Assembly (NCBI RefSeq): GCF_000003815.2
Contig: NC_049987.1
Coordinates: 1,448,065 to 1,512,064, forward strand
DNA length: 64,000 nucleotides
Direction of reading: 5' to 3'
Source: Branchiostoma floridae
Taxonomy: Eukaryota; Chordata; Leptocardii; Amphioxiformes; Branchiostomatidae
Part shown: positions 1 to 64,000 of the stretch, piece after piece
Position numbering within the stretch: the stretch's first letter is position 1
Layout of the letters: every line of letters starts with the position of its first letter
The notes under the pieces: generated by a model
Told to the model about the DNA's origin: nothing
The model's database searches: none
Seen by the model: the letters and a program-made list of their open reading frames with translations, nothing else
Translations under genes and position numbers: made by a program

Positions 1-330
1 TTTGAATATGATTAAGCTATTATTAAGCTACATTTAAGAAGTCGTAAATGCCACAACTAAAAATCGATATTTAAGACACATTTAAGAAAAACGTTAAGTC
101 CACTTAAACATGTAAATAACTTTACATATAAGTTAACGTACACTTAACTTTGCCTTAAAGATATGCATTAATTTGCGCAGTTTTGCCAACAAAGTTTATA
201 TGTATTGACTAAAATAATCATCGCTTTTACTCTTCATTTTAATCATTTCATATACGATACTTTTAAACGCCCATTAGGAGAGTTTAAAGTTGTTTATTTA
301 AGCTTTATTTAAGCTGCTTAAAGTTGGTGG
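1..330. other. AT-rich stretch dense in TTAAG/CTTAA motifs
   Basis: About fourteen TTAAG, TTTAAG or CTTAA words occur in this stretch, in both orientations and irregularly spaced. No open coding sequence is visible. The words resemble homeodomain (NKX-type T[C/T]AAGTG) half sites, but most lack the final GTG, so simple AT-rich composition or an old repeat explains them equally well. Confidence 0.3.
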
Positions 331-744
331 TAGCAGCGTCTGTCATCAGTCTAATGCTTTCTTCAATTAATGGATTTTGAATACTTTACTCTTTGATTTG
401 GAAGAACAGACATAACGATATAGTCAACCCACTTTATTATCAACTGCATCTTTCTAGCAAGACCTTACAGTGAATGCACAACATTACAAATTAAAATAAC
501 TCATATTGCAACTCAAATTAATGTATCATACTGCAATCCAAATAAATCAGTAGTAAAAAGCGTGGTTTTTAAAAAAAACACTGGCGACGTGAGAATTAGT
601 AAGAAGGGAATGGCGGAACGGTTTGGACTTATTCGTTGAAGTAGGTATTGAAAGGTCTTAACTGAAGCTGGTAGTTGGACTAGTTACAGCAAAACTGAGG
701 TTAAAAGTGATGTAGTCTAAATTTGCTAGTTATCATTAGAAATC

Positions 745-1173
745 ATGGCTGAAAGTGGAAGTAATCATCACGATATTTTAACTGCGATGAAAAATGTCTG
801 TACTTTGTTCTATGTACGTCATGCAAGTTGCAATGTGAGGTCAAATTACACGCTGTGCAACTTCTGCTACAGGGCGAGCTGCATGGCCGAAAGACTCGAA
901 AGAGGGTACCAGTCGTCATTACGTACATTAACTGCAAGTAAATCCGCCACTGTTGAATCATATACACTGTTGAAACACCTACAAATGAAACATGTCACAA
1001 CAGAGTCTATGTCCTCGTTATTGGCTGGAGCGCACAAAAAAATTTTTGTCTCATCTAATTGTTTCATTGAATATGCAAATAATACTGTAACTTGCTACCA
1101 TAATCTATTTTGTATGGTGGTCCTCTTAACCAAAAATGCATTTATCGTATGTGTAGATGTCCAAGTTTCGTAA
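745..1173 (+). CDS. Possible small hypothetical protein or first exon (142 aa open frame)
   Basis: This is a 142-codon frame starting MAESGSNHHD in a favourable initiation context (A at -3, G at +4). It is Cys-rich in the first third, with several Cys between about residues 19 and 46, and has no signal peptide, membrane segment or motif I recognise. The surrounding DNA is AT-rich and no second exon can be joined convincingly. A GTGAGG at about 835 could be a splice donor, which would leave only the first 30 residues as an exon. It may be a chance frame. I give it only because of length and start context. Confidence 0.22.
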   Translation: MAESGSNHHDILTAMKNVCTLFYVRHASCNVRSNYTLCNFCYRASCMAERLERGYQSSLRTLTASKSATVESYTLLKHLQMKHVTTESMSSLLAGAHKKIFVSSNCFIEYANNTVTCYHNLFCMVVLLTKNAFIVCVDVQVS

Positions 1174-1997
1174 AATTCCATAGTTACATCCTATTATAAA
1201 TCAGGCAAATAACTTGCACAGTTACATACATGGTGCATCGTCGTGTACATCAATAACTAACTTACACATGTGAATTAGATAATCCCCACCATTAACCACT
1301 ATGGAATTATGGCATTGTCACATTGATTATGCAAATTAGACTCTTATCTTTATATTTAGCATACGTTAATGCTGCACCTGCCATGAATTATCTATTTTAC
1401 GTGCATAAAAACCCTATTATGGAAAACACTAGAAACACATGTGTCCTCATCAATTATGTAAATTAAGTCATCATTAACATAAAAAGCATGCCATATCTGT
1501 CGTACAGCTCTGTCTAAACTACATGTTGTACCTGTATACTAGATATGAAGGAAAGTCGTCTTTTCTTTGTTTAGCTATCCTCTGAAATAGAACACAGTTT
1601 TTCCTGCAAGTTCTACGGCTGTCTGCGTGCTCCAAAATCACTCCGATTCCCTACGAGTGCATACGGAGGCGGTCCTTACCACTTACGGATCCCAAAATAT
1701 TGCATACGTTTTGGCACGTAGACCGCACGTATTTGCACGTACGGCGGGTTGTGCCCTTAGCTTTACGTCACAAGCCACCAAGCATATCCAGGTCAAAAGA
1801 TAATACAAAAACGGAATTACTACGGAGGATGATACTCAGGCTACCAGAAACGACGGAGATGATTCGATTTGAAAGTTTGACAGGAGAAAGAAGAAACATT
1901 ACGAAGACAATATATATGTCACCATACTACGTATGGCTGAAATATAAAAAGCGGTTTGTGCCCTTAGCTTTACACAGCTAACATCCTATATGTATTA
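1174..1997. other. No gene seen; short internal duplication
   Basis: This is AT-rich non-coding DNA. The 17-mer TGTGCCCTTAGCTTTAC occurs twice in direct orientation, at 1750-1766 and 1957-1973, so the intervening piece lies between direct repeats. Nothing else can be supported. Confidence 0.4.
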
Positions 1998-2022
1998 TAC
2001 ATGCTAAAATTATGACGATCCA
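1998..2022. repeat. 25-bp direct repeat, left copy (possible target-site duplication)
   Basis: This 25-base sequence (begins TACATGCTAAAA, ends GACGATCCA) recurs exactly at 2743-2767. The two copies bracket a 720-bp segment that contains retroelement-derived coding sequence. Exact flanking direct repeats are what target-primed insertion leaves behind, although 25 bp is long for such a duplication. Confidence 0.8.
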
Positions 2023-2177
2023 GTTGAATTATACACACTTGATGTTATTGTGTGCCTCACCAGTGGGATCATCAGTTGATCACCACCCGTCATTGGAAAT
2101 TTCAGCCCATTAAGATCAATATTCCCTTGGGGTGGGGGGGGCCAGCAGTGCTTGGTACACCACCTCCCACTGGTGAG

Positions 2178-2738
2178 TTACAGAATGGCTATGTTGCAGC
2201 CTTTTTTGACCTGGATGTACTTGTTCCAGATCCATGCAGAACCCGTTTCAGCCGCTTCTACTGCAGCTCTTGTGACAGACTTGATTTCCTTCCTTTTGCA
2301 CCCTAGCACTCTCAGCCATTTTTGAAAGGATGTTGCAGCAAAACTCCGGCAGCTGACCTCAAATGGGTAGCATGAAGCTTTTAACCCTCTGTCTTTACAT
2401 ACTTCACACAACTCTGCATACTTGGTCAGCTTCCTCTCATGGGCAGCATCTACATTGTCCTCCCAAGGGACAGTCAATTCTCCAATCACCACTTCTTTGG
2501 CACTTTCCGACTATATTGTGATGTCAGGACGGAGCAAAGTCACTGCAATTTCTTCTGGGAAGCTCCCTTCACCCTGTAGGTCCACTCTGACTTGCCAGTC
2601 ATTTGCAGATGAGAGGATACATGGCTTTAGGCTGGTGTCATTATTCCACGGCGGAGCGCCTTCCTTGATGAATGGTACAAAGCGGTCTATGTGGAAAGGG
2701 ACATCCTCAGCATTGGTGCATTCAACTCTCCTTTTCAC
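2178..2738 (-). pseudogene. Retroelement-derived ORF fragment, broken
   Basis: Read on the minus strand, two open blocks (2738-2511 and 2492-2178) join in the same frame across one TAG stop near 2513. They contain DWQVRVDLQGEG, LRPDI, then GELTVPWEDNVDAAHERKL and a Cys/Lys/Arg-rich end. The DWQxRVDL ... LRPDI ... ELTVPWE(D/E) ... AHERKLxKY series is the C-terminal region of reverse-transcriptase-type ORFs that are abundant in cnidarian and amphioxus genomes (family recognised from memory). It is a fragment without catalytic domains and has a stop, so it is non-functional. It lies inside the 25-bp direct repeats. Confidence 0.65.
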
Positions 2739-2742
2739 AGCC

Positions 2743-2767
2743 TACATGCTAAAATTATGACGATCCA
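2743..2767. repeat. 25-bp direct repeat, right copy
   Basis: Exact repeat of 1998-2022. It marks the right border of the 720-bp inserted segment. Confidence 0.8.
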
Positions 2768-2779
2768 TATTATTAACTT

Positions 2780-3476
2780 AACTAGATGACTTATTATTCT
2801 CGAATTCTTGAACAAAATTTATTCTTGCAATTCAAGAAAAAGCTGCTACTAGGAGGCTCAAACACAATCATGACTTTCTCCCAAATAGCTGGGGGGGTAG
2901 TGACCGTGTTTTCAAATCAAGGGTTGAGCTTACAGGGTCATGAAGATTGTAGAGAAGGGATATTCTTAGTTGGCTGTAGTTAGGGCAGTACAGTGAATAA
3001 TGGGCAACGCTTTCAAATCGGGAGCCACAGCTGCAAGAAGGACAATCGACTAAATTACGTGTGGATAAGCTAAAGTTTAAACTACAAGTCCCGATACGGA
3101 GGCGTGTGAGTAAAGCGCAGGCGTACCTGGGCCGTGACTAAATGTGTGTTAAGCGAAGGGCTAATGTTACTAAGTAATTTTTGAATGACGAAGGATTAAG
3201 CGACCATACAGCTATATAAAGACCAGTCCAGTGATGTGACCTTTGATAACGTGTTGTGGTACAAGTCGGTGGCTGTAAATTATGTTTGTTACGAAGGTCG
3301 TAATGAGTAGAGGCAGAGACTTCAGGAGTGATCAGCTCCTGAAGATGCTGACGAGTGTGACCATAAAAATGTTGTCAGTTAACAAACAAGTTGGCCTACA
3401 GTTGGATCTTTCCGGATACATCCAGACTGAAGAGGATATAATAAGTTTTGGGACATCAGGTGGTTGTACACGTGTT
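2780..3476 (-). pseudogene. LINE reverse transcriptase, C-terminal part (CR1/L2-like), decayed
   Basis: On the minus strand the first block (3476 downward) reads KHVYNHLMSQNLLYPLQSGC then RKDPTVGQLVC. This is the reverse-transcriptase region that follows the LSKILEKIV motif. Further down, about 3095-2940, comes LRIGTCSLN, then DCPSCSCGSRFESVAHYSL and CPNY. This is the typical LINE C-terminal (L)R(I/L)G ... CxCG ... E(S/T)xxHxxxxCPxY motif. Stops and frameshifts lie between, and the distance is shorter than in an intact element, so there is an internal deletion as well. The N-terminal continuation lies at 5252-5440, beyond an inserted element. Confidence 0.75.
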
Positions 3477-5251
3477 TAAGGGACTTGACGATATTTATCG
3501 GAGGGAGGGCTGGTGCATAAGGGGGGAGGGCCATTGAAAAATTTTTTTGGCCTGGGGGGAGGGCCATCGAAAATTTTTTTGAGCCGGGGGGAGGGCAATT
3601 GAAAAAAAAATTGCCGCAGGGGCCTTAATAAATACAAGCAAAATGTGCCCCTGAAATGCAGGAAATGAAGTTTCAGATGGTCAAGAGTTCGATTTTTCTC
3701 TGGACGTCCCATGCGATGGCTTGCGCCTCCGGCGCCCAGGACGCTCCGGCGCTCGTCATTACATTTAGCACAGTCTACCAGCAAAGTTTATCCCTCAAAA
3801 TGCAGAAAATCGTGTTTCAGAGGGTCCAAATTTCAACATTTCTCCAGACCTACCTTGCGACGGCTCGTGCCTTGGGAACTAGAAATCGTGAAAATACGTT
3901 GGGGGCGTCGTCGCCCTCAATAATAAGCTAAAACAATGTGAAGTACTACTAGAAAGGCTACTAAACTTAGCTTAGTCTGCCAGCAAATTTTGCCCATCAA
4001 AATTTAGGAAAGATCGTTTTCGATAGTCAAGATTTCAAAATTTTCCCCGGGGAGCATGCCCCCGGACCCCCCAAGGATTACGTCAATATAGTTCCCCCCC
4101 CCCCAACATACGAATTTTGCTGCAGCCGCCTCTCGTGTGATTCCATGTTCACGCGAAGTTTACGAAGACTATAGAAACTAAAATTGGCATCAATATCGAT
4201 CCTGCGTGCATCGTCTTTTTGTAAACGGAATGGTTCACGGACGGCAACGGGATATTATAAAAGACATTACGATGTTTACTTTCGTGACAGCGGGCTCTCT
4301 GCTGCATGCCACGTGACGTAATCTTGATGGCGCGAAAATTTTTCGGCAAGTTTGTAGGCTGGCCAAAATAACTCCCGTTTTGGAATGATCAAAGCAGTCT
4401 TGAAGCGGTTTTAGTAACGATATCGCTGAAATGTACTCAAGTCTCGTCCAGCTACAAAATTAATTTATTTTCTTTTGTGTAAGTATCGTGCATGTGTAGT
4501 GGAAAAGATCGCCGAGGCAATGCCCCTCCCCCACCCGCTTTTCTCTGCGTTGATATGGACGCATAAAATCCACGTTTACTTAACAATTTTTTTTCCTCAC
4601 AGAATGCGGGAAATTGCGTTTTAGAGGGTCAAAAATCTCAAAATTTTCCGGGGAGCAATCCCCGGACCCCCTAGACCGGTCGGGCCTTCGGCGCTCCGAT
4701 CCCAGGACGGCCTTATAGCCGTCGGTCTAGCGGAAAGTTCAAGCGCTCAGTTTCGAGATCTTGGGTAACGTTCCCAGTAAGATTTTTTTCACGTAGATTG
4801 GAGAAGTGATATCAGACAAGGTAAGTCTTATAACCGCTGCAGTGCGAGTATAACAACATCAAGTGCTACATGTTTGTATACATGTCATCAAAATGAAAAG
4901 TCGGCTGTTTTAAAACTTTGGGAGAGATATGCCCCAGCACTAGGCAGCAGGACTCCAACGTGCGTAATTTCTTGACGCGCGGGTCTTGACACCCCGATCG
5001 TGGGCCCGTTCAAACAACACTACCGCTATTATTATTGCTAACGTTATTTTATTTAATGATACACAGTGTGTGTAATGGAAAAAGTAAGGAAAAAATTCGG
5101 GGGGAGGGCCATTGAAAAATTTTGGGGGGCGGGGGGAGGGCCATAGAAAAATTTTTGAGGGCGGGGGGAGGACAATAGAAAATTTATTTACCAGACCAAT
5201 TTTGCACTAGCCCTCCCCCCCCCCCCCGGTAAATATCGTCAAGTCCTTAGA
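3477..5251. mobile_element. 1.77-kb terminal-inverted-repeat element inserted in a LINE
   Basis: The left end reads TAAGGGACTTGACGATATTT and the right end is its near-perfect inverted copy, giving TIRs of about 24 bp. Subterminal G-rich minisatellites (GGGGGGAGGGCCATNGAAAA) lie inside each end, at 3515-3605 and 5095-5180. The interior holds four diverged copies of a 'TGCAGGAAATNNNGTTTCAGAGGGTC' type unit (about 3655, 3797, 3995, 4605). Two copies end in the 'GGGGAGCATGCCCCCGGACCCCC' hairpin style. No transposase is seen, so it is non-autonomous. LINE coding sequence flanks both sides in the same frame family, which makes this an insertion. The junction has TTAA on the left and TTAG on the right. 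Confidence 0.65.
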
Positions 5252-5440
5252 TACAATTTTTTCAAGGATTTTGGACAAAGTAGGGATACAGGTCAGTAGT
5301 TCCCCAGGGTCCCCCTTTTTGAAAGTTGGTACCACATTTGCTCTTTTCCGGGATTCAGGCAAGACTCCGTGGTTTAGGGACAAATCAAAAACATATGCAC
5401 TTTGGTCAGAGATGTAGGGACATATGGATCTAGATTATCA
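5252..5440 (-). pseudogene. LINE reverse transcriptase fragment (N-terminal side of the split RT)
   Basis: The minus strand reads LSLNHGVLPESRKRANVVPT, then FKKGDPGELLTC and LSKILEKIV. This matches the non-LTR RT signature SLxxGxxPxxWKxAxVxPxFKKGD ... (Y)RPISLLPxxSKILEKIV, with the tyrosine-arginine part replaced. The frame stops at 5251, exactly where the 1.77-kb element begins, and resumes at 3476. No full RT catalytic motif survives here. Confidence 0.75.
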
Positions 5441-5459
5441 TAGCCACATGCTGTTGATA

Positions 5460-5715
5460 CTTCTTGATCCACTAACACTGGGAAGGACCCCTACTCTTTT
5501 GTGTGGCAGGTTCTTTTACGGCTGTCCTCACACACGGGACCTCCGTTTAATGTCCCATCCGAGGGACTTCCCAAACTAGCTAATAAAGTACTCATTTTTA
5601 TATGAGTGAAGTGAGCAAAGTCATGTAATGTTTACCTTCCCCAAGGGCACAAGATCAGCGACGGATTTGAAGCCGAAACCACTTAGGTCTGAGCAGAACA
5701 CTATGCATACTTACT
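5460..5715 (-). repeat. tRNA-derived SINE, degraded copy
   Basis: This segment aligns by eye with the fuller SINE at 13048-13555 in the same orientation. Shared blocks include ACACGGGACCTCCGTTTAAT, CATCCGAGGGAC, the GAGTGAAGTGAG(C/G)AAAGTC block and CCAAGGGCACAAGA. On the minus strand a weak B box, GGCTTCAAATCC, remains at the head end. Confidence 0.6.
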
Positions 5716-7557
5716 CCATACGATATCACTCTACTAACTATCCCTTTACCCCCTTCCCCGACCGTTACCTCTGCTTTGAGATAATTATGCCTATGGCACA
5801 GCAATTTTGATCTGGTTCTGCACTGTACCGTATTGCAAGTTAGTGAGAGAAAAAATAGCACCACGGTTTTCATACACAATGCTCGTACTAACATGCTGTA
5901 AATGCAGAAATGTTCGAGGTGTTCTTATTCATTATGTTCGGGGTATTTGTAGAATATTTTGCACGTTTCAAAGCATTACAGTGTTGCTGGTATTATCATG
6001 CAAATTAGGAACTAACTAATGGTTGATAGCTATTCATTTATATAGACTCGTATATGTATGTATATATGTTAGCTGCATACTGTGAGTATTACCTTCCTAT
6101 CGTTTAGAAGACAGGAGATAAAAGATATCTTAGGAAATACGGCATGTCCTCCTTAATCATGCAAATTAGGTCAATCCATTGGGGGTAAAGTTTAGCTGTT
6201 GATAAGTAACTGCCTTATAAGTTCGGAATTCCTATATATCACCGTTATGGATTCTCCCCACAAAATGTATCGTTTTCTAATTAATTACGCAAGTTATTCA
6301 GAGTAATTGCTACTTCGTCGTACTCATCTCCAATCAACCCACACGAGGGTCCAGAAATTCTTAAGTTCTGTTCATTTGTTATTGACTTTAATAAATCATG
6401 TTAAAATGTGTTCAAACATGACAGAAAAAGAAGAGGAATACACCCTCAAAGATAATATATTTCCTGTCGGGAAATATGAGATATGATTGGCACTCCACCA
6501 TGCACCACTACACAACCTCAACCTCCAATAACGTACACCTCGGGCACGTTAAAGAACCTACAACATGTACACTTTCTCGACGTGAATGAATCTGTTATTC
6601 TGTCCGGATATGCAGCTTGTACTCTTCAGTTCAAACGTTGGGTGTAACGCCGCCATTAGGCGGTTTGCTTGGTAAGCAACATAAACAAACAACCTGTTCG
6701 CCTGGAAACCGGCCAGCAAGATCGGTGCAGACAAGCCATGCTGTACCGTTAGCCCCCACCGGTCAGAAGGACGCAGTAAATTCGAAAAGCTAAATATAGA
6801 GCTACAAGACTTTGCTGAGGCCAAAGCAACAACATGATTAGGGTGTTGGGAGGGGGTCAGGAAAGACACAGAAATGCGGGATAATGGAGTTACAACATCT
6901 TGCCATTCAAGATAGTACCGAGTCACCTCAGTCTGTGTCGTGTCGTAGGAGAGTCTACCCAAACCCGGCAGGGTTCCCGTACACTGGGCCACGAGTGGGT
7001 TTGAACTTGGAGGACGAACGCGTGGAGAAGGACACAGTTTTCTAGCCTATGATGAAATTGACAAGGCATGGTACCTCAACAAAACAAGTCTTTTATTTCT
7101 GTATTCGAGAGGTGCCACAAATGATCTTGAGTGTGTGTGTGTTGGGGGGGGGGGGGTCCTTTAGTTTTCTTCCAAATCAAGCAAAAATTGATGAGCCCAC
7201 TGATATCATCCATAGACCTCGTGTGCCCTAATCTTCCTTGGCGGGCCAGCATCACTCCCAGCACAGTAGAGGTATGCGTAGTACCGGGGTATGCATTTGC
7301 AGTTCCAGCTTTAATACCAGGCTAAACAACAGTAGGTGAAGTGAATTTGTAACTCAAACTTTTTTATGATAAGTTATCATTGGTGATACATAATGGAGTT
7401 ACAGTATCAGAACGTAGTTATTGTTTTGAAGTTAAAGATCCATCAGTTGTGTGAAAAATAACAGTGCCCTGCACATGGTCGTTGTTTGTCGTGTTTTGAC
7501 TTGTCCTGTCCGCCCAGCAACTATAAATCCATGCCTGGAGCCAAATCTGGCACGTGC
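5716..7557. other. No gene supported
   Basis: The longest open frame (minus strand, 6558-6992, 144 codons) has no recognisable domain. Its start reads through a region repeated in style elsewhere. A G13 homopolymer lies at 7144-7156 after a GT run. A 38-bp block at 7236-7273 recurs at 8829-8866. Confidence 0.4.
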
Positions 7558-7687
7558 GAAAACACCATTTGTACCATCGCCTGTTTTGCAAGCACGGCTG
7601 TTTGTTGATCTGGAACAGACCCGAAAACACATTTCTACCATCGCCTGTTTTGCAAGCCCGGCTGTTTGTTGATTTGGGACAGACCTC
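7558..7687. repeat. Two tandem copies of a 65-bp unit
   Basis: The unit starting GAAAACAC and containing CCATCGCCTGTTTTGCAAGC and GGCTGTTTGTTGAT is present at 7558-7622 and again at 7623-7687 with a few substitutions. Confidence 0.75.
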
Positions 7688-8949
7688 GGGCCTGTGACCT
7701 AGAAACCTTTCAAAGGTCAGTGACTCAATGCTTTCCCAAGGGACCTTATGACCAGTTTTTGGAGAAGACCGAACAGGTTCAAACTGGTTTGATCCCCCCC
7801 CGACCTATGGCTTCTCCAATCAGGGAGAAGTTTTAAAACATTTGACCAATAGGACAAAACTGCCCCCCTCCTGTCAATCTTCCGACACTGGGAGGGTCCG
7901 GGTATACACTCCGGTCCTTGTCTGTTGACGAGACAGAAGGAGCGGGGCGTCCGAGGCGTTAACATGGGGTTTGGGGTCATCTCAGCTGTAACTTTTCTGG
8001 ACGTTACGACTGTAGTTTGGAGTCTGTTTCCGCTGCAGATACAAGGACATGCATCACTTCTGACAAGGTATGTTGGTTTGTCTCCGATTGAATGGCCTGT
8101 TCCTTGCATTTGGTGCAGCGGAAAGTTATATCATTGAAAGAATGTAGTTTTTGATATTCCCTCTCCGGTTAGATCGGACGTCGGCATTCATTGTGTAGTG
8201 TCATTGTCAGATTGTTCTGTGGCCGATACCGTGTATATCTCTCCTAGAATCACCAAGGTCTAGACTTCCAGTTGATGCCTTTGTACATGTACTTGTGTCT
8301 GGATTGGTGAATAAGTTCTTCGGTGATGTGATTTCAACCCTTACTTAGCTCTAGGCTTCTGTGTGACGAAGCTTGAAGTGTACGGAGAGGTACATGTACT
8401 GCGATACCGCTACTTTTCTTGGCCCTCTAGATCTAGCCAAAATCTGTTTATATTTCATAAATACGAGTTTATCTCCCGCAAGTCAGGTTTACTGTAGTGA
8501 GAATGCCGTGCTATTAAACCCAGTCAGATTTTCGAGCTTCGTCAAATTCTACCGCTAGCAAGAGAGAAAGAAAGTCAAACCGTTGTAGCACTTAAGTTGA
8601 GTAGACTTATTGTAGACGCCATCTGTTTTTCTAGAAAGGTTTTGCTGGATTCGCGACTAATACGATTAGAAAGCTGTGTTGATTACGGATTTGATGGCCG
8701 TTCCGAAATGTAAATATGGAGGGGGAGAGGTTGGATCTTACAAAACCGGAAGTCAAGCAAAAGCAGGATTCAGTTTCTGGGGTCCCAGGGAGGGAGCGAG
8801 TCCGTAAACGACCCCGTATGCGCAGATGCCTTGGCGGACATGCATCACTCCTAGCACCGTAGAGGTGCCGGGGAGCCCTCGATGGAAAAGGGAATTTGAT
8901 ACTGAAACTTTTATGATAATTTTAAGATATCAAAAATACTATGCTAAAG
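7688..8949. other. No gene supported; second copy of a dispersed block
   Basis: The block at 8829-8866 (CCTTGGCGG...AGCACCGTAGAGGT) is a diverged direct copy of 7236-7273. The open frame at 7925-8137 (+) and its antisense have no family signature and are probably chance. Confidence 0.35.
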
Positions 8950-9240
8950 TTGCATTGCATGTATCATAATGTAGTCTTTCTTTTGATATCATCAGTTAAG
9001 GTCATCGGCTTTGCTCTTGTAAGTTGTAGGTTCTAAATTTTAGTTATTTTATTTTGAGACTTTGTTTTGTTGTTTGATGCGTGATCGATGTGATGGTAAT
9101 GATTTGTTGTTGTCATTGAATCAGATATTTTGCAGCTCTTTTTTTTCTTTGTACCGGTCTTGTTGTGATTTGATGTCAGTTTAGACGTGTATTTTTGTTC
9201 GTTTTCACGGATTGTACATTCTTGTATGACGTGTTATTTT
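8950..9240. repeat. 291-bp near-identical direct duplicate, copy 1 (next to an assembly gap)
   Basis: Copy 1 runs up to a poly-C and the 100-N gap. Copy 2 is at 10260-10550, offset 1310 bases, and differs at only a few positions, for example GTAAGTTGTAGG against GTAAGTGCTAGG. Both copies touch N runs, so this may be two haplotypes placed in series by the assembler instead of a true duplication. Confidence 0.8.
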
Positions 9241-9252
9241 TCGCCCCCCCCC

Positions 9253-9352
9253 NNNNNNNNNNNNNNNNNNNNNNNNNNNNNNNNNNNNNNNNNNNNNNNN
9301 NNNNNNNNNNNNNNNNNNNNNNNNNNNNNNNNNNNNNNNNNNNNNNNNNNNN
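9253..9352. other. Assembly gap (100 N)
   Basis: Exactly 100 N, the usual placeholder for a gap of unknown length. It follows a run of C. Confidence 0.98.
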
Positions 9353-10152
9353 CAGACCAGCTGGTTAATACATATTACAGGTGCGCTACCTGGTACTATA
9401 CTGCACCTGGGGAGTAACGTATATGGTGTGTTACCTGGTACCTATATGGCACCTTATTACCGTACCGTAAGATGTCATACATCGAAAGTCGATACTATAT
9501 TGTTCGGTGCAAACATGACATTGAAATGAAAAAGACAATTTTTGCAGCTGAGGTGGCATAAAAACAGTGCTATTGCGAACGTATAAATCAACACCGTCTA
9601 TGGTACGGAATACGTCAGCTATATGTTTTCAATTTGTCACAGTGTTTCCTTTCTTGTGCTGGAAACATTTCCAAAGCACTAACAAAAACACACGTGAATA
9701 ATAGTTTCTCATTATAAACATTATCTACGCGCAAGTTGATATAGCTGTTGCTAAATGCTACACAAACACTGGTAAAGTACCAGTCTTAAGAAACACGGGT
9801 AAATGCATCAGTTCCTAAATACTAGAAAAAACAGTCATGTTGGAGGTGAAGATATCCCTTGGCCAGGTGCATATACCAAAATGTGCGTTATTCTAATTAA
9901 TACCTAATATTTGCATAATTAATAAAGACATTACATAGTTCTTTTGTAGTCACTTCATGGTAGAGACTTCATATTGGAGATATATAGGTTGCTTGAGGAC
10001 AGGTGAATACAATGAAATACATCTTATGTCAAGACTCAGGTATATGCAATAATGGGAATACAAGGGACCCAACCCTCCTTGTCTGAAACAAGTTCAACTA
10101 TCTTATTACCATGTAATTACGTTAATATTGATACTATGAATGGAGTTATGTT
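9353..10152. other. No gene seen between two gaps
   Basis: AT-rich sequence with a few imperfect TACCTGGTACTATA-type repeats near 9380-9450. Nothing coding can be supported. Confidence 0.4.
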
Positions 10153-10252
10153 NNNNNNNNNNNNNNNNNNNNNNNNNNNNNNNNNNNNNNNNNNNNNNNN
10201 NNNNNNNNNNNNNNNNNNNNNNNNNNNNNNNNNNNNNNNNNNNNNNNNNNNN
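10153..10252. other. Assembly gap (100 N)
   Basis: Exactly 100 N. Copy 2 of the 291-bp duplicate starts a few bases after it. Confidence 0.98.
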
Positions 10253-10259
10253 TGATTTA

Positions 10260-10550
10260 TTGCATTGCATGTATCATAATGTAGTCTTTCTTTTGATATC
10301 ATCAGTTAAGGTCATCGGCTTTGCTCTTGTAAGTGCTAGGTTCTAAATTTTAGTTATTTTATTTTGAGACTTTGTTTTGTTGTTTGATGCGTGATCGATG
10401 TGATGGTAATGATTTGTTGTTGTCATTGAATCAGATATTTTGCAGCTCTTTTTTTTCTTTGTACCGGTCTTGTTGTGATTTGATGTCAGTTTAGACGTGT
10501 ATTTTTGTTCGTTTTCACGGATTGTACATTCTTGTATGACGTGTTTATTT
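10260..10550. repeat. 291-bp near-identical direct duplicate, copy 2
   Basis: Matches 8950-9240 at an offset of 1310. Copy 2 continues into ordinary sequence on its right side, whereas copy 1 runs into poly-C and N. Copy 2 is therefore more likely the properly anchored one. Confidence 0.8.
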
Positions 10551-11258
10551 TTTTGTAAGCGTGTTGTGTCGGCGGTGTGGTTGTAATAGGTTACGTAGCA
10601 GTTCTCTATGTTACTGCGTTGCTTAGTCTCTTCAGCAGATATTCCGACGACCATGGTCCAATGTGTCAACAAGTGTTATAAATTGTACGCTTGGGTACAC
10701 TACCACCCAACCGAGCGGTCCAGTTTTAATTTTGTTACCGACCCAACATGCATTAATTAGACTGAAATATCAATGATTGCTGAGATCTTTGAGTTAATCG
10801 TTGGCAGTTAATTGCGCTCGGAATTTGTGTTTAGTTAATGTTCCGCCGGGATTTTTTGGCCTTATCTATATGTAATATCCCCTCCTTTTCGACAAGACTC
10901 ATATGACTCAATGAATATTCCAGTAACGACCAGCTGTTTTTCATAAAAGGCAAACCAATTTGATTCTCGGTGAATGGCAGGAAATGGCTGCAATGTATTT
11001 ATGCCTATTCTATCTCTGTTCGCGCAGGTAGCATGGCCGCCCGCAGACTTCAGAAGGAATTCACTGCTGCATAAAGGTGAGGTAGACTAACAATTCGTTA
11101 CAGAGAAAGGGCCCACAGCCTATGGGTCAACGTAAAAGATCATGTCTTATAGTGACAAGATATATGTCCAGAGACAATAGTGTATTTGTTGCTTTCTGTT
11201 GATCTGGGTGATATGCAATAATCGTCATTGTAAGCGTTTTTCTTGATGAATCGAAAAC
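10551..11258. other. No gene supported
   Basis: A splice-acceptor-like CGCAG followed by ATGGCCGCCCGCAGACTTCA at about 11027-11055 gives a 13-codon frame that stops. It looks like an exon start but has no continuation. Nothing else is recognised. Confidence 0.3.
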
Positions 11259-11322
11259 AGCATTCTATCAGTCGAACAAAGTCTTCTTCGTTTCACAACC
11301 TTCTTTTAATTCTCCTGTAGAC

Positions 11323-11352
11323 GTTTCGGTGACTGTCTGTCACCTTCATCAG
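11323..11352 (-). ncRNA. Hammerhead-ribozyme-like core (minus-strand copy, intact stem II)
   Basis: The minus strand reads CTGATGA, one A, GGTGAC, loop AGACA, GTCACC, then GAAAC. This is the order of the conserved hammerhead core (CUGANGA - stem II - GAAA) with a 6-bp stem II and a 5-base loop. Stems I and III and the UH cleavage site cannot be confirmed by eye. Hammerheads are known in Penelope-like retroelements and retrozymes, which often leave such pieces. Confidence 0.4.
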
Positions 11353-11435
11353 TACAAAATGAACCATACTAACGTTATCGGTAATTACTATATAGCTCAT
11401 ATCGCACTGATAATGTTAGTATGGTTCATTTTGTA

Positions 11436-11461
11436 CTGATGAAGGTGACAGTCACCGAAAC
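11436..11461 (+). ncRNA. Hammerhead-ribozyme-like core (plus-strand copy, shortened loop)
   Basis: Same core as the minus-strand copy (CTGATGA ... GAAAC). Here the stem II loop has lost four bases, leaving GGTGACAGTCACC, so stem II could only form with fewer pairs. It lies in the right foldback arm. Confidence 0.35.
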
Positions 11462-11557
11462 GTCTACAGGGGAATTAAAAGAAGGTTGTTAAACGAAGAA
11501 GACTTTGTTCGATTGATCTACCAACCTGATGAAACTATTTACGGAGCATTCTATCAG

Positions 11558-13047
11558 CTTTTCATTTTACATTGCGGTCCTTTGCATTTTGTAAACGTAC
11601 TCTAAAATAAGACTCTGTTTATACAGAGGAAGGGTATACCTACACAGTACATTTTGTAACAGAGAATCCGTTCAAGGCATTGTTATATTTATGTCCTTAT
11701 GTCTCTTTGTACCCGCAGGTCAACTTCTCCATGACTCTGGCCGCAAACAGAATTCACTGGACCCCGGTCACGGAAACGCTGGGGCGTGTGCCGATATCAC
11801 CCAGGAAAACAAACAAAAAAGCAAGAAAAGAAAAGAAACCAATAGAGTAAAAAGTGGCAAAGGTCACCCGAAAACACATGATACAAAACACACAAATAAA
11901 ACATAAAACCCTCCAACAAAACAACACTTCTATCACACAGTAAGAATACGCAAAATAAAGGACAGCATCATGTAGTCAAAGAAGTCTGCCTGTCTTAAAA
12001 AGTCCAATGTACGGTGGGTTTTATCTTCGCGTACTTTCTTTATCATCGATGCGTCAGTCATAGTCTATAAAGTGACATCTAAACAAACTGTATCAGCTAC
12101 ATGTCCAAACTTATCATTCTTAACTGTAAGAAGTTATGTTACCAAATACATCAAGAAACATGTGACATGTTGGTCTTTAGTCTCCAGAAAGCTCATTTGA
12201 AATATCTTTTAAAAGCTGCAATGGTGTATAAAAACTGCCCAAAGAAGCAACTTACAGTTCCTCAATGTTACATGCAAACGCCCGTCCCGCAACTTCTTGT
12301 CAAAAACGAATTCCCCTGGGAATGCGTGCGTGGAATATTTAGAATTCCTGGCAACTTAATCGCAGTACTATAAGAACGGCTCCGCCCCTGAGGCGTCGCC
12401 AAAAAAATGCTATACATGTATTACAATTGAAACAACTCTAACTATAAGCTGTGAACAGAATAATTTAACTGCTGGTACGTTTCCCGCGTGTCCTCCTTTC
12501 CTGGATACAGTGTGGGTTATGTTGACACCCAATCAAATGTCTACTCCTTTCGTTTGGAGGACGCAGTATTGACATTGATACCGTGGTCCTCAAACCAAGT
12601 CTTGTATTCCGTGACATGGCATCAGTTTTCTGTCGTTCTAAACATGTCTAAACAGCATAGACGTTATATCTTTACTTGATATAACGGAATGCAAAACGCA
12701 TCAACGATATCTTAGTAACTTGATAAAAAAATTATTTTCACAGAAGTCTGAAAAATTTCATTTGTTGTCTATACACACAGTACTTCACTAAATTACGTTA
12801 ACTCACTTCGTTGTACTATTTTTAAAATTTATCCAATTCGGGCTTGATTTCTCAAAGCTAATGACCTCTTTACCCCTAGATTTTTCATGACCATCTCTTG
12901 CCATACATTCTTCATTAGTTTGCTCCTTGTGTGTCCAGTTTTAGGTGTCTGTTTTATGTAGTGGTATTTTTAATGTGTGTGGTACGCATTACCGGTGTCC
13001 ACGAATGGGGTGTTCACTTTTGTAAATAGGCTCTGACCATCATACGA
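11558..13047. other. No gene supported; contains a dispersed repeat at about 12295-12405
   Basis: The stretch TCAAAAACGAATTCCC ... TGCGTGGAAT ... CTCCGCCCCTGAGGCGTCGCC at about 12295-12405 recurs in direct orientation at about 56232-56355, so it is an interspersed repeat. Open frames here (for example 12101-12373) overlap this repeat and carry no domain. A T-rich tract followed by CGCAGGTCAAC at about 11720 resembles a splice acceptor but leads only to a Lys-rich frame. Confidence 0.35.
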
Positions 13048-13555
13048 GGGGTGATCAATATCATCATCATCGGTCGACGTGATCAAATGTAGACATGTTC
13101 GCACATGTCTACACACGACGGGGTTATACCGCCCCTTACGGGGTGACATACCCTTTCGTAGGCTAATTACAAGACGGGGATGCGCCAGGTCTCCCGTCCG
13201 GGTGAATGATGCAATTCACCATGTGGCTGATACGAGACAGAGGTTCGCCAGGTCTCCATCCGGGTGATTTGAAGTGAATCACCAACTCCCGACAGAAGGA
13301 TTTGCACCAACGCACACCGCACCATCGCACGTGTGGGGGTTCTTTAACGTGCATGGGGTATGGCTCTCCCCATACACGGGACCTCCATTTAACGTCCTAT
13401 CCGAGGGACGACTCATTTTTCACTTGAGTAAAGTGAGGAAAGTCGTGTAAAGTGCCTTTCCCAAGGGCACAAGACCGGCAACACGGTAGGCGGATTCGAA
13501 CCGGCGACCTCTCAATCACGGGCCGAATACAATACCACTGTGCTACGCGGCCCCA
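13048..13555 (-). repeat. tRNA-derived SINE, nearly full length
   Basis: The minus strand starts GGGGCCGCGTAGCACAGTGG. It carries an A-box-like TAGCACAGTGGTA and, about 35 bases later, a B box GGTTCGAATCC, as in a tRNA head. The body contains TTGTGCCCTTGGGAAAGGCA, TTACTCAAGTGAAAAATGAG and CGTTAAAGAACCC. The 3' end is a short ATGATGATGAT run. Internal promoter boxes would allow RNA polymerase III transcription. Related, more degraded copies are at 5460-5715 and 57130-57410, all in the same orientation. Confidence 0.8.
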
Positions 13556-13872
13556 CAACGCGGATCAATATGTTCTCGGCCTAACCCAGAAATAATAAGC
13601 ACAGCTCAAATTTTGAGGTACAACTTTATAGTATGAAGCCTTTTATCAATATCCTCCAAATTACAAATCATTGGAGTCATTACTTTCCAGGCATTCGAAA
13701 TGGAGAGAACTAGAAAAGGTATATTGTTAATACTGTTATTAGCATGTTATATAGGTCTACTATGCGTGTGTGTGTACTCATTCGTTGTTTTGTGTAATGT
13801 TAATGTATATCAGTTGTTTAATGTACTGTACTTTTGAATCTTGAATAAAGATTGAAAAATTGAAAAAAAAGT
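13556..13872 (+). mobile_element. Probable LINE 3' end (AATAAA plus ATTGAAA tail)
   Basis: The segment ends with TTGAATCTTGAATAAAG, ATTGAAAA, ATTGAAAAAA, which is an AATAAA followed by a short ATTGAAA tandem tail. This is typical of CR1/L2-type LINE 3' termini. No protein motif survives upstream. The tail ends exactly where homology to the right arm of the large inverted duplication begins. Confidence 0.45.
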
Positions 13873-15059
13873 TTCCCCAATCAGCTCGCATGCTAATCTC
13901 AAAGTCCATTCACTGCACAAATGTATCTAACTACAATTCTAGCACTAAGTGTCACATTCGTTGCATTTCACAGCTTAATTGCCAGGGGGCTCCTTACGCC
14001 TTTCTCCATTTCCTTGGCCAATTTGAGTTCAATACAAAGTCATGTTGGTGTCGATAAAATCGGTCTCCCCGTCCGAATTTACAAAATTCCTTCCCTTTTT
14101 TCATGCCAGGGGCAAAATGAGTTTATAACCTCAGGATCAACTTGTACGATCAAGCATTACATTCAAAAAATATTTCTCTGGCTACACCGATAAGTAGTAG
14201 CCAAGACCTTATAATTAAGTAGAAAAACATCTATGGACCTTATTTAGAATAAATACCTGTTTAAACTCTTGCTCTAGTAATTAAAAATTTTACAAATATT
14301 AATTTCTCATATAGACCCAACCCCACAGAAGACCAATGGTTTTACAAACTACACGTATAATCTCATTCCCACCCTTCAAAGTCAAAAAGATAGGCAAGAA
14401 AAAACCAAATATTCGATTTTTTTGTAGACAATACACAGATGTTTATTTATTTCTTTAACACTTTCATTAAAGAAAAGAACTTTCTCTCTATGTCCACGCT
14501 TGCATTGCTTTTTGGGTTTGAGTAAGGTGTCATCCATACAATAGAATTTACATGGCCAAGATATGTGGCATATGACACGTCTGAATTTACTTGAGGCGAC
14601 GTATTAAATTACTCAAAAGGTTAGATCTGTTTACCTACAAAATGTCATGATTGAAACCACTCGTCATTCTATATCATCGTTGTATTACGTACGTTGGGTT
14701 AGCTTTTGATGCTTATACCTACTTAGTAAATTTTGTAGAGGGTCCATCAAGACAGGTCAAAGACCTGAAATTATATCTTTCTAGAACCCTCTATCCTCCA
14801 AAACATCACGTCCTCCACTGAACAAAGAAAAGACACAAAGAATTGATCTCATCATTCGGTTGATTTAATCCCGAATGACAGGTCTGAATTTACCTGCGGC
14901 GACGTATTAACTACGCTAATCAAAACAGACCTTGTTAAGCCATGTTTACCAGCAAAATACCATAATAGAAACCCCTCGTTATAATACCATTATTGTATTA
15001 TGTTGCGTTAGCTTTAGGCACCTATATACAATGCAAAGTTTAATGAAGGGTTAATCAAG

Positions 15060-15716
15060 ACGTCAGGTCAAAGACCCTGCAATACGATCAGTCTAGAATC
15101 CTGCCAAAACATCATGCCCTTCACTGAACAAAGAAGAGATACAGGGGATTGATCCCGTCTTTGGTTAATTTGATCCTGGAGGACGTTTGACGATATACTT
15201 TAGAGATCCTTTTTTTAAAGGTGAGGGACGAAGTTCTGTCATTTGTACTGTCATGCAAAAAATGGTTCTTGATTATCAAAATAGACAATGATATATTTCA
15301 ATTTCTCTCACCCCATCCTTCTTTCCAATCTTTCAATCTTCTCTGTCTCATTCGCTGTCTTTTTTTTCTCAATTTGTCTTTCAGCCTCTTTCTCAGTCTC
15401 CAATTCTTTCTCTCATTTTTTCCACTCTCTCTCAGTTGTCACCGGTCAGTCCTGGTCACCGGTCTGATCCCCTATTCTAAAACGTAAGAACTGTGTGTGC
15501 TTTTGTTACAACAGTTCGCATGGCAGAAATTCGTCCCTCACTTTTAACAAAGATTAAGCGTGCCAAAACATGTGAACGTCATCCGATCGAATTAACCGGA
15601 TGTTGGACTCGGCCCTCTGCGTCTCTTATTGTTGTTCAGTGAAGGTTATGATGTTCAGTGAAGGTTATGATGTTTTGGCAGGATTCACGAAACTGCAGGT
15701 CTTTGACCTGTCTTGT
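15060..15716. mobile_element. Foldback/TIR element with ~190-bp termini (left arm)
   Basis: The segment 15063-15255 (GGTCAAAGACC...CCAAAACATCATG...GAACAAAGAAGAG...GGTGAGGGACGAA) is repeated inverted at 15524-15715 (TTCGTCCCTCAC...ATGATGTTTTGG...GGTCTTTGACC). The middle is a CT-rich tract. A third solo terminus lies at about 14750-14850. The orthologous element is at 48055-49065. Confidence 0.7.
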
Positions 15717-17111
15717 TGTCAGATGTTTACGTGTGGAGAACGTAACCATTGCGCATGACATTTAATGAATTCCGACCTTCAAAGACCTCAGCATAAGATA
15801 ACCAACTTGCTGAGTGACACCTTTTGTATCTTTTGTTCCTGTAAGGTCATGTTGTTTAGACAAAAAATTTGGAACGTCCCACTGTATAACTGCGGACCGC
15901 TGCAGTGTCATAAGAAGCCAAAAGAGGGTCCAAAACTCTAATCATTTGCCGTCTTATGAAGACGAAGTTTTAAGTTCATTTTGACGGCCACATGAATTTA
16001 AAGATAGACCTGTATAGTCTTCTACAAGTATGCTTTTTTTTACCCGTTTGGGTTATAAGGATAACCCACTGCATTGATGGGGGGGTGCCGTTTTGAGATC
16101 GTGCAATAACGTTATTAAAGAAATTAACTTGAGGTTTTGGACCTTTAGGAATCTTTATTTTTAGTTTGATAAGTGGTCTGAGGATGGGTCCGGATTTGCT
16201 TGAGGTGATGCTGTTGTTCAGCTCTAATTACCTGATGATTCGATAATTAAGTAGGTCGGAGGTACAACAATGTTAAACAATGTTCAACCTTGTGAGAGTC
16301 TCTTCACACGCAAATGATCTGTCAGGTTTGATTTAAGGCAGAGAGGTCGGTTATTCACCTTACCGTTGTCAGGCACAATGTAAACAATGTCTTGTTTTAT
16401 AGATCCCATATTGATACAATAATGAAAAATGTTTAACCGTGATTCATGTTATTATTTGTGATATGTTTGGCCCAAAACGTACGTCCTTTTGGAATACTCA
16501 GATTTACATTGTTATCTCTGACTATGATTGTGTAAAAAGACGAAACAGAAAAGGGTTTAGAGAAAAATATATTTGAACAAAAGTATGTTGCTCTCTATGG
16601 AATGTAACTTTTTTGTTCAACAAGAGACGCAAATTAGCGTTACAACAGTCACCATATGACAGAAACAGGTGTAAGAGAATACGTGTTGGTTTCTTTAATA
16701 ACTTTAAGTGTGTGAATTTGAAAAAAAAAGAACAAAATAAAGCACCTTTTCCTTTTAAGTTGGCACTGTTGATGTGAACCAACCAAGTCGTTGCCAATTA
16801 CGAATGACGTAAATCATCTCGACTCAACCATCGACACATAAGTCTGACAGCACACCGCGGTCTTGGTCATTCCTGCGAGCTTGTCCGTGCTGTGAAGACC
16901 TTAAGCTAAGGTGACTCATACTGGTGAGTACAACCCCTAGTTTTTATACGTGTGGTTTTATCCCTCCCTACTTTGCGACTTTTTTAATGGGAACACCGCT
17001 TTACTTTGCCCAGTAAGACCGATGTGTTTAGCAAATTTTTACTAACCAGGCACATTTCTGTTAACTTTTTTTTTTGAATTTCAAGTAATATATTGACCGT
17101 GATGAATATAG

Positions 17112-17680
17112 AATACAACACGGTGTATTCCGTATTCCGTATCGCCAAAGGTATCATCCCGATCGCGGGTCGGATCGCCCGAAGGCCGGAGGGTGATCCG
17201 ACCCGCGGGAGGGCTGAGACCGAGGGTGATGCGGAATACACCGTGTTGTATTTTATTTATGTCATACCCACCGGAGAAAACCGCTGTTTTGATGCGAAAT
17301 GCGCCAGAAGTTGAACAAGTTTGTTGCCCTCAAAAAAACAAAAACAAAAAGTTGCAACAGTAATTTCCAACGTCCGAATCAGGTGTTCGAACTTTCAATG
17401 GCGTCGTACTCGGCCCACTCGAAACAGTTCGATTTATTCGAATGGAGCCCGTGTGATAACCCCGGGCCGTACGGAAAGTTATCATCCGGTCCGGAACACC
17501 CGTATCGAACGTTTTCGCGTCACAGGTATGACATAAATAAAGATACATCAAGGGGTATTCCCTGTCTCCCGAGGTATCAGCCCGACCGCAGATAGGATCG
17601 CCCGACGGCTGTAGGGTGATCCGACTCGCGGGAGTGATGAAGCCGAGGGTGACGCAGAATATACCTTGTTGTATAATGTT
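17112..17680. mobile_element. Composite MITE (A - B - A')
   Basis: Part A, 17112-17252, has perfect 21-bp inverted termini beginning AATACAACACGGTGTATTCC and an internal GC-rich hairpin (GGGTCGGATCGCCC / GGGTGATCCGACCC). Part B, 17258-17532, starts ATGTCATACC and ends GGTATGACAT. Part A', about 17550-17680, is a diverged A-like hairpin. The same A/B adjacency, inverted, occurs at 27484-27835, so A and B have moved or been copied together. Codon-like frames inside B are not genes. Confidence 0.65.
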
Positions 17681-17759
17681 TATACCATGTCTACAATACT
17701 ATTGGCACTAGAAAACACACGTCTGAATGATGTATATATATAAAAATGTTCGATTTTTT

Positions 17760-18189
17760 TTACAGAAACCATAGAACCCCGTGAAATAACCAGCCATATA
17801 CACCCGTACAGAAATTTACCGCGACTGAGGTATGGCATAACCTTCGGTTGGACTTTTCTTGTTGTTGTTGTATATTTGCATTAGACGGGTTGTTTATTTG
17901 ACCACAATAGCTTACATAAATATATTGTCTACCAAGAAGTGGTAACGGGAAAAAGACAAACATAAAATCACCGCGAATATTTCGGTACTTTGTGCTGTCC
18001 AGCCAACTTAGAAAAAAAAACTTAGCTAGAAGCATTTCCATCACATAATTTTCAAGGGCCCCTGTCGCGCTTATTGGCGCTTTTCATGGTCTTAAGTAAT
18101 CTGGGGGCCTTCATCAGTTTCCACCGACAGTTTTCCGTTGCATAGTCTCCGTTATCATAGGGAGCCTCTTTTCATTAGCTTTGTGCTCC
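17760..18189. other. No gene seen
   Basis: AT-rich sequence leading into the minisatellite block. Nothing recognisable. Confidence 0.3.
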
Positions 18190-18740
18190 GCTCTCCGTAA
18201 GCTTTGCGCACCGTTCCCCGTTAGCTAGTGCCCCGCTCTCCGATAGCTTCGTGTTCGTGTTCTGCTGTCCGATATCTTAGTGCCCTGCTGTCTGGTAGCT
18301 TCGTACCTCGCAGTCCGATATTTTTGCGCCCCGCTGTCCGATATCTTCGTGCCCCGCTGTCCGATATCTTCGTGCCCCGCTGTCCGATATCTTCGTGCCC
18401 CCGCTGCCCGATAACTTTGTGCACTACTGTCCAATATCTTAGTGCCCGGCTGTCCGATATCTTAGTGCCCTGCTGTCCGATATCTTCGTGCCCCGCTGTC
18501 CGATATTTTTGTACCCTTCTGTCCGATATCTTCGTGCCCCCGCTGCCCGATAACTTTGTGCACTGCTGTCCAATATCTTAGTGCCCGGCTGTCCGATATC
18601 TTAGTGCCCTGCTGTCCGGTAGCTTCGTGTCCGGCTATTCGATATTTTTGTACCCTTCTGTCCGATGTCTTCGTGCCCTGCTGTCCGATATTTTCGTGCT
18701 CTGCTACCCGGTAGCTTCATGTCCGCTCTCCGGCTCCGAT
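18190..18740. repeat. 23-bp minisatellite, left arm
   Basis: About two dozen units close to TTCGTGCCCCGCTGTCCGAT plus ATC, in phase at 23 bp with scattered variants (GTAGC for ATATC, GCCCTG for GCCCCG). A higher-order unit is visible, since a block of about 150 bp containing ...CCCGCTGCCCGATAACTTTG... is repeated at about 18400 and 18540. The right arm has the matching array in inverted orientation with a different consensus. Confidence 0.85.
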
Positions 18741-19870
18741 AGCTTCGCTCGAAGCTCCTCATTAACTTCAATTGCAGTTTCCTGTTAACTTCGGTCTTAT
18801 CTATCCGTTAATTACGTTTTAGCTGTTAACTTTGCATGTAGCTGTCAGGCTACTTCGCGAGGAAGCTCTCCGTTACTTTTGCGCGCCGAACTTTGAGCGC
18901 CGTACTACGTTAACTTCGCACGTTGATCTCTCTGAGCTTCGCTTGTAGCTCTCTATTAACTTTGTAGCTCTATCCGAACTTTGCGCTCCGGAGTCTATTG
19001 GCTATGCTCGTAGCTCTCCGTTAAATTCTCTTGTCGCTCTCCTTGACGCCGCTCTCGTAGCTTTACTTTGCGCGCCGGTCTCCGCACTTCGCGCGGCGCT
19101 CTCCCTTAAGCCCCGGTCACAAAGCGCGTAAGATTTCTTACGATGGGGTATTCCGCACATCGTACGATGATCGCAGTAAATCGTAAGCGAAATCAACCAT
19201 CGCAGAACATCGGATGATGTTTAAAATTTTTCCAGCGTCGTACGATTTTTCACTTGGGTCTCTTCTGAATATACGCCTGACCGCTTTTGCGCATCTTTAA
19301 CCAACTAAATGTGGACGTAGCTGTTGAATATCTAACTATAATATATTTAACTGTAAAATAATTAACTTTGCTTGTAGCTCTCGGTTTACTTTGGTTGTTG
19401 CTCTCTGTTTACTGCTCCTGTTGCTCTGTTAACTCTGGTTTCTGTTCTCCATTAACTTCGCCTGTTGCTCTGTTATCTTTGCTTGTAGCTCTCTGTTAAC
19501 TTCGCTTGTTGCTCTCTGTTAACTTTGCTTGTTTCTCTCCGTTAACTTCGCTTGTTGCTCTCTGTTGACTTTGCTTGCTGCTCCCTATTAACTTTGCTTG
19601 CAGCTCTCCGTTAATTTCGCCTGTTGCTCTGTTATCTTCGCTTGTAGCTCTGTTAATTTCGCTGTTGCTTCCGTTAACTTGCCTGTAGCTCCCCGTCACC
19701 CTCGCTTGTTGTTCTCCGCATGCCGCTCTCCACACTTCGCGCGCTGCCATACGTTGTCTTTGCGCGCCACTTTCCGTAAGCGTTGCTCGAAGCTCTCCGT
19801 TATCTTTCCTGAGCTCTCCGTTACAATAGTGCGCCGCCTTCGCTACCTTTACGCAGCGCTTTTAATAGCG
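18741..19870. repeat. Degenerate TTAACTTCGC/GTAGCTCTC tandem array
   Basis: Irregular tandem units of about 23 bp built on CTTGTTGCTCTCTGTTAACT continue from the 23-bp array. Between about 19110 and 19260 the array is broken by a block with CGTACGATGATCGCAGTAAA, which looks like a separate MITE. No stable coding frame exists and stops differ between units. Confidence 0.7.
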
Positions 19871-19949
19871 TCGTTATTGGTCGGGGTACGTAGTTTTGGC
19901 AGTTTTGGGGAATAAAAGGGAACGCATGCAAGAGTTCGTTCTTAAACTT

Positions 19950-22030
19950 TGTTGTTGCAAGGCCATTTCGTCTAGACGCATAAATCTTCCTATTTTAAAC
20001 ATTAATTTGATGTTTGAGTGTTTTGAGGGCTCAAATTTTGCAGAAAACTGTTCAACAGTCTTGATTCATACAATTTTGACATTACGATAGACAAAGGGAA
20101 GCTTAGAAAACCACATTTTTGTATTTTACAAGTTATTGAAGCTGAAGAAAAAATGTTTTCGAATCATTATCCAGTGACGCACAAGTTGCATTGTCTGTCC
20201 TTTGTCTTTACTTTGATGTTTAGATTTCGTACTGACGTTTAGATTCGTACTTAATACCGTTTCTGTTAGCGTTCAACGTTTAAGTGTTTTGAGCCCTTAA
20301 TTTTTTTTTTTTTAGAATAATGTTCAACAGTCCGAATCCATATCCATACATTCTGGTAGCTCGACAAAGAGAAGCGTAGAAAAACAACTTATCGTATTTC
20401 ACGAGTAATTGAAGCTGAACAGAAATGTTTTTGGATCATTATCCTATGACGCACTGGGCATCGCCCAAGGGGAGTGTTGTGTTGTGTGTCTTTTGTGTCA
20501 GATATCCCATTCAAACTTAGTCTAATACTATAATAGCTTACTTTGAAAAAATAGTGACCTCCGACCAGACACCTGGCGAGGTAGGTGTCGAACAATGGTC
20601 ACCCTCACGCAAAACGTTTTAAGAATGTAGTTATCAAAATAACACATACGTACCAAGCATTTATCGTCAATCACACAAAAAGGAACCCTACACTTTATAT
20701 GCGTTTCAGAATATACTTTTCCAAACAAATGTAGGGCGTATCAGGACAGTTCGGCACATGGACACTTCGGCCCGGACATTTCGGCCCCAAGTCCAGGACA
20801 CTTCAGTCCCAGGCCGAGGACACTTCGGCCCCGCTAGTTCTCATGTTCGCGGGCATGCTATGCAATGTAAAAATTAATCGAAAAGTTATGTGAAACGCAA
20901 CGATAAAACATATTGAGCATCAAGTCTTGAAACAAATAAATAAATAAGTCTTGAAACATAGCAAACACACTGACCTACCACAGTTACATCTGAAACAGCC
21001 TACGTGCTCTCCTGTAAAATCAAGATGATTCTTAGATGTGGAGTATTTAGGACTATTTAAGACGGCTAACTCCACATCGCTGTAGGTAAGACTTCATGGA
21101 AGCTAGGGTCGTACAGAAAACCGGAGCAAAAAGGGATCTTCATGCCTTGGAAACGCAAACAGACGTAATCACTAATGGCTATTTTCTCCAGTGACAGGAG
21201 AACACTATATAATACTGTAAAAGTAAAATCATACGTCCTAAAATCATACGTTATTTAGTCAACTTGGGCTACGTGTTAGATAACTATCGTGGACTGGACC
21301 CGGGGCCGAAGTGTCCTCGGCTTGGGGCCGAAGTGTCCTCGGCTTGGGGCCGAAATGTCCTGATTGCAAGGGGGCCGAAGTGTCCATGTGCCGAAGTGTC
21401 CGACATTCATGTAGGGCACTAAACTTCAAAGGCCATACTATAAAGATAAAAAGATATCTAAGTGACCCCTTGACCTTTGTTGTGTCAAGGCCATTTCGTC
21501 TAGACTCATAAATCATACTATATTTAAAATGACGTCGTTGTTAGAATTTCGTTCTAAATTTATTTTTTATTAGTTTTCAACATCAAATGTTTTCGAGCGC
21601 TAACATTTTACAGAATAATGTTAAACATTCTGCATACCATCACTGTAATGGACATAAAGTAGCGTAGAAAAACAACTTATCTTATTTTACAAGTGACTGA
21701 AGCTGAACAGTAATGATTTCGAATCATTATCCATCGACGTAATGGGCATCGCCCAAGGGAGTGTTATCTTGGCATCTTTTGTATCCCCCATCTTATTCAA
21801 ACTGGTATCTTAATTTGCAAAAATCTCTTTTGTTGTTAGCGTTTTGAGCGCACAATCTTTGCAAAATAATATTCAACAGTCTGCATCCATATCATTATTA
21901 TGATATACAATTAGGTGTTAAGAAATTCAACTTATCGATTTAACAATCAATTTGAGATTAATAGATGTTTTTGAAACATTATCAATTGACGCACCTGGTA
22001 TTGCCCAAGGCAGTGGATCTTTTGTTTGTT
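19950..22030. repeat. Diverged ~250-bp tandem units upstream of the left acidic-protein gene
   Basis: Recognisable unit landmarks recur. AAGGCCATTTCGTCTAGAC is at 19960 and 21485. GAAGCTGAACAG followed by TTCGAATCATTATCCA(G/T), GACGCA and CATCGCCCAAGGG-type blocks are at about 20140, 20408, 21705 and 21950. The right arm has matching units at about 43625-44830. The open frame near 20389-20595 is partly conserved in the right arm, but indels between copies are not multiples of three, so I do not call it a gene. Confidence 0.6.
20738..21408. mobile_element. 671-bp foldback element with 9-bp target duplication, left arm only
   Basis: Both ends carry inverted copies of a terminal block containing TTCGGCACATGGACACTTCGG and several GGACACTTCGGCCCC units, and the interior is unrelated sequence. 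ATGTAGGGC flanks it on both sides (20729-20737 and 21409-21417). The orthologous position of the right arm has a single copy (ATGCAGGGC on the minus strand, 44488-44496) and no element, which is an empty site. It is a non-autonomous element with no ORF. Confidence 0.8.
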
Positions 22031-22867
22031 AGACATTTCTCACTCATGGCTAAACATTCGCTGATTATAGTATTAGTCGGATACGTCATGAACAATGACC
22101 ACACGTCAAAACACATTTTTGCTAGCACAATGGTCAAATAGATCTCGCCAAAGTGTCTCCAACTCCTGGATTTATGTTAATGTGTTTAGGATTTTTTTTC
22201 ATTAAACATGTCCCTTCTGAGAAAATTCAACGGTATAAACACAGTTGGTGCCAAAGATAACATGTAGGGAGTCGCCTTTTATGAATGATATAAAAGTTAT
22301 CGTACCAATTTTCAAACAAAACAAAAGTTTTAAAAACAAGCGATGCCAAGTGGTCCAAAACAAAGACTTGATTCCAATAATAACGTGACGCATGTGTTGT
22401 TATTGTTACTCGTTTTTTTCGGTGATTATAGCAAATGACTAAGCGTTATGAAACCGTATTCATCTCGGGGTGAATTATTAAGTAAACCCTTATTAATGTG
22501 ACACGCATAAAAAAACACAAAGACGATAAGCCATGCGTCAAAACATTCGAAAAAAGTCTCTGCTCAGTTTCACGTTCTTGTTAAATATAATATTTTATAC
22601 AAATGTCTGTCAAATATGATAATAGTGTTGACTCAGAACGTTGTCAAACATTATTCACGAAACATGAGCGCGCAAAAGTAAAGTAAGTATTTAAAATGCT
22701 GTACTGTCCTTACAGGGAATCAATTTTTAAAACAAATATACATTTAGAATGTCTGGCTCTAAACATGAGGACGTAACAACAGATGTATGATCGCTTTAAA
22801 ACCTAGGACCTTTACTTTACTAATTTGATGTTGCTAAACAATAAAAGTAATCCAACTATTGTTATCT

Positions 22868-22884
22868 TTTTTTTTGTTTTTTTA
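22868..22884 (+). promoter_or_regulatory. Probable 5'UTR splice acceptor of the left acidic-protein gene
   Basis: A long T tract ends in TTTTTTTAG, 20 bases before the ATG at 22905. The right paralogue keeps a T-rich tract ending TTTTTTAG at the same distance, and the block TGATGTTGCTAAACAA upstream is also shared. The start codon is therefore probably in exon 2 of the transcript, with a non-coding first exon further upstream that I cannot place. Confidence 0.5.
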
Positions 22885-22904
22885 GTTACACTAAAGAAGC
22901 GAAG

Positions 22905-24320
22905 ATGTCGAAGCTGTGGATAATCCTTGCGTTCCTGTTTCTGGTTAGCCAGACAACGGTGCCAGGTAAGGTCATAAACCCCTATCTATATACAAGTTGA
23001 CTGCATAATTATTACCATGTTTGATTTGGAAACAGTTATCAGGTTTATATTCCATATATTTTATGCATCGATTAAAATTACAATTGTTGGCACCCTCAAA
23101 TCTAAACAGAAAAGATACAACGCCATGGAATAATGGAAAGTTGTAATTTAAAAATATATAATAAAATCGGTATACTATCAAGTTGTGCGTATTTATCGGA
23201 CGTTATTTAAATGTTACAAATCGATTTTTTCTTACGATGCTATTGTTGATATATAATTGTTACCATTGAGTAAGATTGTATTCCGAGACAGATGGATGCC
23301 AACAGACATTGACATTTGACACAAAGTAAAAATAAGACTTGATTTTTTTCCCTCTATGTTGAAATAGTTACCGGTAATCCAGTGGGTGGTGCTGGCGAAG
23401 CTGAAAGCACCACAGGAGGCTACTCGGCAAGCGTCTCTGACGAAGTTGATGGAGGAAGTGGGTCAGGATCCGACTCGGCAAGCGGCTCGGGTGACGACGA
23501 TGCGGAAAGCGGGTCTGGGGGCGACTCGGCAAGCGGCTCAGGTGACGACGATGCGGGAAGCGGGTCAGGATCCGGCTCGGCAAGCGGCTCTGGTGACGAA
23601 GATGCGGGAAGCGGGTCAGGATCCGGCTCGGCAAGCGGCTCGGGTGACGACGATGCAGGAAGCGGGTCAGGATCCGGCTCCGCAAGCGGCTCGGGTGACG
23701 ACGATGCGGGAAGCGGCTCCTCAAGCGACTCGAGTGAAGACGATTCGGGAAGCTGTTCTGCAAGCCCGGGGAGAGGTAGGGGCAGGTATGGAAGCTCCGG
23801 CAGTTCTTCTAACGAGGTGCACTACCACATCCACATCCACAATGGGTGCGGGTCCAGGGGCTGTTCTAGTAGAAGCTGCTCGAAGGAGACCCACATCCAT
23901 ATCCACACAGAAAAGTGCTGCGGAAATGGCGGTGACAGTGGTGAATCGGAAGAGGACGAATCTGAAGAAAGTGCTGAATCTGAAGAGAGTGGATCCGAAG
24001 AAGATGATGCATCGGAGGAGAGTCAATCCGACGAAAATAGCGAATCGGCAGGGAGTGAATCCGGAGGCAGTGGTGAATCGGCAGGGAGTGAATCCGGAGG
24101 CAGCACTGAATCAGCAGATGAGGAATCCGGAGGCAGCACTGACTCAGCAGAAGAGGAATCCGGAGGCAGCACTGACTCAGCAGATGAGGAATCTGGAGAC
24201 AGCACTGACTCAGCAGATGAGGAATCCGGAGGCAGTACTGAAGAGGCGGAAGAGGTACCCGGAGGCGGTACTGAAGAGGCGGAAGAGGTACCCGGAGGCG
24301 GTACTGAAGAGGCGGAATAG
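22905..24320 (+). CDS. Secreted acidic Ser/Gly/Asp-repeat protein with alternating-His/Cys module (left paralogue, 337 aa)
   Basis: Exons are 22905-22965 and 23368-24320, with a GTAAGG donor, a TAG acceptor and phase 1. Residues 1-20 are a signal peptide ([20 protein letters not shown]). About residues 50-140 hold five 17-residue units of the type [17 protein letters not shown]. Then come [11 protein letters not shown] and a core in which EVHYHIHIHNGC (His 172, 174, 176, 178) is followed by a Cys-rich turn and [12 protein letters not shown] (His 196, 198, 200). The C-terminal third is 11-residue units of the type GGSTDSADEES. Alternating His residues would lie on one face of a beta strand and could bind metal; that is inference. 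I do not recognise the family. Compared with the paralogue at 41297-43094 it has half the N-terminal units and ends early at a TAG, after which repeat-like sequence continues. Confidence 0.8.
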
Positions 24321-24480
24321 GAATCCGAAGGCAATATTTGGAGGCAGATCAAGATGAGAATCCGGAGGCAACATTTTATCGCAGATGGAGAATCCGGTAG
24401 CAGCAGTTAATCGGCATAGGGTGTAACAGGAAGCAGTGGTAATGTTGACGAAACCAAATCCAAAGAATTGATGACTGGAA
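24321..24480 (+). pseudogene. Decayed C-terminal tail of the left acidic-protein gene
   Basis: After the TAG stop, GAATCCGGAGGCA-type units continue out of frame. The end (AACAGGAAGCAGTGGTAATG) aligns with the last codons of the right paralogue (ACCGGAGGCAGTAGCAATG). The ancestral reading frame evidently ran about 50 codons further and was lost here by the stop and indels. Confidence 0.6.
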
Positions 24481-27400
24481 AATCGATATGCTGAACACAT
24501 TGTAAGTTGATTCTGTAGAGAGCTCCATGCAAACTCAATACACATTTTATACACGACATATCAACATATCGACAAAAGAAAGCTTAGAGTATTAAGAATA
24601 TTCCATCCCTAAACTACATACAGCACTGCAATACCTGATGGAATTGAATTAGACAGATGTAAAGACCGTATTTTAAGCTTGCTATGTTTACATTGACCAA
24701 TACGTATACACATGTAAACTATTACTACTATTACAATACTTCGAAAAATGTTATGACCCGTGAGGAATGCGCTTAGGTTATTCCTTATAAGATTTCTTCA
24801 GTAAATAATGCATGATTTTTAATGGGGAATCTAAGGGCATCTTTTTATAAATCACAATTGAGGACGATGTGGTCCTTTATTCCCTTTATTTCTCTTCTAT
24901 TCAAGTATGTACTAAACGTTTAATCAATAGCATTTTTTCTTAAACAAGGCCCCATAAACTTGCTTGATTTACGCTTCTTTTACTGTACTCGAATTAATTA
25001 GTTTTACCGTCCCATAGTCCCATAATAGCGAGACAAAGAACATGTTATTGTTACACACATGTTTTAGTAATAATAGACACCATCATTCCCAGTGTTAAAA
25101 TCAACTCTTTTTTTTCTTGTTAGTAATACATGACACTATGATGTTTACGTGAAAATCTACATGAGAATCATTTTACTAGAAGTTGTTAAAACAACAGCAT
25201 GTTTTTTTTTTAAATAGTACTTTAGACAGTAACGTGTTCCCGTAATACTGTAACTACAAAATTACATTATCGTCACGTTAGGACATCCAATGTCCACATG
25301 CACTTCTTATCAAATATGTTTCAATTTAACTTGATACCCTTTATTTTTACTCACAAAAAATATGTTAATGTCACTTATTAAAAATGCTTAAACGCGGTGG
25401 GGAATAAAAAGTGAGGTCACAATATTGTTTTCTGTGTTAATTATCTTACGGTGTGTTTATTATTGTATTTATCTATTATTTGCATCTCTATCTAAAAGAT
25501 ATATTTATTAATTATGCGTTTAAAGAAAATTACCATGTCTTTTATTCGTATTTCACCTCACCTCACCTATCTTTTGACCTCTGTGTTGGTCGTTGGGGCA
25601 CCATGTTTCTATTTAGGGGCATCCAAACCAGTCTTCATTTCTGAATTACCATTTACTGATTCAAATAAAGCTTTTGAAATTCGCCTTTAAACCCGATATT
25701 AAGACAAGGGGAGAGCTTTTCAGACCCGCGCCAACTCTTATGTCTCATAACGGTTGAACGACTTACACTAGAGTCATGAAATGCTTTGAATTTTCTTCAA
25801 ATGTATACAGTTGGCAACATCTTCAATAAGCGCTTCAGAAAGTGGTATTTTGCCTAGGTTTGCATATGTCATAGTTTTCTAGCTTTACAGGGAAAGGCAG
25901 ATGTCCTGATGACGATGCAAACGAGGTTAGAAAATACATTCTAAGTTTTAAAGAGCCCTGCATTATCATGACTGAGTTGATGAGGGGCCCATGTTGGGTC
26001 GGTGTCCCAGCTCAAACAGCCACCCCTCCCCTCAGCCGCTTACCCGTGCACTGAAATCTGATGAATACCAATTAACTCGTAATGGATTCAGGAACGTGTA
26101 TAAATACATATATTCATATAAGATCTATCAGGAAAATAATTCATATTTGTGCATAGCTGCAAAATTTTGATGTGAAATAATGAACTTTATTATATGCTAC
26201 TCCATTCTAAGGAATATGGCCATTTTTCTTTAATCTAATCAAATATCATAATCAATAATCACAATTAAGGACATAAGGACAAGTTGTGGTGATCATATAA
26301 TAGCTATTTATGAGTTAGCATGGGCGAGCCTCAAAAGACCCCCCCCCCCCATCCCAGGTTGACCAAAACAAGCCCAGGCTAAATGGATTAAGAGAGCCAT
26401 TTGCCTAATTTTAATAATAAAAGAAGCTAATTATTTCAGGTTCAACATAATATTTCACCCCCTACATAAAAATTATGGCTGCAAAGAGGGCTTTATATTC
26501 TAAGCATTTTAACAGACACTCACCCGCACCGTTTTGTTAAAGACAAAACAAATCGGTAGGTCATTAGTTTTAAATTTTGCTGAAAGCAAAGTTCAATTTT
26601 ACAAAAAAAAAATAACTGGTATGGCAAATGGCTACATTATGTAGATTTTTTTATTTTTCTAACTCTTTAAAGACCCATTAAACACTCTGAAATAGGATTA
26701 TAGATTCTGAATACCTTTTCAAATATATTTTCATGCTGCTGTAAGAAAATCCTCCTGTTCATAGCGACTTTTCGTGAATACATAATAGAATCATACGTCA
26801 CTGTATATTTGCCAAATTAAGTAGTTTTCCTGTACGGTGTAGAGATCCAAGAAAGGCGACAATTCTTACCATAACCGTTAGAGGGAGCTGCTAGCTTGGC
26901 ATGTATTAAATTAAAGAATGGTAGCATTCCCTGGGTAATCTTCTCTACGGAAATAAATGTTTTGTTACTAATAATGTTCCTAAGTGTGGATTGATCCCTT
27001 TCTTTTATTTTTTGATTTTGGTCAAAGAAAACAAGTACCCACAGCTATAAAATACGAGGACTTTTGTGAAAGATTGAACATTTTGTATACCACAAACACA
27101 TATGGTATACACAAACGCAAACATATACACACACATACTGGTATAATAAGTACATTTATTTTACTTAATGAAAATAATAAAACTACAACTGCTTCATTTG
27201 CATTGATGTAAGAATCAACAATACATAAACGTTACCATTTCCAACATAATGTATGACAACCTTTTTTTTGATTGCTTATTTTCCATCTATTGGAATATGT
27301 AGTTTAATTATTACAACAAATGAACTTTCAGATTACATATCACATGGATCTTAGTTCCTAAGGTCTTTCAGTTCTTTGAGTTCTGGTCTGTGAAAAAAAC

Positions 27401-27483
27401 TTTTCGATAAAAGCCCTGGACTGTTTTGATTTGTGAACAGGTCGAAGTAAATCAGTAACAATGAATATGTTGCCATTTCTGTT
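24481..27483. other. 3' flank of the left gene and inner part of the left arm; no further gene
   Basis: AT-rich sequence. Blocks shared with the right arm are 25397-25426 and 26850-26965. A poly-C repeat with GAGCCTCAAAAG(A)CCC ... TGACCAAAA at 26325-26380 recurs inverted at 38430-38495. The open frame at 25453-25644 is hydrophobic but sits in AT-rich sequence and ends near CAAATAAAGCTTTTG, so it is probably 3' untranslated. Confidence 0.5.
25403..25408 (+). terminator. Candidate polyadenylation signal of the left acidic-protein gene
   Basis: AATAAA lies in sense orientation 1.08 kb after the stop, inside a 30-bp block (25397-25426) that is identical in the right arm. There it is also in sense orientation downstream of the paralogue. 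Confidence 0.45.
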
Positions 27484-27835
27484 TTTATGTCATACCTGTG
27501 ACGCGAAAACGTTCAATACGGATGTTCCGGACCGGGACATACTTTCCGTATAGCACAGGTTCGAAAGGCGTATCACACAGGCTTCCTTCGAGTAAATCAA
27601 ACCATTTCGAACGGGCCGAATACGGCACAGTGGGCAATTCGAATACCGGATTCGGACGTTGGAACATTGCTGTTGCAACACGTTTTGTTCAAAGGCACCA
27701 AACTTGTTCAACTTCCGGCGCATTTCGCATCAAAACATTGGTTTTCTCAGGTGGGTATGACATAAATGAAATACAACACGGTGTATTCCGCATCACTCTC
27801 GGCCCCAGCACGGGCTGTAAATGGGAGAGTGACAA
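27484..27835. mobile_element. Composite MITE, inverted partial copy (B - A)
   Basis: 27487-27767 is the reverse-complement counterpart of part B at 17258-17532, with the same ATGTCATACC / GGTATGACAT termini. It is followed at once by the AATACAACACGGTGTATTCC end of part A, which is truncated at about 27830. The open frames on both strands are shadows of this repeat. Confidence 0.65.
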
Positions 27836-28459
27836 CTTTTGTCTCACGCTTTTAGCTGTGTTTACTTTGCTGCCCTGGTTTGTGTTAACTTAAGGTAATG
27901 TAGGTAACAGGTCCCGCCGGAGAATAATTTAAAATGGATAAAAACATGGTATAAAGCTAGTTGTTAGATATATTGTTGACATAGTATATTATTTTAAGAA
28001 TATCAAACGTGAGAAACAATATTTATCTCACTTTTTGTCACAACAAAAAAATCAAAATCCATATCTACCCTAGTTCACATGTAATGAGACATTCCATAAC
28101 ACAAACATAACATTTCATTGATAAGCACATTATTGACAGATAGATCTCCAAATGAGTGGAATTTGACCACTCCCCCTTTAAATTAGGCCATAATGATGTA
28201 ATAATACCGGTGGCATCTTTCCGACACCGTGTACGAACACGATAGTACGTGCTAGAATTTGGCACAAAAATTACTCGATACCTTATATTCTAAACCATTT
28301 GAAAAATACGAACTTCTTTGCTTCAGACTCTTAAAATGTAATTTTGACTTGAAGAGTTGTGATGTTTCCCAAATTGTTGACGAAACATTTTCTGCATACT
28401 TTTGACAATCTTTAAATACAACTATAGTTCATAGTTTGGAAACTTTTCAAAACACACTT
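27836..28459. other. No gene seen
   Basis: AT-rich intergenic DNA with no frame or motif that can be supported. Confidence 0.35.
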
Positions 28460-28830
28460 ACTTTATCAACCCTGGAAGATCTCATCTTGGAGTTTCTTTG
28501 TCACGTGACGATTGATAAACATTGTCACGTGACACAGTCATGCAGCATAGTCTATATAAATTTTGTAACGCTTTGCAAACATTTGTTGACTTCACTGTAA
28601 TCACAGACATTGCTGGATGTCTATAACGGTGTTCGCGTATGGGGTTGTCAATTCTTTTGTTGTGGCATTCCATTGTTGATTCCATAAATGATCCGAAGTT
28701 CTTCTGCTGAAGTTCGATCATGTTGTTGAAAACTTCCTTTTAAATGTCAAGAAGATCTTTTAGTGTGGACATTGAGACAAGCTCCGAGTCGTCTTTGGTA
28801 ACAGCTTTCTTCCGAGACATGGCTTGGCTT
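28460..28830 (-). pseudogene. LINE ORF1-like remnant
   Basis: The minus strand reads MSRKKAVTKDDSELVSMSTL, then KDLLDI, a stop, and MIELQQKNFGSFMESTMECH, then NKRIDN. This is the K-rich start, (L/V)SMxxLKDLLExQ, and xMxxLQQxNFxxFxxxxMxxxNKRID pattern of ORF1 proteins of invertebrate non-LTR retrotransposons (recognised from memory). There is one in-frame TAA and later frameshifts, so it is a 5'-end relic. Confidence 0.5.
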
Positions 28831-29380
28831 GTCCGGGGGAGGGGGGTGTGCACTGAAACAACAACAACAAAGCGCGGCAACCAACTGGAAGACGAAAATG
28901 GTACAGGGAAACAGCAGAACCTGTAATAACAGAATCTGTGGGATATCAGGGAGACCTACCGGCGAGGGATCCTCTGAGGGAGCCCGCTGCGGTGAATCGG
29001 CTTCGTTGTTTGCTGGGTGATAATGGCTTCGTCCTTTGTTGTGTCACTATGGAGTCACCCTGGAAACGACGCATAATAGATTCATATAAGTGTATATTTA
29101 GTACTTGTCATCATTGTAGCGTAGTTAGCATCATTAAAATTACGTCAAGAACTTATATGACTATGAATTTTCATAACTGAATTAGAATGACTGTCAACAA
29201 TTAAGAAAAAAAGATTATTGACGGGAACAGCCATTAGTTTCTCGTGTTCTGTTTAGAGTCTATTAACGCCGCTATGTCAGTAACCCTTTATTAGGCCACA
29301 CTGATTTCATTTCATAGATCTCATCTGGTCTGAAATGCCACAACGTCAGTGTAATTTGGACTTATTATACCCCAAACTGC
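28831..29380. other. No gene supported
   Basis: The plus-strand frames here begin inside or next to the ORF1 relic and have no domain. The sequence between the relic and the 47-bp repeat shows nothing further. Confidence 0.3.
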
Positions 29381-29521
29381 TAACAGGAGAGGAGCAATGG
29401 GCCAGTCCCTGGCCTAGGCCAAACTTCTAACAGGAGAGGAGCAATGGGCCAGTCCCTGGCCTAGGCCAAACTTCTAACACGATAGGAGCAATGGGCCAGT
29501 CCCTGGCCTAGGCATTTACGC
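29381..29521. repeat. 47-bp unit, three tandem copies
   Basis: Units start at 29381, 29428 and 29475. Each holds GAGCAATGGGCCAGTCCCTG and the palindrome TGGCCTAGGCCA. The third copy has two changes (CACGATAGG). Confidence 0.9.
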
Positions 29522-30120
29522 AGGTAGGCATGCCCCAAAAAGAATTGTATGGACGGGCCTGTAAAAATGTAATGTTCCGCCACAAAATCTTTTTTGTCAA
29601 CGTCGAGAATTGTTGGATTTTTATTGTTTACACTATCACTCATTACATTTTTTTTTTTTTTTGCAGAGGAACTTAATCAAATTTACATTCTATGGCCTCA
29701 ATATTATTATGATGAAAATTATTACTTAAAAGTGCCTATCTGTGGGCATATCTTTGGTACAGACACCGGTATTCTCCGGAAGAAATCAGAATTGCGACGC
29801 AGATTTGGTAGCGCGCAAAACCCGAAATGGGGATGGGAGTGGTAGGGGATGTTAAGGTGTGTTTCAGTAAGGAGGTCGAGGAAAACAACCTGTCACTGGT
29901 ACCGGGCTATAAAAACGCTGGTAGTCTGAGGGATAAATCTCATATAGATAGGATTAAATCAATCAGGGCAAAATGTATTAGTCTGGCACGTACTGCGTGT
30001 AGAAAATCAATATGTTCTTCGTATCGCTCAGCTTTCCATATAAGGACATAGACACCGGTGTTTCTTCAGACTAATCCTGATGTGTTCTGTCATATTCATA
30101 TTTCCTTTGCCGGGAGCGTT

Positions 30121-30146
30121 TATTCTAACGCTACTTGTCTGCACAG
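30121..30146 (+). promoter_or_regulatory. Splice acceptor before the start codon of the NHL receptor gene
   Basis: TTCTAAC, a CTACTTGTCT pyrimidine tract and GCACAG form a good branch point plus acceptor. The ATG follows five bases later, at 30152. The upstream ATG at 30080 is in frame but would lie in the intron, so I chose 30152. An untranslated first exon must lie upstream; a T-tract ending TTGCAG at about 29665 marks one possible exon border. Confidence 0.55.
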
Positions 30147-30151
30147 TAGAC

Positions 30152-33100
30152 ATGTACGAGCAAGCTCAGCCAGTACGTTACCCGGTCTCGGGGTCCGGAA
30201 TCGGACAGACCGCTGGACCATCGTCCCAAACCTCCCATTGCGGTCAACAGCGATTCCGTAAAGACAACAACAGTAAGACGTGCAGTAGTAAGAAAGCAGG
30301 GTCATCTTCAGGTCCGTACGAAGAAGCTGAGGCTGTGTACCATACTATAAATGATCGGGATGTGCCACCGCCTTTACCACATCCTCACCCGGCACAGCAT
30401 TCCGACCAAGAGGCGACGCTACCCCGAGCAGGGACTGGAAACGAAAGCAATCCTGGCAACTTACGTTGCGAAGCACACACATCTACAGGTACCCTTTTAA
30501 AGTCACTTTTTATATCTGTAGATAAATGTTTTGGATTAAACGATTTCTGTGGGTTTGGCTCTTCAGTCTCGCCCTAAATTTTATGTCGCAAAAAGCCCCC
30601 CACACACCAAAAAATACGCTAGTACCACTTAAATTAGTGAATTTTTCTAAGAACTAGTTGAAAATTTAACAATGTTTCAAAATTTGAATTTAGCTAATTT
30701 CGAACTCCTTTATGTTTTCCCGCTGTATTATTTCCTTAACTGAATGCATTTTGCTATTGTTTGTTTTAAATTCAAGTCGGCAGACTAATTTTTGCGTCAG
30801 TGCTGTTGCTATTGACAACACAATCCACGGCAGTATTTATGCAGTTTTTTTACACTTTCCGTTAAGTTAAATGCTGTATACCATTAAATATTTAGAGTAT
30901 CCTATTACCATGATTCCAGTCGAAATAATCATATCATCAAATATCTTACAATCTTCATATTTTACATCATATCCGAAAATTCAGTGGTCATATAATAAGT
31001 CATTTAAGAGTTTCCAATGTTGGCCTCAAAAACTCTGAAAATGGTCACTTCTTAAAGAATTCCTTTTAGTCAAATGCTTCAGAAAGACAAAATTGTATTT
31101 ATTGCATGGCTAAATTGGCATTTTCACAATCCTTTATTTGAGTTGGGGCGGGGGCAAGGTAGCCATGAAGACAGAGAGTTGTCTCCAGGTTCGTCTTTCC
31201 CAAGCCACGGTTAGCTTTTCCTGTAGGCTAAAGGATGTGCAATCTGTGATCTTGTCCTGCATAGCTTTCCGTTGTCGTCCAGAATTGTTTCGTACCCAGC
31301 TATTATTGTGTGTTACAAATCTGTCCTTAACTCATTAATAGGAAAAATAGGATTAGGCCAAATGCCAAGTTAGCCAGGGAGAAAGTATAATCTATTAATT
31401 AATGAGAAACAATGGATTGCCAAATTTCCAAGTTACTTCTCCTCGGCAAACTCTCCTGGATTTTAGAACGGTCATTTAACTTATCTGCTTTTTCCGAAAA
31501 TGTTTTGATTTCTTTTCTACTACGTGGAAGTACATCCTTGTGATATTCGATAAATACTAAAATTTTACATCTAACCCAAAACTTCATCACAACCACCAAA
31601 CGTTTTTCTTCCTGATTAATTCTTTCAAGCATTTTAGTTCTTTGTTACTGGGGTAGGAGGCCGGACTTGCGCACACATCAACTTTTGTAACAGTTATACA
31701 CGTCATTTAATCTTTATTTGTTACCAGTATTCCTTTATTTGAATTTGTTTAGTTTAGTTATGTTTATGTTATTGTATACATATGTATAGTGGTGGCGTTA
31801 ATATAAGTAGTTAACTTGAGTGCGCCACCACTATGTCTATCTTTTCTACTACGTGGAAGTACATCCTTGTCATATTCGATAAATACAAAAATTTTAAATC
31901 TAACCCAAAACTTCATTACAACCACCAAACGTTTTTCTTCCTGATTAATTTTTTCAAGCATTTTAGTTCTTTGTTACTGGGGTAGGAGGCCGGACTTGCG
32001 CACACATCAACTTTTGTAACAGTTATACACGTCATTTAATCTTTATTTGTTACCAGTATTCCTTTATTTGAATTTGTTTAGTTTAGTTATGTTTATGTTA
32101 TTGTATACATATGTATAGTAGTGGCGTTAATATAAGTAGTTAACTTGAGTGCGCCACCACTACGTCTATCTTTTCTGTCAATGAGAATTAAAAAAAAATT
32201 CCAAGTTAGCCAGGGAGGAAGCTTTAGGTACAATCCATTACTAAGAAAACAATTTAGGCCAAAAATAAATGTTAGCCAGGGAGAAATACAGTTTCAAATG
32301 CAATAGGAAACATAACTAATCTTTTTACTTTACTTTGTTTTACTAATTATCAGATAGTTGAGGTTAATCTGGACTTCCGTTTTGAACAGATCGTACATCT
32401 GAAGATGGACCAGACTCCCACCTCTCTCGCTGTAAGCTCATCCGTATCCACATGTACATTGCCATGGCGTTTATGGCTATCATGATTATGGTTGGATTTT
32501 GTCTTATGATGATTGCAAATACTCGGGTAAGTACGAAAAGTACAAAATATATTTATTATTTTCTTTCCTCTTTTTCTCGCCTCCATCTCCTCCTGTGTTT
32601 GTAAACTGTATTTGGAGATAATATATAATGTACTTGAATGTTTGTGACCGTAAACCAACTTTTTCAACTATGTAATTACTATGTCTAGATTGCAATTACA
32701 GCAAATTTGTATGAAACATATTTGTCATAAATGTTCTGTCGATAAAATATTTGCTTTTGTTTAAAATATTCTAGGCATCAATTGGTAATATAAAAATCAT
32801 TGGGTTGTTGCTGCCAAAGTTTGAAAAAAATTCTATTCTTTGTAATTGTTGCTAGTTTTTATTCTTTGCCATATTTTCGACTTTATTTCCACTGCTGTAT
32901 ATATATGTCAGTCAATATTATAATATATACAAAAAATCCACGTAGATAATGACTAAAATATAAAAGTTGTGAATATTTCATTGAAAATCAAAATTAAATT
33001 TGAATTGTCATGTACAATAGTCATTTGCACAGTTGGGACACCAATACTCGTCTTTCATATGTCCTTATCCATACAGTTTGTTTTTTCTCAAAAATAAGTT

Positions 33101-36100
33101 GGAAATTCTTACAATTTCAGGAATTGACAAGACTTTCATCTGCTGTTGAAGTCTTGCAAGGCGACTTGCACAACACATCAAAGAAGCTAACCGCTTTTGA
33201 CACTTTGAAGCGCCGACTGGACTACGACGAAAGCAGAATCACATTCTTAGAAGAGCGTCTCCACGAGATGACCAAGAAATTGGGTAAGCTGAAAATAGAA
33301 TCTTTTACGTTTTTGGTAAATACATCATTTGTAATAAATGTCACCGTTTTTAATTGTGACTGTTATCTTGTCTGTATGGTTGTATTATGTTGGGATTTGC
33401 TACAGTCTGTAGCTAACTAGCTGTGATTGTATGTCTGCATTGTGAGGTTTACAATTGCTTGCAGACATAATGAACTCCAATTGACCAGTGGTTGTTATTA
33501 CCTCCATGAAATGTCATGGAGGTTATATTATATTTCATGGAGGTTATATTTTACCCTACGTTTGTCTGTGTGTCTGTGTGTCTGTCTGTCTGTGTGTAAA
33601 CAAGATAACTCATGAACGGTTGGGTGGATTGGTTTCATACTTGGTGTGTTGGTAGTGTGTGACAAAAGCTGGAAATGATTAGATTTTGGGCCCCCTAGCG
33701 GCTACCCTTGGTACTGCAGCGCCACTTCCGGTTTTGCTATCTCGGTGTTCTGAACATGCTATGGTCACGATTTTTAAGTATTAGATAGCTCTTGTGCTCA
33801 GGAAGAAATGACATAAGTTTGGGCCCCCTAGCATCTAGTTTTGGGATAGCAGGGGCATTTTTGTCAAAAACTTCTGAAGACGATAACTCAAGAAGGGAAC
33901 AATGGATTTTCATGATTTTTGGTATATAGGTACCTTAGACAATGTTTTATAAGATAAGATACTTATTATGCAAAATGGGAGTACATTTGCATAATTAATG
34001 AGAATATTCTATCATAGCAGTTTTTCAATGTATCTCTTGTTCCAGACATGCTATGGTCTTGATATTTAGGTGGTAGATAGCTTTTAGTGCCATGAAAAAG
34101 TGGGGCAAGTTTCAGGCCCCTAACATTTAATTGTGGAACTGCAGGGGTGTTTTTGTCAAGACACTCCAAAGAGGATAACTGTAGAAAGGAACGACGGATT
34201 GCCTGCATTTTAGGCATGCAGGTAGCTTAGGCAAAGATGTTCATAATGATATTCATGTTAAGCAAATGAGGACTTAATTTGCATAATTAATGAGGAAATT
34301 GTATAATTCCATTGTTTCCAATAGCTGGACCTCAATACATGTAACACATGTTGATTATGATAGGTGGAAAATAAGCAGATACCAAATATGGTAATGAGGA
34401 ACTTCTTTGCATAATTTATGTAGAAATTGCAAAACCGCTTTATGATTAATGGGAATTTCATAATTGTGACATGTGTACGTTAGTCAATGATGAACGACAC
34501 CATGCATAAATTATGTTAATGTGTTAGTCAATTGCATGAAATTTACGAAAGCTCTAAATTTTCATGGAGGTATGAGGTCGCCGAACTCTAGTTTGTTACT
34601 GTTATCGATTGTTATCAAACGACTTTTTGTAAACAAAAATTCCTTTAAACTGCGTAATGCAACGATCGCAATGTAATGTTGGAATAATTCTTACAGACAA
34701 TTATGGAGGAGACAAGAACATTACATGTGATATTCAAAAGGTAAGATTTCCTTTACGTTTTCTTTGCCAGAACGACGTTGTGTATGCGGCTGAGCTTTGG
34801 TTGCTTGTTTTTGGGGTGCTTGTGTTTCCAACACTAAAAAAACATTTTCATAATATAAGGTAGGTCGGAAGATGTAAAGGACACAAATGTTCTGTATAAT
34901 TATCATTGTAGTAGTGATAGATTATTTGCATTCTATGATATGTCTGTCAAACATGTGGCATGTGTCTGAGATAAATGGAAGGATAACGAAATATATAATA
35001 CATAAGTAGTTACGGAAATAAAAAACTCATTTCAAAGATTTGTAAGGAAATAATATGATATTGGAGAGTCGTTCTACTTATTTTTGTGCCATGTTAAACA
35101 ACGTAACTATGCCTTCATATGTTCCCAGGACAATCCTACCAAAACATCAACGACGGGCCCATCAAAAACTGACAGCTCTCAGGGTATTTTCCTTTATTTT
35201 ATTTTTTCAGTTCTACATATGGATAACATTTTGTGGTTATGCGTTTATATTAAATTTAAACGCTAATTCAGCAATATGATGTTTTGGAACAGATCAGAAA
35301 TAACTGATTGTTTTTAATATTTAACATCTAACTTAAGATTATTTAGATTGTATCAAGATAACCAGTTAAGGTGTCGTGTATAATACTAAGTGGTGGTTAA
35401 ACAGGGTTTTTCTTTTGCTGTGGATAGAAAATCGTAATATGTTCTTGCGTTGAAAACAGCGTGTTGTTATTTAAGGCATTTTCCATAAAGACCTGTTTAT
35501 GTATTATCGTCATGGAACTACAAAAACTATGCGAGAATGTGATAAAAGAGTCTACCACTGTCTTTAATATGAATTATAAACCTCGTTTATACACCAAATA
35601 TTTATAATAAGTGGTTATGAAGTTTAAACAAATTAATGAACACAAAGTATGGTATGCATACAGAGCGATGCATTTTTTTGTTTTTTTTTTTCACATCTTT
35701 TTCAGTAACTTTTCTATTGCCTTTTTCTTTTGGTTGTTTTGATAAATGTTCAACTAATAGCATATGCTTTGCACACTGTGCATGATCTATCGTAAGCTTG
35801 GGATTTTCAAGTTAAGAAAAACCCATGCGCGCGTCGATGCCATCCATACAACAGAATCTCCCCCACTAAGCATGTTCCAGTGCCAGGCAGCTGCGGTTTT
35901 TCCCCAGATCATGTACTACAATGTAGGTGTATTTGAAGCACCAGCCCGGTATACGTAGTAGGTATTATGTGCAACCAAAAATTAGAAGTAAGCAATATGT
36001 TTGCGTTAAATGTTATGGACTGAAAAGTCATTGTTCACCTTTCGTTATTACCTACCACAGAGAGTTCCAATGAAACTGTTGAATCGAAGATAAGCTTTGG

Positions 36101-36911
36101 TGGGCGTGGATCAGAACCAGGCAAGTTCAACGGTAACTACGGAGTGGCTGTGTCTACTGACAATGAGATCTTCGTGACTGACTACCACAACAAACGGGTC
36201 CAAGTCTTCGGCATGAATGGGGTGTTTCTCCGCCTGTTCCCAACAAAGGTGCTGCTTGAACACAAACACACTCTCATCAACCCTTATGGTGTTGCTGTTG
36301 ACACAATTAGCAATGTTTGGGTTACAGGTGATGATGATGATAATGACCTTCCACAAGTCTATGTGATAAAGTACAGCAGTAAAGGTGGGTTGCCACTCAC
36401 CATTTTCAACAAACGTAAACCAACAAAATACACACCACCTACGATCACCATTGACAAGCGCAATAATAGAATCATCGTGGCAATTTCCAATGAGATTTTA
36501 ATATTCCTACCAAACGGCTCACTTAGTCAGAGTTTTGTTATGACGCAGAGTGAGGGTACAGGTTTATACCCTTTAACACCCAACGAGAATGGTAACGTCA
36601 TTATTGCAGACTACGACAGTGTCCATGTGTACAGTAAGTCTGGTGATCACATGTACTCGTTTAGGGGGGAAGGAAAAGACAAAGGTCAAATGGCGTGGGT
36701 CAGTGGGATTGGCGTTGACAAATCGGGTTACATCATTGTGGCTAATACTGGGAATAACCGTATAGACATGTTCACAAAGCAGGGTGAATTTGTTCGCACT
36801 ATGGTCCGTATGAACGGTCCTGGTGCGTTAGCAATTGGACCAGAAGGACAGCTGGTGGTGACTAGTACTCGTACTGTAACTGTATTCCAACCCCGGGTGG
36901 TCTTTTTGTAA
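30152..36911 (+). CDS. Type II membrane protein with coiled-coil stalk and extracellular NHL beta-propeller (528 aa)
   Basis: Exons are 30152-30488, 32390-32526, 33121-33283, 34697-34740, 35129-35183 and 36061-36911. All introns are GT..AG and phases agree, giving 1587 coding bases. Residues 1-133 are hydrophilic: Y56 and Y63 lie in PYEEAEAVYHTINDRDVP (YHTI fits YxxI sorting or SH2-type sites), followed by PPPLPHPHP. A single hydrophobic helix spans about 134-155, with basic CKLIRIH before it, so the N-terminus is inside. Residues 159-212 form a heptad-like stalk. 213-245 is a short hydrophilic, Ser/Thr-rich linker. 246-528 holds about six NHL-type blades (PGKFNGNYGVAVS ... VTDYHNKRVQVF; GIGVDKSGYIIVANTGNNRI). 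NxS/T sites (NTS, NIT, NET) lie only outside. NHL propellers bind protein, carbohydrate or RNA; the ligand here is unknown. TRIM-NHL proteins are cytosolic and have RING/B-box domains, which are absent here. Confidence 0.88.
30489..32389 (+). other. Intron 1 of the NHL receptor gene; holds a 329-bp tandem repeat
   Basis: The donor is CAG|GTACCC and the acceptor is TTTTGAACAG. No additional exon is evident. The repeat is described separately. Confidence 0.7.
31512..32169. repeat. 329-bp tandem duplication in intron 1
   Basis: Two head-to-tail copies lie at 31512-31840 and 31841-32169, followed by the first bases of a third (CTTTTCT). Each ends in GTGGTGGCG ... CGCCACCAC, a short inverted repeat. 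A partial related segment precedes it. Minus-strand frames MLERINQEEKRLVVVMKF and MLEKINQEEKRLVVVMKF occur in each copy, running on in the first unit to about 31400. I do not recognise that peptide; it may be a relic of an element ORF. Confidence 0.85.
33490..34600. mobile_element. Interspersed repeat in intron 3 of the receptor gene
   Basis: This starts with ACCTCCATGAAATGTCATGG and a second TTTCATGGAGGTTATATT, then a GTCTGTGTGTCTGTCTG run. It ends at TTTTCATGGAGGTATGAGG, so the ends are short inverted CCTCCATGAAA/TTTCATGGAGG motifs. The interior has repeated TTTGGGCCCCCTAG-type blocks and TTTGCATAATTAATGAG. A diverged direct copy is at 39130-39930. Confidence 0.65.
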
Positions 36912-38429
36912 GCTAAGGTTGTACACTTTATTCCCATGATGCTTCGCCATAGGAAGCCTGTAAATTTACTATAGTTTTGTAAAACAATAGGGTAAAAAAA
37001 AAAGATTTAGGGTCTTGTCTGGAAATTTGACTTGGTGGATACTTGTAAGGTCTCGGGGCCGTGTAAAGATGGGCAGCGGACAAGGTACGCGCGGCAGCGG
37101 TTTCGCTGCAATATAAATTGGCAATGTGTTACTCTTGACTTTATAAGGGGATATCACGCAAAACATACAAGCATGACAAACATTTCCCAACGCAGTGACA
37201 TCTAACGGCACCAGCAAACCGCCACCATCAGTTCCTGTGGGCGTCACCACATACCAGCTGTCAGCTAATCAGAGAAAAGGCATTTTTTTCTAAATTTTAA
37301 AAGAGATCTCGCATAAAGGGTAAGCTCATTAATATCAGATTCTATAAGGAAAAGGGTCAGGTACTGATTGTGACGGTTACGATAGTACAGAGTAGAGACA
37401 AGAAGCGGTTTGCTAGTACCGTTGGGTGTTTCTGCATGGGGGAACAATGACAACAAAACAAAGCGTCAACTTATTTTCATCTCTCAATAGAATAAATCTA
37501 TTTAGCACTATTTTGAAACCACTCGGCCGCAGCGACACTACTTAGTTTCAGAGAGACACCGCAAAGAACAAGTAACCTGGCGACTCGATATTGTCCGGGC
37601 CCATATATTTGCTTGGGGCTTTTGCGTAGTAACAAAATAATGGAATTATCTATTTCTTTTTACGTCTGTGTTTTTAAATTGTGTATTAAAATCGAATCGT
37701 GGTGTATGAACTATTTACTTTCGACATCCTGACGTGATATGGCGTTAAGGTTTTATCTTTGGCAATTCATTGCTTTAAGGCTAGAATGGCAAGCAATCTT
37801 TAAGTTACCAACTTGATAGTTTACACCAACTACTGATGGTCGTCTTCGACATGTTCGTAGGTCACATATAATCTATGGTTCTTATTTCAAAGGTCAAAGC
37901 AGTACAGAATTCAATGCACTTTGTATATGATTAATGCAGTACGTAGTCTCAAGGTTAATACATTTAATTGAAAATATATATTTGTAAAAATATACAATTT
38001 ACAAGAAAAGTCTGTTAATATTATGTTAGTAATAGTAACATTTATGCATTGTTGATTCAAGATTGCTTGAATACAGTTGCATTATTTTCATTGAGTACAA
38101 AAAAATTATCGTGCGTATTATATTAGTATGTATATGTTTATGCATGTGAGTGAGTTAGAGCTTGTATGTATTATTTATTACACTTTTTCAGGAAAAAATT
38201 AGAAAAGTATATATATATATATATATATCACTTATCCCACTTTTGTATTACACCGTCAATAAACAATTATAAAGAGGAATATCGAATTCACAATCAATTA
38301 AATTGTCATTCTACAGAGTAGTAAGAATGACATTATGTCACTAATCTGGTACATATATTTTTAAATGGTATGTCTAAGGAACCTCCCACGACTAAGTCAA
38401 TAAAAGAAGTTTATTTTAACCCTATTCAG
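36912..38429. other. 3' flank of the receptor gene; no further gene seen
   Basis: AT-rich. AATAAA occurs at several places (for example about 37490 and 38266) but none can be assigned as the real polyadenylation site. An (AT)n microsatellite is at about 38206-38228. Confidence 0.4.
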
Positions 38430-38500
38430 ACCGGGCTTTTTTTGGTCATCCCTGGACCGGGGGGGGGGGGGGGGGGTCTGGGCTTTTGAGGCCCTCCACT
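38430..38500. repeat. Poly-G dispersed repeat
   Basis: GCCCGGTCTGAATAGGG-type sequence (read on the minus strand), TGACCAAAAA, a run of G (about 18) and GGGCTTTTGAGGCC form an inverted counterpart of 26325-26380. The pair is not in the position expected from the large inverted duplication, so it is probably an independent repeat family. Confidence 0.5.
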
Positions 38501-39129
38501 TCTAAGTCCTATAACTCTAACACGACGTGCCGTGGGGCCACCAAATTTTCAGGACATGATTATGTTGATCATGACGTAAAATTGTTGCCAACAATATTTT
38601 AGGAAAACTCACCATTTTTTTAAAGTCAAGAATACATTATCTGCTTCATGAATGGAATTAATGTGCCCATTCCGATGACTCAAACATATATTCTACCTAC
38701 TTGTATCTTTGCCTATTACAACATCAGCTGGTTATTTTTGCCCGTGTTTGGCATATTGAGCACGGTCAGAGTGCAACAATTTATTTCTTCTGAAATAAGG
38801 CGAATACGGTTACATACGTTCTTTTGGGGCGATAGTGACATTTATAATAAATCATTTATGATGCATAAATTTGTATATCTGTTCATATATGTCGACACTG
38901 TAGGTACTTGTTAACTGACCGAAATTTAAACAACAACAAAATAAAGAAAAAGAAGGAACTGCTATCCGCTCACCCAAACTTTTAGCATCGCTCTCTAAAA
39001 CAAGCATTTATTTTCGTAGAAAAGATCACCCAGGGAACGCGAATATTCTTTCATTCAAATATTGCAAAGCCAGCAGCTCCCTCTAACGGTTATAGTGAGA
39101 ATTGTTGGCTTTCTTGGACTTTAACTCCG

Positions 39130-39930
39130 TAGACTTTAGCGTTTGTTTGTGCAAGATCAGCATAACTGGACAACGCCTAAATGGATTATTAATTTTCGGT
39201 ATGTGGGTAGGTCTTGATGAGATCTGAAAACGATTAGAATTAATGCCATCTAGAGGGCTTTTACGGTACTGCAGTGGAAATTCCGGGTTTGATATCTGCG
39301 GTGATCATTTTTGAGTGGTGGCCGCCATCTCGACACTAACTCTCGCCCTGATGCCGAGAGTATATCAGTTTGGGTCTCCTAGTGCCTTGTTTTAAAACTG
39401 CAGGGCAGGTTCACTGTCAGAATTTGAAAAAAGGAAATAAATAAGGGAGGGATTGACGGATTAATTTGTATGTAGATAGTGACAGTGATGTTTTATTTAA
39501 TTATATGCAAATTTTAATTTGTATAATATATCAGGCAATCGTCTAAACACGCTCAGTACCAATGTAGGAACATTGCAAAATTGTCACATTTGTAACAGAG
39601 AAAGAAAAACTATCGTTGTATGTTATGCAAGATTAAGACCTAATTTGCATGAATTACAAGAACGCGATATACCGTCATAGTGCTAATTGAGGGGAACTTC
39701 TTAATCGTAGAATTTGAAAGTTGTGTACTGTTGAATATCGTTGAACAATCATTATGGAAATGAGGCCCTCTTTTGAATAAATTATCAAAGTACTAAAAGC
39801 ATTATTTGTAAACATAGATTGTGTACTTGTTTTTGGTGGAGATGATTAAGTAGAATGATTTATGCAAAAGGGAACCTCGGCATATTTGACTAAATTTGAT
39901 TCGCAAATGTATGGGGTCGTGAAATTCTAG
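39130..39930. mobile_element. Second, diverged copy of the intron-3 repeat
   Basis: Blocks run parallel to 33600-34600: TGGATT...GGTATGTGGGTAGGT, CTAG(A/C)GGGC...GGTACTGCAG, TTTGGG(T/C)C(T/C)CCTAG, AACTGCAGGG, GGGAGGGATTGACGGATT and the ending GTATG(G/A)GGTCG...ACTCTAG/ATTCTAG. Same orientation as the first copy. Confidence 0.55.
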
Positions 39931-41296
39931 TTTTTGCCATGCAAATCTCTGAAAATTGTTTGCATTGTTTTGGTAAAGCATAGAATATAAGTTCAAATAG
40001 CTGAATTTTCAAGCACAGGGTTTTCTTCCGTTAGGATTTGTAAGTGCCAAGCCAACAATTACGAAAACTTCAACTTATTTTTAAGGTTGTTTTGCAGGCC
40101 ATGTAGAACCTATAATGCCTTTCATGGCGCTATATAATAGAATTTATCTGTATTTGTCATATTAATAAAGTTGTTTTTTTTATAAAAATAGCTGCAATCC
40201 CAAGCTAATGACCTAGCGATGTGTTGTGTTTAAATGAAGAGGTTGTGAAAAGGTGCAAAATGCCTTTAATTTTAGAAACTAACATTAAATCATTTAGGAA
40301 TGGATTAAGAAGCACGTGGACAACAAGCACTTCCAGACGTAATTCTTATATAGGGGGTGATATATTATGGTAAACCTATAATAAATTAATTTCGAGGATT
40401 AAAATAACTAAGCAACCAATGGCTACATTGAGGGTATTTTTTAGTTCAGTCAGTGTGTTATAATTTAGAAATAAAGGCGGAATTAAATCCCTCCCTTCAA
40501 TACGAATGACAAAAATAACTATATATTAAAAAATAGTAATCAATAGATATATAGCCATGCATAATAAACACAAACGAATAATATTGTGACCTCACTTTTT
40601 ATTCCCCACCACGTTACAGCTTTCTTGATAAGCGACAAAAACATAATAAAATGTATTCTCGGATCGGCAGCTAGGAGCGCGATATAGCCAGGCGAACCTT
40701 AGTTTGTACCAGCGGAATACTAATAGCAACGTTGGAAAATACGTTCTGACTGTAACAGGTAGTGATAGAAAATATCGAATTAACCTTAGACAAACAAGTA
40801 ATAGTGTACGAATTTCCATCAATATTATCTTTATGTTGATATCTAAAAGCTTCAACGGATACGGTAGATAACTTTTGGCTTAATTTTTAACTGTCCATTT
40901 CGTTTTTTTTTCTTCTTTCTTTTCTATAGAACTACTTCAATAATAAACTTCCTGGTACGTTTAACGGATTGTTGACGTCAGCTATCCGCAAGATTATGTG
41001 TTAATATGATCATGTTTTTTTTTTTATTTTATAAGTTGCGGGTTTAACATTTCAAATGTTTTGGTGATCAGTATAATCTTGAAAAAGACAAAACTAGTCA
41101 TTTAAAATTTGATCCGTGTATACTTTTTGAATATGATGAGCTTCCATAATAAGATGTTAATCATTTTATGGGAATATCACATACAAACAGGACATGATAT
41201 AGATATAATCTGATAAGCTCTACATGGTGGCAGCAATCTAAGGACTTAGAAGGCAACGATGCATCTATATCTTATATGTGCTGCAAGCAAACTTAT
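39931..41296. other. 3' flank of the right acidic-protein gene; no gene seen
   Basis: AT-rich DNA. It contains the conserved 30-bp block at 40580-40609. The minus-strand frame at 40592-40855 overlaps that block and has no signature. Confidence 0.4.
40598..40603 (-). terminator. Candidate polyadenylation signal of the right acidic-protein gene
   Basis: AATAAA on the minus strand, about 0.7 kb after the stop, within the 30-bp block identical to 25397-25426. Confidence 0.45.
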
Positions 41297-43094
41297 TCAG
41301 TTGGGCTCTTCGTCATTGCTACTGCCTCCGGTTTCGCCACCCGTCGAATCACCATTGCTTCCGGTTTCTCCTTCGGCCGATTCACCACTGACTCCGGTTT
41401 CTGGCTCTGCCGATTCCCCACTGCCTCCGCTTTGTCCCTCTGCCGATTCACCACTGCCTCCATTTTCTGCCTCTGCCGATTCACCACTGCCTCCGCTTTG
41501 TCCCTCTGCCGATTCACCACTGCCTCCGCTTTGTCCGTCTGCCGATTCACCACTGCCTCCGCTTTGTTCCCCCACCGATTCACCACTGCTTCCGCTCTGT
41601 CCCTCCGCCGATTCACCACTGCCTCCGCTTTGTCCCTCCGCCGATTCACCACTGCCTCCGCTTTGTCCCTCCGCCGATTCACCACTGCCTCCGCTCTGTC
41701 CCTCCGCCGATTCACTACTGCCTCCGGAATTGCTTTCCGCTGATTCGCTATTTTCCTCGGATTGGCTCTCCTCCGATTCCTCACTTTCTTCACATTCGTC
41801 CGATTCACCACTGTCACCGACATTTGCGCAGCTATTTTCAGTGTGGATATGGATGTGGGTCTCTTGCGAGCTGGCTCTACTAGAACAGGACTTGCCCCTG
41901 GACCCGCACCCATTGTGGATGTAAATGTGGTAGTGCACCTCGTTAGAAGAACTGCCGGAGCTTCCATACCTGCCCCTACCTCTCCCCGGGTTTGCGGAAC
42001 AGCTTCCCGAATCGTCGTCGCTCGAGTCGCTTGAGGAGCTGCTTCTCTCATCATCGTCACCAGATCCACTTGTTAAGCCGCCTTCTGACGCGCTTCCCGC
42101 ATCGTCGTCACCAGAACCGCTTGCTGAGTCGCCTCCAGACTTGCTTCCCGCATCGTCGTCACCAGAGGCGCTTGCCGAGCCGGATTCTGATCCTGACCCG
42201 CTTCCCGAATCGTCGTCACCAGAGCCGCTTGCCGAGTCGCCTCCTGACCCGCTTCCCGCATCTTCGTCACCAGAGCCGCTTGCCGAGTCGGATCCTGACC
42301 CGCTTCCCGCATCTTCGTCACCAGAGCCGCTTGCCGAGTCGCCTCCAGACGCGCTTCCCGCATCGTCGTCACCAGAGCCGCTTGCCGAGTCGCCTCCTGA
42401 CCCGCTTCCCGCATCTTCGTCACCAGAGCCGCTTGCCGAGCCGGATCCTGACCCGCTTCCTGCATCGTCGTCACCCGAGCCGCTTGCCGAGCCGGATCCT
42501 GACCCGCTTCCTGCATCGTCGTCACCCGAGACGCTTGCCGAGCCGGATCCTGACCCACTTCCTTCATCAACTTCGTCAGAGACGCTTGCCGAGTAGCCTC
42601 CTGTAGTGCTTTCAGCTTCGCCGGAACCAGCCACTGGATTACCGGTAACTATTTCAACACGGAGGGAAAAGAATCGAGTTTAATTTTTACTTTCTAAATA
42701 TTAATGGTTGCTGGCATCCATCTGTTCCGGAATACAATCTTAATTAATGGTAACAGTTATATATAAACCATAACATCGTAAAAAATCATTTGATTTGTAA
42801 TAAAATAATGTCCGATACAATACTTTCCATTGCGTAGCGTAGTACATGGCGTAGAACTTTTTCCCTTTAGATTTGAGGGTGCCAACAATTGTAATTTTAA
42901 TCTATGCATTAAAAAATATGGAATATTATAAACCTGGTGACTGTTTCAAACATTAAACATCGTAATAATCGATATTGAATTCTGTTAACATGTATATTTC
43001 TATTTCTAAATACAGGTGAGTTTTTGTGCTTACCTGGCACCGTTGTCTGGCTGACCAGAAACACGAACGCAAGGACAAGCAACAACTTCGACAT
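41297..43094 (-). CDS. Secreted acidic Ser/Gly/Asp-repeat protein with alternating-His/Cys module (right paralogue, 470 aa)
   Basis: Minus-strand exons are 43094-43034 and 42648-41297, with the same phase-1 intron as the left gene. The signal exon matches the left one at 54 of 61 bases by eye ([20 protein letters not shown]). Ten 17-residue units ([17 protein letters not shown] type) follow. Then come [13 protein letters not shown], the core [12 protein letters not shown] (one His of the left copy is Tyr) with a Cys-containing turn and [12 protein letters not shown], and finally about thirteen 11-residue units of the type [11 protein letters not shown] ending in DEEPN. Its reading frame is complete, so this is probably the better model of the ancestral protein. 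Extracellular; function unknown. Acidic Ser-rich repeats suggest calcium or matrix interaction and His strands suggest transition-metal binding, both inferred. Confidence 0.82.
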
Positions 43095-43624
43095 CTTCGC
43101 TTTCGTCAGTATATCTAAAAAAACAACAACAACAAAAGTTCACAATATTTGGATTACTTTTGTTGTTTAGCAACATCAAATTCCCTAAAGTAAAGTGCCT
43201 AGGTCTAAAAGCGTTCACACTTTTCTTGTATGTTCATCAAATTGAGGGCCAGGCATCTTAAATGTATAATTGAAGAATTTTAAGAATTAATTTTCGGTAA
43301 GGACAGAGACCAGCTGGCTCGTGATGTGGGGTTGCGGGTTGATGACTTAGAGAATGCTATTAGGGACAGAGACGTTTGGAAGAAGAGAGTGGACCTGGTC
43401 CGCGCTTGCCCGTGAGGATAATGAAGGACACTACACCATTCTAAATACTGCTTTTAGACTTTAGTTTTGCGCGCTTATGTGTCGTAAAAAATGATTTGAC
43501 ACAGCGTTCAGAGTACACACTATTGATTCGAGCCCATAACACCGAGGAAGCCACACGGCGAAACATGTTTGTTGTGTGTCGGTTCAAATCAAGTTTCTAA
43601 ACGGGGAACATGCGGCTCCATCGT

Positions 43625-44830
43625 CTTTTCTGAAGGTAACAAGTAATTGAAACTGAGCAGAGACATTTTCGAATCTTTGTCTTTGTATCTTATATGTTGG
43701 TCTCATAAATAAGCGTTTACCTAATACATCGTCCCGAGGTGTAAACGCTGTCATAACGCCTAGTCATTTGCTATTACCACCGAAAAAAAAAATCACAAGC
43801 GACAGTCAGAACACATGAGTGGGGTTATTATTAGAAACAGGTCTTTCTACCGGACGACTTGGCATCGGTTGGTTTGGAAATCACAATTTAAACGATTTTC
43901 CTTTGTTGAAATAATGATACGGTAACTTTGATGTTACCTTTGGTACTAACTGTGTTTATTCCTCTGAATTTTCTCAGAAGGGACGTGTTTAGTGAAAAAA
44001 TCACATTAGCACAAATCAAGGAGTTAGAGACGCTTTGGTAAGATGTATTTGATCATTGTGCAAGCAAAAACCTTTTGACGTGTGGTCACTGTTCGGGACT
44101 CATCCCACAAAAGATCTGGTCGGCGGACACTTAGACTATTTAGCCATGAGTTAGAAAGGTGCAACCAACAAATAATCCACTGCCTTGGGCAATACAAAGT
44201 GCGTCAATGGATAATGTTTCAAAATCATCTGTTAACTTAAAGCTCCAATTGATTGTAAAATTGATAAGTTGTTTTTCTTCACACCTATCTGTATATTATA
44301 ATGATGACATGGATCCAGAGAGTTGAATATTTTTACAAAGATTGAACCTCTCGAAAAGCTGACAACAAAAAGCGGTTTTAAATACTAAATCACATGATTG
44401 ACGTAAGCGTTACCATTTTTGGAGACATATCTCGTCCAAAATCTGGTCGGAGATAAGTTTAATTTTACAAATTAAGCTATTAGGTAGGCCCTGCATTTGT
44501 TTTGAAAAAAAATCTGAAACGCATAATAACTGTGGGGGTCCGTTTTGTTGTAATTGACGAGAAATGCTCGGTACGTGTCATTTTGATGACTCCCTTTTCA
44601 AAACGTTTGACCATTGTTCGACACTTATCTCGCCAGATGTCTGGTCGGAGGTCACAACTTTTTCAAAGTAAGCTATTATAGTATTAGTTTGAATGGGATA
44701 TCTGACACGCAAGACACACAATGCAACACCTTAGGCGACGCCCTGTGCTCCACTGGATTAATGATTCAAAAACATTTTTTTAGTTCAGCTACGATCACTT
44801 GTAAAGTGCGATGAGTTGTTTTTCTTCCTT
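43625..44830. repeat. Diverged tandem units upstream of the right acidic-protein gene
   Basis: Inverted counterpart of 19950-22030. Landmarks are CTGCCTTGGGCAATAC...GTGCGTCAATGGATAATG at about 44180 and GGCGACGCCC...ATGATTCAAAAACATTTTT at about 44730. It also holds the ATCTCGCCAGATGTCTGGTC type block (44628, with related copies near 44110 and 44430). Confidence 0.6.
44488..44496 (-). other. Empty insertion site orthologous to the left-arm foldback element
   Basis: The minus strand reads TTTCAGA...AAAACAAATGCAGGGC and continues without the element. The left arm reads TTTCAGA...AAACAAATGTAGGGC, then 671 bp, then ATGTAGGGC again. Confidence 0.75.
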
Positions 44831-45239
44831 GCTCTTTGTCTATTGTAATGATTGTATAAATCTAGACTGCTGAACATTATTCTGCGAAGTTTGAGCGCTC
44901 AAAAGCACTTAAACGTTGAAGGCTTACAAGGGACATTATTCAGTACGAAAACAACGTAATGTTTGGAATAGTAAAATCTAGGAAAACGATATAGCAAAAT
45001 TAAGGTCAAGGGGGGTTGCCTGAAGATTTTTTGTTTTTTAATACCATGCCCATGAATTACGTGCCTCCCAATTCTTTGAAGGGCACCATGCTTTGATAAA
45101 ATTATGGATTGGTTTTGACTGTAGGTCTTAGACCTCTTTAGGTGGCAAATAGAAGAATATTTCGTAAACGAACTCTCAAATGCGTTCTCACTCATTCACA
45201 ACAGCTGACAACACAAGTACCCCTGGCATGGAACGAAGG

Positions 45240-45925
45240 CGAAGGTAGTTGAAGCGGTAGGCTCACGTAACGGAGAGCTTTAAGCAAGGTTAACGGAGCG
45301 CAGGGCGCAAAAACAACAGAAAGAGGCTTGCAAAATGAGGCACGCGAAAGTAACAGAGAGCTACGACGAGCGAAGCTATCGGAAAGCGGCGCACGAAGCT
45401 AACACACGGATGGCTACGAGCAAAACTAATGGGGATCGATGGCGAAGCTACCGGACAGCAGGGCAATAAGCTATGGAAAATAGGACACAAAGCTACAGGA
45501 GAGTGGGACACGAAGCTACAGGAGAGTAGGGCACTAAGCTACAGGAGAGTGGGGCACTAAGCTATGTAAAATAGCACACGAAGCTGCAGGTGAGTGGGGC
45601 ACGAAGCTACAGGAGACTGGGCCACGTAGGTACAGGAGAGTGGGGCACGAAGCTACAGGAGAGTGGGGCACGTAGGTACAGGAGAGTGGGGCACTAAGCT
45701 ACAGGAGAGTGCGGCACGAAGCTGCAGGAGAGTGCGGCACAAAGCTACAGGAGAGTGCGGCACAAAGCTACAGGAGAGTGCGGCACAAAGCTACAGGAGA
45801 GCGCGGCACAAAGCTACAGGAGAGCGAGAACGAAACTAACGGAGAGCGAGACGGAAAGTTAACGGAGCGGACACGAATCTTACGGGGAGCGGAGCATAAA
45901 GCTAACGGAGGGCATGGGCGGCAAA
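45240..45925. repeat. 23-bp minisatellite, right arm
   Basis: About 15 good units of CTACAGGAGAGTGGGGCACG plus AAG at 23-bp spacing (best between 45490 and 45830), with degenerate units on both sides. Read on the minus strand, this is the counterpart of the left array (TTCGTGCCCC-ACTCTCCTGTAGC against TTCGTGCCCC-GCTGTCCGATATC). Confidence 0.85.
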
Positions 45926-48054
45926 ATGGAAGTGAAACCTGCTGATGGTCCTCTAATTACGTAAAACGAATGAACCCCCAATCGGTTTTACGAATAATCT
46001 TAATAAGCGCGACATGTAAAATAAGTGCATGTGTTATCCGTAACTTACACACCACCAGAAGCCCAATTTCAATGCACAACGTCATGATGTTCTACAAACG
46101 CTTCTTGATAGTTTTCCCGATTAGGGTCGACAGAATACAGAAATATTCGCGGTAATTTTATGTTCGCGGTTATCTCAATGGCCACTTCACAGCTCACAAC
46201 GCTCAAACAACACAAAATGGGGATGGCAAAACCTCAACCTTGACGAACCTCCGAATGAAGTTGTTTTCATGTAAGCTAGTGTGATGAAATAAACAGCACG
46301 TCTGATTCAAATATACTAAAAAAACGGCCAAAAAAACGCACCGAACAATAACTTTCTGCACGAATGTTCATGATCTGGTTATTACACAGGGTTCTATGGT
46401 TACCACGCAGGTTTCCGTAAAATGATTCAAATATACTTCGAGTGCGCAGTCGATACTAATTACCGTTTTTGGATGGAATTCTGCCGCCGACAATACCTTT
46501 TAAACAAATGTTTTTTTTAGTGTAGACATTGCAAAAAACGGTGTATTACACATCACTCTCGGTCCCCCCTGCCCTCCCGCGGGTTTTATTGCTAATCAGC
46601 CTTCGGGCGGCAACCGGCCCTATCTGCCGATCAGGAAATAGGTGATAACTCGTGCTGTATCCTATAATTATCAAGACCAATATATCATGAAAAAATTAAA
46701 AGTTAATACCCATTTTAAAATATCGTGAAGTAGGAATAAAACTACACGGATGGAAACTGGGATGAGTACCCTGGGATCCAGTCAGGAACAGGTAGCTAGC
46801 AAGTTTTGTTCGGTGAGCCAAGGAAGTCAGCCCGCCGATCTCACATTACCGTTTCGGGGAATTTAAGAGTTATCGGTATCATTTGTACCTTATCGGGCTT
46901 AAACTCCCCGGGGCGCTAATAGGAGATCGGCGAGCCTAACTGTCTTGGGCCACCGAATAAATTGTCCTAGCTGTCCGATCCCGGCTGGCCCCCAGCGTAT
47001 AAGGTGAGGTACTCACCACTCCGAGTCACCTTTTGGTCCTCACAGCACGGACAAGCTCGGAAGAATGACCAAGACCACAGCGTTCTGACAAACTTATTTG
47101 TTGATGGTTCGGATGATTGACGTCATTCGTAATTGGAAGAAACTTGATTGGTTCACATCAACCGATGTCGTTTGCAAGGACAAGGTCGTTCAGTTTATTT
47201 ATCTATTTTTTTTTTAAATTTCCGCACAGATTTATAAAAAAATGAATCCTTTCACACTAGTTTCTGTCATATGGCGAGTGTTGTGAGTTTGGGGAGTGAC
47301 GTAACGCTAATTTTGCGTCACTTAGTAAAGATAAAAAAATTCTATACCACAGCTTTTGTTCTAAACTTTTATCTGCTTCGTCTTTTTACGCGATCCTAGT
47401 CTGAGATAATGACGTAAATGTTAGCTTTCCCCAAGTAGGTATAATTGCGGGCAAACATGTAACAAATTATCCAATGTATCACGGCTTTAATTGATCATTA
47501 TTGTATCTATATGTGATCTAGAAAACAGAAAATTGTTTACAATATGCCTAACAATGGTAAGGTGAATAACAGACATTTCCGCCTTCAAATCAAACACAAT
47601 GAGGAAACCAGTCACAGACAGATAATTTGCACTTGAAAAGACTCTCACACGGCTACCTCCGGCCTTCTCAATTATCGAATCATCAGATAATTAGAGATGT
47701 ACAAAGGAGCTTTTTGGTCAATAATTAAGCATCACCTAGAGCAAATCCGGACCCATCCCAAGCTCTGTTGTCAGACTAAAGATAAAGATTCCTAAAGGTC
47801 CACAACCTTAAGTTACCTTCTTCAAGAAATCCGTACACATATGCAACAGCTACCAGAAGAGGTCAACAACGTATATAGTGAGACGTTCCCAGATTTCTGT
47901 CAAAAGAACATGACCTTACAGGAACAAAAGTTGTAAAAGGGAATTGATCAGGAAGTTGGTTATCTGATGCTGAGGTCTTTAAAGGTCAGAATCCATTAAC
48001 TGACATGCGCAGTGGGTACATTCTCTACATGTAAGCATCTGACAACAGGACAGG
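45926..48054. other. Right-arm sequence without a gene
   Basis: Contains 47040-47290 and 47600-47800, which match left-arm blocks closely, and a fragment of MITE part A at about 46530-46640. No coding frame is conserved between the arms here. Confidence 0.5.
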
Positions 48055-49065
48055 TCAAAGACCTGCAATTAGATATTTCGTGAATCCATCATAACCTTCA
48101 CTGAACAACAATAAGAGACGCAGAGGGCCGAGTCCAACGTTCGGTTGATTTGATCGGATGACGTTCACATGTTTTGACACGATTAACCTTTCTTAAAAGT
48201 GAGGACCAAATTCTACCATGGCCAAGCGTACTGTTGTAACAAAAGCACAAACGGTTCTAAACTATCAGAATACACCTTTCTCACGCGGCCGCCGTGGTAG
48301 ATCTAAAACGAGTTCGATGAGGTAAACAAAAAACATCATACTGTACTGACTGTACAATTAATGATAGCCTGCCAGTTAGAAAAACAACCAATGAGATAAT
48401 GGCTGCATGCCCATGAAATATTTGCATCATTATGTATATTTTCATCTCTTATGGGACTATGGAATCAGTGTACACTACTCTCAACTGCTACATCTTTTAG
48501 TGCATAACCTTGGGTACAATAGTTATTATTTGATCTTTTTTTTTAAATTTGAGTAGCTGGGGGGGGGGAGTAAACAAGAGCTGATTTTAGAAATAAGTTT
48601 TGTCTGTTTGCCTCATTGACCTCGTGTTCGATCTATCATGGCCGCCGCGTGAGAAAGGTGTATAGAGATTTAAGCTGAGGTAACCCGCGTTGGTGACAGC
48701 TGACAGAAATTGACACAAAGAATTGGAAACAGATTAAAAGAGGGGCTGAAGGACAAATTAAGAGAGAGAGGGAGAAAGCGTCTAAGACAGGGAAAATTGA
48801 GAGATTGGGAAAGTGAGAGAGTGACAGAAATTGGAATTTTCATTATATATTCTGATACTAAGTACCACGTGTTTTTCCTGCAAACGTGTTTTTCTTGTGA
48901 CAGTGCAAATGACAGAAATTCGTCCCTCACCTTTAACAAAAGTATCTCTGGAGGATCTCAAAACCCGTCAAAACGTCATTCGGGATCAAAACAACCGAAT
49001 TATGAGATCGATTCTCGGCGTCTCTTCTTTGTTTAGTGATGGCCACGATGTTTTGTAAGGATCCT
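48055..49065. mobile_element. Foldback/TIR element (right arm)
   Basis: Starts GGTCAAAGACCTGCAATTAG and ends near GATGTTTTGTAAGGATC. The GGTGAGGGACGAA / TTCGTCCCTCAC termini are inverted as in 15060-15716. The middle contains an AG-rich tract (48730-48830) matching the CT-rich core of the left copy. Confidence 0.65.
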
Positions 49066-49940
49066 AGAAAAAAATATAGGTTCCTAAAGCTAATCCAAAG
49101 TAATACAATAATGATATAAAATGACAGGGGATTTAAATTCTTTTGCGGGTAAACAGGGCTTACTTTTTGAGAAAGTTAATACATCGCCTGAAGTAAATAC
49201 AGACGTGTCACAGGTTTCACATCTAGGCAATCTGAATTCTATTGTAAGGATGACACCTTCCTCAAACCACAAAAGCGATTTATGCGTGGATATGTAAAAA
49301 AATGACCAAAAAAGTAATTTCCAGGATAAAAGCGGCCAGCTCGAAGAAGGTTAAACAAATAACGTAAACACAAAATATTTAGTTTTGTTCTATCGCCTCT
49401 TCATTTTCACTTTAAAAAAAATGAGGATAAGCCTTAGTTTATACATGTAAAACCATTTGACTAGTCTGGGGTCTGGTCCATATCACAAATGAAAATTTGT
49501 CATATTTAATTACTAGGGTAATAGTTTATACAGCTATATATTTGAAATAAAATTCACAGTTGCCTTTATCCAGGACCCATTTATCTTTACATATATCAAC
49601 AGAGCAGGAAAAAGTACTTTTGAACATTATGCCTGATCATAAAAAAATTCAGTGGTGATTAAATATTTCCTATATCCACATCCATTTTGGCCATGACGTG
49701 AGAAACTGTTGTGCATTAGAAGAGATGTAGCCAAAAATTTGGAAATTCAAACAGGGATGACGAAATCAAAATAACATGTATTAAACACAAATTAAACAAG
49801 AAATGGAGAAGGGCGAAAAGAGCCTCCTGGCAATGACACTGTGAAATGCAGCGAATGTCGCACTAAGTGCCCGATTTTGAGTTAGATGATTGAAAGCAGT
49901 GGATGGAATTGAGACGAGTATGTGAGATAAGGTAACTTTG

Positions 49941-51577
49941 CCTTGAACTTTACATTACGTTTGGAGGTATAGGGAATTCGGCTCAACATTCCGAATTTCT
50001 TTTATTTATTTCTAATTGTGATAGTAAGACCCTTGGTGTGATGACGTTTTAAAGTGGAATGCGTGTAGTACATGGTAAAGCAAACTTATAATAACTGACA
50101 TGTTGATGTAGGATATGGTATGGATGTATGGTGACAGTGGATTTCATTGTTCTTCACCCCGACCAATCGAATGGGGACATCCCTCGCGGATGTGCACACT
50201 CCTCTAGAAAAGAGGACACTCCTCGACTTTCAAGGGGACGCTCTTCTGGGCAAGGGGATGTTCCTCCCTCAATTAGGGGACGCTCCTCCGGAAATGGTAT
50301 GGTTATCGGGAAAAGGGGACGTCTCTCCAGCACCCCCGCCGGCCCGTGGAATCGGCCGCTAACCCGACAAATCCCTTTCTAGTTCATCTAAATCACAACA
50401 TCCAAAACTTTAACCCCGTCAGTGCTCTCGACAAACATGACACCTCGCCAGGTAATGATAGTTTTTGATTAAAAATTGAGGCATGTTGGAAATAAAGCTG
50501 ACCGCCGGCAGAACATCACTTCTCTTCAGTGTTTTAATGGCGGCGTATCGCACGCCCGACAAGCACAACATCGAGTTTTAGCCTAAATATCCGCGTGCTT
50601 GTCGAGTTTTAAGGCCTCCCTCCCTAACACACGTACATGGGAGAAGTTTCTAACTCCCCGTTTTAGCCAAAATAATCATATTACGTCATAATGATATAAA
50701 CATTTCAGGAATTATAAAACTTGACGAGCATCTCCTGATAATTTTGTGTTCGTAAAATAAGCCGTTTTGAAATTACGAAGGGCAGACCGAATAAGCCAAA
50801 GGCCAGGGAAAGCCAAAAACAACAAGTAAAGGTGTCTAAAAAAGACACCTATAGGCGACGCATTTTAATGTTACTGACCCGCCCCGGGGTGTTTATGGTG
50901 AGCTTGAGGGGGGGGGGGGTATCTTGTTTGTGCGGGGTTGGTTCCTTAGGGGGGAGGGGCAAAAGTGGCCTTAAGGAGGGGCGAAAATATTCTGAACTTC
51001 TGATACTATTAGACAGGCAATTTTCTTATTATGACATTATCTTTGACTTTGGTTACAGTCCGAATTGTCAGTCGATCGATCCTTCAATCGATTGCAACAC
51101 GTGCAAACAAGATTTAAAACAGTACATGTACAAAACTTCAAGACTTGTATCAAGAACTTCCCATAACAATAATAGAGAGATTTAAAGCATTAAAAATTAA
51201 GGACTTAAATTGCTACTGCAACTGACGGCTTCAATCTATATAGGTCTCATTCGGTCAATATTGACCATGGCAAAATCCTAATTGATATCAGCCCTACAGC
51301 GTCGACTGTGGCTAAACAGCCCTATACGAGCATTACATTCTCTGCCACATAGGGCATATCTGCAAGCTGACTCAGGTCTGTTGTAGAGTTCTTTTCGCAG
51401 GATCCGCTTTCCTTCTGCCATACGCATCAGTCTGGTTTCTCCTGATTTCTCATAAAGAAGATAACCATAACAATAATGTAGAATTCTAAAGAATTAAAGA
51501 TTAAGGACTATGTGACATTATCTGACCGGTTCGGTCCATAAGAAGACGGATTATAGGATGCACAATATACAAGGTAA
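49941..51577. other. No gene supported; GGGGACG-rich array at 50165-50330
   Basis: Between 50165 and 50330 GGGGACGCTC(C/T)TC or GGGGACATCCCTC-type words recur about seven times at irregular spacing. The overlapping frames (50128-50382 and 50147-50362) are products of this array. The rest is AT-rich with no domain. Confidence 0.4.
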
Positions 51578-51830
51578 TTACGTCCATAATCTTCTGTCTT
51601 TCCTCAATATAAACGAGGGACATGATAATAAAAAGTGTAGATCATCTTCAACAGTATGTTTGCACATAGTATTATTGGTACAGAGAAAAATATGGTTAAT
51701 GTAGTTCTGAGCCTTCGTAGTTTTCAGGTCACGCTTCCGCATACCAAATGTATGCCAGATGGTACACCCTTGGGAAGGAGGCCCAAAGATCACGCCCCCC
51801 CCCCCCCAAAAAAAAACCTGAAACACCTAC
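51578..51830 (-). pseudogene. LINE C-terminal remnant
   Basis: The minus strand contains MCKHTVEDDLHFLLSCPSF and then RKDRRLW. This fits the LINE C-terminal pattern CxxC...(V/I)EDExHFLLxCPxY...R. Only about 80 codons are open, and a poly-G/C tract interrupts the 5' side. Confidence 0.5.
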
Positions 51831-52537
51831 TTTTCCCCTCCAGCTAAAATCGAACAGTCACGTGCCACCTCAAGTCTTGGTAAATAGCTAGAAGTGGCTC
51901 ACGATGCACGTGAGGACAAAGCCGAAAACAAATGACTACATGAACAACAGCGGGTGGAGCCAACAGGATCTACGTTTGATGATTTGATACCACCTACAGC
52001 CAGACAGAACCTGGCTGACACATATGTTACATGTACTATGCAGTCTATACTATCCAAGTATGCACAATTGTGTACATAAGCCTAACCATGTCTTACTCCA
52101 CAGATAGGGTAATTACAGACGGAAGCATGCGCTATACTACATCATATTTCATACATCATACTACTACATACAAGAGTAGCTCTCAGAGCATTGGCATCGT
52201 CTTGGGCAGTTCAAACTTGGCGCTCTACCAATTACTCATAGCTCTTCTCCCCAGTCATTGGTCAATGCTACATTCAAATGAACTTCCATAATATTATATG
52301 GTGTAGTCACGTGTCATATTCCTAAAATAGCCTAGTTACCCAGTAACATAAACATCTGGTACAAATACTCTATACGCCTTTTATCTTATCTGTCTCAGTC
52401 TGTCCGGCAAAGTAAAAAGAATAGACTGGACATATTTTTTGAACGTATTCGCCTTTTTCTTAGGCATTTTGGCATCAACAAAACTGGTACCTGTGAACTT
52501 GCTAATAAGGCTACCAAAGAATGATCATGAATGTCTT

Positions 52538-52845
52538 ATGTTACGGTCACATTTCCCAACCGGAAGTTACCGGAATAAAAAAAAAATAAAGCTACATTTA
52601 TGAAGGATAGACATCCAAATTAAAAAGTAAAGCTGTTTATGGTCGTTTATCAGTTCACAAATTATGGCCAGTACTTATTTTCTTTGCATTTTGTGTGTTT
52701 TAGGCCCTCTACATACTTTTTATTTGTTCACGAGAGCTGCCCAATCGGACCCCGGGTTGGAACTGTTACCGTAAAACTACCCCCAGCTTGAGGAGCGAAA
52801 GTTGCCTGGTCGGTTCCCGTTTGGAAATGTGACCGTAACATTACC
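52538..52845. mobile_element. Small MITE/foldback with ~24-bp inverted termini
   Basis: ATGTTACGGTCACATTTCCC at the left and its inverted copy (GGAAATGTGACCGTAACAT) at the right. A second, imperfect inner copy (GGTTGGAACTGTTACCGTAA) lies at 52750. No ORF of its own; the minus-strand 102-codon frame reads through the right end. Confidence 0.65.
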
Positions 52846-53049
52846 CTTATTTTTGAGGAGCTGTTGAAGATCTTGTTTGAGAGATTTATTAATTCTTTTG
52901 GCAAATCTTTTAACCAATATTGTGTTGACCCTTTCACCTCACCTAGTATTAGGCCACAGTAAGTAGCTATTGTGGATGACATCAGCGCGAATACAATGTT
53001 TTGAATGGAATGAATGAGAGCCGATCTAAGTGACAAAAGTTTTACTCAT

Positions 53050-53806
53050 TGTGGCGCCCCTTTGTAATCAGTCCATCTGCATAATTCATCTCAGTTCGGG
53101 ATGTTAGCCAGACCATGGCCACATGGGGTCGGCGTCATTGTCTTGGTGATGTCGGAATTTCTTAGTAATCGGTGACATCCCTAATTGATCTGAGCCGAAA
53201 TGCCGCCGTGCTAATCAATGCCAAAAACATCCCTTTGTTTATTACCGACAGAACTCCGTATGTGGCCCGGCCGCTGGCACGGCAAGGTGCCACGGTACCG
53301 CTAAAGCGGTCATTACAGCAGCGCATCTCGTGGCATATGCATCGCAGACTTTTCGCTCTGAAATTTCTCGAGTTTTCGCTTAAGTCTTTCCTCTAACCTT
53401 GTCGGACGATTTGAACACGCTTGTCCCTAGTTTCATCTTGCTGGCCAAGCCACCACGTATACGCCCCGTCGGCGGAAACCGCTTCCCGTTCAGCGGAGCC
53501 AGCGCGCCAAGACCCCGTAAACGTCGGCCCGTACCCGGAGCCAGTCAGCCTGGTCTCCGTCGGATCATTCTTCGGTACCGGTCAATCACGTCCCCGTTCC
53601 GGTGTCTCCCTACAGAGCCCTTGCGAGGCCCTTAACATAGGACACAACTTTCGCGGTCTCAAGCCGGATTTCCTCCGAACTTGTTCGTACATACCCGGCG
53701 GCATTGCTTGGACAGTGCTTTGACAACGTACTCCCAGACTGTTGACTTCCTGACCCTTCTTGACCCGTCTTCAGCTTAGAGAGGCAAACATCCGGTCAAC
53801 ACCGAT
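53050..53806. other. GC-richer stretch with overlapping short frames, no gene supported
   Basis: Three frames of 74 to 100 codons overlap at 53172-53723. They are Arg/Pro-rich and mutually exclusive and lack any domain, signal or splice junction pair. The base composition is higher in G+C than the surroundings. Confidence 0.3.
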
Positions 53807-53833
53807 CAAGGACGTTATGATATAACGTCCTTG
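53807..53833. repeat. Near-perfect 27-bp palindrome
   Basis: Arms CAAGGACGTTAT and ATAACGTCCTTG are separated by GAT. The palindrome is flanked by the direct repeat CACCGATCAA (53800-53809 region and 53834-53843). Confidence 0.85.
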
Positions 53834-54207
53834 CACCGATCAACTAGCCGAACCTTTCTTCAGTGACCGAACTCAACTCCACGGTGAGCTGCCATATTGT
53901 TGTATCTTGTTACAAACTTGTCCTTTCATGGATACTTCAACTACGAACATTGCCATTACCAGTTAAGTTAAGTTAAGTGAAAGGTTATGTTGAACGGGAA
54001 GACAACGACCTTAGTGATCGGACAGGAAATTTGATGGGATTTATCCGTGGATTCTTGTGTCTGGCTCCCAGTCATTTGCTCTGCATACGTCCACAGACTT
54101 GCGTCCTTGTCTAAAACTTCTGTGATGCCCACTCAACAGTCCTGTCATTTATGTTGTTATGGTTTATAACATTGCGTGCGTGTGTGTGTTCTCCCTCGAT
54201 CCATTTA

Positions 54208-54290
54208 CAGGCCGACCATACTTAACAAGAGCAATGATGACGATGTTCACTTGGACTCCACAACACCGCCACGCCACACACTGTGACTCT
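54208..54290 (+). other. Candidate terminal exon, copy 1 of a tandem set
   Basis: After a pyrimidine tract and TTTACAG the frame reads PTILNKSNDDDVHLDSTT, then PPRHTL and a stop. The preceding intron end (GTGTGTTCTCCCTCGATCCA) and the first codons are similar to copy 2. No upstream exon was found. Confidence 0.3.
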
Positions 54291-54490
54291 TTTTTCTTTA
54301 TTTGTGATATCTCAACAACAGCTCCTACAACATATCTTTAATAGCTGTGACGAGCACCCAAATAAACGTACAAAGACGATGACAAAGTTATGGGTGACTT
54401 TGGAATAAACCATTAGTGTCAGTATCAGTATATTCGTATAGTATATGAAACGGGCGATGTCATTTTTGTGTTCTCTCTCGATCCCAACAG

Positions 54491-54645
54491 ACTAACCATA
54501 CAGGACAAGAGCGACAACGACGAGATGTACCCGACACCCATACCTGTGTCCATCAGGACGAAACAGTTCCGTCACAAAGTCAGTCGAGTCCTTCCACTGC
54601 AAGCGCTGAGACGAGCTGTATCGCTGGAGGAGCCGGAATAGACGT
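54491..54645 (+). other. Candidate terminal exon, copy 2 of a tandem set
   Basis: After TTCTCTCTCGATCCCAACAG the frame reads LTIQDKSDNDEMYPTPIPVS and runs to RRAVSLEEPE and a stop (about 49 codons). It is the best-looking of three diverged tandem copies. The 3' sequence (to about 54900) is repeated at 54915-55280. Confidence 0.35.
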
Positions 54646-54914
54646 CTGTGCACCTTATAAAGTCGGGAAGGAGCTACGCATCACCCAGAACCGCACCGTC
54701 CACAGAAGGAAGACAATGAGAGGGTCTAAGGAATGCCAGAAAAGTAGCAGATCTGGAGCAGCAAATCGATTGCACTGCCACAACCACAGAAAACCTAAAA
54801 CTAGTTAGACAATTCACGGGCTGGTTTTGGCTGATTTATACCATGGATATGTATATATAATGTGTATATATTATAATAGTGGATTTTATATGAACAACAA
54901 AGAACCGTACATAA

Positions 54915-55280
54915 TTTTCCCACAGCGACGACGGACCTAATCAAACCGGAGGTGTATGTACTAATGAAGAAAACCAACATAAGAATATGCAGAAGTGGCC
55001 ATCGCTGTGAGGAGCCAGAATATACATTTGTGCGGCTTGAAAATTCTGAACACAACATCCAGAACAGCGCCATCTACAGAAGGAGGGCAACATAAGGGAA
55101 GTAGAGGCCAGTAGCAGAGCCAAGACGTACAACCGATAGATTGCGATCATACTTGTACATGTATAGATAACCTGACATGACACCAGTTATAGAATTCACG
55201 GATTGACTGATTGATTGACTGTTTATATCACGAATATGTATTTTAGTGTATACATTGTAGTAGTTGATTTTATAGGTATA
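54915..55280. repeat. Copy 3 of the terminal-exon/3' flank duplication
   Basis: The block with AGTGGCCATCGCTGTGAGGA, CAGAAGGAGGGCAACA, AATTCACGGATTG, ATATGTATTTTAGTGTATA and TGAATGGACCGTA parallels 54600-54905 at a period of about 383 bases. The coding part is degraded. Confidence 0.6.
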
Positions 55281-55631
55281 TGAATGGACCGTAGATGAAA
55301 TAACCGTTGTTTTGTGGTGTGACAAGACCTGTCTGTTTGATACGCCAAAATTTGACCACGAGATATAATGTATTTGTATGACAGAGAGTCAGAGAGTATA
55401 GTTCAGAAGAGAAAGAGAGATCCGCAGCTAAGAACGAGGTTAGCGAGGCCAGCATTACTAGTATATAGTAACGTCAAACCATCTTAACAGTCTCCCGTGC
55501 CCAGTGTACGGAAAACCTTGTCTCTGCGTCCTTCCTTTATTCTAGCTATGCTAGTCTTCAAAGCAGAATCTAAACAACTTGAAACCCATTGGTTTCATGG
55601 CTTGTTTGAAACATGTGACTTATTAACTTTT

Positions 55632-56070
55632 CAAAATCAGGCTTTACGTAACCAGTATCTATATAGCCGGTATAACCTGGTATAACAGTCCTTCGGCGTA
55701 ACACATCAGCTTCAATTCAAAACGACAACCACCTGAAAGCGCAACATTTCATATTTCATAAAAAGATATCGACAAAAATCTGTGACACATTGGTCTTATA
55801 TATTTTTTGACCTCGTGAAGCATATTATCCCACCTTATAAAAGCAAAGCTCAGAAGATATTGGCAAAAGTTGTGCTATATTTGGCCTTGTCTTCTTTAAA
55901 ACATCTTATTTTTCTACCACTCAAAATCAGGCTCTCTATGACTCCGAACGATAACCACTTCACAGCATTTCATTCTATATTGTAAAAAGCACAGGCTTAT
56001 AAAAGACATAACGGCAAAAAGCTGGGACATATTGGTTGCCATTGCAAATTCATAAAGCATGCGAAACATC
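55632..56070. repeat. Two diverged tandem copies of a ~290-bp unit
   Basis: TCAAAATCAGGCT, AACGA(C/T)AACCAC, GCA(A/T)CATTTCAT and ACATTGGT(C/T)...GCATA/GCATG landmarks occur in order at 55632-55830 and again at 55920-56065. Confidence 0.55.
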
Positions 56071-56231
56071 GTAATAATCTGTGTGTACGGCTTATGATAT
56101 GCAAGGAGCGCAGTCACTTCCGGCTATGTGAAAAGACCGTTCCCTTAAATCATTAATCCTGAAAACAAAGAATGCCTCAACAAAGGAAAAATAACAGCTA
56201 GAATAGTCTTCAATGACCACTGTATGGACGA

Positions 56232-56355
56232 CACCCCTATGGTTTAGCCAAAAATCAATTCCCAAGGGAATGCATTCGTGGAATTTTCAAAATTCTTTCA
56301 AAGCGATCGTAATACTGTAGAAAATGCCTCCGCCCCTGAGGCGTCGCCAAAAAAT
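56232..56355. repeat. Dispersed repeat, second copy
   Basis: Direct counterpart of about 12295-12405: GGGAATGC(A)TTCGTGGAAT and CTCCGCCCCTGAGGCGTCGCC are shared. Confidence 0.6.
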
Positions 56356-57129
56356 CTGGATAGTGTTAAGATAGGGTTAAGATGGACTGGATGTAAAATT
56401 AGTCTAACCATTAACATACAACATGTATTGGAAAGCCAAACAGAGACACAACCAAGTTGGAAACTTACCAATCGATTGATTGTTTTGTGAATTTGTTCCG
56501 GACCCCGCATTCAACAAGAACAATTTTGAAGAAAGGGGCCCTTGGTGTAAACTGTATGTTTTTTCGTGAAAGTTGCAACCTGTAGTACTTGTTTTCAAGT
56601 CATGCTGCCCTAGGCACTATGAGTGCCCCATAGCGGTTTCTTGGTAAACTACACCCCGATCTCTTTACTCCAAACAAAGCGGGGGTACAAGAGTGCAAAT
56701 TTCAACGTCCTCAGCTGTTTGATTAGCTGCAAGGCCCGGTACCGATGGTGTCAGGGGCTGAGTGGTACCTCGAGCTGAAGCCTTGTTGCTATTAAACAGG
56801 TTTTGTGTACATGAGCTTTGATTCTTCGATAAAAAGGCTGATAAGAGCAGTATTATTGGTCATCTGAGGTAATTTACATAAGCCAAGGCACACTCAGTCA
56901 GTCGCTACTCAGGACAGAGGTGAGTGCAGACCTGTGGTCATTTCTTTCTGGTTAGTACGCATTCCTTCCATCTTTCTGGTTACTGTAGGTATAAATGTTT
57001 TGTTGTTGTGCAGAGCAGTGTTGATCATGAGAGACTACTCTCACTTCGTAAACTAGCTGAATTGCGAGGAGCTTACAATAGGCGGGGCTAAATCCCAAGG
57101 GTCTGGAGAGGCTGCCATTCGGCGCTAAC

Positions 57130-57410
57130 TCAGACAAAAGGACTGTAGGTTTTGAACCACTCACACCGGAAAGGACCCCTACTCTTTTCGATAAGTGTGG
57201 CGGGTTCTTTAATTTGCTCGAGGTGTGGCTCTGCCCAAGCAAGGGACCCCCGTTAACGTTCTGACTGAGAAAATGAATACCTGGCTTTAATCAAGGCCGC
57301 CGCGGCACCTGAGTGAAAAAAACTGCCTTCCCAAGGGCACACGAACCGATGTACCAGAACCTCTGGGTTATGAATAGTACAATTCAGTTCAGTTACACCA
57401 TTTCCATTGT
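57130..57410 (-). repeat. SINE body, degraded third copy
   Basis: GGAAAGGACCCCTACTCTTTT is shared with the 5460 copy. GGCGGGTTCTTTAA, AAGGGACCCCCGTTAACGTT and CTTCCCAAGGGCACACGA are shared with the 13048 copy in the same order. The tRNA-like head is not recognisable. Confidence 0.55.
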
Positions 57411-59054
57411 GCCAGACGACCCAACATGTAAACGTTATTGTGTTGTATCGTAAGTTAAACATTCTCTACAGTAGTGTTTTTCAAAGAGGAAGAATGTATC
57501 GATGTCGATGCGACTCGAACTAGAACAATTCTAGATTCATTTATCGTGTTCTTAGATAACAGCCTACGTCGCCTAGACGTTAGACGTACAGTAGAACAGT
57601 ACTTTTAAAAGCCACGTTGAATGAGAGTAAGTAAAACTATAGGTTAATTCTCTAGTAAGGTAATATAAATTATTATGTCGTTGGGCGTGCCTAATAATAA
57701 CACTGCGTAGTTTTGTGGTACAATCTATAACCCTTTTCAAACCCTCACAAACCTAACCAAAGTTCTACCGAGGGAAAAACGGCGTGCGATGGAATCGCAA
57801 TTTCGATGGAATTATTTCCGTTAACATAAATTCCGTTATCATAAACGTAAATTCTATAACAATGCGACATTTACTGGGTAACGTTTTTCACAATATACTA
57901 AACTGTAGCAGTACAGTAACGTCATTAAAATTGTGATTAGCAGACCAGCGGCTGATGGCATGTCTTTCACAATTATTTTTTCCTCGGAAAGATCGGTGTT
58001 ATTTATAATTAAGACTCCAAGCGGTGTGTCAAAGGTGATGCCACCTGAGACGTAAACAACGCACGTCTAAGCAATCTTATGCAAATCGAGACAGTTTATA
58101 AGTAAAGAGACTTCACCTTTGATATATTTCCCACAATTCCTGTCTTTGTACATGCGTACTCGGTACTGTGTACGTGCTTTTTGTCAATACTCGTATGCTC
58201 GAAGGGTGAATTCGGTGAGGTGACATTGATAAAACAGTTTCCCAAATATAAGACTTACTTTTGAAAGATTGTTTACGCATGAAATACTATAGGCAGGGTT
58301 ATGCTACACTTTGTTAAATTTTACTAAATGACGCTAGAGGAGAAAATTTTAAGGACTGTGGTATCAATTGCATATGCGCAGCGAAGCGCATTATGGGAAA
58401 TATGTCCAAGGTCCATAGCCGTCAGAAAAATACGTCTGGACATTCTGGTCTCAGAACAATTTTTTTTTGCTCATGGGATTTCCGTGGTAAAGGACCGTAA
58501 ATGAGAAGATTTGACGCGTACGATAATTTTTAAGATGTTAAAGTTCAGAGTACAGTCTACAAAATACATAAAAACGAGCGTAGATTGCAGTCGACGCACA
58601 GGTTTCAGTTTCAAGGCGCGAATTCCCGCCGATTAAATTCGAAGAAAAGCCGCACATTATACAGTCTCAAAACTAATATATCCTTCTACCATTCAGCACA
58701 GTTTCCACCTCATTTTTGTGTACAATAGAAATAAACTATGGCCTTTCCAAGTACTGTGACGCACTACAGAGTTTATACCCGAACTGCTGCTGGGGTCTTG
58801 GGTCGACGCGACAAAACACCGTTTACTGATACCTTACTATCGTGAAAAGCTACCGGACGTAGGCTGGACCCTATCTGTGACATAAAACTCACGGTGCACA
58901 TGCTCAGTTAGAAGCATGAACTTTATCGGAAGCAACCTACTACCACCTGCTTCTCGCCTGTAGCCATTTTATATTGTACTCTGTTCTTGACAAGTGTATA
59001 CACTGTATATAACTTTATCTGTCATAATTCCACAGTTGCAGCCCCTAAACAAAG
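57411..59054. other. Upstream region of the PEBP gene; no other gene seen
   Basis: Mostly AT-rich. It includes a ZNF143-like word at 58388-58410. A CCACAG acceptor just before the PEBP start codon (59030-59036) suggests an intron in the 5'UTR. Confidence 0.4.
58388..58410 (-). promoter_or_regulatory. ZNF143/STAF-like motif
   Basis: GCGCATTATGGGAAATATGT on the plus strand is the reverse of the ACATNTTCCCA(T/G)AATGC type that ZNF143 binds near metazoan start sites. It lies 0.65 kb before the PEBP start codon and may equally be part of a repeat. Confidence 0.25.
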
Positions 59055-61175
59055 ATGTTGTCATCTTTGATCACCATCACAACACTGCTTGCACTGTCGA
59101 ATGGTACGTAACGTCATAATAAATAGAATTATATTCTACATGCTATAAGTATAGGAATTATTAGATATCATTTATAAAAAGATACGAAAAAATGTTTACA
59201 CACAATGTCGTATTTTAAATGTGAATCTGAAAAAAATCAGCCTATAATTTATAGATTTCAAGTCTATACGCGCAGTTTTTTATCGTGAAGGGACAAGAAA
59301 ATGGGTTATGTACAAACGGTAAGTAGCTATCCACTAGAAATGAACTTTGAGAACTTAAAAGTATTGGTGAGTTTTGAAGCCGTAGGTTATGTATTTTTTT
59401 GTACAGAAGACACTGACAGCTGGATTTGGTGATTCTCCCCCATTGTAATGATTAAGATTGTGTTTACCATTTAGCTCAGTCATGGGTACCCTCTGGCGAT
59501 CTTCCCGTGGACTTCACCCTGACGTTCTCAGCCCCGGAAATGGTGTATGACGTATGTAATCGTAATTTCACTCAAAGGTAAGGTGTGTTACTATCCTCTC
59601 CTTTTACCTTAGTTTCTAACTGTTACTTTTCATCACATGTTACATGAGTTTTATCTGTATCTGGAGCTAGTTATGTATTAATGTGATGTAACCAAAGCAG
59701 ATACTGCCACGCCGTGTACGAGTATGTGTCTTCATATTGCATATCACATCTGCTAGGTTATATTATATTACACAACAAGACTCTTTATTCAAAACCAAGA
59801 CATAAAATACAAGCCAAATTTTTGCAGTGTGGAATAGAAGCTAGTATATTGCACCCAGGAGGGTCTATCGAGGTCATAGACTGTAAACGAAACATCTTCA
59901 GTTACTAATATTTCTTTGTGTTGAATAGAGAACCTTCTTAGGCCCTCTTTCAAATAGCACGGCGCTCGAACTGCGCTCTCACTACGACCTAAAAAGGATA
60001 TTGTGTAACCTTCGCTTTCACACTGGGTATATCATATAAAAAGTGTGACTGAGAAGACAACAAAACACAGAAAGAGTAAAAAGATTTGTTTCTTTTCTAT
60101 ACAATTCGTTAAGGGATATGTCTAATTTTAGGTCGCAGAGAGAGCGCAGTGAGATCGCCGTCCGAGTGGAAAGGGGGTATAAAACTATAATGAACCGATA
60201 TCAAAATGTTTTTTTTTTTGTTATCACTAGTGCTAGGACTTTCACTGTCGCCACCACGGGAGTCGCGGTAACTCCTGGTGAGACTGCGAACGATCCGACT
60301 GCCATGACTATTACAGGTGCATCTTCAGGTAGGTTCAAATACTTCAAGTATGGATGGTACAACAAGTATGGATGGTACAAGAACATTTATGTTATAATGA
60401 CCATGCAACACTTTTTTTCTTCTTCACAAGGCCTGTCTAAGGGGCAAACATTACCACTGGCGCTATTAGGCGTTTTCTCTCGACGTCATTAATGTCCAGG
60501 CTGCCATGTCGTCTACCCTGCCAACAGTGCACTGAATGAAGTAAACTATTGTATAACTCAAAATATATTATTACATATTTACAACAAAAAGTACAGAATA
60601 CGAAGGAACTTTAAAAAGAAATGTCGATAGGGCACAAAAGTGCTGTGTAAATTTGATTCCGATTTAAATGCAAATGCAGCCTCTGCTTCATTGCTATGAT
60701 AAAGTCCGTGGATGCTCTATAACTAATTGTATTGTTATTTATAATCTCATTCGATTCGTTTCGAAGTCGAAACCTACCCCTATATGTTGTCAAGTTCTAT
60801 CTTAGTTTTTCCTCCTTTATGCATAACGTGGGTTAGTTGATGTTGCCAGACCTAAAGTATACATTCTTTTGCACCCCCATGCACATTTCGCCTGACAATT
60901 TCCCGGTTGATCTCTCTTGCATAGCATCCATCTCCCCTTTTCTTTTTAAATGGATAACAGTTATACATTCTTCAACAATGTGACGTTAACCATACAAGAC
61001 TCCTTTCCAGTTCCCGGAGTTTTCCGGAGTCAAGCACATAGCACTTATTGCTTCATCCACTTCTTCCCCTCCAGGTGACATGTTTACCATCTTAATGGTA
61101 GACCCAGACACCCCTTCTGCGAACGTAGGCACGACAGAAAAGCCACTGCTCCACATGATCATCACAAACATAACG
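59055..61175 (+). CDS. Secreted PEBP-domain protein, 5' half only (4 exons, 115-117 residues)
   Basis: Exons are 59055-59103, 59475-59577, 60237-60328 (or from 60231; both acceptors keep the frame) and 61075-61175, with consistent phases. Residues 1-17 are a signal peptide (MLSSLITITTLLALSNA). Then come DFTLTFSAPEMVYDVCNRNF, TFTVATTGVAVTPGET and GDMFTILMVDPDTPSA (DPDxP at about 91-95), ending LLHMIITNIT. The YTLxMxDPDAP...HWxxxNI order is the phosphatidylethanolamine-binding protein signature, whose pocket binds anionic ligands. The second signature (GxHRYxFLLY) and the C-terminus are missing: exon 4 ends at a donor 24 bases before a gap, and no matching exon is seen to the window end. Missing exons may be in the gap or beyond. 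Confidence 0.72.
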
Positions 61176-61199
61176 GTAAACGTACCTCGCTATGTGTTC

Positions 61200-61299
61200 N
61201 NNNNNNNNNNNNNNNNNNNNNNNNNNNNNNNNNNNNNNNNNNNNNNNNNNNNNNNNNNNNNNNNNNNNNNNNNNNNNNNNNNNNNNNNNNNNNNNNNNN
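61200..61299. other. Assembly gap (100 N)
   Basis: Exactly 100 N, directly after PEBP exon 4 and its donor. Confidence 0.98.
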
Positions 61300-61959
61300 A
61301 CCAACAGTTAAAGCTGCCTAACCTACTTTCGAACCCTCCTTCTCTCAACGAACATCCGAACCCGCCTTCTCTAAATAAATTTTTAAGCATGTTTGGGATC
61401 TATAATGTAGCATTCTTGCATCATCTTATGTTAAGATAAAGCTTTTCCATGATCCCGCAAAGTATGACCAAAGTTCTGGAACACAATTAAATCCATTCTA
61501 GACGAGATAACACCACATACAGAGATGCAGCAATCAGTTCTCTCCTGGCAAGTATAGGGTAGTCAATAAAAAAAAAAGAATCACAGGCAGTCTAGCTGTT
61601 CCAACATCACAAAAAGACCATGTGGCCTTGATGATGATGAAGTAGTAAAGAAACGCAGACAGATATAATACTTGACTTCCTTTAAAGAGGATATGGGATC
61701 TATTAGCAGATAGAGGGAGGATATGTTGTTTTCCATGAATCGCCATCAGATGATTTACCCTATCATCCACATAGGTCTTGTTTTACACCACTTCCGGTCT
61801 TCGCCCATCAAGAAAGAAAACGTGCATGCCTATGGGAGAAGACAAGAACTGGAATTTTTTTTTAAATTCTTTTTTTTTTTTCATCATGTGACATTCCACT
61901 ATATATGTACCGATCATTGAGATTATCGATCGGCTGTTGAATTGTAAAGGTATATTTGA
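61300..61959. other. No gene supported
   Basis: AT-rich sequence with a small TCTCAACGAACATCCGAACC / CCTTCTCTAAA repeat near 61340. No PEBP-like exon could be found. Confidence 0.35.
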
Positions 61960-62421
61960 TATGATTTCTGATAGAGCAGCATTGTCAGGGGGTGGGCATT
62001 TATCTGATGGAAGTTCAATCCAGACTCATCCATCATTTTTGACACTAATGCATTGCATATTATACTTTATTATGACGATGTGGAAATTGATAATCCCCTT
62101 GGCTCTTATAGAGGGAAACATAAGGTGGACATGCTTAACTACTCTCTAGGGAATAATCCTCGTATGTACAGGTCAAAGCTTAAAGCAATCAGACTTGTTG
62201 CAATCGTAAATACAGATGACATTAAACAACTCAAATTTAAACCTATCCTTAAAAACCTTGTGGAGGATTTACAAACACTATCAGGGGGATACCTTTTCAA
62301 TGTGAATGGCCAGGAAGTAATGCTTAGAGGTGCTGTTGTTGCCTTCAGTGCAGACACAAATGCCTGTCTGACTGTCGTGAAATGGATAAACAAGCCGTCT
62401 GTTATGATAATGTTTAACTGA
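61960..62421 (+). pseudogene. Transposon-associated ORF fragment, frameshifted
   Basis: The first part reads HLSDGSSIQTHPSF. After a one-base shift near 62045-62060 it continues HIILYYDDVEIDNPLGS, RGKHKVDML, ... GGYLFNVNGQEVMLRGAVVA. The series DGSxxxxHPxF - (I/V)xLYYDDxEIxNPLGSxxGxHKL - LxxLVEDLxxLxxG - LRGxxxxxxAD belongs to a long ORF repeated in many invertebrate and fish genomes, thought to be transposon-encoded (from memory, no formal name offered). It ends after about 150 codons and lacks the rest of the protein. Confidence 0.55.
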
Positions 62422-62489
62422 ACTTTGCTATTTCAGTGACAAACTTCAATGTCCAAACTACAGGTGACGGCTTCCCGCAGTGGCGCATT

Positions 62490-63060
62490 AAAACGCACTT
62501 TCGTAAATACACGTGGAAGCAACCGTACATGATCCGGACTGTGGGCGGTCTTTTTCAGCAGCCTCGTTCCTGGCCGCTCACAAGAGGCGGCACACAGGAG
62601 AAGAACCACACCAGTGGACAGAGTTTGCAGGAAGTTTCGGGACACGCGGACTCACACGAGAAGAAAAAATACAAATGTGAGTAATGTAAGGGACACTTGT
62701 AAGTTGTGGACCTTGACGACGCACATCAGGTCTCATCACTGAAGACGCATTACCGGTGTGAGGATTGCAGCATGGAATTCTCTAGAAGAGACAGCCTGTA
62801 TGTACACACAAGGACTCACACATGGGGAGAATTCGAAGTGTCACGGGTGCGGAAAAGCGTTTGCACAGCAGGCTGTCTTAAGAGAACACATCAGGACTCA
62901 GACAGCGAATAAGCCTTACACGTGAGAAAATTGAACGACAGCTTTCAAGACCCGCATCTCTGATGTGCATAGGAGGTACCACACATGAGAGAACATGTGT
63001 GGGGCGTGCGGCGTGTGGTCTGTCACCAAACTGAAACTACTTAAGCAACCGGGGAACCCC
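62490..63060 (+). pseudogene. C2H2 zinc-finger sequence, decayed
   Basis: Finger fragments appear in three frames: [20 protein letters not shown] (62540-62600), YKC..CKGHL with a stop, HYRCEDCSMEFSRRDSLYVH then TRTHT (62748-62822, the only intact finger), and KCHGCGKAFAQQAVLREH then IRTQT, followed by a stop. There are several frameshifts and stops, and some Cys/His are lost. No introns are seen between the fingers, as in a typical single-exon finger array or a processed copy. Confidence 0.7.
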
Positions 63061-63795
63061 CATCTAGGGGTTTGAATAGTTTTAACCTATTATTTTAGTT
63101 ATTATATAGTTCTTGTTTATATTATTTTGGTTCATTTCAGTTCTTTTTTAGTTGCACTTGTTCCATTGTACATTGGCGACGTTCATGTTCCGTAGTATAG
63201 CTGTCGTTCAAAGACCGCCGTATTGTCGTTAAATTCCATTGTACACTTTCTGAAACTTGAAGACGAGATGAACTGCAAAGTTTTTCAACGAATAATGTTT
63301 AGCCGTAAAGAAGAGAAATATCAAGGAAATATCTTAAATGAAGTACCTTCTGTTCTTTACAAACTTCTATTTTTCATAGTGTTCTTGGACCTATCATTTT
63401 CATTTAGTCTAGGTAAGATTAGGTCAGAGTAAGAAAGAAACAGTTTCACAGGGAAAGCATTCTTAGAATAAGATACACAGGGCATGCAACCGCAAGAAAA
63501 CCCAAAGGGTAAAGAGAAGCTTCATTTGAATCATATGCAAACTGTAGACTCTAACATTACTCTTGTTCGAGACTTGTTTACTAATAAGGTATTGCGTTCA
63601 ACTCGATGTATGTTTGTCTCTATATGTGTGTTATATATATATAATGCCATTAATGACTACCACGTTAAAAAAAAAACTAATAATGTTAATTCAATACATT
63701 CTTCCTACACTATAGCGCCCGAGGAATGCAAGATGGTTGAGGATTGTACAGCAAAACGGGGGCCCGCGAAGATCTGCAAGGGCAACGCAAGGACA
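63061..63795. other. No gene supported; one weak exon candidate at 63716-63795
   Basis: TACACTATAG then a Cys-containing frame (PEECKMVEDCTAKRGPAK) and a GTATGT donor look exon-like. Two frames are open across it and nothing links it to the PEBP gene. It could equally be chance. Confidence 0.25.
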
Positions 63796-63830
63796 TCCGT
63801 ATGTATGTATGTATGTACGTATGTATGTGC
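63796..63830. repeat. (GTAT)n microsatellite
   Basis: About eight GTAT units with one GTAC interruption. Confidence 0.9.
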
Positions 63831-64000
63831 AATAAATATATAATACACCTAATGCCATTGAAATGGGACACCGCCATTACGTTGAAGGAATTATTATCAT
63901 GGCTATCAAGAAATAACAAAAAATGAGTAAGTTATAGAACTTGTAATCAATTCAAGGCTTCATCCCAATTTGGAACAACCCATAACTTTCTACGGCTTTC

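Follow-up and report, generated by a model that had tools for sequence, protein, structure and literature searches.

Three lancelet genes for putative secreted acidic Ser-Gly repeat proteins, tentatively interpreted as proteoglycan-like core proteins

The window analysed, a 64,000-nucleotide stretch of contig NC_049987.1 from the lancelet Branchiostoma floridae, contains two genes, here designated A and B, on opposite strands (Table 1). We confirmed the exons, strands and ends that the first-pass annotation had proposed for them, and the encoded proteins of 337 and 470 residues, respectively, are free of internal stops. The signal-peptide exon said to be shared by the two genes was indeed closely similar, and a GT donor, an AG acceptor and a phase 1 intron at a common position were present in both. 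Tandem Repeats Finder detected periods of 51 and 33 in both genes, in agreement with the 17-residue and 11-residue repeats described earlier. The repeats form an N-arm and a C-arm, and between them lies a common His/Cys core with 86% identity between A and B. Judged by hydropathy, both proteins are likely to carry a signal peptide: the mean value was 2.84 in the h-region of A versus 0.09 or less from residue 21 onward, and 3.18 in the hydrophobic N-terminal stretch of B versus 0.06 or less. A polypyrimidine-AG element sits 19-20 bases upstream of the ATG in A, B and a third copy, C (3/3). Because this element precedes the ATG in all three copies, an additional 5' non-coding exon is possible, and the two-exon structure should be regarded as a sequence-based model.

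Table 1. Features of the locus, with positions numbered from the first nucleotide of the window
Feature	Position	Strand	Remarks
Gene A exon 1: predicted signal peptide, phase-1 donor	22905..22965	+	54/61 bases identical to gene B exon 1
Gene A exon 2: remainder of 337-residue protein	23368..24320	+	
Gene A N-arm, 17-residue Ser-Gly/Asp repeat	23454..23716	+	
Gene A His/Cys core	23745..23957	+	contains 7 His, 6 Cys and the full set of 7 mature Lys/Arg in the A protein
Gene A C-arm, 11-residue repeat	24042..24333	+	array continues beyond the stop codon at 24320
Gene B exon 1: predicted signal peptide	43034..43094	-	
Gene B exon 2: remainder of 470-residue protein	41297..42648	-	
Gene B N-arm, 17-residue repeat	42041..42603	-	
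Gene B His/Cys core	41795..42010	-	
Gene B C-arm, 11-residue repeat	41321..41726	-	
Left arm of inverted duplication, holds gene A	13885..27268		collinear inverted matches, 64-89% identity
Right arm of inverted duplication, holds gene B	38003..49926		collinear inverted matches
Span between A and B with NHL-repeat gene, matches C locus	29537..37007	+	Pfam NHL; positions are those of the matching span

The likeness between A and B is not due to chance, as the gene matches have a blastn E value of 0.0. Inverted similarity extends in order beyond the genes (about 13.9-27.3 kb versus 38.0-49.9 kb), a larger duplication enclosing the pair that the first-pass annotation had overlooked. When the core was used as a query in a whole-genome protein search, only A, B and C were retrieved. 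Copy C is an open frame of 485 residues on the minus strand (G000:C9:1246432-1243698), 225 kb from A and B, and adjoins a second copy of the gene that lies between A and B. This intervening gene had been called a receptor from a likeness of its tail, an identity that should be regarded as putative; only NHL repeats were detected (Pfam NHL, E = 3.4e-12 within 36024-36911). In our reading, the inward-facing pair around it does not form a special unit. Since the NHL gene and one repeat gene are also together at the C locus, A, the NHL gene and B look like a duplicated gene block. We consider an assembly artefact in which two haplotypes are joined head to head unlikely; the identities of the A and B introns (81%) and of the inverted matches look too low for alleles, and the presence of the distant copy C also disfavours it. 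Protein-coding flanks in the duplicated arms were considered and rejected. The translated matches listed lie on either strand and run through stop codons, and the outer arms therefore look non-coding.

That exon 2 of A, B and C is truly coding is well supported, because all 26 exon-2 indels between the copies are multiples of three, versus 5 of 27 in the intron; the counts derive from three non-independent pairwise comparisons, and some of the gaps are entire repeat units. In the unique coding part, 29 of 372 sites differ between A and B, as compared with 66 of 356 intron sites (P = 1.6e-5); a gene-conversion tract could contribute to this low coding divergence. These results, together with the conservation of the signal exon, splice sites, phase and core in three copies, argue against the explanation that the open frames are an accident of tandem-repeat DNA, or that the gene copies are silent. 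We regard this as very improbable, while noting two points in its favour. Several frames are open because the repeat periods are multiples of three, among them a second plus-strand frame of 323 residues over 23386-24357 that overlaps gene A, and A-B substitutions at the three codon positions of the unique part (10, 7 and 12) display no significant third-position excess (P = 0.23). Selection on the protein appears to be weak. The dN/dS comparison that had been suggested earlier was carried out over 96 codons, giving 0.57 for A-B, 0.38 for A-C and 0.67 for B-C, and a neutral simulation was beaten only by the A-C pair (P = 0.017; 0.19 for A-B and 0.14 for B-C).

The layout had been described as belonging to no named family, and our searches agree with this. 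The full A and B proteins matched 0 Pfam families at E ≤ 1, the core of A matched no PDB chain at E ≤ 10, and six peptide strings of the family did not occur in the literature searched. The AZUL zinc-binding domain (PF16558) aligned weakly over a 26-residue stretch of the core of A (58 residues), and was rejected as a family assignment (12.1 bits versus a curated cut-off of 23.8, E = 0.24). Pattern matches in viral contigs (63) and in bacterial and archaeal genomes (18) included 0 confirmed relatives, and plasmids gave no pattern match; the collections being non-animal, these negatives say little on other lancelets. Among the papers listed on lancelet proteoglycan cores or similar proteins, none appeared to deal with the A/B/C family. 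The best reading is that A, B and C represent an undescribed, lineage-specific family.

The repeat arms were then examined. Units of 17 residues anchored on GD[DE]D number five in A and ten in B. The 11-residue unit gave 8 matches in A and 13 in B, and the counts draw on 20 of the 21. Arm length differs between copies through gain or loss of repeat units. Ser-Gly pairs were abundant, numbering 35 (A), 62 (B) and 43 (C) in comparison with the shuffled means of 19.0, 33.1 and 21.9; in A and B the observed numbers were reached by 0 of 1000 shuffles, and in C the shuffled maximum was 36. At least two acidic residues were present within six positions of 31 of the 35 pairs in A and 57 of the 62 in B. 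When a single consensus 17-residue unit was tested, which removes the inflation from tandem copying, five of its six Ser residues preceded Gly (permutation P = 0.008), while Ser-Gly in the 11-residue C-arm units was not enriched beyond composition (P = 0.33 and 0.53). The N-arm repeat, and not that of the C-arm, thus supports a proteoglycan-like nature of these proteins beyond what composition would provide. All 15 units of A and B retain the Ser that precedes GD[DE]D, and do so via three different codons. The invariance of GD[DE]D itself was rejected as evidence and carries no weight, because the units were selected by that pattern. Xylosylated Ser typically precedes Gly close to a cluster of acidic residues (PMC8418075), and in human urinary proteins the mapped sites fall within disordered or low-complexity regions, with acidic residues mostly N-terminal of the site (PMC10424144). 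Unlike in those urinary sites, the Asp cluster of the 17-residue unit comes after Ser-Gly.

An alternative that we consider unlikely, though deserving of attention, is that the products are secreted acidic phosphoproteins, in which a Fam20C-like secretory kinase would phosphorylate the arms to give a calcium-binding protein, coacervate or adhesive with no sugar chains. S-x-E occurs 30 times in B, 27 of these on the C side, versus 14.8 after shuffling (0/1000 reach the observed value), the C-arm of C contains 26 (as a raw count), and the arms consist of 21-40% Asp+Glu. However, S-x-E was not enriched in A (16 versus 12.9, reached by 179/1000 shuffles), and the N-arms hold only 0-2. In addition, CK2-type sites were not enriched in A or B relative to shuffles, and Ser-Asp and Asp-Ser pairs together were rarer than in shuffled sequences (13 versus 17.8 in A, 15 versus 24.9 in B). 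Dentin phosphoprotein has an Asp-Ser-Ser pattern, with Ser-Asp repeats in excess. A and B resemble this and other acidic Ser/Asp matrix proteins in being very acidic, Ser-rich, variable in repeat length and, as predicted, secreted, but differ from it in having Ser-Asp below and Ser-Gly above the shuffled expectation.

The core accommodates all His residues of A (7/7), B (6/6) and C (6/6), most Cys residues (6/6, 4/5 and 5/6, respectively), and 7/7, 6/8 and 7/14 of the mature Lys/Arg. All three copies share five invariant His and four invariant Cys. We rejected the invariance of His as evidence; it carries no weight because 51 of the 77 columns in the core alignment of A, B and C are invariant anyway. 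Two alternating-His stretches, HYHIHIH and THIHIH, are present in A, and A has three occurrences of HxHxH and B has one, counts reached by 0/1000 shuffles in each. These numbers and the five invariant His are consistent with a metal-handling protein, in which the core would be the working part in capture, delivery or detoxification of zinc or copper and the arms mere solubilising spacers. Designed alternating-His strand peptides bind zinc (PMC8431744). These IHIHIQI-type amyloid peptides resemble the stretches of A, in which His alternates with Ile/Tyr, but are synthetic and seven residues long, whereas the motif of A is part of a large acidic protein whose assembly and metal binding are putative. 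We judge a metal-handling role to be improbable. The first stretch is altered in two copies, one His being replaced by Tyr in B and another by Asp in C, and His is not singled out among the invariant columns. Moreover, AlphaFold2, run on a two-sequence alignment of the core, predicted no confident fold and no secondary structure (mean pLDDT 50.2, pTM 0.16).

We tentatively favour, as plausible but short of probable, the interpretation that A, B and C make up a small family, specific to one lineage, whose secreted polyanionic products belong to a matrix or to granules and act as proteoglycan-like core proteins. By means of its signal peptide, the protein would enter the secretory path. There, xylose would be added to the Ser of Ser-Gly pairs that have acidic neighbours, chiefly those of the 17-residue N-arm repeat, and these Ser would bear chains of the chondroitin- or heparan-sulfate type. 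The chain-bearing arm would be extended and hydrated, its length set by the number of repeat units. The core may join molecules via disulfides of its four invariant Cys and via metal at the pair of His-bearing stretches, which could bind zinc or copper, and the joined cores might give rise to a cross-linked gel or packed granule. The C-arm may additionally be phosphorylated.

Serglycin, a granule proteoglycan of vertebrates, has a small secreted core protein in which Ser-Gly repeats are dense and acidic residues occur, features that A and B would share. A and B differ in possessing two distinct repeat arms and a His/Cys core, and in lacking a Pfam match. Pfam includes serglycin and syndecan models; in the scan of A and B (E ≤ 1), the serglycin profile was not matched and no proteoglycan family model was reached. 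Compared by description, the disordered, low-complexity cores of C. elegans are also similar: CPG-7, -8 and -9 are stated to have disordered and low-complexity domains only, and cores of the CPG kind to be poorly conserved across species (PMC11632948). CPG-1 and CPG-2 differ from A, B and C in having chitin-binding domains, and sugar chains have been demonstrated on the CPGs, whereas those of A, B and C are predicted. Against the proteoglycan interpretation we counted the C-arm without Ser-Gly enrichment, the Asp placement and the lack of a Pfam proteoglycan family. Also counted were His and Cys not singled out by conservation, the half of the mature Lys/Arg of C outside the core, the core without an AlphaFold2 fold, the weak selection, and the putative status of sugar chains, secretion and expression. 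A far more speculative extension, which we would regard as a long shot, is an animal protein in which natural alternating-His strands, elsewhere obtained by design as zinc-binding and catalytic amyloid peptides, act as a metal-triggered cross-link of two glycosaminoglycan-bearing arms, that is, a self-assembling metalloproteoglycan confined to a single chordate lineage.

Lancelets often serve as a proxy for vertebrate ancestors. If the arms do carry sugar chains, the family would provide, in a lancelet, a proteoglycan core protein of a kind that homology searches would miss. The alternating-His stretches of the core are such that short peptides would suit direct tests of zinc binding and assembly, and the three copies, with their differing arm lengths, may offer a natural series for the effect of arm length on the product.

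Genes A and B both begin with MSKL followed by a hydrophobic stretch, and in both a phase-1 intron lies after codon 20. On recounting, 54 of 61 bases in exon 1 were identical between the two, the figure that the first-pass annotation had estimated by eye. Tandem Repeats Finder gave periods of 51 and 33 bases for A and B alike, corresponding to repeats of 17 and 11 residues, and the cores of the two proteins are 86% identical. When the whole genome (513,431,437-base assembly, 431 contigs) was searched at the protein level with the core of A, three real matches were obtained, A, B and C (E = 1e-39, 1.4e-29 and 2.7e-23). A fourth match (E = 5.75) contained two internal stops and was taken as noise. 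In this assembly the window corresponds to G000:C9:1448065-1512064. The chromosome-scale B. floridae assembly is described in PMC7269912 as haplomerged, with 19 chromosomes. The signal exon, intron phase, arms and core of C are as in A and B, with an intron of 1277 bases (402 in A and 385 in B). In all three genes the ATG is preceded, at 19-20 bases, by a polypyrimidine tract with a terminal AG, so that they may have a 5' non-coding exon. In copy C the homology is interrupted immediately 5' of exon 1, close to this possible acceptor site of a leader, by about 2.5 kb nearly without a window match (6461-8969 of L009, a DNA stretch at this locus). Past the stop of A, 11-residue repeat units in degenerate form seem to continue (window 24321-24420), so that the C-arm of A may once have been longer.

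Coordinates of the repeat genes and the arms of the inverted duplication (window positions, except for C on contig C9, NC_049987.1)
Feature	Position	Strand	Length	Remark
Gene A	22905-22965 and 23368-24320	+	337 aa	
Gene B	43094-43034 and 42648-41297	-	470 aa	
Gene C	C9:1246432-1246372 and 1245094-1243698	-	485 aa	
Left arm of inverted duplication	13885-27268			with gene A
Right arm of inverted duplication	38003-49926			with gene B

The likeness of A and B extends beyond the genes, as ordered inverted matches of 64-89% identity run along both arms (~13.9-27.3 kb vs 49.9-38.0 kb). The outer part of the duplication looks non-coding, because among the translated matches listed (12-22 kb vs 43.6-52 kb) several frames were used and stops were crossed. 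Related 23-base minisatellites occupy corresponding places in the two arms (window 18175-18732 and 45443-45910). The gene in the spacer was assigned to NHL by Pfam (E = 3.4e-12) and matched the NHL structures of Thin and TRIM71 in sequence; a YHTI..D.PPPLP stretch in it points to a lancelet, probably Branchiostoma floridae. A 329-base unit is present twice in the span that contains this gene, the copies being 97% alike (window 31511-32176). A second NHL gene, with 80.7% identity to the first over 275 residues, adjoins C on the opposite strand and is convergent with it (the two together at G000:C9:1232902-1246432), the arrangement seen for the window NHL gene and B. Since an NHL gene also stands beside C, the duplicated unit was probably an NHL gene plus one repeat gene. 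Elsewhere in the window we noted a phosphatidylethanolamine-binding protein-like fragment (61074-61184; Pfam E = 2e-4, 22.1 bits, just under the cut-off of 24) and a C2H2 zinc-finger fragment (62751-62819; Pfam E = 8.4e-6).

Concerning whether the genes are real, all 26 alignment gaps between copies in exon 2 were multiples of three (5/5, 11/11 and 10/10 in three comparisons), whereas intron gaps were so in 5 of 27 cases (3/10, 0/8 and 2/9). The three comparisons are not independent, and some of the gaps are whole repeat units, which have periods divisible by three in any case. In their unique coding parts A and B are different at 29 of 372 sites, against 66 of 356 intron sites (Fisher P = 1.6e-5). 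Counting against real genes, their substitutions by codon position (10, 7 and 12) were not significantly concentrated at the third, and 21 consecutive codons (63-83 of this comparison) were free of differences, a run that could be a gene-conversion tract. Over 96 codons, dN/dS was 0.57 for A-B, 0.38 for A-C and 0.67 for B-C. In this comparison, which the first-pass annotation had proposed, only A-C fell below neutral simulation (P = 0.017; A-B, P = 0.19; B-C, P = 0.14). Selection on the protein is thus weakly shown at best.

Mature A and B have a calculated pI of 4.05 and no N-glycosylation sequons. The arms consist of 24-33% Ser, 14-30% Gly and 21-40% acidic residues. The core holds every His (7/7 in A, 6/6 in B and C), most Cys (6/6, 4/5 and 5/6 in A, B and C) and many of the mature Lys/Arg (7/7, 6/8 and 7/14). 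The core alignment of A, B and C keeps four Cys and five His, of which two belong to the first stretch and three to the second; in the first stretch one His is Tyr in B and another is Asp in C. As 51 of 77 core columns are invariant, the kept His and Cys are not singled out by conservation. The protein may owe its function to the core by itself, acting as a metal site, a reading to which we give low probability; the pattern of the core resembles the alternation of His with hydrophobic residues in the designed zinc-binding amyloid peptides described in PMC8431744. AlphaFold2 with two sequences gave no secondary structure (mean pLDDT 50.2, pTM 0.16), and a hairpin in the core is therefore only a guess.

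Ser-Gly pairs exceeded shuffled means (A, 35 vs 19.0; B, 62 vs 33.1; C, 43 vs 21.9), and because tandem copying inflates such counts, one consensus repeat unit was permuted too. In the 17-residue unit, five of six Ser precede Gly (P = 0.008); in the 11-residue units Ser-Gly did not go beyond permutation (B, P = 0.33; A, P = 0.53). Each of the 15 units compared in A and B retains the Ser before GD[DE]D, with three codons used, the GD[DE]D itself being fixed by selection of units on that pattern. A pattern search of C found 11 S[GS]D[DEGA] sites, two with Ser replacing Gly. According to PMC8418075, xylosylated Ser typically stands before Gly with acidic residues nearby, and the human urine sites reported in PMC10424144 map to disordered or low-complexity stretches. 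The Ser-Gly pattern fits both statements save for the side of the acidic residues, which lie mainly before Ser in the urine sites, whereas in our repeat unit the Asp cluster follows it. A secreted phosphoprotein, or a protein with one sugar-bearing and one phosphorylated arm, is also possible: S-x-E secretory-kinase sites are enriched in B (30 vs 14.8 shuffled), where most fall towards the C-terminus, and A has no such enrichment (16 vs 12.9); CK2-type and Ser-Asp patterns showed no enrichment.

Pfam gave no family for full A or B at E ≤ 1, and no PDB chain was matched by the core of A, in agreement with the initial view that no named family is known to have this layout. AZUL, obtained with the short core alone (E = 0.24), was under the cut-off. 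Six peptide strings of the family did not occur in the open-licence papers searched. An orphan core protein would not be odd, since the C. elegans chondroitin core proteins described in PMC11632948 show poor conservation, and some of them consist of disordered sequence only. We take A, B and C as lineage-specific secreted acidic repeat proteins with an unusual His/Cys core that, weighed mainly on the Ser-Gly evidence, are probably proteoglycan-like, and orthologs are expected in other lancelets.
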